NCBI GenBank assembly: GCA_024404315.1
Contig: JAKSQD010000017.1
Coordinates: 1 to 35,747 of the forward strand
Reading direction: 5' to 3'
DNA: 35,747 nucleotides
Source of the DNA: Oscillospiraceae bacterium
GTDB taxonomy: Bacteria; Bacillota; Clostridia; Oscillospirales; Oscillospiraceae
Shown here piece after piece: positions 1 through 35,747 of this stretch (positions within the stretch are counted from its first letter, which is position 1; the number at the start of each line of letters is the position of its first letter). The notes under the pieces were generated by a model. It had not been told where the DNA came from. It saw only the letters and a program-made list of their open reading frames with translations, and did not search any database. Position numbers and translations under genes: made by a program.

Positions 1-1339
1 CCAGACGAGCTTCCAGATCAGCCTTCATGCTCTCATAACCGGGCTTGCCCAGCAGAGCGAACATGTTCTTCTTGTAATCCTCAACGCCGGGCTGATTGAA
101 GGGGTTAATACCCAGCATATAAGCGGAAACGCCCAGAGTCTTCCAGAAGAAGAAGACCAGCTCGCCGAAGTTGTGGTCATTCAGCTCATCAATGGTGATG
201 ATGACGTTGGGCACGCCGCCGTCAACGTGAGCCAGCATGGTGCCGTTCATGGCCTTCTCGTTCATGTACTGCATGGTGCGGCCAGAAGCGAAGTTCAGGC
301 CATCCACGTTTGCGGGATCGTCGGGAACAGCGATGTCACAAGCGGACTTCTCGACCCAGAGCACGGTCTCGAACATAGTACGAGCGCCGTCCTGAATGAA
401 CTGGCCGAAGGAGTGCAGGTCGGTGGAGAAGTTGCCGGTGACGGGGAACAGACCCTTGCCGTCCTTGCCCTCGGACTCAGCCATCAGCTGCTTGTACCAC
501 TCGCCAAACTGGGTCAGAGCAGGCTCATAGTTGGACAGAACCTCCATGGACTTGCCCTTCATCAGCATGATGAAACGGACAGCGGCGTACTTCATCACGT
601 CGTTGGTGTACAGGTCGGGGTTGTCATAGCGCTCACGAGCCTCACGGTAGCCAGCCATCACAGCGTCAATGTCCATGCCGCCAGCAGCCATGGGCAGCAG
701 GCCAACAGCAGTCAGGCAGGAGAAACGACCACCGGTGGTGTCGGGCACGACGAAGGTCTCATAGCCCTCAGCGGTAGCCAGACCACGCAGAGCGCCCTTC
801 TTGGCGTCGGTGGTGGCGTAGATGCGCTCCTTAGCGCCTTCCTTGCCGTACTTCTCCTCCAGCTTGGCCTTGAAGATACGGAAAGCAACGGCGGGCTCAG
901 TGGTGGTGCCGGACTTGGAAATGACGTTGACGGAGAAGTCACGGTCGCCGATGATCTGGAACAGATAGTTCACATAAGCAGAGCTGATGTTGTTGCCTGC
1001 AAAGTAGACCTCAACGCCCTTTTTGCCGGGAATCTGGTTGTAGAAGGAACCCTGAGAGAACTCCAGGCCAGCACGAGCGCCCAGGTAAGAGCCGCCAATG
1101 CCGATGGCGATCAGAACCTCAGACTGCTCCTGAATCTTTTTTGCGGCGGCCTTGATGCGCTCGAACTCGCCGGGGCAGAACTGAGCGAAGGTGTCGTCCA
1201 GATCCATCCAGCCCAGGAAGTCATTGCCAGCGCCCTGCTTGCTCATCAGGTTCTGATAAGCGGCATCGACCAGGAATTTGGTCTGCTCCAGCTCGTGAGC
1301 ACGCAGACCGGCGTTGTTGATATTGACAGAAATAGACAT
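1..1339 (-). CDS. pgi: Glucose-6-phosphate isomerase (3' end cut by window)
   Basis: Interconverts glucose-6-phosphate and fructose-6-phosphate in the cytoplasm. Read on the minus strand from ATG at 1337-1339, the frame stays open to base 1 and gives 446 residues; bacterial PGIs of this short type are about 450, so only a few C-terminal residues should be missing. Visible family motifs are GIGGSYLGARAG (about 80-91), the sugar-phosphate loop SKSGTTTEPA (141-150), and near the end INPFNQPGVEDYKKN, where the Lys after Tyr is the expected catalytic lysine. An AAAGGAGG ribosome binding site lies about 10 nt upstream of the ATG and fixes the start. It is transcribed alone, divergently from spo0A, from a strong sigma-A promoter. 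It may take up fructose-6-phosphate made by the fructokinase further right; that functional link is inferred. Confidence 0.96.
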   Translation of the reverse strand, partial: MSISVNINNAGLRAHELEQTKFLVDAAYQNLMSKQGAGNDFLGWMDLDDTFAQFCPGEFERIKAAAKKIQEQSEVLIAIGIGGSYLGARAGLEFSQGSFYNQIPGKKGVEVYFAGNNISSAYVNYLFQIIGDRDFSVNVISKSGTTTEPAVAFRIFKAKLEEKYGKEGAKERIYATTDAKKGALRGLATAEGYETFVVPDTTGGRFSCLTAVGLLPMAAGGMDIDAVMAGYREARERYDNPDLYTNDVMKYAAVRFIMLMKGKSMEVLSNYEPALTQFGEWYKQLMAESEGKDGKGLFPVTGNFSTDLHSFGQFIQDGARTMFETVLWVEKSACDIAVPDDPANVDGLNFASGRTMQYMNEKAMNGTMLAHVDGGVPNVIITIDELNDHNFGELVFFFWKTLGVSAYMLGINPFNQPGVEDYKKNMFALLGKPGYESMKADLEARL

Positions 1340-1412
1340 GTTAAAATATCCTCCTTTATTGGTGTTACAAAAACACACTGTGTGGACGCAGGGGAATTGT
1401 CATCCTACGGAC

Positions 1413-1441
1413 ATTATAAACCTTTTTTTTGCCAGTTTCAA
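1413..1441 (-). promoter_or_regulatory. sigma-A promoter of pgi
   Basis: On the minus strand TTGAAA (1436-1441) is followed after exactly 17 bp by TATAAT (1413-1418). The transcript would start near 1406 and have a leader of about 67 nt. The leader contains the near-palindrome CACACTGTGTG (1374-1384), a possible operator of unknown function. Confidence 0.8.
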
Positions 1442-1911
1442 TGCTCAATTCATGAATATAGGAAAAAAACCTATATAGATGGACGCTAAAATCAGAAATC
1501 AGAGCTGCATCTGCATTTGCAAATGGATCATGGTATGCGATAAGCTGCGCAATCCACGGTTCGAGCAGATTGGGAGAGCGTTTTTTCGGCGGTTTCCGGT
1601 TTTTTGTTTCAAAAATTGACATAAAAAAACGAAAAGTGATGCAAAGTGGTTTTTTAATACAGGATTTTCAGCCGGTTTTTTCCATGTGTTTGGCTCTGCT
1701 GTTCTGCAACGGAATACCGATTTCTGTTCTTTTTGAAAAGATGAGAAAAAAGAGGGATTTTTTGAAGGTTGAGATGAGATTGCAGAGGAAATATCACAAA
1801 AAGTGATATAAAATGGCTGGGAAATAGAGAAAACGTCGCTTTTTGAAGTGAAAAAATATTTTGTATAAGTCAACTGAAAAAACGAGAAATATGTGCAAAA
1901 TCACGTTAAAA

Positions 1912-1938
1912 TGTCGAAAAATGGGGAATTTTGGCGAA
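1912..1938 (+). promoter_or_regulatory. Two 0A boxes upstream of spo0A
   Basis: TGTCGAA at 1912-1918 and TGGCGAA at 1932-1938 both fit the Spo0A-binding consensus TGNCGAA. Their starts are 20 bp apart, about two helical turns, in the same orientation, and they lie just upstream of the promoter of the gene encoding Spo0A. That is the arrangement expected for autoregulation. Confidence 0.6.
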
Positions 1939-1957
1939 CGAAAATGTCCGCACATAC

Positions 1958-1986
1958 TTGTAAAAACAATAGCAATATGGTACATT
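1958..1986 (+). promoter_or_regulatory. Candidate sigma-A promoter of spo0A
   Basis: TTGTAA (1958-1963), 17 bp, TACATT (1981-1986): each hexamer matches consensus at 4 of 6 positions. A weak promoter is compatible with activation by Spo0A-P bound at the upstream 0A boxes. No full sigma-H promoter was found. Confidence 0.45.
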
Positions 1987-2054
1987 ATGGAAGAACAAAA
2001 CGACCGGTCAGGGATACCCGGTTGATATTGACTGAAAAAGGAGAGTTTTAGACT

Positions 2055-2798
2055 ATGAATACAAGGAAGATTGTCCTTGCCGATGCGGATGAAAATTTTC
2101 GTGCCATGCTCCAAGAGCTCATGGAACGGGAGGATGATATGGAGGTCGTCTTTTCCACCAGCGACGGAGAGCGAGCGCTCGATTTTATGAAAAAGGGCGT
2201 GGCGGATGTGCTGGTGACAGACATTGTGCTCACCAGCATGGACGGGCTGGAACTGCTGACCTCTGTGAAAAAGATGGATAAAAGCATCATGGTGTTGGTG
2301 CTCTCCAACTTCCTCCGGGGCAACCTGACCAGCAAAGTGGCGGAGCTGGGAGCGGATTTCTTTTTCACAAAGCCCTGTCGTGCGGCCATGGTTTTGGAGC
2401 GGGTGCGCCAGCTTCAAGAGGAAACGCCTGTGGTTCCCCAGGTCAATTTGGAAACGCAGGTTACTGCCATCATTCATGAAATCGGCGTTCCGGCTCACAT
2501 CAAGGGCTATCAATTCCTGCGCTCCAGCATCCTGATTGCCGTGGAAAATATGGAGGTTATTAACGCCGTCACCAAGGTTCTTTACCCTGCCGTTGCCAAG
2601 GAGTACGGAACCACCGCCAGCCGTGTAGAGCGAGCCATTCGCCATGCCATTGAGGTGGCTTGGGATCGGGGAGACATCGAGGTGCTGCAAAAGTATTTTG
2701 GTTATACCGTTTCCACCTCCAAAGGCAAGCCCACCAACAGTGAATTTATTGCCATGATTGCGGATCGGCTCCAATTGCAGAAAAAGCAGGCTCTATAA
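2055..2798 (+). CDS. spo0A: Sporulation master regulator Spo0A
   Basis: Response regulator that, when phosphorylated, switches the cell into sporulation. It has 247 residues: receiver domain about 4-118 and DNA-binding effector domain about 140-243. The effector domain carries the family hallmarks [32 protein letters not shown] and [14 protein letters not shown], which identify it with near certainty. Receiver residues are phosphoacceptor Asp56, Ser84 at the switch position and Lys106. The acidic pocket reads ADADEN, so the second of the two usual adjacent aspartates is Ala11, and the proline that usually follows the phosphoacceptor segment is absent (DIVLTSMDG). The ATG has an AAAGGAG site about 11 nt upstream. 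The gene is monocistronic, with 0A boxes upstream and an intrinsic terminator downstream. With gpr at the far end of the window it indicates a spore-forming lineage. Confidence 0.97.
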
Positions 2799-2856
2799 AC
2801 GGAGGAGTTTCTCCCTTGCGACTAGAAAACAAAATACGCTCTCTTTCAAAAGGAAG

Positions 2857-2903
2857 AATGGGCTTGGAAGCCGTTTGAAACGAACCTTCCAAACCCATTT
2901 TTT
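2857..2903 (+). terminator. Intrinsic terminator of spo0A
   Basis: A 14-bp stem with one mismatch (2857-2870 with 2886-2899) is followed by six Ts (2898-2903). Its T-tract serves the plus strand; it may also weakly stop htrA transcription coming from the other side. Confidence 0.85.
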
Positions 2904-2921
2904 GTCTCAGCAGATCGCCGC

Positions 2922-4424
2922 TTACCAGCCGTAGCCAAAGGGCCAGCTAAAGCCATAGCCTCGGCTGCCGCTGGAGCCGTTGGAGCTGCCGCCGTTGCCG
3001 TAGCCGAAGGGCCAGCTATAGCCGTAGTCGGAGCCGCTCTGACCGTTGCTGTTGGACTGCTGCTGACTGCCGTCGTCAATGGGGCTTTCGCTGGGCTTCT
3101 CCTCGTCCAGCGTGATTTTGAGGGTGATATAGTCCTGGTCACGATAGACGGTCAAGGTCATTTCCTCACCAGCCTTGTGAGCGTTTTTGGCGTCAATCAG
3201 TTCGGCGCTGGTGGTGATGTCGGTGCCGTCCACCTGCGTGATGATATCGGCCACCTGCAAGCCGAACTTTTCGGCGCAAGAGCCTGTGGTGACGGAGTTG
3301 ACGTAAGCGCCTACCACCATGTCAGCGTACTGCTGGGCGGCGACGGCGGAGACGGTGGCCACAGAGATGCCCAGATAGGGCTTGCCGGTGATATAGCCAT
3401 GCTCCATCAGGTCGTTCATGATGTCCTTCACGTCGTTGATGGGGATAGCAAACCCAATACCCTCGATGGAAGCGGTGTTATCATAAGCGGAGGAAGAGTA
3501 CTTGGCGTTGACAATGCCGATGACCTCACCATACTGATTGAAGAGAGGGCCGCCGGAGTTGCCGGAGTTGATGGTGGTGTCGGTCTGCATCAGGTTCATA
3601 ACGGTTCCGTCGCTCATAGAGATGGCACGATCCAGAGCGGAGACATGGCCGCTGGTCAGGGTGTTGGCCAGCGTGCCCAGGGCGTTGCCGATGGCGCAAA
3701 CCTCGTCGCCCACGGCCAGCAGGCCGGAATCACCCATGACCACGCTGTCCAGATCCAGTGCCTGCCCCTCTTCCGGGGTGATTTTCAGGATGGCCACGTC
3801 CTGGTCCTCGTCACCGCCCACATAGGTGGCGGGGAAGCTGGTGGAATCGGTCAGGGTGACGGAAATAGCGGTTGCGCCGTCAATGACATGGTAGCAGGTG
3901 AGCAGATAACCTTCCTTGCCGTCGATGATGAAGCCGGTGCCTGCTCCTTCGCCGTTGCGGGTGGTGACGGAGACACTGACCACGGCGGTGCCGTAGGTGG
4001 AATAAATCTGAGCGGGGGTCATGGGGTCGCCCGCCTGAACAGCGATGGTTTCCGTGGCCACGCCGCCCACACGGTTGCTGACGGCCACGGTAGCGCTGCC
4101 GGAGCCTCTTCTCAGCAGGCCAGCGGAGGAGGCGGCATACATCGCACCGCCGCCCACCAGTCCGCCGATGAGGGCGCACACCAGCGCCAGGGCGATGACA
4201 GCGCCAGCCCCCAGGCCGGATTTTTTGGCCTTCTTGGGCTGCTGATAGCCGCTGTTGTAGCCGTTGGGCTGATAATTGGGCTGATAGTTCTGGTAAGGGG
4301 GAGCCTGATAGCTGCCTTGGCCGGGGTTGGTTTCTCTGGTGTAATGGTATTCGCCGTTGGTGGACTGCTGATTTTCAGGCGTGCCGCCGGAAACGGGATT
4401 GTTGTTCTGATCGTCAAAGTACAT
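2922..4424 (-). CDS. htrA: HtrA/DegP-family membrane-anchored serine protease
   Basis: Quality-control protease acting outside the membrane. It has 500 residues. The N-terminal 60 or so are cytoplasmic and rich in Asn, Gln, Pro and Tyr. A basic patch PKKAKK is followed by one membrane helix (about 72-95), a trypsin-like domain (about 135-345) and a PDZ domain (about 347-440). The catalytic triad is visible: His179 in CYHVIDGA, Asp209 in DQDVAILKI and Ser290 in NSGNSGGPL. After the PDZ domain comes an unusual tail of about 50 residues rich in Ser, Gly and Tyr that contains the heptamer SWPFGYG twice, at about 470-476 and 493-499; that tail is not part of the family core. The start ATG (4422-4424) has AAGGAG upstream. 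The gene is convergent with spo0A and probably monocistronic. Its substrates cannot be told from sequence. Confidence 0.94.
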   Translation of the reverse strand: MYFDDQNNNPVSGGTPENQQSTNGEYHYTRETNPGQGSYQAPPYQNYQPNYQPNGYNSGYQQPKKAKKSGLGAGAVIALALVCALIGGLVGGGAMYAASSAGLLRRGSGSATVAVSNRVGGVATETIAVQAGDPMTPAQIYSTYGTAVVSVSVTTRNGEGAGTGFIIDGKEGYLLTCYHVIDGATAISVTLTDSTSFPATYVGGDEDQDVAILKITPEEGQALDLDSVVMGDSGLLAVGDEVCAIGNALGTLANTLTSGHVSALDRAISMSDGTVMNLMQTDTTINSGNSGGPLFNQYGEVIGIVNAKYSSSAYDNTASIEGIGFAIPINDVKDIMNDLMEHGYITGKPYLGISVATVSAVAAQQYADMVVGAYVNSVTTGSCAEKFGLQVADIITQVDGTDITTSAELIDAKNAHKAGEEMTLTVYRDQDYITLKITLDEEKPSESPIDDGSQQQSNSNGQSGSDYGYSWPFGYGNGGSSNGSSGSRGYGFSWPFGYGW

Positions 4425-4477
4425 AAGTCACGCACTCCTTATCAAAAAGCGTCAGACGCTTGGATTCATTGTTTGAG

Positions 4478-4507
4478 GTTATCACAAAAATATGTACGAA
4501 CTGTAAA
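4478..4507 (-). promoter_or_regulatory. Candidate promoter of htrA
   Basis: Minus strand TTTACA (4502-4507), 18 bp, GATAAC (4478-4483), 5/6 and 4/6 matches. The leader contains a perfect 7-bp inverted repeat AAGCGTC/GACGCTT centred near 4454 just before the ribosome binding site, possibly an operator. Confidence 0.4.
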
Positions 4508-4634
4508 GAATTTGCGGAACGAGAAAAATTCTTTTGATTCGTTCTTTCTACTGTGCCTACTATAATCCCAAAGTCTGAAACCAAGCTGAAAAAACGGAAA
4601 ACAAATTTTGAACAAACGCCGAAGGCCGCTTAAC

Positions 4635-4676
4635 AAAAAATTCCGTCAGAGGAGAAAAACTCATCCTCTGACGGAA
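4635..4676 (-). terminator. Intrinsic terminator of the amylosucrase gene
   Basis: A perfect 13-bp stem (4641-4653 with 4664-4676) and 10-base loop. Read on the minus strand it is followed by six Ts (4640-4635). It is the first terminator after the amylosucrase stop, with the MITE-like element lying between them. Confidence 0.88.
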
Positions 4677-4687
4677 AAAAGAAGCGT

Positions 4688-4855
4688 TTAAGGCAATACC
4701 GCATAATAGGGATGTGCGGATTGCGCAGGAATTTTGCTTCCAAATTTGTTGGGAAAGCCGCAGGAACACTGACGTATTTCAAGGGTTTTACGGCAAATTT
4801 GGGAGTGAAAGGACAAGCAAGGCGCACATTCGACGATTGTGCGGTGTTGCCTTAA
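4688..4855. mobile_element. MITE-like element, 168 bp
   Basis: The ends are TTAAGGCAATACCGCATAAT (4688-4707) and, inverted at 4836-4855, a copy matching at 18 of 20 positions; the two differences are both transitions. A subterminal pair ATGTGCG (4712-4718) and CGCACAT (4823-4829) adds to the inverted symmetry. Both ends carry TTAA, which could be a 4-bp target duplication. No transposase fits inside, so it would be moved in trans. It sits between the amylosucrase stop codon and that gene's terminator. Confidence 0.72.
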
Positions 4856-4890
4856 CAAAAATTCAGAGAAAAAACAGTGGTTTTCCGCTC

Positions 4891-6744
4891 TTAACCCTTG
4901 TACAGCAGCCACACAAAGCCGTAGGCAGGCAGCTCCCAAGTGCCGGTGATGTTGACCTCTTCTCCCGTGACCAGGTCCACATGCTTGCCGTAAGCCTCCA
5001 GGAAAGCGGTGTGGGGGTTCTCGGAGAAGTTATACACAGCGGTGAAAACCTTGCCGTTGAGCTCTCGCTTCAGACCCAGCAGGTTTTCGTGACCGGCCCA
5101 GAAGGTCCACAGGTTGGCATCTGCGCCGAAGACGGGGTGTTCCCGGCGGATGCTCTCCAGGGTTTGCAGTCCCTGGAACAGCTTGCCCTGACGGGTGGCG
5201 GTGTCGTTTCGGTTTTCAGCCTCGCCCCACAGGAAGTTACCACGGTGCAGATAACGGCTGTCCTCGCACTTGTTGGGATCCTGATGATAGGTGTAGTCGT
5301 TGAGCTGGCCGATTTCGTCGCCTGCATACAGGATGGGAAGACCCGTCTGACCCAGCAGGAAGGCGTGAAGCATCAGGTCGAAGTCCGTGGCCAGCTCCAG
5401 CTTGTGAGCGTCACCGGCGGTTTCGGCGGACTCAATGCCCAGCAGGGAAGCAGTGGTGCCGCACAGGCGGGCATCACCCAGGCGGGGATCATCGTTGTAC
5501 AGCTCACCCCGGGCGTAAGAGGGAATCTTGTTGGTGAAGAAATCGTTCAGATACTTCTTGTGGGGAACCTCCTGCTGGTTGAAGTTCCAAGCCAGCCAGG
5601 GGTAATCCAGACCCCAGCCGATGTCATCGTGACAGCGGATGTAGTTCAGGAAAATGTATTCCTTGGGGAGGTTGTTCACCTGATCCATCTGGTGGCGCAG
5701 CAGGCGGGTGTCACGGGTGGCAACGGTGCTCCACATGGTGCACATCGTGGTGGCGTTGTAGAGCATGTGACACTCGGGCTTGTCCACGGGGCCGAAGTAG
5801 GGAGCCAGCTTCTCGGGAGCCATGACCACCTCGCCCAGCAGGATGGTACCGGGGCAGACGACCTCACAGATCATGCGGCACATGCGGACAATGGTGTGAA
5901 CCTGGGGCAGGTTGCGGCAGTCAGTGCCCAGCTCCTTCCAGATATAAGGAACAGCGTCAATACGAACAATGTCGATGCCCTGATTGGACAGGAACATCAT
6001 GTTAGCGGCCATCTCGTTAAAAACCACAGGGTTGCGGTAGTTCAAATCCCACTGATAGGGATAGAAGGAGGTGAGGACGATTTTCTGAGCGTCCTCCAGC
6101 CAAGTGAAGTTGCCGGGAGCGGTGGTGGGGAAGACCTGGGGAACATACTTCTCGTACTCGTTGGGCACATCCCAATTGTCATAGAAGAAGTAACGATCCT
6201 GATATTCCTTCTCACCGGCACGGGCACGCTTGGCCCATTCGTGATCCTCGCTGGTGTGGTTCATCACGAAGTCCATGCAGCAGGAAATTCCACGGGCGTG
6301 GCAGTCAGCGGTCAGCTCCTGGAGGTCTTCCATTGTGCCCAGCTCGGGCTTGATTTTGCGGAAGTCGGCCACGGCATAGCCGCCGTCACTGCGGCCATCC
6401 ACAGTGTCCAGCAGGGGCATGAAGTGCAGGTAGTTGACGTTGCATTCCTGAATGTAGTCCAGCTTGCTCTGAACGCCCTTCAGGGTTCCGGCAAAGGGCT
6501 TGACATAGAGGCACATACCCAGCAGGTCATTGGCCTTGTACCAGCCAATGTTGCTTTCCCGGTTGCGATCCAGCTCCTTCAGGCTCTCGTTTCGTCCCTG
6601 ATAGAAGCCTTCCATCTGTGCCAGCAGGTCGTCAAAGGCTGCCTGACGCTCGTCCATGGACAGATGATCGTACAGCTCAAAGTAAAGCCATTTCAACTCA
6701 TCGTAATGACGAGACAGACGGTTTTTGTATTCGTTGTTCGGCAT
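4891..6744 (-). CDS. Amylosucrase-type glycoside hydrolase (GH13 subfamily 4)
   Basis: Amylosucrases split sucrose, add the glucosyl unit to an alpha-1,4-glucan and release fructose; close relatives are sucrose hydrolases. The protein has 617 residues and no signal peptide, so it should be cytoplasmic. The N-terminal helical region (1-70) precedes a TIM barrel. The nucleophile is Asp263 in RIDAVPYIWKELG, the acid/base Glu305 in LLGEVV, and the transition-state Asp373 in YIRCHDDIGWGLDYP. The last motif and the block FTWLEDAQKIVLTSFYPYQWD are typical of this subfamily. The C-terminal beta domain is about 545-617. Ribosome binding site GAGGTG lies about 9 nt from the ATG. It lies downstream of fructokinase on the same strand, fitting use of the released fructose. 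Polymerase versus hydrolase activity cannot be decided from sequence. Confidence 0.88.
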   Translation of the reverse strand: MPNNEYKNRLSRHYDELKWLYFELYDHLSMDERQAAFDDLLAQMEGFYQGRNESLKELDRNRESNIGWYKANDLLGMCLYVKPFAGTLKGVQSKLDYIQECNVNYLHFMPLLDTVDGRSDGGYAVADFRKIKPELGTMEDLQELTADCHARGISCCMDFVMNHTSEDHEWAKRARAGEKEYQDRYFFYDNWDVPNEYEKYVPQVFPTTAPGNFTWLEDAQKIVLTSFYPYQWDLNYRNPVVFNEMAANMMFLSNQGIDIVRIDAVPYIWKELGTDCRNLPQVHTIVRMCRMICEVVCPGTILLGEVVMAPEKLAPYFGPVDKPECHMLYNATTMCTMWSTVATRDTRLLRHQMDQVNNLPKEYIFLNYIRCHDDIGWGLDYPWLAWNFNQQEVPHKKYLNDFFTNKIPSYARGELYNDDPRLGDARLCGTTASLLGIESAETAGDAHKLELATDFDLMLHAFLLGQTGLPILYAGDEIGQLNDYTYHQDPNKCEDSRYLHRGNFLWGEAENRNDTATRQGKLFQGLQTLESIRREHPVFGADANLWTFWAGHENLLGLKRELNGKVFTAVYNFSENPHTAFLEAYGKHVDLVTGEEVNITGTWELPAYGFVWLLYKG

Positions 6745-7078
6745 AATGACACCTCAGATTTGAAATTCGGAATTCGGAGTTCGGAGTTTAGAAGCATCCA
6801 AACCCCGAACCCGATATCAGATCAGATTTACCTGGTGGGGACTCAGGAGAAAGTCTCCAAAGTCCCATGTGTTTGTTTGGTGTTCGTATCAAAGTGGGCT
6901 GGTGTATCTTTTCACCTCTCCGACTCCTTTCAGCCTGTTAGGGGAGGTATTTTCTCTCCTACCATACAAACGCAAAAGGGGGGAGGTTGGCTCCCCTAGC
7001 AGGGGAGCTGTCAGCGAAGCTGACTGAGGGGTGATTCCAGTCGATAACAACCCACTTTCCTACTATCACCATTTGTTT
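6745..7078. other. 334-base intergenic region between amylosucrase and fructokinase
   Basis: No gene. Next to the amylosucrase start are four tandem heptamers, ATTCGGA, ATTCGGA, GTTCGGA and GTTTAGA (6765-6792). Then comes a two-part hairpin (GGGACT/AGTCCC 6838-6843 with 6861-6866, inner GGAGA/TCTCC 6846-6850 with 6854-6858), then the hairpin repeat at 6913-7033. No clear minus-strand promoter or T-tract terminator was found, so amylosucrase may be read through from fructokinase. Confidence 0.6.
6913..7033. repeat. Short interspersed hairpin repeat (MITE-like), about 121 bp
   Basis: The ends CACCTCTCCG (6913-6922) and CTGAGGGGTG (7024-7033) are inverted at 8 of 10 positions. Inside are perfect hairpins CTCCCCT/AGGGGAG (6991-6997 with 7001-7007) and GTCAGC/GCTGAC (7010-7015 with 7019-7024). 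Sequences of this style, with a GTCAGC hairpin next to a CTCCCC hairpin, are recalled as frequent intergenic repeats in gut Clostridia, but copy number cannot be checked here. Confidence 0.6.
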
Positions 7079-8041
7079 TTACTGCTTTGCCAGCAGCTCC
7101 AGCACTTCCTCACGGGTGGGCACGCTGGAGATACCGCCGAAGCGGGTAGCGGAGAGGGAAGCGGTGGCGCAGGCCAGCTTGACGATGTTCAGCAGCTCGT
7201 CACCCTCCAGCTCCTCGGGAGCGGCGGAAGCACGCAGAACCTCACGGACAGCAGTGCCGCCGAAGATATCGCCAGCGCCGGTGGTGTCCACAATCTTGGG
7301 CAGGCAATTCAGCTTGCCGCCGCAGACAGAACCCTTCTTGTTGATGGCCAGGGAGCCGTCAGGACCGAGGGTGACAAAGGCCAGCTTGATGTCAAAGTCC
7401 TTCATCAGCTTGGCGGCGCCCTCAGCGGGGGTGCAGCCGAACAGGAATTCCACCTCGTTGTCAGAGATCTTCACCACGTCGCACTGCTCCAGACCCCACA
7501 GAATCTGCTTCTTGGCCTCTTCCAGGTCGTCCCACAGGGGCTCACGCAGGTTGGGGTCAAAGGTAATCAGCTTGCCCTGAGCCTTTGCGTAAGCAACGGC
7601 CTTCTGGGTGCAGGTGCGGGCGGGCTCGCCGGTCAGGGAGAGGGTGCCGAAGTGGAAAGCACGGCTGTTGTCGATGATGGACAGATCCAGCTCCTCAAAG
7701 GAGAGCTGGGTATCAGCGCCGGGCTTACGGGCGAAGGAGAACTCACGGTCGCCGGTCTCGTCCAGGGTGACGAAGGCCAGGGTGGTGAAGTAGTTGGGAT
7801 CCAGAATCAGAGCGCTGGTGTCGATTCCGGCATTTTTCACGGTAGCGGAGAGCAGCTTGCCGAAGGCATCGTCGCCGACCTTGCCCATGAAGGCAGCCTT
7901 GCCGCCCAGCATGTTCACAGCGGCCAGGAAGTTGGCGGGAGCGCCGCCGGGATGAGCGGCCATGGTGGGATAGCCGTCTGCGTCCGTGCTGACGGGAGCA
8001 AAGTCGATGAGCAGTTCACCCATTGCAGTGATGTCGAACAT
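7079..8041 (-). CDS. scrK: PfkB-family fructokinase
   Basis: Phosphorylates a sugar, most likely fructose, with ATP to give fructose-6-phosphate. With the start at 8039-8041 the protein has 320 residues beginning MFDITAMGELLIDF. That start has GAGGT 8 nt upstream, whereas an in-frame ATG at 8086 would place this site inside the gene and would lie at the promoter. Ribokinase-family features are the N-terminal GGAPANFLAAVNMLGG (about 32-47) and the C-terminal ATP/catalytic motif DTTGAGDIFGG with its catalytic Asp. GELLIDF and FDPNLREPLW are typical of the fructokinase branch. The neighbouring amylosucrase releases fructose, which supports this substrate; other PfkB sugar kinases cannot be fully excluded. 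It is controlled by a promoter whose start region carries a cre/LacI-type operator. Confidence 0.88.
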   Translation of the reverse strand: MFDITAMGELLIDFAPVSTDADGYPTMAAHPGGAPANFLAAVNMLGGKAAFMGKVGDDAFGKLLSATVKNAGIDTSALILDPNYFTTLAFVTLDETGDREFSFARKPGADTQLSFEELDLSIIDNSRAFHFGTLSLTGEPARTCTQKAVAYAKAQGKLITFDPNLREPLWDDLEEAKKQILWGLEQCDVVKISDNEVEFLFGCTPAEGAAKLMKDFDIKLAFVTLGPDGSLAINKKGSVCGGKLNCLPKIVDTTGAGDIFGGTAVREVLRASAAPEELEGDELLNIVKLACATASLSATRFGGISSVPTREEVLELLAKQ

Positions 8042-8071
8042 AAGATTTACCTCGTTTCTTTCATGAAATTT

Positions 8072-8085
8072 TGTAAACGGTTTCA
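8072..8085. promoter_or_regulatory. cre-like / LacI-family operator at fructokinase promoter
   Basis: TGTAAACGGTTTCA matches the catabolite-responsive element core TGNAARCGNWWWCA at every position. It lies just after the -10 box of the fructokinase promoter, so a bound regulator (CcpA, or a sucrose or fructose LacI-type repressor) would block initiation. Confidence 0.7.
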
Positions 8086-8095
8086 CACTGGATAT

Positions 8096-8124
8096 ATGAT
8101 ACTAAATTTTGATGAAAATTGCAA
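8096..8124 (-). promoter_or_regulatory. sigma-A promoter of fructokinase
   Basis: Minus strand TTGCAA (8119-8124), 17 bp, TATCAT (8096-8101). Upstream of it is a perfect 12-bp palindrome TTTCCATGGAAA (8140-8151) that lies between this promoter and the divergent rpiB promoter. Confidence 0.7.
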
Positions 8125-8181
8125 GAGGAATTCCACGCTTTTCCATGGAAAGACCAAGGAGAAAAAACTTCTGTCAACCTC

Positions 8182-8210
8182 TTTACAGAAATGGAGCGGC
8201 GTAGTATAAT
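8182..8210 (+). promoter_or_regulatory. sigma-A promoter of rpiB
   Basis: TTTACA (8182-8187), 17 bp, TATAAT (8205-8210); a 5/6 match at -35 and perfect at -10. It is divergent from the fructokinase promoter 58 bp away. Confidence 0.8.
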
Positions 8211-8268
8211 TCTTTCAGATAGTCCCCTAAAAAAGGGAAAAATGAAATTTATAAGGAGTATTCTTGAC

Positions 8269-8739
8269 ATGAAAATCGGATTTGGAAGCGATCACGCCGC
8301 TCTTGGCCTGAAGAACGTTCTGTTGGACTACCTGAAGGAAAAAGGATATGAGTGCGTAGATTTCGGCGCTTACAGCCCGGAGGAAAAGGTGGATTATCCC
8401 GTTCCTGGACGTGCCGTGGCAGAGGCCATTCGCCGTGGCGATATCGACAAGGGCGTTTTGGTGTGCGGAACCGGCGTGGGCATCTCCCTGGCCGCCAACA
8501 AGGTTCCCGGCATCCGTGCCGGTGTTTGCAGCGAGCCTTTCACCGCCAAAATGATTGCCGAGCATAACAACTGCCAGATTGTCGCTATGGGCGAGCGTGT
8601 GGTTGGCGTGGAGCTGGCCAAGATGATTGTAGACGCTTTCTTCGGCGCTGAGTTCCAGGGTGGCCGTCATGCCCGCCGTGTTGGCCTCATCGGCAAGGTG
8701 GAGGAAGATTACGGTTATGCAGATGCACCCGTTCGCTAA
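8269..8739 (+). CDS. rpiB: Ribose-5-phosphate isomerase B
   Basis: Interconverts ribose-5-phosphate and ribulose-5-phosphate in the pentose phosphate pathway. It has 156 residues, slightly above the usual 145-150. The start ATG at 8269 has AAGGAG 12 nt upstream; longer readings upstream lack a site and cross the promoter. RpiB/LacAB signatures are GSDHAALGLK near the N-terminus, the active-site cysteine in VCGTGVGISLAANK, and EHNNCQIVAMGERVVG. It is monocistronic between its own promoter and terminator. LacA/LacB galactose-6-phosphate isomerase subunits are related, but they come as adjacent pairs, and a single gene favours RpiB. Confidence 0.93.
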   Translation: MKIGFGSDHAALGLKNVLLDYLKEKGYECVDFGAYSPEEKVDYPVPGRAVAEAIRRGDIDKGVLVCGTGVGISLAANKVPGIRAGVCSEPFTAKMIAEHNNCQIVAMGERVVGVELAKMIVDAFFGAEFQGGRHARRVGLIGKVEEDYGYADAPVR

Positions 8740-8786
8740 CGGAACCGAAAAGCCTCGTTTGATTTTAAAATAAGAGTCTGAAATAA

Positions 8787-8837
8787 GGGTCTGAAAGGTG
8801 GTTTCATGAAAGCTGCTTTTCAGGCTCTTTTGTTTTT
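8787..8837 (+). terminator. Intrinsic terminator of rpiB
   Basis: A long stem of about 18 pairs including several G-U pairs, starting at GGGTCTGAAA (8787) and closing with TTTTCAGGCTC (8827), is followed by TTTTGTTTTT. Confidence 0.75.
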
Positions 8838-8940
8838 CGCCCTTGCTCGCTGTTTTTTTCAAAATCCCACAAAAAAGAGGCTTACTTTTGCTATAGTTCT
8901 GTAAAAAGTGAAAATTCCAGCATTTTTTGCGATGGAAATA

Positions 8941-8969
8941 TTGACTTTGCCCCGCTAAAACGATATAGT
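8941..8969 (+). promoter_or_regulatory. sigma-A promoter of potABCD
   Basis: TTGACT (8941-8946), 17 bp, TATAGT (8964-8969); 5/6 at both boxes. Transcription would start near 8976. Confidence 0.8.
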
Positions 8970-9072
8970 GTGTAATGGTTGCCCGGGTGAAATTTGAGAC
9001 TTTCCCGGGTAAATCGGGCAGGCTCCGGGAAAAATTGAGAAAGGTCTGGAGCTGTAGTGAGGAGGATGATAA

Positions 9073-10113
9073 ATGTCCAAGGAACTGATTCGTCTGACCA
9101 ACGTGTCAATGGTGTTTGACGAGAATACTGTTGTTCTTGACAACATCAATCTGTATTTTAACGATGCAGAGTTTTTGACGCTGCTGGGTCCTTCAGGATG
9201 TGGCAAGACGACCACTCTGCGGATCATCGGAGGCTTCCAGAAGCCCACGTCCGGTGATGTCTTTTTTGACGGGGTACGCATCAATGACGTACCTCCCTAC
9301 AAGCGACAGATTAACACTGTGTTCCAAAAATACGCCCTGTTCACCCATATGAACATCTATGATAACGTGGCGTTTGGAATGCGTATCTCCAAAACCCCAG
9401 AAGCGGACATCCGCAGACGGGTGGACGAGGCGCTGAACATGGTCAACCTGTCCGGCTTCGAGAAACGAAGCGTGAACGCTCTTTCCGGCGGTCAGCAGCA
9501 GCGTGTTGCGATTGCCCGAGCCATTGTCAACCGACCCAAGGTTCTCCTGCTGGATGAGCCGCTGGGTGCGCTGGATTTGAAGCTGCGAAAAGAAATGCAG
9601 ACCGAGCTGAAAAAAATCCAGCAGCAGGTGGGTATCACCTTTGTTTACGTCACACACGACCAGGAAGAGGCGCTCACCATGTCTGACACCATCGTCGTCA
9701 TGAATGAGGGTCGTATCCAGCAAATTGGAACTCCCATTGATATCTATAACGAACCGAAAAACGCATTTGTCGCAAATTTCATCGGCGAGAGCAACATCAT
9801 CTCCGGTGTCATGGAGCGGGACTACTGCGTCCGCTTCGCCGGACGGGAATTTGCCTGCACCGACAAGGGCTTTGCTGCCAAGGAAGCCGTTGACATTGTG
9901 GTTCGTCCCGAAGACCTGATGATCTCTGAGCCTGCCAACGGCCAGATGGTCGGCAAGGTGGACAGCGTGGTCTTTAAGGGCATCTTCTATGAGGTTATGG
10001 TGGAAAGCCAGGACTTCCGCTGGAAGGTTCAGACCACCCGTGCGCCGCAAAAGGGTCAGTTGATTGGCCTGAGCGTTGACCCGGATAACATTCAGGTTAT
10101 GCACAAACGCTGA
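9073..10113 (+). CDS. potA: Spermidine/putrescine ABC transporter ATP-binding protein
   Basis: ATPase that powers polyamine import through PotBC. It has 346 residues. Walker A is GPSGCGKT (39-46), the ABC signature LSGGQ (137-141), Walker B VLLLDEP (157-163) with Glu162, and the switch His195 in THDQEEA. The C-terminal region about 240-345 is the regulatory TOBE-type beta domain common to this importer class. A GAGGAGG site precedes the ATG. It is first in a four-gene operon potABCD with 11-bp spacing to potB. PotA assignment over other type-I importer ATPases rests on the neighbouring PotB, PotC and PotD. Confidence 0.95.
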   Translation: MSKELIRLTNVSMVFDENTVVLDNINLYFNDAEFLTLLGPSGCGKTTTLRIIGGFQKPTSGDVFFDGVRINDVPPYKRQINTVFQKYALFTHMNIYDNVAFGMRISKTPEADIRRRVDEALNMVNLSGFEKRSVNALSGGQQQRVAIARAIVNRPKVLLLDEPLGALDLKLRKEMQTELKKIQQQVGITFVYVTHDQEEALTMSDTIVVMNEGRIQQIGTPIDIYNEPKNAFVANFIGESNIISGVMERDYCVRFAGREFACTDKGFAAKEAVDIVVRPEDLMISEPANGQMVGKVDSVVFKGIFYEVMVESQDFRWKVQTTRAPQKGQLIGLSVDPDNIQVMHKR

Positions 10114-10124
10114 GGGAACGGCCT

Positions 10125-10973
10125 ATGAAAAAGAAATACCTGGCAGTCCCTTATGTGGTCTGGATGGCCGTGTTTGTCATCGTGCCCCTGGTGCTGGTGC
10201 TGCTCTACGCTCTGGGCAGCCGTGACGGCTCCTTCACGCTGGATAACTTCCGCACCATGACGCAGTATTGGGGCGTGTTTGCCTCGTCCTTTCAGCTGGC
10301 GTTGATTGCTACGGCGGTGTGCCTGCTGATTGGCTACCCCGTTTCTTACTGGCTCAGTCGGGAAGGCCCCGGCATCAAGCGCATTGCCATGATTGCCATC
10401 ATGCTTCCCATGTGGATGAACTTCCTGCTGCGTACCTACGCCTGGATGAGTATTTTGGAAAATACCGGAATTATCAATACCGTCCTGGGCAATCTGGGCT
10501 TTTTTGAGCTTTTCAACGGAGTCTTTGGCACAAACCTGAAATATTTCCCCATGATTAACACCCCCGGAGCGGTGGTTCTGGGCATGGTTTATAACTACCT
10601 GCCCTTCATGATTCTGCCCATTTACACCGTCATTGATAAAATTGACCCCAAGGTCATCGAGGCGGCGGAAGATCTGGGCGCTAACTCAATACAAGTGTTC
10701 TGGAAGATTATCTTCCCCCTGAGCCTGCCTGGTGTTCTGTCCGGTGTGGCGATGGTGTTTATCCCCGCCGTGTCCACCTTTGCCATCTCCAAGCTGCTGG
10801 GCGGCGGCATGACCATGCTGCTGGGCGACCTGATTGAGATGCAGTTCTACGGCAGCGCCTATAACCCCTATCTGGGCAGCGCCATTTCCCTTGTTATGAT
10901 GGTGATTGTCCTCATCTGCATGACCATTATCAACCGCTTTGGGGAAGGAGAAGGGGAGGCGATGTACTTTTGA
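10125..10973 (+). CDS. potB: Spermidine/putrescine ABC transporter permease PotB
   Basis: One of two membrane subunits of the polyamine importer. It has 282 residues with about six membrane helices. The EAA loop that docks on PotA reads EAAEDLGANSIQVFWKIIFP, around residues 184-203. A short hydrophobic N-terminus, YVVWMAVFVIVPLVLVLLYA, is typical of PotB. GAGGGAA precedes the ATG. The stop overlaps the potC start by 4 bp (TTGA), indicating translational coupling. Confidence 0.95.
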   Translation: MKKKYLAVPYVVWMAVFVIVPLVLVLLYALGSRDGSFTLDNFRTMTQYWGVFASSFQLALIATAVCLLIGYPVSYWLSREGPGIKRIAMIAIMLPMWMNFLLRTYAWMSILENTGIINTVLGNLGFFELFNGVFGTNLKYFPMINTPGAVVLGMVYNYLPFMILPIYTVIDKIDPKVIEAAEDLGANSIQVFWKIIFPLSLPGVLSGVAMVFIPAVSTFAISKLLGGGMTMLLGDLIEMQFYGSAYNPYLGSAISLVMMVIVLICMTIINRFGEGEGEAMYF

Positions 10974-11827
10974 AGAAGAATCATCTGCTGGAGCGCCTGG
11001 GTTTGCTGCTGACGATGCTCTTTCTTTACGCTCCCATCGCTGTGCTCATCACCTTTTCCTTCAATGGGTCGAAGAGCCGAACCCTGTGGACGGGCTTCTC
11101 TCTGAAATGGTATACCGAGCTGTTTGGGGATAAGCGCATCCTCTCCGCCTTGGCCACCACCTTAGAGGTTTCCGTCCTGGCCATGGTGATTTCCACCATT
11201 CTGGGAACCGCCGCCGCCATCGGCTTTTTCAACATGAAGAAAAAGCCCCGTGCTATCCTCATGGCCATCAATAACATCCCCATGACCAATGCGGATATCA
11301 TCACCGGTGTCAGCCTGATGCTGCTGTTTGTTTTCTCTCTGGGAGCCTTCAATGCTACCCTGGGCAGTGTTCTGGGCGTGGAACTCAAGCTGGGCTTTGG
11401 TACGCTGCTGCTGGCTCACGTCACCTTTGATATCCCTTATGTCATCCTTTCCGTTCTGCCCAAGCTGAACCAATGTGACCCAAACATTGAGGAAGCGGCG
11501 GAAGATCTCGGTGCCACTCCCTGGCAGGCGTTTGTCAAGGTGGTTCTGCCAGAGATTCAGCCCGGCGTGGTCAATGGCGCTATCATGGCCTTTACCATGT
11601 CCATTGATGACTTCGTGATTTCCTACTTCACCGCAGGCTCCGGCTGCTCCACCCTGGCGATGGAAATTTACTCCATGACCCGCAAGCGCATCAGCCCGGA
11701 AATCAACGCCCTGTCCACTCTGATGTTTGTGGTGGTGCTCACCCTGCTGGCTGTTGTCAATATCCGTTCCGCTCGTGAAGAAAAGGCGGCTCAGAAGCGG
11801 GAAGCTACGCTCAAGCGGAAAAACTAA
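10970..11827 (+). CDS. potC: Spermidine/putrescine ABC transporter permease PotC
   Basis: Second membrane subunit of the polyamine importer. It has 285 residues and about six membrane helices. Its EAA loop is EAAEDLGATPWQAFVKVVLP at about 175-194. The start is a TTG at 10970, chosen because GGGGAGG lies 10 nt upstream, it overlaps the potB stop in a TTGA junction, and the reading MKKNHLLERLGLLL is a normal PotC N-terminus. There is no ATG in frame before conserved sequence begins. Confidence 0.94.
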   Translation: MKKNHLLERLGLLLTMLFLYAPIAVLITFSFNGSKSRTLWTGFSLKWYTELFGDKRILSALATTLEVSVLAMVISTILGTAAAIGFFNMKKKPRAILMAINNIPMTNADIITGVSLMLLFVFSLGAFNATLGSVLGVELKLGFGTLLLAHVTFDIPYVILSVLPKLNQCDPNIEEAAEDLGATPWQAFVKVVLPEIQPGVVNGAIMAFTMSIDDFVISYFTAGSGCSTLAMEIYSMTRKRISPEINALSTLMFVVVLTLLAVVNIRSAREEKAAQKREATLKRKN

Positions 11828-11910
11828 TTACTGTGAGAGAGGTTCCCCTGTCCGTCCTGTGAAGGGCGCACTCGGCGGAACCCACACACATCAAAAGCGA
11901 GGAATTACAA

Positions 11911-12966
11911 ATGAAAAAGATTCTTTCTCTTCTGCTGGCTCTGTCTATGGTGCTGAGTCTGGCAGCTTGCGGCGGCGGCTCTTCCTCCAAGGGCGAGGAC
12001 AAGGGCGAAGTCAACGTCTACAACTGGGGCGAGTATATGGATGAAAGCCTGCTGGAGAAGTTCGAGGACGAAACCGGCATCAAGGTCAACTATACCACCT
12101 ACTCCGACAACGAGTCCATGTATTCCAGCCTGAAAAATGGCGCTTCTGAATATGATGTCATTATCCCTTCCGACTATATGATTTCCCGCCTCATTTCTGA
12201 GGATATGCTGGAGCCGCTCGACTTCGACAACATCCCCAACTACGCCAACATTGACGAGGATTTCAAGGGTCTGGAGTATGACCCCACCAACGAGTACACC
12301 GTTCCTTATATGTGGGGCGTGGTGGGTGTTGTCTATAATACCACCATGGTGGAAGGAACTCCCGACAGCTGGGACATCCTGTGGGATGAGAACCTGGCCG
12401 GTCAGATTCTCATGTTCGATAACAGCCGTGATGCCCTGGCCATCGCCCTGAAAAAGCTGGGCTACAGCCTGAACACCACCGACGAGAACGAGCTGCGGGA
12501 GGCTCTGGCCATCCTGGAAGAGCAGAAGCCCCTGGTTCAGGCTTACGTCATGGATCAGATCTTCGACAAGATGGAAGCAGGCGAAGCCGCTGTTGGACCC
12601 TACTATGCAGGCGATGCTCTGACCATGATGGACGAAAATCCCGACCTGGCCTTCTTCTTCCCCAAGGAGGGCGAAAACTTCTATGTGGACGCTATGTGTG
12701 TCCCCAAGGGAGCCGCCAACAAGGAAAACGCCGAGGCGTTCATCAACTTTATGTGTGAGCCGGAGCACATCGCCGCCAATGACGAAGTGATTCGCTATTC
12801 CGTGCCCTCTGCGGCTGCCCGTGAGCTGCTGCCCGATGAGCTGAAAAACAGCGACGTTTGCTATCCCGGCGCTGATATCATGGGCAACACCGAGGTTTTC
12901 ATCAACCTGCCCCAGGAGACGCTGGATCTCTATGACGAGCTGTGGATTGACCTGAAGGCTCACTAA
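11911..12966 (+). CDS. potD: Spermidine/putrescine-binding lipoprotein PotD
   Basis: Extracellular, lipid-anchored receptor that delivers polyamines to PotBC. It has 351 residues with a signal peptide MKKILSLLLALSMVLSLAAC; the lipobox cysteine is Cys20. After a Gly/Ser linker the mature domain begins VNVYNWGEYMDESLLEKFE, the characteristic opening of the PotD/PotF family. YDVIIPSDYMISRL and VPYMWGVVGVVYN are also conserved. GAGGAA precedes the ATG. The 83-bp gap from potC contains GGTTCC/GGAACC (11841-11846 with 11877-11882), a possible weak hairpin, and no promoter, so it should be cotranscribed. Confidence 0.95.
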   Translation: MKKILSLLLALSMVLSLAACGGGSSSKGEDKGEVNVYNWGEYMDESLLEKFEDETGIKVNYTTYSDNESMYSSLKNGASEYDVIIPSDYMISRLISEDMLEPLDFDNIPNYANIDEDFKGLEYDPTNEYTVPYMWGVVGVVYNTTMVEGTPDSWDILWDENLAGQILMFDNSRDALAIALKKLGYSLNTTDENELREALAILEEQKPLVQAYVMDQIFDKMEAGEAAVGPYYAGDALTMMDENPDLAFFFPKEGENFYVDAMCVPKGAANKENAEAFINFMCEPEHIAANDEVIRYSVPSAAARELLPDELKNSDVCYPGADIMGNTEVFINLPQETLDLYDELWIDLKAH

Positions 12967-13025
12967 TCGGAACAGAATGGAATTGCGTCACGGGAGGAAA
13001 GCTTCCTTTCCTTACCGTGCGAAAA

Positions 13026-13069
13026 AAGAAAGTACTGGCTGCGGATTTCCGTATGCGCAGTACTTTCTT
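13026..13069 (+). terminator. Intrinsic terminator of potABCD
   Basis: Perfect 12-bp stem (13026-13037 with 13058-13069), loop of 20 bases. The following T-tract is poor on the plus strand; read on the minus strand the stem is followed by about six Ts, so it may work in both directions. Confidence 0.6.
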
Positions 13070-13219
13070 CCGTCTTTGTCGGATGCGCCCGTTTGCGAAA
13101 GAACCGCTTAACCGGCGTGGAAATGCTTTCTGAGCCAATCCCAGGCGTTTTATGATTAGAAAAAATAGAAATATTCTATTTTTTCATAATACCAATCAAA
13201 AAAATAATGAAAAAGACCA

Positions 13220-13248
13220 TTGACAAAAAAATACTTAACAGGTAAAAT
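13220..13248 (+). promoter_or_regulatory. sigma-A promoter of rex
   Basis: Consensus TTGACA (13220-13225), 17 bp, TAAAAT (13243-13248). The leader would be about 110 nt. Confidence 0.8.
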
Positions 13249-13289
13249 ATCATTGTAAAGATTCGGCTTTTTTAAAAGTTGGCTTATTT

Positions 13290-13307
13290 TTGTGATTTTT
13301 ATCACGA
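13290..13307. promoter_or_regulatory. Candidate Rex operator
   Basis: TTGTGATTTTTATCACGA fits the Rex operator TTGTGAA-N4-TTCACAA at 11 of 14 fixed positions. It lies about 35 bp inside the rex transcript, consistent with autoregulation by roadblock. The TGTGA-N6-TCAC core also resembles CRP/Fnr-type sites, but the adjacent rex gene makes Rex the best guess. Confidence 0.55.
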
Positions 13308-13365
13308 AATTTGTTCGTAAAATGAAAAACTCTGCAAATATATGGAAGAAAGGGGTGTGTAGCAG

Positions 13366-14007
13366 ATGCAGCAGGTAAAAAAAGGAAAAGTTTCTAACGC
13401 TGTCATTCGACGTCTGCCTCGTTACTATCGGACGCTGGACGCATTCTATCGGGATGGAATCGTTCGAATTTCTTCTTCCGCACTGGGCAGCAGCATGGGC
13501 ATCACCGCTTCTCAGATTCGGCAGGATTTAAGCTGCTTTGGTGAGTTTGGTCAGCAGGGCTATGGCTACAACATTGCAGATCTGCGCCGGGAGATTGCGG
13601 ATATTCTGGGTATGAATCACCATTACAGTGCCATTCTGCTGGGCAGCGGCAACCTGGGTCGGGCGCTGCTGCGGAACTTCCGCTTTGCGAAGACCGGCTT
13701 TACCCTGACCGCCGCTTTTGATGCCGATCCCGCTTTGATTGGTACCAGCATCAGCGGGTTCAATGTCCGCAGCATTGAAACACTGGATGAATACTTAAAA
13801 ACCCATTCCACCAGCGTGGGCATTCTGACCGTGCCAAAAAGTGAGGCTCAGAACATGACCAACCACCTGATTGCTGGCGGAGTAAAGGGCATCTGGAACT
13901 TCACCAACGTTGAGATTGACGTGGGAGATTCCGGCGTTACGGTGGAAAGTGTTCACTTTTCTGATTCCCTTTTGGCTTTGAGCTATCTGATTTCTGAGAA
14001 AGCGTAA
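13366..14007 (+). CDS. rex: Redox-sensing transcriptional repressor Rex
   Basis: Dimeric repressor that senses the NADH/NAD+ ratio and controls fermentation and anaerobic energy genes. It has 213 residues. The N-terminal winged helix (about 12-68) contains RLPRYYRTL and ITASQIRQDLSCFGEFGQQG, both hallmark Rex segments. The Rossmann domain follows with GSGNLG (93-98). The C-terminal helix that swaps between subunits would be about 190-213. AAAGGGG lies about 13 nt before the ATG. It is monocistronic, with its own promoter, candidate operator and terminator. Confidence 0.96.
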   Translation: MQQVKKGKVSNAVIRRLPRYYRTLDAFYRDGIVRISSSALGSSMGITASQIRQDLSCFGEFGQQGYGYNIADLRREIADILGMNHHYSAILLGSGNLGRALLRNFRFAKTGFTLTAAFDADPALIGTSISGFNVRSIETLDEYLKTHSTSVGILTVPKSEAQNMTNHLIAGGVKGIWNFTNVEIDVGDSGVTVESVHFSDSLLALSYLISEKA

Positions 14008-14072
14008 GGCAGTGCGGTATCTCCCTGCTGTCTGCACAACCGATTCCCCCACATCCTCCACATTGCGTTCTG

Positions 14073-14106
14073 TTTCCCGCTGGCTGGTTCCGGCGGGAAA
14101 TTTTTT
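14073..14106 (+). terminator. Intrinsic terminator of rex
   Basis: Stem TTTCCCGCTGG with CCGGCGGGAAA (14073-14083 with 14090-14100, one G-U pair), six-base loop, then six Ts (14101-14106). Confidence 0.9.
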
Positions 14107-14173
14107 CGTCTATGGGAGCAAGAAGGGGATATGGTCAAAATGACGGAATTCTTCCAGAAAATGCAAAAATAAT

Positions 14174-14203
14174 TTGACAGAGTGTGGAGGGGTGATATAT
14201 ACT
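14174..14203 (+). promoter_or_regulatory. sigma-A promoter of ktrBA
   Basis: Consensus TTGACA (14174-14179), 18 bp, TATACT (14198-14203). The leader is only about 37 nt, so there is no room for a c-di-AMP riboswitch. Confidence 0.7.
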
Positions 14204-14246
14204 GCATGTAAGACTGTATTTTTTACCCGGGACAGAAGGTGGAAGG

Positions 14247-15605
14247 ATGTTCTATTGTTTGAGACGAAAAAAACAAAAGATGCCCAATTACGCAGCCAAT
14301 CCAGGAAGGGTGCTGGCGCTCAGTTTTCTGATTGTCATTTTGGTGGGAGCCGTTTTGCTGACGCTGCCCATCTCCAGCCGAGCGGGGCGGTGGACCAGCC
14401 CACTGACGGCACTCTTCACGGCCACCAGCGCCACTTGTGTGACCGGCCTTGCCACGGTGGAAACCGGACTGTGGTGGAGCGGGTTTGGACAGCTGGTAAT
14501 TCTCGTGATGATTCAATTGGGCGGCTTGGGATTTATGACCCTCCTTTATACCGTTGCCCTTCTGCTGAAACGGCGTTTGAGCATCTCCAGCCAGCTCGTT
14601 CTGATGGGGGCGCTCAACCTCAATTCCGCCGAGGATGCCTTGCGGGTGGCCAAACACGCCTTGGCCATTACCTTTTCCTGCGAGGGAATCGGAGCGCTGC
14701 TGCTGGCCTTCCGCTTCATCCCGGAGTATCACTTCGGAAAAGGACTGTGGTACAGCGTCTTCCACTCCGTCTCTGCATTCTGCAACGCCGGATTTGATCT
14801 GGTCGGCGGCATGAGCCATTATGCGCTGGATCCCTTGGTCAATCTGACGCTCATTCTGCTGATTCTCTCTTCCGGCCTGGGCTTTTTCGTCTGGGAGGAG
14901 CTGCTCCGCTGGTTCCGGGCGAAGCACCCCATTTCCCTTGCCAGTCGTCTGGTGCTGGGGATGACCGCTTTTCTGGCGGTGTCGGGTATGGTGCTGTTTT
15001 TCCTGTTGGAGTACAACCGCCCGGAGACGATGGGGGAAATGAACCTGCCGCAGAAGCTTATGGCCTCCCTCTTCCAGTCGGTCACGCTGCGAACAGCCGG
15101 TTTTTCCACGGTGGATCAGGGCGCTCTTTCCGAGAGCAGCAAGGCGCTTTCCGTGCTTTATATGCTGATTGGCGGCAACTCCGGTTCCACCGCAGGCGGC
15201 ATTAAGGTCAGCACCATCATTGTGCTGCTGCTGGGTCTTCGGACGGGACTGCAAGGCCGAGATAAAGTGACCGTTCGTGGCAGAACCATTCGTTCCCATC
15301 AGGTTTTCAACGCTATGACCCTGACGCTGCTGGTGATGCTGGCCGCCTTTGTGGGAGCCATTCTGGTTTCCATTCAAGAAAAACTTCCCTTCCTGGATTG
15401 CATCTATGAAACCGGCTCCGCCATTGCCACGGTGGGACTTTCTACCGGTATCACAGGCGGACTTTCCCCACAGTCTCAGCTTTTGATTATCTGCATGATG
15501 TATCTGGGTCGTGTGGGCATTCTCTCCTTCTCCTTTGCGGTGATTACCCATCGTCCTGTGGAGGAAAAAATCCGTTATCCCTATATGGATATGATGATTG
15601 GATAA
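14247..15605 (+). CDS. ktrB: Potassium uptake protein KtrB (Trk/Ktr/HKT family)
   Basis: Membrane subunit of a potassium transporter. It has 452 residues with the four membrane-pore-membrane repeats of the family. The filter segments are TCVTGL (63-68), CNAGFD, RTAGFS and ATVGLS, one glycine in each as expected. The conserved block GGNSGSTAGGIK occurs before the last repeat. At 452 residues it fits KtrB rather than the longer TrkH. GGTGGAAGG precedes the ATG; a later in-frame ATG at 14280 has no site. It is followed by ktrA on the same transcript. Confidence 0.94.
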   Translation: MFYCLRRKKQKMPNYAANPGRVLALSFLIVILVGAVLLTLPISSRAGRWTSPLTALFTATSATCVTGLATVETGLWWSGFGQLVILVMIQLGGLGFMTLLYTVALLLKRRLSISSQLVLMGALNLNSAEDALRVAKHALAITFSCEGIGALLLAFRFIPEYHFGKGLWYSVFHSVSAFCNAGFDLVGGMSHYALDPLVNLTLILLILSSGLGFFVWEELLRWFRAKHPISLASRLVLGMTAFLAVSGMVLFFLLEYNRPETMGEMNLPQKLMASLFQSVTLRTAGFSTVDQGALSESSKALSVLYMLIGGNSGSTAGGIKVSTIIVLLLGLRTGLQGRDKVTVRGRTIRSHQVFNAMTLTLLVMLAAFVGAILVSIQEKLPFLDCIYETGSAIATVGLSTGITGGLSPQSQLLIICMMYLGRVGILSFSFAVITHRPVEEKIRYPYMDMMIG

Positions 15606-15689
15606 ACGAGCGTGTGTTTGAGCGGCGGATTGCCATCTGCGCTCCAGCAAATACGCTGGAAACCCTACCCTTTTGAGGTGATTGTTACA

Positions 15690-16367
15690 ATGAAAAGCTA
15701 TGCTGTGATTGGTCTTGGACGTTTTGGCGGGGCGGTTGCCCGTGGCTTGATGGCTCCCGACCCGGAAACGGGGCATATTGTCAATGAAGTCATCGTGGTT
15801 GACATTGACGAAAATCACATTCAGGATATTTCCGACGAAGTGACCTATGCGGTTACGGCTGACCTTCGAGATTCCGAGGTGGTGCGGGAGCTGAATTTGA
15901 ATGAGTGTGATGCGGCCATTGTTGCCATCGGTTCGGATATCAGCACCAGCGTACTCATTACGCTGAATTTAAAGGAAGCAGGCTGTCCCTGCGTCATTGC
16001 CAAGGCCACCAACGAAAGCCACCGCCGCATTCTGGAAAAAATCGGAGCAGATCGGGTTATCATCCCGGAGCATGACTTTGGTATCCGTCTGGCGCAGAGC
16101 CTGAGCGGTTACAATGCCTATGATTTGGTGGCGCTTTCTGACAAATATTCCATTGCGCAGGCTCCCATTCCTTCCAGTTGGCTGGGCAAGTCCCTGACGG
16201 AGCTGGGGCTGCGAGCCAAATATCAAATCAACGTGCTCGCCATTCAGCCTCGGGGCAGCGACCAAATCATTGTGCCCCCTGACCCCCAAAAGCCCTTGCC
16301 CCTGGAAGGGGGCAGCATGACCGTGCTGGCCAGTCAGACGGTGCTGAGAAGCCTGAAAAACCTGTGA
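15690..16367 (+). CDS. ktrA: Potassium channel/transporter regulatory subunit KtrA (RCK)
   Basis: Cytoplasmic nucleotide-binding ring that gates KtrB. It has 225 residues. The RCK-N Rossmann domain begins KSYAVIGLGRFGGAVARGLM (dinucleotide motif GLGRFG) and the RCK-C domain covers about 140-225. Compared with typical KtrA, there is a short insertion APDPETGHIVN after the first helix. The ATG at 15690 has GAGGTG 11 nt upstream, and conserved sequence starts right there, which rules out the longer in-frame reading from 15612. It lies 84 bp after ktrB without an intervening terminator. Confidence 0.94.
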   Translation: MKSYAVIGLGRFGGAVARGLMAPDPETGHIVNEVIVVDIDENHIQDISDEVTYAVTADLRDSEVVRELNLNECDAAIVAIGSDISTSVLITLNLKEAGCPCVIAKATNESHRRILEKIGADRVIIPEHDFGIRLAQSLSGYNAYDLVALSDKYSIAQAPIPSSWLGKSLTELGLRAKYQINVLAIQPRGSDQIIVPPDPQKPLPLEGGSMTVLASQTVLRSLKNL

Positions 16368-16401
16368 TAAGGTGCAATGTGACAGGATGGATTGGTGAAG
16401 T

Positions 16402-17163
16402 ATGGAACGAATCACTTCCCGGGCAAATCCTCTGCTCGGACATATGAAAAAACTCATCAAAGACCGCTCTTACCGCCGGGAAAAGGGAGAATTTCTCTGT
16501 GACGGCGTGAAGATGCTGGAGGAAGCCATCAAATGGGGGGCGGAAATCACCGCCGTTCTAGTCTCGGACGGCCTGGATGTGCCCCTTCCGCAAAAGGGGC
16601 GAATCGCTCAGGTTCCGCCCGGCGTGATGGAGTCCGTTTCCCCCATGAAAGCGCCCCAAGGGGTGGTTTTCACCTGTAAAATTCCCTCTCAGGAGCGATT
16701 TGACCTTCAAAACGTCAAAACGCTGCTCCTGCTGGACGGCTTGCAGGATCCCGGCAACGTGGGCACCATCTGGCGCAGTGCCAGCGCCTTCGGAACGGAC
16801 GGCCTCCTCTTGACCGGGCACAGCGCAGACCCCTATAACTGGAAGGCTGTGAGAGCCAGCATGGGCGCTGTGTTCCGCCTCCCGGTCATGGAGCTGGAAT
16901 ACACGGACTTGAAGGCGCTGTGTGACCAAACGGGATTGCCCCTCTTTGGCACTGCCCTGCGGGACGATACGGAAGACCTGCGGAGCATCGACCCGGCGCA
17001 GCCCTGCATCCTTGCCGTCGGCAGCGAGGGACGGGGGCTTTCTTCCGAGCTGCTGTCCCTGTGTGAGAAAACCGTTAAAATTCCCATGGAGTCGGGCTGT
17101 GAGTCCTTGAACGCAGCCATGGCCGCAACCGTAGCGCTGTGGGAACGCTACCGATTTCAGTAA
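16402..17163 (+). CDS. TrmH/SpoU-family RNA 2'-O-methyltransferase
   Basis: S-adenosylmethionine-dependent 2'-O-ribose methylase of tRNA or rRNA with the trefoil-knot (SPOUT) fold. It has 253 residues. The N-terminal part (about 1-90) is a SpoU substrate-binding domain beginning ITSRANPLLGHMKKL. The catalytic domain shows the three family motifs: DPGNVGTIWRSASAFG, VGSEGRGLS, and IPMESGCESLNAAMAATV. Its substrate (for example 23S rRNA as in RlmB) cannot be told from sequence. The ribosome binding site is weak. It sits 33 bp before dprA in a common Firmicutes gene order. Confidence 0.9.
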   Translation: MERITSRANPLLGHMKKLIKDRSYRREKGEFLCDGVKMLEEAIKWGAEITAVLVSDGLDVPLPQKGRIAQVPPGVMESVSPMKAPQGVVFTCKIPSQERFDLQNVKTLLLLDGLQDPGNVGTIWRSASAFGTDGLLLTGHSADPYNWKAVRASMGAVFRLPVMELEYTDLKALCDQTGLPLFGTALRDDTEDLRSIDPAQPCILAVGSEGRGLSSELLSLCEKTVKIPMESGCESLNAAMAATVALWERYRFQ

Positions 17164-17196
17164 AGGGGTTGAAACCCATAAAAAGGAGGCGGCCTG

Positions 17197-18474
17197 ATGG
17201 CTTCCGCAAAGTTTTGGATTTGGTTGTCCGCCGTGGGGGATCCCGTGGCGGCCTGGAAAATTTATGAACATTTTGGCGATGTGGAAAAAGCCTACTTCGC
17301 CGACCCGGAGGAGTACAAGCTCATTCCGGGACTGCGTGCCCATCAAATTGCGCCCTTTCTCAACAAGGAGCAGGGATCCAAGCTGGTCTCCAAGATTGTG
17401 GCGGACTGCCGGGCGCTGGGCGTGCATATTTGCACCTGGGAAAGCGCAGATTATCCCGAACGCCTGCGCTACATCGACGTGCCGCCCTTGGTGCTCTACC
17501 TCCTGGGCAGACCCCTCCGCATCGAGGAGGAATGCGTGGTCGCTATGGCGGGAACACGCCGCTGCTCGCCCTATGGACAGGCGATGAGCTGGCGCTTTGC
17601 CGAACAGCTCACCCGGGAAGGCGCTCTCGTGCTGACCGGCGTTGCCGGGGGCTGCGATGAGGCCGCCGTGGTGGGTGCTTTGCAAGCGGGCGGCCCCGTT
17701 GCGGTGCTGCTGCCCGGCGGCGTGGATGTGCCCTTTGAGAACACCGATTTCTACCGTGCTTTGTACCAGAATATCGCCTCTTTTGGCACGCTTATCAGCA
17801 CCTATCCGCCCGGAACCCCCAACGACCACGCCCATTTCCGTTTCCGAAACGCCGTTCTCACCGGACTGAGCACTGTGGTGCTGCTGGTGGAGGCTGGCTT
17901 GCGGAGCGGTGCGCTCAATGTGGCCGCCAACGCCAACGATCAGGGGCGAACGGTGTATACCATTCCTGCTAACCTGGATTCGTGGAGCGCCATGGGCACC
18001 AATGGCCTGCTCTGCAACGGACAGGCGCTGGCCGTTATGTCGGCAGAGGATATGCTTCTCACCTATCGGGACTCATTTCCGCGCCTCAGCCTGCCAAAAT
18101 CGGCATATCCGTATGTGCAGGAGGAAGAAAAAGCGCCTGCCGTGCCGCCGACCGCTGCGGCGAAGGAGGACGAGCCAGACACGCTCCCGCCGGAAACGGA
18201 GACTTCTCAGGCGGCCATTCCAGAAAAAAAGGTTGACACCGCCGACATTTCAGATTATATTGACTTGAAAGCCGCCCAAAATGACTTTACCGATGATGAA
18301 CAATCCATCCTGCTCGCCTTGCAGGACGGCTCCCGCACGTCGGAGGAATTGACAGCTCAGACGGAGATTCCATCCGCACGGATGCTGGCGGCGCTGACCC
18401 TGCTGACCCTCCGTGGCTCCGTGCGGGAATGCGGCAGTGGCCGGTTTGAAGCAGCGGTCAAAGGAAAGGGATGA
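17197..18474 (+). CDS. dprA: DNA-processing protein DprA (Smf), divergent motifs
   Basis: DprA loads RecA onto incoming single-stranded DNA during transformation and is also kept in many bacteria not known to be competent. It has 425 residues. An N-terminal helical SAM/HhH-like region (about 1-70) is followed by the Rossmann-type DprA domain (about 85-300), an acidic Pro/Glu/Thr-rich linker (about 308-360) and a winged-helix domain (about 365-420). Key motifs are present but altered: MAGTRRCSPYG in place of VGSR..S.YG, LTGVAGGCDEAA in place of SGLARGID..A, and FRFRNAVLTGLS in place of F..RNRIIAGLS. A perfect AAGGAGG precedes the ATG. The altered residues may mean changed nucleic-acid binding. 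Confidence 0.88.
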   Translation: MASAKFWIWLSAVGDPVAAWKIYEHFGDVEKAYFADPEEYKLIPGLRAHQIAPFLNKEQGSKLVSKIVADCRALGVHICTWESADYPERLRYIDVPPLVLYLLGRPLRIEEECVVAMAGTRRCSPYGQAMSWRFAEQLTREGALVLTGVAGGCDEAAVVGALQAGGPVAVLLPGGVDVPFENTDFYRALYQNIASFGTLISTYPPGTPNDHAHFRFRNAVLTGLSTVVLLVEAGLRSGALNVAANANDQGRTVYTIPANLDSWSAMGTNGLLCNGQALAVMSAEDMLLTYRDSFPRLSLPKSAYPYVQEEEKAPAVPPTAAAKEDEPDTLPPETETSQAAIPEKKVDTADISDYIDLKAAQNDFTDDEQSILLALQDGSRTSEELTAQTEIPSARMLAALTLLTLRGSVRECGSGRFEAAVKGKG

Positions 18475-18509
18475 TTGACTCAGTGGCTGCTTGCTGGGTC
18501 ACAACTGGT

Positions 18510-18540
18510 TTGACGTTATCGCAGGATTGCGTTTTATTAT
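18510..18540 (+). promoter_or_regulatory. Candidate promoter of topA
   Basis: TTGACG (18510-18515), 19 bp, TATTAT (18535-18540). The spacer is long, so support is modest. Just upstream is a stem TGACTCAG/CTGGGTCA (18476-18483 with 18494-18501, one G-U pair) without a T-tract. Confidence 0.35.
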
Positions 18541-18559
18541 ATCTTTGGAGGAATCACCA

Positions 18560-21355
18560 ATGGCAAAAACCGAGCCGAAAACCGATCTGGTTATTGTCGA
18601 GTCACCGGCAAAGGCCAAAACCATCGGTAAATATCTCGGCCCTGGCTATACCGTCGTCGCTTCCATGGGTCACATCCGGGACTTGCCCAAGAGCAAGCTC
18701 AGTGTGGACATTGAGCACGACTTTCAGCCGACTTATGAGCCTTTAAAAGGCAAAGAGGACACCATTCGTCAGCTCAAGAAGCTGGCCAAGGCAAGCCGCT
18801 ATGTCTATCTGGCCACCGACCCGGATCGGGAAGGAGAGGCCATTTCCTGGCATCTGAAAGAGCTGCTGGAGCTGCCCGACGAACGAACCTTCCGTGTCAC
18901 CTTTAATGAAATCACCAAAGCGGTGGTCAATCAGTCCATCGCCGCCCCTCGTGTCATTGACCAAAATCTGGTGGACGCACAACAGGCCCGCCGTATTTTG
19001 GATCGTATCGTGGGCTATCAGCTTTCGCCTCTGCTGTGGCGCAAGATTCGCCGGGGGCTGTCCGCCGGACGAGTCCAGTCCGTGGCCACCCGTCTGGTGG
19101 TCGAGCGGGAGCGGGAAATCCGTGCCTTTGTCCCGCAGGAATATTGGTCTCTGGACGTGCGGCTGGATCGGATTCTGCCCCGTATTGGCAGCTTTACCGC
19201 CCATTATCACGGCGAGGGCAAGAAAAAAACCGAGCTTCCCAATGAGGCGGCGGTCAATGCCATCATCGCCGATACCAATCAGCATCCTTTTATCGTCTCC
19301 GGCGTGAGAAAGGGCGAGCGTCAGCGTCAGCCAGCGCCCCCCTTTACCACCTCAACCCTCCAGCAGGAAGCCAGCCGTAAGCTGGGCATGACCCCAAAAC
19401 GAACCATGTCCATTGCCCAGCAGCTTTATGAAGGCGTGGACATTGAGGGCGAGGGCACTGTGGGTCTTATCACCTATATGAGAACCGATTCCCTGCGCTT
19501 GTCTCAGGAGGCAACCGACGCCGCTCGGTCTTTTATCGCTGCCCGCTATGGGGAGCGTTATGTTCCCGAAAAGACCCGGGTCTATAAGACCAAGGGCAAT
19601 GCACAGGACGCTCACGAAGCCATCCGGCCCACCAACCTCCACCTCACCCCGGAGGAAATCCACAAGAGCCTGACCAGCGACCAGCTCAAGCTCTACCGCT
19701 TGATTTGGAGCCGCTTTTTGGCCTGCCAGATGGCAAACGCCATTTATGACACCGTTTCCATTGACGTGACCTGCTCCACCCACCTCTTCCGAGCCAGTCA
19801 CCAGAGCCTGAAATTCGCCGGTTTTACCGCCGTCTATGTGGAGAGCAAGGACGAGGGCGAGGAGGCGCTGGGTTCCCCGCTGCCCGACCTCTCCGAGGGA
19901 GAAGAGGTCAAAAAGCGCTCCGAGGAGAAAGCCCAGCACTTCACTCAGCCCCCCGCTCGTTTTACCGAGGCATCCCTCATCAAGATGCTGGAAGAGCTGG
20001 GCATTGGCCGCCCCTCTACCTATGCGCCCACCGTCTCCACCATTCTGGATCGCTTCTATGTGGTCAAGGACGGAAAGGCGCTGAAGCCCACGCCGCTGGG
20101 GGAAGTGGTCACGGTGCTGATGGAAGAAAAATTCAATGACATTGTGGATTCCGGCTTCACCGCCAAGATGGAAGCCAGTCTCGACGGCGTGGAGCACGGC
20201 GAAATCGACTGGAAGGAAGTGCTCCGCCGGTTCTACAATGGCTTTTCCGCCGAGCTGGAACAGGCCGAAAAAGATCTGGACGGCGAGCGCATCCCCATCC
20301 CCGTGGAGGAAACCGACGAGGTTTGCGACCTCTGCGGAAAGAAAATGGTCATCAAGATGGGGCGGTTTGGACGGTTCCTTTCCTGCTCCGGCTGGCCGGA
20401 TTGCAACTATGCCAAGCCGCTGGTGGTGCAGGCTCCGGGGCGCTGTCCCAAGTGCGGCAGCCGCATCCTGAAAAAGACCAGCAAAAAGGGATATACCTAT
20501 TATGGCTGTGAACACAACCGCCCCGTCAATGGGATTGTCTGCGATTTTATGACCTGGAATGTACCCACGGCGGATAATTGCCCCATCTGCGGCGATACCA
20601 TGTTCAAAAACTCCGGCAGAGGAGCCAAAAAGCTCTTTTGTGTGAATGAAAAATGCGAAAACTTTACGCCCGAGGAGCTGCGCCCCGGTTATCGTCCGCC
20701 CAAGCCCAAAGCGGAGGGCGAGACGGTCTCGGATGCCGCAGAGGAGGCGCTGAAGAAGGAAGCAAAAACCACACCCAAGCCCTCTGTCAAGGCCGGAACG
20801 TCTGCGGGGAAGAAGAAAACCACCACGAAATCCTCCCAGACCGCCAAGACCAACACCCCCAAGGTGAAGCGAGAGCGCACCCCCGCCCAGATTGCCGCCA
20901 CCGAGCGGATGCTGGCCGCCGCTAAGGCCAAGCGGGAAGCAGAAAAGGCCGCTGAGATGGTAGTTGACCCCGCTACCGGTGAGGTGTTGGAGATGACTCC
21001 CAAGAAAGCGGAGAAAAAGCCCGCCACCAAGAAGAGAAAGTTTGCCGATGCCCCCAAGGTGAAGCGGGAGCGCACCCCCGCCCAGATTGCCGCCACGGAG
21101 CGGATGTTGGCCGCCGCTAAGGCCAAGCGGGAAGCAGAAAAGGCCGCTGAGATGGTAGTTGACCCCGCTACCGGTGAGGTGTTGGAGATGACTCCCAAGA
21201 AAGCGGAGAAAAAGCCCGCCACCAAGAAGAGAAAGTTTGCCGATGCCCCCAAGGTGAAGCGGGAGCGCACCCCCGCCCAGATTGCCGCCACCGAGCGGAT
21301 GTTGGCCGCCGCCAAAGCCAAGCGGGAAGCCAAGAAAGCCGCTGAGGGCAAATGA
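18560..21355 (+). CDS. topA: DNA topoisomerase I (type IA) with tandemly repeated basic tail
   Basis: Relaxes negative supercoils by single-strand passage. It has 931 residues. The Toprim domain starts DLVIVESPAKAKTIGKYL; the active-site tyrosine is Tyr306 in LITYMRTDS. Three C-terminal zinc-finger repeats begin at Cys589 (CDLCG), Cys629 (CPKCG) and Cys674 (CPICG). From about residue 720 the protein becomes a Lys/Ala-rich tail. From residue 768 this consists of 2.5 near-identical copies of a 65-residue unit. The ATG at 18560 has GGAGG 8 nt upstream and starts directly before conserved sequence; an upstream in-frame ATG at 18491 lacks a site. The tail probably binds DNA non-specifically. The stop overlaps the Nudix start (ATGA). 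Confidence 0.97.
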   Translation: MAKTEPKTDLVIVESPAKAKTIGKYLGPGYTVVASMGHIRDLPKSKLSVDIEHDFQPTYEPLKGKEDTIRQLKKLAKASRYVYLATDPDREGEAISWHLKELLELPDERTFRVTFNEITKAVVNQSIAAPRVIDQNLVDAQQARRILDRIVGYQLSPLLWRKIRRGLSAGRVQSVATRLVVEREREIRAFVPQEYWSLDVRLDRILPRIGSFTAHYHGEGKKKTELPNEAAVNAIIADTNQHPFIVSGVRKGERQRQPAPPFTTSTLQQEASRKLGMTPKRTMSIAQQLYEGVDIEGEGTVGLITYMRTDSLRLSQEATDAARSFIAARYGERYVPEKTRVYKTKGNAQDAHEAIRPTNLHLTPEEIHKSLTSDQLKLYRLIWSRFLACQMANAIYDTVSIDVTCSTHLFRASHQSLKFAGFTAVYVESKDEGEEALGSPLPDLSEGEEVKKRSEEKAQHFTQPPARFTEASLIKMLEELGIGRPSTYAPTVSTILDRFYVVKDGKALKPTPLGEVVTVLMEEKFNDIVDSGFTAKMEASLDGVEHGEIDWKEVLRRFYNGFSAELEQAEKDLDGERIPIPVEETDEVCDLCGKKMVIKMGRFGRFLSCSGWPDCNYAKPLVVQAPGRCPKCGSRILKKTSKKGYTYYGCEHNRPVNGIVCDFMTWNVPTADNCPICGDTMFKNSGRGAKKLFCVNEKCENFTPEELRPGYRPPKPKAEGETVSDAAEEALKKEAKTTPKPSVKAGTSAGKKKTTTKSSQTAKTNTPKVKRERTPAQIAATERMLAAAKAKREAEKAAEMVVDPATGEVLEMTPKKAEKKPATKKRKFADAPKVKRERTPAQIAATERMLAAAKAKREAEKAAEMVVDPATGEVLEMTPKKAEKKPATKKRKFADAPKVKRERTPAQIAATERMLAAAKAKREAKKAAEGK
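20861..21355 (+). repeat. 195-bp in-frame tandem repeat, 2.5 copies, in topA
   Basis: Units start at 20861, 21056 and 21251, exactly 195 bp apart; the third is cut after about 105 bp by the stop codon. Copies 1 and 2 differ at only 3 of 195 positions by eye (CGA/CGG, ACC/ACG, CTG/TTG), all silent. Each unit encodes 65 residues, including RTPAQIAATERMLAAAKAK and VDPATGEVLEMTPKKAEK. Confidence 0.95.
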
Positions 21356-21846
21356 TGGATCTCACCTTCCACACCAACCAAGGGTGTTTTAACTATCGGG
21401 TGGGCGCTGTTATCCTACGGGATGGCAAGCTGCTGCTGATGCACAACGACAAGGAAGATATCTATTATACCGTGGGCGGACGGGTGCAGTTTGGCGAATC
21501 CACCCAAGAAGCGATTCTGCGGGAGGTTCGGGAGGAACTGGCCATCGAATTGGAGATTGACCGCCCCCTGTGCTTTCATGAGAGCTTCTACGTTTACGAG
21601 CTGACCGGAGAAGTGGTGCATGAAATTGCGGTTTACTACCTCATGAAAAACACTCCGGCGCTGGAACGTATTTACTGTACGTCCGTCACCGCTCTGGGCG
21701 CACCGGAGACGCTGCACTGGGTTCCCGTGGCGGAGCTGCGTAACCATCACGCTGTCCCCACCACCTTGTTTGACCGGCTGGACAGTCTGACCGGCGGAAT
21801 GCGTGTGGTGACAGAACGAGAAGCCGCCGGAGCATGTCCGGCGTGA
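21352..21846 (+). CDS. Nudix hydrolase
   Basis: Hydrolyses a nucleoside-diphosphate-linked compound; the substrate is unknown. It has 164 residues. The Nudix box is complete: GRVQFGE, seven residues, then REVREEL, with the metal-binding glutamates in place. The beginning NYRVGAVILRDGKLLLMHND is a typical Nudix strand pair. Its ATG overlaps the topA stop codon in an ATGA junction (a second ATG follows immediately), with GAGGG in the end of topA serving as ribosome binding site, so it is translationally coupled to topA. Confidence 0.9.
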   Translation: MMDLTFHTNQGCFNYRVGAVILRDGKLLLMHNDKEDIYYTVGGRVQFGESTQEAILREVREELAIELEIDRPLCFHESFYVYELTGEVVHEIAVYYLMKNTPALERIYCTSVTALGAPETLHWVPVAELRNHHAVPTTLFDRLDSLTGGMRVVTEREAAGACPA

Positions 21847-21899
21847 ATGACCATAAAAGGAAGACATTGACGAGAAATGCCGTCAATGACCAAGGATGA

Positions 21900-23231
21900 A
21901 TGATGAATCAAGAATTAAAAGCAACCGTGATTGGCGCTGGTCTGGCTGGCTCTGAGGCCGCCTGGCAGTTGGCTCAACGAGGCATTGCCGTCACCCTGTA
22001 CGAAATGAAGCCCAAGAAAATGACCCCGGCGCACAAGAGCGAGGGCTTCGCCGAGCTGATTTGCTCCAACTCTCTCCGGGCGAACAACATTGAAAACGCC
22101 GTCGGCCTGTTGAAGGAGGAAATGCGCCGCTGTGGTTCCCTCATCATGGAGATGGCCGATAAGCACGCCGTTCCCGCTGGCGGAGCCTTGGCAGTGGATC
22201 GCTACGCCTTTTCTCAGGCAGTCACCGAGGCCATCAAGAACCATCCCAATATCACCGTTGTGGAAGAGGAAGTCACTGCCATTCCCGAGGAGGGACAGGT
22301 GCTCATTGCTTCCGGTCCGCTGACCTCTGACGAGCTGGCGCAGCACATCGCCGGACGCTTCCCCCAGCAGAACTATTTGCACTTTTTCGACGCTGTGGCA
22401 CCCTTGGTCAACTTTGAAAGCGTCGATATGGAAAAGGCCTGGTTTGGCAGCCGTTACGGAAAGGGAACCGCCGACTATATCAACTGCCCCATGACTCGGG
22501 AGGAGTATGATGCCTTTTGGACGGAGCTTTGCGGCGCTGAGGAGGCCAAGCTCCACGGCTTTGAGGATCAGAAGGTCTTTGAGGGCTGTATGCCGGTGGA
22601 GGTCATGGGTCGCCGTGGTCACGATACCCTCTGCTATGGCCCGCTGAAACCCGTCGGCCTGCCCGACCCGAGAACCGGTCAGGAGCCTTACGCCGTGGTG
22701 CAGCTCCGCAAGGACAACGCCGAGGGCAGCATTTATAACATCGTGGGGTTCCAGACTCATTTGACCTGGCTGGAGCAGCGGCGGGTGTTCCGCATGATTC
22801 CCGGCCTGGAAAACGCCGATTTTGTCCGCTATGGTGTCATGCACCGCAACACCTACATTGACTCCCCCCGTCTGCTGAACCACTATTATCAGGTAATCGA
22901 CGAGCCTCGGCTGTCCTTTGCCGGACAGATGACCGGCGTGGAGGGCTATGTGGAGTCCGCCGCCTCCGGCTTGCTGGCCGGTTCCGAGCTGGCTCGCCGG
23001 ATGCTGGGACAGGAGCCGCTGGACTTCCCCAGAGAAACCGCTCTCGGCGCTCTGAGCTACTATATCAGCAATCCCACCGTCACTGATTTCCAGCCCATGA
23101 ACGTCAACTTTGGTATCATTCCGCCTCTGGGTCGGAAGATTCGGGGTGGTAAGAAGGTCAAAAACGCCGCTCTGGCCGAGCGTGCGCTCAACGCTCTGGA
23201 GGAAGTGCTCCAGAAAAGCCGTAACAATTAA
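21900..23231 (+). CDS. trmFO: tRNA m5U54 methyltransferase, folate/FAD-dependent
   Basis: Methylates U54 in the T-loop of tRNA using methylenetetrahydrofolate and FAD. It has 443 residues. The N-terminal FAD motif is [19 protein letters not shown]. The two functional cysteines lie in [12 protein letters not shown] (Cys55) and FEGCMPVE (Cys230). GMHRNTY-like and [18 protein letters not shown] blocks match the family, as does [10 protein letters not shown] near the end. Start choice is between tandem ATGs at 21900 and 21903, both served by AAGG at 21891-21894. It is in the common topA-trmFO neighbourhood of Firmicutes. Confidence 0.97.
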
Positions 23232-23303
23232 AGCCGATTGGTTCCGTTTCTCTGCGATTCCATCTCAACCCACGCTCCACAAAATCCAAAGGAGGATTTT
23301 TTC

Positions 23304-24383
23304 ATGAATATTATCATCGACGCAATGGGCGGCGATTTCGCCCCCAAAGAGCCGGTTAAAGGCGGTCTGCAAGCCCACAAGTTGTATAAGTGCGACATCA
23401 CCTTTGTGGGCAAGGAAGCTGCAATCCGGGAGGTTCTGACTGCTGAGGGCATCAAGGAGCTGCCGGATGGTGTCCGTATCGTCAACGCCACCGAGGTGGT
23501 GGAGATCTGTGACGATCCTGCCCGTGCCTGCCTGCGGAAGAAGGATTCTTCCATGACCGTGGGTATGAACCTGCTGAAAAAGGGAGAGGGCGATGCCTTC
23601 ATCTCTGCCGGTTCCACCGGCGCTCTGCTCTCCGGCGCAACCCTGCTGGTCAAGCGCATCAAGGGCATCAAGCGTGCCGCTGTCGCTCCTGTCATCCCCA
23701 CCGGCGCTGGCCACTCTCTGCTGGTGGACGCTGGCGCAAACGCCGAGTGTACCTCGGAATATATGGTGCAGTTTGCCTATATGGGCAGTTTCTATATGGA
23801 GAAAGTCATGGGCAAGCGCAATCCCAAGGTGGGTCTGCTCAACATCGGCGCAGAGCCGAGCAAGGGAAATGAGCTTTATAAGGAGGTTCACCAGTTGCTG
23901 AAAGAGGCGGGCGAGGCTGGACGAATCAACTTTGTCGGCAACGTGGAGCCGACCCAGATTGCTTCCAAGGACGCTCCTGATGTCATCGTGGCCGATGGTT
24001 TCACCGGCAACGTCATGCTCAAGACCATGGAGGGCACTGCAAACTTCATCGTCCGTGGCCTGAAAGACCTGTTCACCACCAGCATGAAAACCAAAGTGGG
24101 CTATTTGATGGTGAAGGGCAACATGGGCGGCTTTAAGAAGATGCTGGATAGCCGAGAGGTCGGCGGTACCTCTATGCTGGGCATCCAGTGCCCCGTCTTT
24201 AAGGCGCACGGCAACAGTGACGCTCTGGCCTTCCAGAATACCGTCAAGCAGGCCATCCGCTTTGTGCAGGCCGACGTGAACGGTGCGATTGTGGAAAACA
24301 TTGATTATATGAACGTGGAAAAGAAAAAGCCGCTGGAGGCGCTGCGTTCTCTTGCAAAGAAGGATAACAATGAAAACGCTTGA
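23304..24383 (+). CDS. plsX: Phosphate acyltransferase PlsX
   Basis: Makes acyl-phosphate from acyl-ACP, the first step of phospholipid synthesis in most Gram-positives. It has 359 residues beginning MNIIIDAMGGDFAP, the family signature. Further conserved blocks are GDAFISAGSTGALLSGA and VADGFTGNVMLKTMEG. AAAGGAGG lies 8 nt before the ATG at 23304, so the longer reading from 23238 is rejected. The last 14 bp overlap rnc. The usual acpP gene is not between plsX and rnc here. Confidence 0.96.
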   Translation: MNIIIDAMGGDFAPKEPVKGGLQAHKLYKCDITFVGKEAAIREVLTAEGIKELPDGVRIVNATEVVEICDDPARACLRKKDSSMTVGMNLLKKGEGDAFISAGSTGALLSGATLLVKRIKGIKRAAVAPVIPTGAGHSLLVDAGANAECTSEYMVQFAYMGSFYMEKVMGKRNPKVGLLNIGAEPSKGNELYKEVHQLLKEAGEAGRINFVGNVEPTQIASKDAPDVIVADGFTGNVMLKTMEGTANFIVRGLKDLFTTSMKTKVGYLMVKGNMGGFKKMLDSREVGGTSMLGIQCPVFKAHGNSDALAFQNTVKQAIRFVQADVNGAIVENIDYMNVEKKKPLEALRSLAKKDNNENA

Positions 24384-25050
24384 AGAGAAACTGGGATATC
24401 ACTTTAAAAATCCCGCCCTGCTGGAAAACGCATTGACTCACAGCTCTTATGCCAATGAGCATCATCTGGGCAGCCTGAACTCCAACGAGCGTTTGGAGTT
24501 TTTGGGGGACTCCGTGCTGGGCATGGTGGTGGCGGATAATCTGTATCATACCTTTCCCAACCTGCCCGAAGGAGACCTGACCCGCCTGCGTGCCAATTTG
24601 GTTTGCGAGGGAAGTTTGGCTTCTATCGCCCGAAAGCTGGAGCTGGGGAGCTATCTCCGCCTGGGCAAGGGGGAGGCCAGCTGCGGCGGCAATCAGCGCC
24701 CCTCCATCATTGCCGACGCTGTGGAAGCAGTGTTGGCTGCCGTTTATCTGGATGGCGGCATCGCTCAGACCCGCCGCATTATCCAGCGTTTCGTGCTTGA
24801 CCACATCGCTGAGGTACAGGAGGCGGCTCGTGACCACAAAACCTGTTTGCAGGAAATTGTGCAAAGACAGAGCGGGCAGGTGCTGAGTTATCACCTGCTT
24901 GGCGAGAGCGGGCCGGATCATAACAAGACCTTTACCATGGAAGTGCGTCTCAACGGCAAGGGAATTGGAACAGGCTCCGGCAGAAGCAAAAAGGAAGCGG
25001 AGCAGATGGCCGCCAAAGCCGCTATTGAAAAGTTAGAAAAGAAGCCTTAA
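24370..25050 (+). CDS. rnc: Ribonuclease III
   Basis: Double-strand-specific endoribonuclease for rRNA and regulatory RNA processing. It has 226 residues. The catalytic domain carries NERLEFLGDSVLG with Glu40 and Asp47 and DAVEAVLAAVYLDGG with Asp116 and Glu119. The double-stranded RNA-binding domain covers about 155-224 and ends with SGRSKKEAEQMAAKAA. The start ATG at 24370 lies inside plsX (14-bp overlap) with AAGGA just upstream. No clear terminator follows; the next gene has its own promoter. Confidence 0.96.
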   Translation: MKTLEEKLGYHFKNPALLENALTHSSYANEHHLGSLNSNERLEFLGDSVLGMVVADNLYHTFPNLPEGDLTRLRANLVCEGSLASIARKLELGSYLRLGKGEASCGGNQRPSIIADAVEAVLAAVYLDGGIAQTRRIIQRFVLDHIAEVQEAARDHKTCLQEIVQRQSGQVLSYHLLGESGPDHNKTFTMEVRLNGKGIGTGSGRSKKEAEQMAAKAAIEKLEKKP

Positions 25051-25205
25051 CCAGTCGGCGGCGGAGCGGTGTTCAAAATGTTGATTTTGTGCTGATTTTA
25101 TCGGAGAAAAAGGAAAAACATAGAATACTTCTTATGCAATATATAAAATGGCAAAATGAGGTGCTGATTCTGTTTCTGGTGTTTACTTTTTGGTAAAAAT
25201 AACGA

Positions 25206-25233
25206 TTGAAAAAAAGATTGCATTTTGTATAAT
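25206..25233 (+). promoter_or_regulatory. sigma-A promoter of the sugar transferase gene
   Basis: TTGAAA (25206-25211), 16 bp, TATAAT (25228-25233). The surrounding 240-bp gap after rnc is AT-rich and holds nothing else recognised. Confidence 0.75.
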
Positions 25234-25290
25234 AAACACTGTTGCAATAGAAATGTAATATGACACCAAATTAGGAAGGAAGTCGAAAAC

Positions 25291-25974
25291 GTGGCAACAG
25301 CAACTCATGGTAGAGAAGTAGTTCAGCATGAAGTGATTTTAAATCGAAAAGCGGAAATGCACAGAAAACGTCATTACTGGAATGTGCGAAGAATGCAGGA
25401 TATTGTTTTCTCTCTCTTTGCGATTGTTCTGCTGCTTCCCGTTTTCGCAGTTACCGCTCTTGCTGTTTATCTGGATGATCCCCATGCTGCTCCCATTTTC
25501 AAGCAGACCCGTGTGGGGCGCAATGGCAAGGGTTTTACCATGTATAAATTCCGCAGTATGTACGCCGATGCAGAAGAGCGTCTGGCGGAGCTGATGAAGT
25601 TCAACGAGATGGATGGCCCTGCCTTTAAGATAAAAAAAGACCCCCGAATTACCCGTGTGGGACACTTCATTCGTAAAGTCAGCATTGATGAGCTTCCCCA
25701 GCTTTTCAATGTTCTGAAGGGCGATATGAGCATCGTCGGCCCCAGACCTGCCCTTCCTCGTGAGGTGGAGCAGTATACGGACTATCAGCGCCAGAGACTG
25801 TACATCACGCCTGGTTTGACCTGCATCTGGCAGGTGCAGCCCGACCGAAACTCGATTTCTTTCGAGGATTGGATGAGAATGGACATCCAGTACATCCGTG
25901 AGCGCAGCTTTTTGCTGGACTGGAAGCTGATTTTCCAGACCGTCTTGGCTGTTTTCCGTGGCCACGGCGAATAA
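25291..25974 (+). CDS. Polyprenyl-phosphate sugar-1-phosphate transferase (bacterial sugar transferase family)
   Basis: Starts a surface polysaccharide or glycan by putting a sugar-1-phosphate on undecaprenyl phosphate at the membrane. It has 227 residues with one hydrophobic membrane segment (about 38-60). The family core follows: PIFKQTRVGRNGKGFTMYKF, then DPRITRVGHFIRKVSIDELP, then LKGDMSIVGPRPALP, which carry the conserved Arg, Asp-Glu-Leu-Pro and GPRP motifs. The start is GTG at 25291, with AGGAAGGA 10 nt upstream. It stands alone with its own promoter and terminator, not in a polysaccharide cluster, so its sugar and product are unknown. Confidence 0.9.
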   Translation: MATATHGREVVQHEVILNRKAEMHRKRHYWNVRRMQDIVFSLFAIVLLLPVFAVTALAVYLDDPHAAPIFKQTRVGRNGKGFTMYKFRSMYADAEERLAELMKFNEMDGPAFKIKKDPRITRVGHFIRKVSIDELPQLFNVLKGDMSIVGPRPALPREVEQYTDYQRQRLYITPGLTCIWQVQPDRNSISFEDWMRMDIQYIRERSFLLDWKLIFQTVLAVFRGHGE

Positions 25975-25994
25975 TTTCATCGTTTGGTTTTCCA

Positions 25995-26051
25995 GCCGCT
26001 GTCCTGTAAGTGGGATAGCGGTTTTTTATGCAAGTAAAATTGCATAAAAAA
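25995..26051 (+). terminator. Terminator overlapping a second perfect hairpin
   Basis: The stem CCGCT/AGCGG (25996-26000 with 26017-26021, extended inside) is followed by TTTTTT (26022-26027). Those Ts are also the 5' arm of a perfect 12-bp inverted repeat, TTTTTTATGCAA (26022-26033) with TTGCATAAAAAA (26040-26051). Confidence 0.75.
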
Positions 26052-26114
26052 TGAGAGGAAATGGAAGGCAATGATGGAAGAAAGACAGAAAATTTCTTTT
26101 TGTCAAAGTCGCTG

Positions 26115-26143
26115 TTGAAATTGTCGGTGAGTTACGGCAAAAT
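26115..26143 (+). promoter_or_regulatory. Candidate promoter of glmS
   Basis: TTGAAA (26115-26120), 17 bp, CAAAAT (26138-26143). It would give a leader of about 112 nt. Confidence 0.45.
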
Positions 26144-26179
26144 AGATAACAATACCGCCTTTGGTGAAAAGACGGTGAA

Positions 26180-26242
26180 ACGTCATCTGAAAAAGCATCA
26201 TGTAGGAATACCAGGGGGAAAGTGCTTTGATAAGAATGACGT
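26180..26242 (+). ncRNA. Structured glmS leader, not the glmS ribozyme
   Basis: A 63-nt two-stem structure: ACGTCAT with ATGACGT (26180-26186, 26236-26242), an internal loop, AAAGCA with TGCTTT (26192-26197, 26223-26228), and a 25-nt purine-rich apical loop. It ends 4 nt before the GGGAGG ribosome binding site of glmS. The conserved core of the glmS ribozyme was looked for and not found. A functional role is a guess. Confidence 0.35.
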
Positions 26243-26261
26243 ATTTGGGAGGTTTTTCATT

Positions 26262-28100
26262 ATGTGTGGAATTGTTGGCTTTAATGGAACGGGCAAAGCA
26301 GCGCCTGTTCTGCTGGACGGTCTTTCCAAGCTGGAATATAGAGGATATGATTCTGCTGGTATGGCAGTCAGAGACGGAGATTGCCCCGTTCGTGTGGTTA
26401 AGGCAAAGGGACGTCTGAAAGCCCTTTACGAGAAGACAAATGATGGTCAGGCGCTGGAGGGAGGCTGCGGCATTGGTCATACCCGCTGGGCAACCCATGG
26501 CGAGCCCTCTGAAAACAACGCCCATCCCCATTGCAGCGATGACGGCGCAGTGGTGGCGGTTCACAATGGCATCATTGAAAACTATCAGGAGCTGAGAGAA
26601 AAGCTGATGAAAAATGGCTATACCTTCTACTCTCAGACCGATACCGAGGCCGCTGTCAAGCTCATTGATTACTATTATAAAAAGTATCACATCGGCCCCG
26701 TGGATGCCATTGCAAAAACCATGGTTCGTGTGCGTGGCTCCTATGCGCTGGCCGTGATGTTTCAGGACTATCCCGACCAGATTTGGGTGGCTCGTAAGGA
26801 CAGCCCCATGGTCATTGGCGTGAAGGACGGAGATAGCTATATGGCCTCCGATGTTCCCGCCATTCTGAAATATACCCGCAACATCTATTACATTGGCAAT
26901 CTGGAAATGGCCTGCCTGAACAAGGGGGATGTACATTTCTACAACCTGGACGGCGAGGAGATTCAGAAGGAGCTCACCGAGGTCAAGTGGGACGCAGAAT
27001 CCGCCGAAAAGGGCGGTTATGCTCACTTTATGATGAAGGAAATCTTCGAGCAGCCCAAGGTAGTCCGTGATACCATCAACTCTGTCGTGATGAACGGTGA
27101 GTTGGACTTGACTGGCGTGGGGCTCAGTGATGATACCATCCGCAAGACCAGCGAGATTTATATTGCCGCCTGTGGCTCCGCTTATCACGTCGGCATTGCC
27201 GCTCAGTATGTGATTGAGGATCTGGCAAAAATCCCCGTTCGTGTGGAGCTGGCCTCTGAGTTCCGCTACCGCAAGCCCATTCTGGATCCCAACGGCCTGT
27301 TTGTGGCCATCAGCCAGTCCGGTGAGACCGCTGACACCCTGGCCGCTCTCCGGGAGGCCAAGGAAAACGGTGTTAAGACGTTGGCCATCGTCAACGTGGT
27401 GGGCAGCTCCATTGCCCGTGAAGCCGACAGCGTGTTTTATACCCTGGCTGGCCCTGAAATCGCTGTTGCTACCACCAAGGCATACAGCACCCAGCTCATT
27501 GCCTGCGACCTGCTGGCTTTGCAAATGGCAAAGGTGCGTGGAGAGATTGACGAAGAGCGCTGCTCTGAGCTGCTGGTGGATTTGCAGAGCATTCCTGAAA
27601 AGATTACCCGCATTTTGGAAGACGAAGAGCGGATGCAGTGGTTTGCCGCTAAGTTTGCCAACGCAAAGGATCTCTTCTTTGTCGGTCGTGGCCTGGACTA
27701 CGCCGTTTCTCTGGAGGGCGCACTCAAGGTCAAGGAAATCAGCTATTGCCATGCAGAAGCGTATGCCGCTGGGGAGCTGAAGCACGGCACCATCTCCCTC
27801 ATCGAAAAGGGTACTTTGGTCATCGGTGTGCTCACGCAGTCCGACCTGTACGAGAAGTCCGTCAGCAACCTGCTGGAGGTCAAGAGCCGTGGCGCGTACC
27901 TGATGGGCTTGACCAGCTATGGCAACTATGAGATTGAGGATAACGCCAACTTCACCGTTTATATTCCTAAGTGTGATGAGCATTTTGCTGCCAGCCTGGC
28001 TGTCATTCCTTTGCAGCTGCTGGGCTATTATATGAGCGTCGCCAGGGGTCTGGACGTGGATAAGCCCCGCAACCTGGCAAAATCCGTCACGGTCGAATAA
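26262..28100 (+). CDS. glmS: Glutamine-fructose-6-phosphate aminotransferase (isomerizing)
   Basis: Makes glucosamine-6-phosphate from fructose-6-phosphate and glutamine, the entry to cell-wall amino sugars. It has 612 residues. The start ATG at 26262 places the nucleophilic cysteine directly after Met (MCGIVGFNG), as this enzyme requires, with GGGAGG 9 nt upstream; in-frame sequence before it is leader. The glutaminase domain covers about 2-230 (HTRWATHGEPSENNAHPH). Two SIS sugar-binding domains follow, about 285-425 (CGSAYHVG, SQSGETADT) and 455-600. It ends in the canonical KSVTVE. It is monocistronic. Confidence 0.97.
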   Translation: MCGIVGFNGTGKAAPVLLDGLSKLEYRGYDSAGMAVRDGDCPVRVVKAKGRLKALYEKTNDGQALEGGCGIGHTRWATHGEPSENNAHPHCSDDGAVVAVHNGIIENYQELREKLMKNGYTFYSQTDTEAAVKLIDYYYKKYHIGPVDAIAKTMVRVRGSYALAVMFQDYPDQIWVARKDSPMVIGVKDGDSYMASDVPAILKYTRNIYYIGNLEMACLNKGDVHFYNLDGEEIQKELTEVKWDAESAEKGGYAHFMMKEIFEQPKVVRDTINSVVMNGELDLTGVGLSDDTIRKTSEIYIAACGSAYHVGIAAQYVIEDLAKIPVRVELASEFRYRKPILDPNGLFVAISQSGETADTLAALREAKENGVKTLAIVNVVGSSIAREADSVFYTLAGPEIAVATTKAYSTQLIACDLLALQMAKVRGEIDEERCSELLVDLQSIPEKITRILEDEERMQWFAAKFANAKDLFFVGRGLDYAVSLEGALKVKEISYCHAEAYAAGELKHGTISLIEKGTLVIGVLTQSDLYEKSVSNLLEVKSRGAYLMGLTSYGNYEIEDNANFTVYIPKCDEHFAASLAVIPLQLLGYYMSVARGLDVDKPRNLAKSVTVE

Positions 28101-28152
28101 CCACCCGGCGGGAGGCAATCAAGAGGAGTTCTCCCTCCCAAGAAACGAAGAT

Positions 28153-28184
28153 GGGTCTGAAATGAAAAATTTCAGACCCTTTTT
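28153..28184 (+). terminator. Intrinsic terminator of glmS
   Basis: Perfect 11-bp stem GGGTCTGAAAT with ATTTCAGACCC (28153-28163, 28169-28179), five-base loop, five Ts. Confidence 0.93.
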
Positions 28185-28208
28185 CTGTTGTTTTGCCTCT
28201 TCTGTCTC

Positions 28209-28237
28209 TGGACTTTTTTTCCACGCTGTGGTATCAT
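28209..28237 (+). promoter_or_regulatory. Promoter of the cobalamin-riboswitch operon
   Basis: TGGACT (28209-28214), 17 bp, TATCAT (28232-28237). Transcription would start near 28244, about 50 nt before the riboswitch. Confidence 0.6.
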
Positions 28238-28291
28238 TCAACCTAGCGTAACCCATACGCCCACAGAAAACCGATCTCATCAACCAGATCG

Positions 28292-28460
28292 TTTGCAGGT
28301 GTCTGTCGAAGGACAGGTGAAAAGGGAATCCAGTGAAAATCTGGAACGATGCCGTCACTGTGAAAGGGGAGCCGCTCTCAGCAGAAGCTTCTGCACCACT
28401 GGCCGAAGGGCTGGGAAGGGAGAACCGGCGAGGAACCAAGTCAGGAGACCTGCCTGCAAA
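28292..28460 (+). ncRNA. Cobalamin riboswitch
   Basis: The outer helix P1 is closed by TTTGCAGG (28292-28299) and CCTGCAAA (28453-28460). In order the element shows AAAGGGAATCCAGTGAAAA, the GCCGTCACTGTGAA core, CCACTGG, GGGAAGG, and the terminal B12 box AAGTCAGGAGACCTGCC. This order and these motifs are those of cobalamin-binding leaders. It senses adenosyl- or methylcobalamin-type ligands and normally shuts off expression when they are abundant. It precedes the chelatase lipoprotein and importer genes and so gives the best clue to their substrate. Confidence 0.93.
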
Positions 28461-28538
28461 TTTTCATTCGCTGAACGGAATGAAATGAAATGTCAGATTT
28501 GCGGTCCACAAATCTATCTTTCTCAAAAGCAAACACCA

Positions 28539-28638
28539 CTCCTTTCGAAGAAAAGAATGCTGTTCCTCACGCTTTTGAAGAGTAATCGACACTTCAGAAA
28601 ACGGGAGGAGACAGGATTCTGGAAACAATCGAAAGGAG
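28539..28638 (+). promoter_or_regulatory. Anti-Shine-Dalgarno stem downstream of the riboswitch
   Basis: CTCCTTTCGA (28539-28548) is perfectly complementary over 10 bp to TCGAAAGGAG (28629-28638), the ribosome binding site of the chelatase gene. Pairing would hide that site, so this is a likely translational off-state of the riboswitch. Confidence 0.55.
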
Positions 28639-28644
28639 CTTTTT

Positions 28645-30288
28645 ATGAACCTCATCAACCTCAAAAAGCTGACCGCCCTGGTGCTGGCTATGGCAATGTC
28701 CCTGGCCATGCTCACCGGCTGCGACAGCCAGAAGACCGCAGAGGAGCCTGCTGCCTCTGTATCCAACTCTGATTCCGCCGATGCGTCCGCCTCTGCGGAG
28801 GTGTCCGCCCCCGTGGACGATCAGGCCGCCGCTGACGAATGCGCCGCCCTCATTGATGCCATCTATGTGCAGCAGCGCACCGATGACACCGACGCCCAGT
28901 GCGAAGCCGCCAAAGCCGCTTGGGATGCACTGACCGATGCCCAGAAGGAGCTGGTGGAGGGCGAGAACGCCGACCCCGATTATTTTGGACGTGATACCGG
29001 CGACGCTTCCAAGGACAACTCCCGCAACCAGGACGATATTGGGGAGAAAGAAATCCTTGTCACCAGCTTTGGCACCTCCTTTAATGACAGCCGTGTCGAG
29101 GATATCTCCGGCATTGAGGAGGCCATCCAGCAGGCCAATCCTGATTGGTCTGTCCGCCGTGCCTTCACCGCTCAGATTATCATCAACCACGTTCAGGCTC
29201 GTGAAGGTGAGAAGATTGACAACATGGAGCAGGCTCTGGAGCGTGCCGTAGCCAACGGCGTGAAGGAGCTGGTGGTTCAGCCCACCCATCTGATGCACGG
29301 CGCAGAGTATGACGAGCTGTGCGAGGCGCTGGAACAGTACGTCGGTCAGATTGATACCATCAAGATTGCCGAGCCTCTGCTGGGCGAGGTGGGCAGTGAT
29401 GCTACGGTTATCAACGCTGACAAGGCCGCTGTAGCCGAGGCCGTCACCGCCGCCGCCGTTGCCAATACCTCCTATGAAACCGTAGATGCCGCCGCTGAGG
29501 ATGGCACTGCCTTTGTCTTCATGGGTCATGGTACTTCCCATACCGCTAAGGTTTCCTATTCTCAGATGCAGACCCAGATGAACGAGCTGGGATACAAAAA
29601 CGTTTTCATTGGCACGGTGGAGGGCGAGCCCGAGGAGACCGCCTGTGAGAACGTCATTGAGGCTGTGGCCGAGGCCGGTTATACCAAGGTTGTGCTCCGT
29701 CCCCTGATGGTGGTTGCAGGCGACCACGCCAACAACGATATGGCCGGTGAGGAAGAGGACTCTTGGAGCTCTCAGTTCTCCGCCTCTGGCAAGTTTGAGA
29801 GCGTTGACAGCCAGATTGAGGGTTTGGGTCGCATCCCTGCTGTTCAGGAGCTGTATGTGGCTCACACCGCTGCGGCCATGGCTTCCGAGGCCGTGTTTGC
29901 CTCCGACGTTGCTACCGCTGCTCTAGCCGACGGTGTTTATACCGCTGACTTCAACACCGATTCCGGCATGTTCCATGCCAACGAAGCCTGCGACGGCAAG
30001 GGTACCCTCACCGTGCAGGATGGCGCTATGACCTTCCATGTCTCTCTCGTCTCCAAAAAGATTATGAATCTCTATGTGGGCAAGGCCGAGGAGGCTCAGA
30101 AGGAGGGCGCAGAGCTGCTCCAGCCTACCACCGATACCGTAACCTATTCGGACGGTACCTCTGAGGAAGTGTTTGGATTTGACATTCCCGTGGCCGCTGT
30201 GGATGCAGACTTTGACCTGGCACTGATTGGTGAAAAGGGTGTCTGGTACGACCATGTGGTGAGCGTCTCCAACCCGGTCGCTCAGTAA
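28645..30288 (+). CDS. Exported lipoprotein with CbiK-type cobaltochelatase domain and C-terminal NEAT-like domain
   Basis: It has 547 residues. The signal peptide ends in a lipobox (LTGC, Cys26). An Ala/Ser/Asp-rich linker leads to a short helical module (about 62-112, including AWDALTDAQKELV) of a type seen in clostridial surface proteins. Residues about 135-405 match the anaerobic chelatase CbiK: ILVTSFGTSFNDSR, GHGT with His295, TVEGEPEE with Glu326 and GDHANNDMAG with His361. These are the two His and one Glu that bind metal in the family. Residues about 428-545 form a beta domain that resembles the next gene's product and NEAT domains in pattern. The known role of CbiK is cytoplasmic cobalt insertion; a lipid-anchored version outside the cell cannot serve ordinary cobalamin synthesis, so capture or remodelling of a metallo-tetrapyrrole or cobalt is inferred. 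It is controlled by a cobalamin riboswitch. Confidence 0.82.
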   Translation: MNLINLKKLTALVLAMAMSLAMLTGCDSQKTAEEPAASVSNSDSADASASAEVSAPVDDQAAADECAALIDAIYVQQRTDDTDAQCEAAKAAWDALTDAQKELVEGENADPDYFGRDTGDASKDNSRNQDDIGEKEILVTSFGTSFNDSRVEDISGIEEAIQQANPDWSVRRAFTAQIIINHVQAREGEKIDNMEQALERAVANGVKELVVQPTHLMHGAEYDELCEALEQYVGQIDTIKIAEPLLGEVGSDATVINADKAAVAEAVTAAAVANTSYETVDAAAEDGTAFVFMGHGTSHTAKVSYSQMQTQMNELGYKNVFIGTVEGEPEETACENVIEAVAEAGYTKVVLRPLMVVAGDHANNDMAGEEEDSWSSQFSASGKFESVDSQIEGLGRIPAVQELYVAHTAAAMASEAVFASDVATAALADGVYTADFNTDSGMFHANEACDGKGTLTVQDGAMTFHVSLVSKKIMNLYVGKAEEAQKEGAELLQPTTDTVTYSDGTSEEVFGFDIPVAAVDADFDLALIGEKGVWYDHVVSVSNPVAQ

Positions 30289-30340
30289 TCCCAAGAGAAG
30301 CGGAGAGGAAAAACGCCTTTCCATTACACGCATCAACACG

Positions 30341-30374
30341 CAGAGCGAGGCTTTCCCGGCTTCGCTCTGTTTTT
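30341..30374 (+). terminator. Internal terminator after the chelatase lipoprotein gene
   Basis: Stem CAGAGCGA with TCGCTCTG (30341-30348, 30362-30369), then five Ts (30370-30374). It lies inside the operon, 19 bp before the next ATG, and no new promoter is visible, so partial read-through is expected. Confidence 0.85.
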
Positions 30375-30393
30375 ACCAAAAGGAAGGAACAGC

Positions 30394-30801
30394 ATGAAAA
30401 AAAAGAGTCTTCTTTTCTTGCTGGCGCTGGTGGTTATGCTGGCGCTGGTTTCCTGTCAAAACAGTCCCACTCAGAGCTTGCATGACGACAGCTATACGGC
30501 GGAAGTGACCTTGAGCGGCGGAACGGGACGGGCTTCGGTGCAGTCCCCTGCCGTGCTGACGGTCAAGGACGGAGCGTTCACGGCGGAGCTGGTGTGGAGC
30601 AGCAGCAAGTATGATTACATGGTGATAGACGGGGAGAAATACCTCCCCACGACCTTGGAGCCTGGCTCTACTTTTGTCATTCCCGTGGAGGCGCTGGATC
30701 TGGAACTGAACGTTACCGCCGACACCACCGCCATGAGTGAGCCGCACGAAATTGACTACACGCTGCGGTTTGATTCGTCCACCTTAAAGGAGCAGAAATG
30801 A
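30394..30801 (+). CDS. Small lipoprotein with a NEAT-like beta domain
   Basis: It has 135 residues. The signal peptide has a lipobox LVSC (Cys21). The mature part (about 30-132) is one predicted beta-sandwich-like domain: SYTAEVTLSGG, then a middle block VLTVKDGAFTAELVWSSS, then FVIPVEALDLELNVTAD and IDYTLRFD. It aligns by eye with the C-terminal domain of the preceding chelatase protein (VYTADFNTD, GTLTVQDGAMTFHVSLVS, FGFDIPVAAVDADFDLALIG), so the two are probably paralogous. The strand pattern recalls NEAT haem-binding domains, but this is not proven. AAGGAAGG precedes the ATG; the stop overlaps the next start (ATGA). A ligand-relay role between chelatase and binding protein is an inference. 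Confidence 0.7.
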   Translation: MKKKSLLFLLALVVMLALVSCQNSPTQSLHDDSYTAEVTLSGGTGRASVQSPAVLTVKDGAFTAELVWSSSKYDYMVIDGEKYLPTTLEPGSTFVIPVEALDLELNVTADTTAMSEPHEIDYTLRFDSSTLKEQK

Positions 30802-31934
30802 AACAGTGGATACTTTGTGTGCTGGCGGCGCTGCTGCTGACCGGCTGCGGGAGTGTGACCGCTTCTCAGGAGGCGACGGAGGGGCCGCAGTGGGAGACGC
30901 TGACGGCGGAAGGTCAGATGGAATTGCAATATGCCGAACAGTTTGAAGTGGAATATTACACGGAGGGCTACCGGAAAATCACCATTTCTGACGTGGGGGA
31001 CTATCTGATTGTTCCCGAAGGAGCGGACATTCCCGCCAACCTCCCGAAGAATCTCACGCCCCTGTGTCAGCCGCTGGATGAGCTGTATCTGGTGTCCACC
31101 TCCGCCATGGATTTTTTTCGGGAGCTGGACGGACTTGGTTCCATTGCCTTCTCCGGTACGGACGCTGACGGCTGGTACATTGAGGAGGCAGCACAAGCGC
31201 TGCAAAACGGTTCCATCCGCTATGCCGGAAAGTACAGCGCTCCCGACTATGAGAGTCTTTTGGAGGGCGGCTGTGACCTCGCCATTGAGAACACCATGAT
31301 TTTCCACACCCCTGACGTGAAAGAGAAGCTGGAAGGGCTGGGTATTCCCGTTTTGGTGGAGCGTTCCAGCTATGAGAGTCACCCCTTGGGTCGAATGGAG
31401 TGGGTGAAGCTGTACGGCGTGCTTTTGGGCAAGGAGGAAGCGGCGGAAAAAGCCTTTGACAGCCGCATTTCTCAGCTTTCCGACGCTTTGGGGCAGGAAG
31501 CAACCAACCAGACCGTTGCATTTTTTTACATCAACGGCATCGGAGCGGCCAACGTCCGCAAATCCGGCGACTATGTGGCCAAGATGATTGACATAGCCGG
31601 GGGAAGCTACATCTTTCAAAATCTGGGAGACGAAACCGCCCTTTCCACGATGACGATGGACATGGAGAGCTTTTATGCTGGCGCAAAGGAGGCTGATTCC
31701 ATCATCTATAACAGCACCATTGACGGCGAGCTGCAAACCATGGAGCAGCTTTTGGAAAAAAGTCCGCTTTTGGCCGATTTCAAAGCGGTGCGGGAGGGAA
31801 AGGTCTGGTGTACGGAACAAAGCATGTTCCAGCAAACGATGTGTATCGGTGATATGATTTTGGATTTCCACCGCATTTTGACGGAGGAGGCTCCGGCGGA
31901 TGAGGAGCTTTTGTACCTCCATCGCCTGCGGTGA
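30798..31934 (+). CDS. ABC transporter substrate-binding lipoprotein, BtuF/FecB type
   Basis: Receptor of a type-II importer for large chelates such as cobalamin, haem or siderophores. It has 378 residues; the lipobox is LTGC (Cys17). The body is the class III bilobed fold with a long linking helix: ITISDVGDYLIVPEG, LDELYLVSTSAMDFFRELDG, GGCDLAIENTMIFHTPDVKEKLEGLGIPVLVE, and a C-terminal lobe from about 215. AAAGGAG precedes the ATG, which overlaps the upstream stop by 4 bp. The riboswitch upstream favours a corrinoid substrate; the sequence alone would not distinguish iron chelates. Confidence 0.87.
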   Translation: MKQWILCVLAALLLTGCGSVTASQEATEGPQWETLTAEGQMELQYAEQFEVEYYTEGYRKITISDVGDYLIVPEGADIPANLPKNLTPLCQPLDELYLVSTSAMDFFRELDGLGSIAFSGTDADGWYIEEAAQALQNGSIRYAGKYSAPDYESLLEGGCDLAIENTMIFHTPDVKEKLEGLGIPVLVERSSYESHPLGRMEWVKLYGVLLGKEEAAEKAFDSRISQLSDALGQEATNQTVAFFYINGIGAANVRKSGDYVAKMIDIAGGSYIFQNLGDETALSTMTMDMESFYAGAKEADSIIYNSTIDGELQTMEQLLEKSPLLADFKAVREGKVWCTEQSMFQQTMCIGDMILDFHRILTEEAPADEELLYLHRLR

Positions 31935-31946
31935 TAGGAGCTTGTC

Positions 31947-32963
31947 ATGAAACGACTGCGTGTTCCGCTGGCCTTTGGACTGCTGGTGGTGTTGCTGATT
32001 TTTTTGGTGGTGTTGAATACCTGCGTAGGCACGGTGGCGCTGCGTCCCAACGAGGTGTGGCAGATCATCACCTGGACGGGGGCAGACATTGACCCCACCG
32101 CCATACAGATTATCTGGTTCATTCGCCTGCCCCGTTTGATGTCGGCGGCGGTGCTGGGGGGCGCACTGGCGGTGTCTGGTCTGCTGTTACAGACCTTTTT
32201 TGCCAATCCCATTGCGGGTCCGTTTGTGCTGGGCATCTCCTCGGGGGCGAAGCTGGCGGTGGCGCTCACCATGATTTTTCTCTTGGGGAAAGGTGTGGTC
32301 ATTGGCTCCTGGGCCATGATTGCCGCCGCCTTTTTGGGTGCGATGCTCTCAATGGGGTTTATCCTTCTGCTCTCGGGACGGGTGCGGAATATGTCCCTGC
32401 TGGTGGTGGGCGGCGTGATGGTGGGGTATATCTGCTCCTCGGTTACGGATATTCTGGTGACGTTTGCGGATGATTCCAACATTGTCAATCTGCATAACTG
32501 GGCGCTGGGCAGCTTTTCCGGTGCCAGCTGGGGGGATGTCCGAGTGATGCAGGTGGTGGTGAAAGCGGCTTTCCTGGGGGCGCTGCTGCTGTCCAAGCCC
32601 ATGAGCGCCTATCAGCTGGGGGAGGGCTATGCCCAAAATATGGGGGTCAACGTGAAGCGGCTCCGGGTGGAGCTGATTTTGCTGTCAAGCCTGCTTTCGG
32701 CCTGCGTGACTGCCTTTGCCGGCCCCATTTCCTTTGTGGGCATCGCCGTGCCCCACCTGATGAAGAGCCTGTTCAAGACCTCTAAAACGCTCGTGCTTCT
32801 GCCAGCCTGCTATCTGGGCGGGGCGGTGTTCTGTCTCTTCTGTGACCTGCTGGCTCGGATTTTGTTTGCACCCACCGAATTGAGCATCAGCTCTGTCACC
32901 GCCGTATTCGGTGCGCCGGTGGTGCTGTGGATGATGGTGCGTCGAAAGGGGGCACGGGCATGA
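31947..32963 (+). CDS. FecCD/BtuC-type ABC transporter permease
   Basis: Membrane subunit of the importer. It has 338 residues with about ten hydrophobic helices. Family blocks are IRLPRLMSAAVLGGALAVSG, NPIAGPFVLGISSGAKLAVA near residues 90-115, and FAGPISFVGIAVPHLMKSLF near the end, the cytoplasmic coupling region. TAGGAG precedes the ATG. The stop codon overlaps the ATPase start (ATGA). It lies directly between its binding protein and ATPase. Confidence 0.93.
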   Translation: MKRLRVPLAFGLLVVLLIFLVVLNTCVGTVALRPNEVWQIITWTGADIDPTAIQIIWFIRLPRLMSAAVLGGALAVSGLLLQTFFANPIAGPFVLGISSGAKLAVALTMIFLLGKGVVIGSWAMIAAAFLGAMLSMGFILLLSGRVRNMSLLVVGGVMVGYICSSVTDILVTFADDSNIVNLHNWALGSFSGASWGDVRVMQVVVKAAFLGALLLSKPMSAYQLGEGYAQNMGVNVKRLRVELILLSSLLSACVTAFAGPISFVGIAVPHLMKSLFKTSKTLVLLPACYLGGAVFCLFCDLLARILFAPTELSISSVTAVFGAPVVLWMMVRRKGARA

Positions 32964-34090
32964 AAGCGGTGGAAAAGCTCCGCACGGAGCACCTTACGGT
33001 GGGCTACAACAAAACCCCCCTCTTGACTGATATCCAAATTTCCGTGAAACCGGGACAAATTCTCACCCTCATCGGGCCGAACGGCGCAGGAAAATCCACC
33101 ATTTTAAAGAGCATCGCCGCCCAGCTTGCGCTGGTGAGCGGAACGGTCTATCTGGACAAAGATGACCTGGGACGTATGCGCCCTCAAGAGCTGGCGAAAA
33201 AGATGTCCTTGGTGCTGACCCAGCGCATCCAGCCGGAGCTGATGACCTGTTTTGATGTGGTGGCCTCTGGACGCTATCCCTATACCGGGCGGCTGGGATT
33301 GCTCAGTCAGCAGGATAAAGAGGTGGTGCGCCGTTCCTTGGCCTATGTCCACGCCGAGGAGCTGGCGGAGCGGGACTTTCCGTGCATCAGCGATGGCCAG
33401 CGCCAAAGGGTGATGCTGGCTCGGGCGCTTTGCCAGGAACCGGAAATCATCGTGCTCGACGAGCCAACCTCTTTTTTGGACATTCGCCACAAGCTGGAAT
33501 TGCTTTCCCTGCTGAAGCGTTTGGCGCTGGAACAAAATCTGACGGTGGTCATGTCCCTGCATGAGCTGGACTTGGCGCAGAAAATTTCTGATAGGGTGGT
33601 CTGTGTTCATCCGTCTGGGATTCAGCGCTGCGGTACGCCGGAAGAGGTCTTCACAGCGGATGATATCCAAAGCCTCTATGGAGTGGAGGCGGGGCATTAT
33701 GAGCCCATGTTTGGCAGTTTGGAGCTGCCGAGCAGTACTGGCGTGCCAAGGGTGTTTGTCATCGGCGGCGGCGGCGCTGGGATTCCGGTTTACCGACAGT
33801 TGAACCGAATGGGGGTTCCCTTTACGGCTGGCGTGCTGCACGAAAACGATGTGGATTATGCCGTCGCCAAGGCGCTGGCGGCAAAAGTGATTGCCGAGCA
33901 GCCCTTTGAGCCAATCGGTCAGGAGAACATCAGGGCGGCGCTGGACATCCTGCGGCGCTGTGAAGCGGTTCTCTGTCCGCTGTCCGGTTTTGGCAGCATG
34001 AACGCCGGAAACCGCACGCTTTTGGAAGAAGCGGAGCGGCTGGGTCTGCTGAAACAAGGTGTGCATGAAATAAAGTTGATTATTGGGTAG
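32960..34090 (+). CDS. ABC importer ATPase (BtuD/FecE type) with extra C-terminal Rossmann-like domain
   Basis: It has 376 residues. The N-terminal 255 are a normal importer ATPase: Walker A GPNGAGKST (39-47), signature ISDGQ in place of LSGGQ as often seen in this class, Walker B IIVLDEPTSFLD, and switch His in SLHELDL. The C-terminal 110 residues are extra. They begin VPRVFVIGGGGAGIPVYRQL, a glycine-rich nucleotide-binding-like loop, and continue GVLHENDVDYAVAKALAAKV and LCPLSGFGSMNAGNR. Similar extensions are recalled in other clostridial corrinoid or iron ATPases, with no known function. The start at 32960 is chosen for AAAGGGGG upstream and the ATGA overlap with the permease; a reading from 32927 lies inside the permease. 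Confidence 0.88.
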   Translation: MKAVEKLRTEHLTVGYNKTPLLTDIQISVKPGQILTLIGPNGAGKSTILKSIAAQLALVSGTVYLDKDDLGRMRPQELAKKMSLVLTQRIQPELMTCFDVVASGRYPYTGRLGLLSQQDKEVVRRSLAYVHAEELAERDFPCISDGQRQRVMLARALCQEPEIIVLDEPTSFLDIRHKLELLSLLKRLALEQNLTVVMSLHELDLAQKISDRVVCVHPSGIQRCGTPEEVFTADDIQSLYGVEAGHYEPMFGSLELPSSTGVPRVFVIGGGGAGIPVYRQLNRMGVPFTAGVLHENDVDYAVAKALAAKVIAEQPFEPIGQENIRAALDILRRCEAVLCPLSGFGSMNAGNRTLLEEAERLGLLKQGVHEIKLIIG

Positions 34091-34103
34091 AATGAAAGAA
34101 AAA

Positions 34104-34176
34104 TTCCCTCTCACGTCGCAAATCAGAGCATAGAAACACAAATTTTGCTCATACTGATGGTAACGATGGGAGGGAA
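34104..34176 (+). promoter_or_regulatory. Leader stem that could mask the gpr ribosome binding site
   Basis: TTCCCTCTCA (34104-34113) pairs with TGGGAGGGAA (34167-34176) over 10 positions with one G-U pair; an inner stem GAGCA/TGCTC (34126-34130 with 34146-34150) is possible. Only transcripts reading through from the upstream operon would contain the 5' arm, while transcripts from the sigma-G-like promoter would not. Confidence 0.4.
34128..34156 (+). promoter_or_regulatory. Candidate sigma-G-type promoter of gpr
   Basis: GCATA (34128-34132), 17 bp, CATACTG (34150-34156). The -35 fits GHATR fully and the -10 fits CATNHTA at all but the last base. Forespore expression is expected for this gene. 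Confidence 0.5.
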
Positions 34177-34181
34177 ATGGA

Positions 34182-35039
34182 TTGCACTTTGAAACGGATT
34201 TGATTTTGGAAGCCACCGAGCTGTGGCAGAACCAGCCCGGCGACCCGGGAAAGCTGGAGGGAATCGTAACCCACCAGCGGACAGAGCTGGGGCTCCCTGT
34301 GACCGAGGTAGAGGTGCTCAACCAACAGGGGGCGCAGGCGGTCGGCAAGCCAGTGGGACGCTACCTCACCATAGAGCTGGAGCGCCGAGCGCAGCAAACC
34401 ATGGATTCCTTTCAGCGAGGCGTAGAAGTCCTGGCCAGAGAGCTAAGAAACATGCTCCCACAGGGAAACGGCGGCGCTCTGGTGGTGGGACTGGGCAACC
34501 GGAACGTGACACCGGACGCTGTGGGGCCGTGGACGGTGGATTCCGTGGTGGTCACTCGACATCTGGTTCAGCGGTTCCCTGATGCGTTTGGTGATTTTCG
34601 GCCTGTGTCCGCCGTGGCCACCGGCGTTCTGGGGACAACCGGTGTAGAGAGTGGAGAACTGGTCGTGGCGCTGTGCGAGCGCATCCAGCCCACGGTGGTC
34701 ATCGCCATCGACGCACTGGCGGCTCGTTCCCCTGACCGGCTGTGCAACACCATTCAGCTTGCCAATAGCGGCATTGTGCCAGGCTCCGGCGTGGGAAATG
34801 CCCGCTTTGCGCTCAATCAGGAGACGCTTGGGCTGCCAGTGCTGGCGGTGGGCGTGCCCACGGTGATTCGAGCCTCGGTTTTGGCACAGGAGCGGGTCAG
34901 CGGCTTAGAGGATTGGATTGTCACCCCAAAGGATATTGACGCTTCTGCCTCGGAGCTGTCGAGAATGATTGGATTTGGCGTGACAAAAGCCTTGCAGGAG
35001 CAGCTTTCCGTGGAAGAAATCCGAATGATGTTAGGGTAA
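34182..35039 (+). CDS. gpr: Spore germination protease Gpr
   Basis: Degrades the small acid-soluble proteins that coat spore DNA at germination; it is made as a zymogen in the forespore. It has 285 residues, shorter than the roughly 370 of Bacillus. Family blocks are TDLILEATE near the N-terminus, where the propeptide is cut, PVGRYLTIE, VVGLGNRNVTPDAVGP, VTRHL, GVLGTTGVESGE, IAIDALAARS and GSGVGNAR. The start is TTG at 34182 with GGGAGGG 7 nt upstream; an ATG at 34177 is out of frame and runs quickly into a stop. Expression probably comes from the sigma-G-like promoter at 34128-34156. It supports a spore-forming host. Confidence 0.95.
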   Translation: MHFETDLILEATELWQNQPGDPGKLEGIVTHQRTELGLPVTEVEVLNQQGAQAVGKPVGRYLTIELERRAQQTMDSFQRGVEVLARELRNMLPQGNGGALVVGLGNRNVTPDAVGPWTVDSVVVTRHLVQRFPDAFGDFRPVSAVATGVLGTTGVESGELVVALCERIQPTVVIAIDALAARSPDRLCNTIQLANSGIVPGSGVGNARFALNQETLGLPVLAVGVPTVIRASVLAQERVSGLEDWIVTPKDIDASASELSRMIGFGVTKALQEQLSVEEIRMMLG

Positions 35040-35091
35040 TGGCCGATTTTTTGCCGTTTTTGGGATTTTACTTCTTTGTTTTTGCCTTTTT

Positions 35092-35122
35092 CAGCCTGTG
35101 AAACATGCTGGTTGCGCTTTTT
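35092..35122 (+). terminator. Probable terminator of gpr
   Basis: Stem CAGC.TGT with ACA.GCTG (35092-35099, 35103-35110; one mismatch), loop GAA, then TTTTT at 35118-35122 after a seven-base gap. Weak but the best candidate; the rest of 35040-35258 is T-rich with nothing else recognised. Confidence 0.4.
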
Positions 35123-35258
35123 GTCATTGCAAAGTGAATGTTGCTTTTTTCACAGGATACGCAACTTTTTTCTGTGGTGGAATTTGCTTTTTGGAAGCTG
35201 GCTGTCTTTCTGCTTTCTTTCGCTCGTGAAAAGTTTTATAAATTTTTGAAAAAAGGGG

Positions 35259-35287
35259 TTGACATTCCAGCGGGAGCGTGGTATGAT
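35259..35287 (+). promoter_or_regulatory. Promoter of the tRNA pair
   Basis: Consensus TTGACA (35259-35264), 17 bp, TATGAT (35282-35287), 27 bp before the first tRNA. Confidence 0.9.
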
Positions 35288-35313
35288 AACTAAGCACTTG
35301 AGAGAGCGGCAAC

Positions 35314-35397
35314 GCCGGAGTGGTGGAACTGGTAGACACCCGGGACTTAAAATCCCGTGGGAGCGATCCCGTGCCGGTTCGAGCCCGGTCTCCGGCA
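35314..35397 (+). tRNA. tRNA-Leu (UAA anticodon)
   Basis: 84 nt. Acceptor GCCGGAG with CTCCGGC, discriminator A, anticodon stem CGGGA/TCCCG with loop CTTAAAA giving anticodon TAA, long variable arm TGGGAGCGATCCCG as in class II tRNAs, and T-loop GGTTCGAGCC. The 3' CCA is not encoded. Confidence 0.96.
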
Positions 35398-35410
35398 TCT
35401 AACTGAATAT

Positions 35411-35487
<77 letters not shown>

Positions 35488-35636
35488 TAAAACGGTCGAT
35501 TCAGCAATGGATTGGCTGTTTTCTTTCACTTTTTCGGCAAATTGGGGGACTCTCACCTTGAGAGTGCTGTCATTTTACATCTATAGAAAAATGACGAAAA
35601 AGTTTAGCGCTCCCCCAACGCTTGACATAGAGACTA

Positions 35637-35668
35637 CCCCTTGACTGTGCAGCCAAGGGGATTTTTTT
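35637..35668 (+). terminator. Strong intrinsic terminator
   Basis: Stem CCCCTTG with CAAGGGG (35637-35643, 35654-35660), inner CTG/CAG pairing, then seven Ts (35662-35668). It is downstream of the tRNAs. The 150 bp between tRNA-fMet and it hold two weak inverted repeats, including ACTCTC/GAGAGT (35549-35554 with 35560-35565), and no gene. Confidence 0.85.
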
Positions 35669-35747
35669 CACTTTCATCTACTTTTCAGCTGTTATCCCAA
35701 AAAATCACAACAATTTCTGATCCATTATCCTGGTGCTCACTGCAACG

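What the first reader, a model, noticed from the sequence alone, without database searches (positions are those of the whole stretch)
28292..34090. Cobalamin-riboswitch operon for a surface chelatase, NEAT-like lipoproteins and an unusual ABC importer
Seen: a full cobalamin riboswitch, then a lipoprotein with a CbiK-type domain keeping both His and the Glu metal ligands, a small lipoprotein sharing that protein's C-terminal domain, a BtuF/FecB-type binding lipoprotein, a FecCD permease and an ATPase with an extra domain. Established: CbiK inserts cobalt into sirohydrochlorin in the cytoplasm; cobalamin riboswitches repress corrinoid synthesis and import genes; some periplasmic CbiK relatives are known in Desulfovibrio. 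Inferred: three lipid-anchored proteins and an importer form a capture-and-uptake pathway in which the exported chelatase domain binds, loads or strips a metallo-tetrapyrrole or cobalt before import. No other cobalamin synthesis gene is in the window.
Basis: partly seen in the sequence, partly recalled or inferred. Interest (0 to 1): 0.85.

Follow-up and report, generated by a model that had tools for sequence, protein, structure and literature searches.

The report
Surface chelatase importer feeding B12 synthesis
A vitamin-B12-controlled set of genes in a gut-type bacterium appears to put a cobalt-inserting enzyme and its helpers on the cell surface and import what they catch; some related bacteria that seem unable to build the early ring of B12 keep this version as their only such enzyme, which could explain how they still make the vitamin.

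Summary
A full cobalamin riboswitch precedes an exported CbiK lipoprotein with the Glu/His/His site, a NEAT-like lipoprotein, a binding protein, a FecCD permease and an extended ATPase. It recurs: of the 80 loci kept from a search with the small domain, 73 have CbiK, 72 of these visibly exported, and 66 have the riboswitch in front. In 150 family genomes the NEAT-like domain is in 24 of 53 with the corrin-ring gene cbiD and 2 of 97 without, although 64 of those 97 carry B12 riboswitches: a poor fit to a plain B12 importer. Of 33 genomes with the system, 18 lack both HemB and uroporphyrinogen methyltransferase yet keep cbiD; in all 18 the only CbiK is the exported one. The ATPase is fused to CbiD or CbiP in 10 of 80 loci. 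Best reading: surface capture, probably cobalt loading, of an early corrin precursor (sirohydrochlorin type) for B12 synthesis. Substrate and catalysis are inferred.

The parts
28280..28471 (+). Cobalamin riboswitch aptamer (RF00174)
   Evidence: cmscan 107.4 bits, model 1-189 of 189; only one found in the genome
28539..28547 (+). Possible anti-Shine-Dalgarno stretch, exactly complementary to 28630-28638; would give translational control
   Evidence: exact 9-base match (11 of 100 shuffles of the whole window hold two or more copies); paired in the predicted fold of 28472-28650, z -3.57
28630..28638 (+). Shine-Dalgarno-like stretch of the CbiK lipoprotein gene
   Evidence: sequence
28645..30288 (+). 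Exported lipoprotein: lipobox (Cys26, read by eye), N-terminal region, CbiK domain (29047-29880), C-terminal NEAT-like domain (29890-30285)
   Evidence: ORF, PF06180 E 1e-65, nearest solved 9b86, 1qgo, 2xvx, conserved Glu/His/His, NEAT-like domain
30394..30801 (+). Small NEAT-like lipoprotein (Cys21, read by eye)
   Evidence: ORF; PF05031 weak in itself (E 0.04-0.07); 55 of 62 family members hit it at E<=1
30798..31934 (+). Substrate-binding lipoprotein (Cys17, read by eye), IsdE/Lmo2184-like
   Evidence: PF01497 E 5e-28; family profile vs PDB: Lmo2184 4e-9, 4ovk 6e-4, IsdE 0.007; NCBIfam IsdE in 18 of 30 members, the trimmed window protein not among them
31947..32963 (+). FecCD/BtuC-type permease
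   Evidence: PF01032 E 2e-78; best NCBIfam BtuC PRK03784, 208 of 334 bits needed
32927..34090 (+). ABC ATPase; likely start ATG 32960; C-terminal extra domain 33737-34087
   Evidence: PF00005 E 1e-27; best NCBIfam PRK09536 corrinoid ATPase, 214 of 537 bits; extra domain in 47 of 80 loci

Best explanation
A cobalamin-repressed surface system that captures an early cobalamin-pathway tetrapyrrole (sirohydrochlorin, its cobalt form or a close neighbour such as cobalt-factor III) and imports it to feed the cell's own corrin-ring enzymes. Proposed steps: when B12 is short the riboswitch lets the operon be made (aptamer shown; control inferred). The lipid-anchored CbiK domain binds the tetrapyrrole and probably inserts cobalt outside the cell (conserved site shown; catalysis inferred). 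The two NEAT-like domains pass it to an IsdE-like lipoprotein (homology shown, remote; relay inferred), and the FecCD-type importer brings it in (family shown; substrate inferred). In relatives that have lost HemB and the uroporphyrinogen methyltransferase, this would be the only route found to a metallated precursor. In the window's own genome, which keeps early genes and a cytosolic CbiK, it would be a cost-saving supplement.
For: (1) Distribution: NEAT-like domain A1 in 24 of 53 CbiD+ and 2 of 97 CbiD- family genomes, p=4e-11; among riboswitch-bearing genomes 22 of 50 vs 2 of 64. Five of the 26 A1 genomes rest on weak matches under 50 bits (G057, G065, G101, G127, G139). (2) In 33 genomes with the exported CbiK and NEAT-like domain (34 searched; G134 has neither): all have CbiD; 18 lack HemB and over-cut-off SUMT; each of the 18 has exactly one CbiK, whose frame length matches the exported one of its locus in 18 of 18; CbiX hits all fall in CbiK genes. 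Of the 15 with HemB, 13 also have a cytosolic CbiK. One of the 18 is a complete chromosome (L109/G169). (3) Family set, CbiD+ genomes (it shares 5 genomes with set 2): exported CbiK in 15 of 20 HemB- vs 8 of 33 HemB+; cytosolic CbiK in 4 of 20 vs 27 of 33. (4) ATPase in one frame with CbiD in 9 of 80 loci, one clade (Pfam in 9 of 9), and with CbiP in 1; two more CbiD fusions in the family set, G033 and G080 (same frame). cbi/cob genes beside the operon in 37 of 80. In Faecalibacterium the exported cbiK and importer head a run of cbi and cob genes. (5) Glu/His/His in 96, 95 and 95 of 96 exported domains. (6) The binding protein's profile is nearest to haem-type binders and no BtuF model was hit. 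(7) Another importer sits beside an exported CbiK and cbi genes in a HemB- genome (G003, L058).
Against: No binding, transport or chelation was measured. Of the 18 HemB-/SUMT- genomes 11 have no CbiL over cut-off and 10 no good candidate: there either a post-CbiL compound is imported or the pathway is broken. The window's own genome has HemB, SUMT, CbiL and a cytosolic CbiK, so it should not need the system. The association is clustered: 3 changes of HemB on the permease tree, only 1 independent pair on well-supported branches and 3 in all. Exceptions in the family set: G068 and G128 (CbiD+, HemB-) have only a cytosolic CbiK, G128 being a single contig; G113 and G127 have both; G103 and G144 none; G081 truncated; G033 and G085 have HemB but only an exported CbiK. 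Four loci have the NEAT-like gene without CbiK and no contig edge near (L117, L120, L127, L136); L110 ends 1.8 kb upstream; L076 and L084 are cut. G046 has exported CbiK, NEAT-like and binding protein but no permease or ATPase was found on that contig. HemA/L, HemC, HemD and SirC were not searched in the 18. The best family names of permease and ATPase are cobalamin transporters, though under cut-off.
Confidence: 0.6

Rival explanations
1. It is a cobalamin or cobinamide importer (BtuFCD kind) whose exported CbiK and NEAT-like parts simply bind finished corrinoids at the surface, as BtuG/BtuH/BtuJ do in Bacteroides.
For: Cobalamin riboswitch; permease and ATPase score best against BtuC and the corrinoid ATPase PRK09536; surface B12-binding lipoproteins are an established strategy in Bacteroides (PMC12751083, passages).
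Against: A B12 importer should be common in genomes that cannot make the corrin ring; the NEAT-like domain is in 2 of 64 riboswitch-bearing CbiD- genomes but 22 of 50 CbiD+ ones. ATPase fused to CbiD or CbiP. Binding protein nearest to Lmo2184/IsdE. Does not explain why the exported CbiK is the only CbiK in 18 of 18 HemB- genomes.
Confidence: 0.2
2. It is a cobalt-acquisition system: the exported chelatase fixes scarce cobalt in a scavenged tetrapyrrole and the cell takes up the complex mainly for its metal.
For: CbiK metal site conserved; the CbiD+ lean also fits a need for cobalt where the corrin ring is made; a NiCo riboswitch with a cation-efflux-like gene lies upstream of one operon (L066).
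Against: Does not account for the absence of HemB and SUMT in 18 of 33 genomes that keep CbiD: those cells need the ring, not only the metal. The NiCo riboswitch stands directly before the efflux-like gene, not the operon.
Confidence: 0.1
3. It is a haem or iron uptake system of the Isd/Hup/Iht kind; the riboswitch is incidental.
For: NEAT-like domains, IsdE-like binding protein; nearest solved structure is titled haem-binding protein FetB; IhtB of P. gingivalis is thought to act on haem (PMC10913741, passages).
Against: Cobalamin riboswitch in front of the exported CbiK in 66 of 80 loci, confirmed by covariance model in 9 of 9 loci checked; linkage and fusion to cbi/cob genes in 37 and 10 of 80. 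No iron-control site was searched for.
Confidence: 0.07

Closest known systems
IhtABCDE of Porphyromonas gingivalis (IhtB, a CbiK-like surface lipoprotein)
   Same: Lipoprotein with CbiK homology plus binding protein, permease and ATPase (PMC10913741, passages). P. gingivalis also lacks the steps to precorrin-2 (PMC6461909, passage), and IhtB is said not to be regulated by PgFur (PMC10913741).
   Different: Has a TonB receptor; assigned to haem and iron. No Iht sequence was compared here beyond the FetB entry among the PDB hits; that FetB and IhtB are the same protein, and whether a riboswitch or NEAT-like part is there, were not tested.
CbiK, sirohydrochlorin cobaltochelatase (solved: 1qgo, 2xvx)
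   Same: Same domain and Glu/His/His site; a second, exported CbiK in Desulfovibrio is recalled (Lobo 2008 seen only as a reference title).
   Different: Lipid-anchored or, in one relative, S-layer type; fused to NEAT-like domains; in a riboswitch-led operon with an importer; under the curated CbiK cut-off (180 of 400 bits).
Isd/Hup haem uptake of Gram-positive bacteria
   Same: NEAT-like domains, IsdE-like binding protein, FecCD importer.
   Different: Behind a cobalamin riboswitch, with a chelatase, and linked to cbi genes; NEAT and IsdE similarity is under cut-off.
Tetrapyrrole precursor salvagers (Shelton et al. 2018, PMC6461909)
   Same: Organisms with corrin genes but missing early tetrapyrrole genes, primarily Firmicutes (section 13); a precorrin-2 class is cited as 0.6% (PMC8123684, passage).
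   Different: That is a metabolic class; in the passages and section seen no transporter for the late precursors is named. The operon would be one.
BtuFCD with BtuG/BtuH/BtuJ surface lipoproteins of Bacteroides
   Same: B12-regulated operons, surface lipoproteins plus ABC importer (PMC12751083, passages).
   Different: The words CbiK, chelatase and NEAT do not occur in the three papers searched for them.

Membership tests
Cobalamin riboswitch RF00174 | Score over Rfam gathering cut-off, full model | tested here: met
   107.4 vs 31.5 bits, 1-189 of 189
Cobalamin riboswitch RF00174 | Control of the downstream gene by B12 | not testable with these tools
   only an anti-SD/SD pairing is predicted
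CbiK cobaltochelatase | CbiK domain over Pfam cut-off | tested here: met
   222 vs 26.2 bits
CbiK cobaltochelatase | Metal-ligand Glu and two His | tested here: met
   present in window; 96, 95, 95 of 96 exported domains; roles of these residues recalled
CbiK cobaltochelatase | NCBIfam equivalog cut-off for SiroCoChCbiK | tested here: not met
   179.8 of 400 bits; the genome's own cytosolic CbiK also fails it, 288.4 of 400
CbiK cobaltochelatase | Cobalt insertion into sirohydrochlorin | not testable with these tools
   needs the purified protein
NEAT domain PF05031 | Score over Pfam cut-off | tested here: not met
   best seen 30.8 vs 32.8 bits, a two-domain relative (L047); window small protein 14 bits
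NEAT domain PF05031 | Remote homology by profile or fold | tested here: inconclusive
   55 of 62 and 33 of 44 members hit it at E<=1; PDB hits include iron-transport-associated and IsdA entries at E 0.001-0.24, among unrelated ones; no fold available
BtuFCD cobalamin importer | FecCD permease and ABC ATPase | tested here: met
BtuFCD cobalamin importer | BtuF-like binding protein | tested here: not met
   no BtuF model among the six NCBIfam families hit at E<=0.01; IsdE in 18 of 30 members; PDB profile Lmo2184, 4ovk, IsdE
Isd/Hup haem uptake | IsdE-type binding protein over NCBIfam cut-off | tested here: not met
   window 15.9 of 298.65 bits
Tetrapyrrole precursor salvager | Corrin genes present, early genes absent | tested here: not met
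   window genome has HemB, SUMT, HemA; of 33 genomes with the system 18 lack HemB and SUMT

The most novel reading that the evidence does not exclude
B12 synthesis with its cobalt-insertion step moved outside the cell: a surface CbiK loads cobalt into a scavenged sirohydrochlorin-type ring, NEAT-like domains and an IsdE-like protein hand it over, and a dedicated importer (in places fused to CbiD or CbiP) delivers the metallated ring to the corrin enzymes, making the operon the transport route of precorrin-2-class auxotrophs such as the Faecalibacterium, Gemmiger and Ruminococcus flavefaciens genomes seen here; the P. gingivalis Iht system may be its Gram-negative counterpart.
Probability: 0.42. 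Interest if true: 0.92.

Novelty: new variant of a known kind. Interest (0 to 1): 0.8.

Why it matters
Bacteria that keep corrin-ring genes but cannot make the ring precursor are a recognised class, primarily Firmicutes (PMC6461909), and P. gingivalis was called an enigma of B12 synthesis (title of Roper 2000, seen as a reference). If this operon imports the precursor, it names a missing transporter, makes the question testable in common gut commensals, and suggests cross-feeding of an early tetrapyrrole, not only of finished cobamides. A metaproteome study put sirohydrochlorin cobaltochelatase at 0.1-1.0% of the 238 most abundant KOs in faeces (PMC4829149, passage), which a derepressed surface protein could explain.

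Tried and rejected
Plain B12 importer: rejected as first choice because of the CbiD distribution and the IsdE-like binding protein. Haem/iron system: rejected because of riboswitch and cbi linkage. NiCo-riboswitch control of one operon (L066): it stands before a cation-efflux-like gene instead. A first reading of the L106 fusion partner as CbiA (Pfam) was changed to CbiP, cobyric acid synthase. The C-terminal domain of the ATPase stayed unexplained (the one PDB hit under 1e-3 is a designed repeat protein). Small-domain search of viral contigs: no relative. Phylogenetic control of the HemB link: few independent events, so the p-values count related genomes and overstate it.

The 34-genome set is my hand choice of 31 of those 80 loci plus G000, G046 and G134. 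Export was judged by a script rule for a lipobox or signal-like stretch, not by a trained predictor. For the conservation count 32 entries (duplicate regions, short pieces) were dropped; 152 domains remained, 148 rows after removal of identical ones and addition of the window: 96 exported, 50 cytosolic, 2 open. Riboswitch calls in the 80 loci come from a sequence profile of 16 riboswitches; the covariance model confirmed 9 of 9 positives checked and found none at cut-off in 8 loci checked because the profile had none, L073, L080, L083, L099, L045, L046, L059, L066. Gene names come from phmmer against the own genome's genes, most of which were named by NCBIfam; cobC (no match at 1e-40) and cobS (not scanned; its Faecalibacterium relative is named) were named by eye.

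Full report
What is there. The aptamer is complete (28280-28471). Between it and the first start codon an exact 9-base complement of the ribosome-binding stretch (28539-28547 against 28630-28638) pairs in the predicted fold, so translational control is plausible. The first protein is a lipoprotein with a CbiK domain; the three solved relatives found are FetB, 1qgo (anaerobic cobalt chelatase) and 2xvx (putative chelatase). Its last 130 residues and the next small lipoprotein are two divergent members of one domain family, most like NEAT domains but under Pfam's threshold. The family of the binding protein is nearest to Lmo2184 and IsdE (that Lmo2184 binds haem is recalled). Permease and ATPase lean to the BtuC and corrinoid-ATPase models, under cut-off. 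The ATPase's extra domain is widespread but unidentified.

It is a conserved, modular system. In the window's family the parts recur in different fusions: CbiK alone, doubled CbiK, CbiK plus one NEAT-like domain, a lipoprotein with two NEAT-like domains, a single 1043-residue chain carrying two CbiK and both NEAT-like domains (L050), and a CbiK chain with three S-layer (SLH) domains (L046), which places that CbiK outside the cell. A scan of the GTDB genome collection with the small domain gave at least 555 coding relatives, of which the best 80 were kept, from Gemmiger, Faecalibacterium, Blautia, Ruminococcus, Oscillibacter and others. In these 80: CbiK 73, exported 72 (the other, L074, starts at a contig end), riboswitch before the exported CbiK 66, binding protein 73, permease 71, ATPase 70, ATPase extra domain 47.

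Link to corrin synthesis. Within at most 8 kb on either side of the small domain 37 of 80 loci hold cbi or cob genes. In 10 the ATPase shares one reading frame with CbiD (9, all confirmed by Pfam) or CbiP (1). The nine are Faecalibacterium, Gemmiger and a near relative, so perhaps one event; two more CbiD fusions are in the family set (G033, G080). In Faecalibacterium (L149) the exported cbiK, NEAT-like lipoprotein, binding protein, permease and ATPase-cbiD are followed by cbiF, G, H, J, ET, A, cobT, cobS, cobC, cbiB, cobD, cbiP and cbiC (several named by NCBIfam, where a cobU also appears). The window's own genome instead has cbiP, cbiC, cytosolic cbiK, cbiL and hemA on one contig and cbiD onward on another.

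What the distribution says. In 150 genomes of the family the small domain is in 26 (five by weak matches), CbiD in 53, a cobalamin riboswitch in 114. Domain and CbiD coincide in 24 of 26; the two exceptions are drafts 90% and 67% complete and have HemB. Of 64 riboswitch-bearing genomes without CbiD only these two have the domain. A transporter of finished B12 should show the opposite lean.

What the losses say. Of 34 genomes searched whole, 33 carry the exported CbiK and the NEAT-like domain (G134 does not; G046 has no permease or ATPase on the contig seen). All 33 have CbiD. HemB is in 15 and uroporphyrinogen methyltransferase over cut-off in the same 15. The 18 without either have one CbiK each, and by frame length it is the exported one in 18 of 18. 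CbiX adds nothing: all its hits fall in the CbiK genes. Of the 15 with HemB, 13 have a cytosolic CbiK as well; G155 and G173 do not (Fisher p=2e-7). One of the 18 is a complete chromosome, so gaps do not explain all. In the family set (CbiD+ only; five genomes shared) exported CbiK is in 15 of 20 HemB- against 8 of 33 HemB+, and cytosolic CbiK in 4 of 20 against 27 of 33. Within one genus, G064 (no HemB, system present) and G143 (HemB, cytosolic CbiK, no NEAT-like domain) show the contrast directly. The caution: on the permease tree HemB changes only 3 times, giving one well-supported independent pair.

Mechanism. Cells that cannot make precorrin-2 but keep the corrin genes must take in a ring at or after that stage, unless the genes are relics. 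The exported CbiK is their only chelatase candidate found, its metal site is conserved, and its operon holds a haem-type binding protein and an importer that in places is joined to a corrin enzyme. I therefore propose surface capture, likely cobalt loading, and import of a sirohydrochlorin-type ring. Shown: gene content, export signals (by rule), conservation, linkage, fusions, co-occurrence. Inferred: substrate, order of hand-over, cobalt insertion outside, repression by B12. Unsettled: 11 of the 18 have no CbiL over cut-off; one of them, G177, has a 149-bit hit against 163 needed, so 10 lack a good candidate. In Faecalibacterium I4-1-79 cbiF follows the ATPase-cbiD gene directly, while two relatives have cbiL there. 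These may import cobalt-factor III, or their pathway may be decaying.

What is known. Precursor salvagers were defined by gene content in 2018 with ALA dependence tested in three species (PMC6461909: passages and section 13); no transporter for the later precursors is named in what I read. P. gingivalis lacks the steps to precorrin-2 (same paper), carries a CbiK-like lipoprotein IhtB with its own ABC importer, and IhtB is said not to be under PgFur (PMC10913741, passages), which would fit the same function, though it is assigned to haem. FetB is reported to insert manganese into protoporphyrin (PMC13402209, a review, passages): a precedent for metal insertion by such a protein. In defined medium F. 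prausnitzii A2-165 was the one strain of 15 that did not grow well without cobalamin (PMC7360928, passages), which fits a cell that cannot start the ring but proves no route. A 2025 rumen study notes sirohydrochlorin cobaltochelatase and BtuFCD in one contig set and reads the latter as B12 uptake (PMC12654859, passages). Ten library searches listed no paper that by title or passages seen describes this operon; the library holds open-licence papers only, so this is weak evidence of novelty.

Noticed in passing
L058 (G003) 183-11332: HemB-less, CbiD-bearing genome without the NEAT-like domain has an exported CbiK lipoprotein beside another FecCD importer and a binding protein, divergent from cbiL-D-F-G-H-J-ET: a possibly convergent version.
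   Followed up: partly
L046 6321-8204 (G029): CbiK fused to three S-layer homology domains and a NEAT-like domain; this locus and three similar-looking ones (L045, L080, L083) show no cobalamin riboswitch at Rfam cut-off.
   Followed up: partly
L149 6165-6941; L095 12406-13107; L112 12499-13200: cbiL is missing between ATPase-cbiD and cbiF in Faecalibacterium I4-1-79 but present there in two other Faecalibacterium genomes.
   Followed up: partly
L153 461-2334 and L155 4250-6255: A cytosolic-type CbiK gene directly followed by a gene with the NEAT-like domain in two genomes.
   Followed up: no
L122 5890-5969 and 6036-6214: An AdoCbl-II riboswitch on the minus strand stands back to back with the cobalamin riboswitch of the operon, cbiD lying on the minus-strand side.
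   Followed up: no
L066 11450-11521: NiCo riboswitch before a cation-efflux-like (CDF-like by eye) gene just upstream of the exported-CbiK operon.
   Followed up: partly
control genome of the genome search (Bacteroides ihuae): Rings for CbiD and CbiK but not for HemB: perhaps a Bacteroidota case of the same metabolic type.
   Followed up: no
window 33737-34087: C-terminal domain of the ATPase, found in 47 of 80 loci and in none of the 10 loci with the ATPase fused to CbiD or CbiP; no family or fold found.
   Followed up: partly
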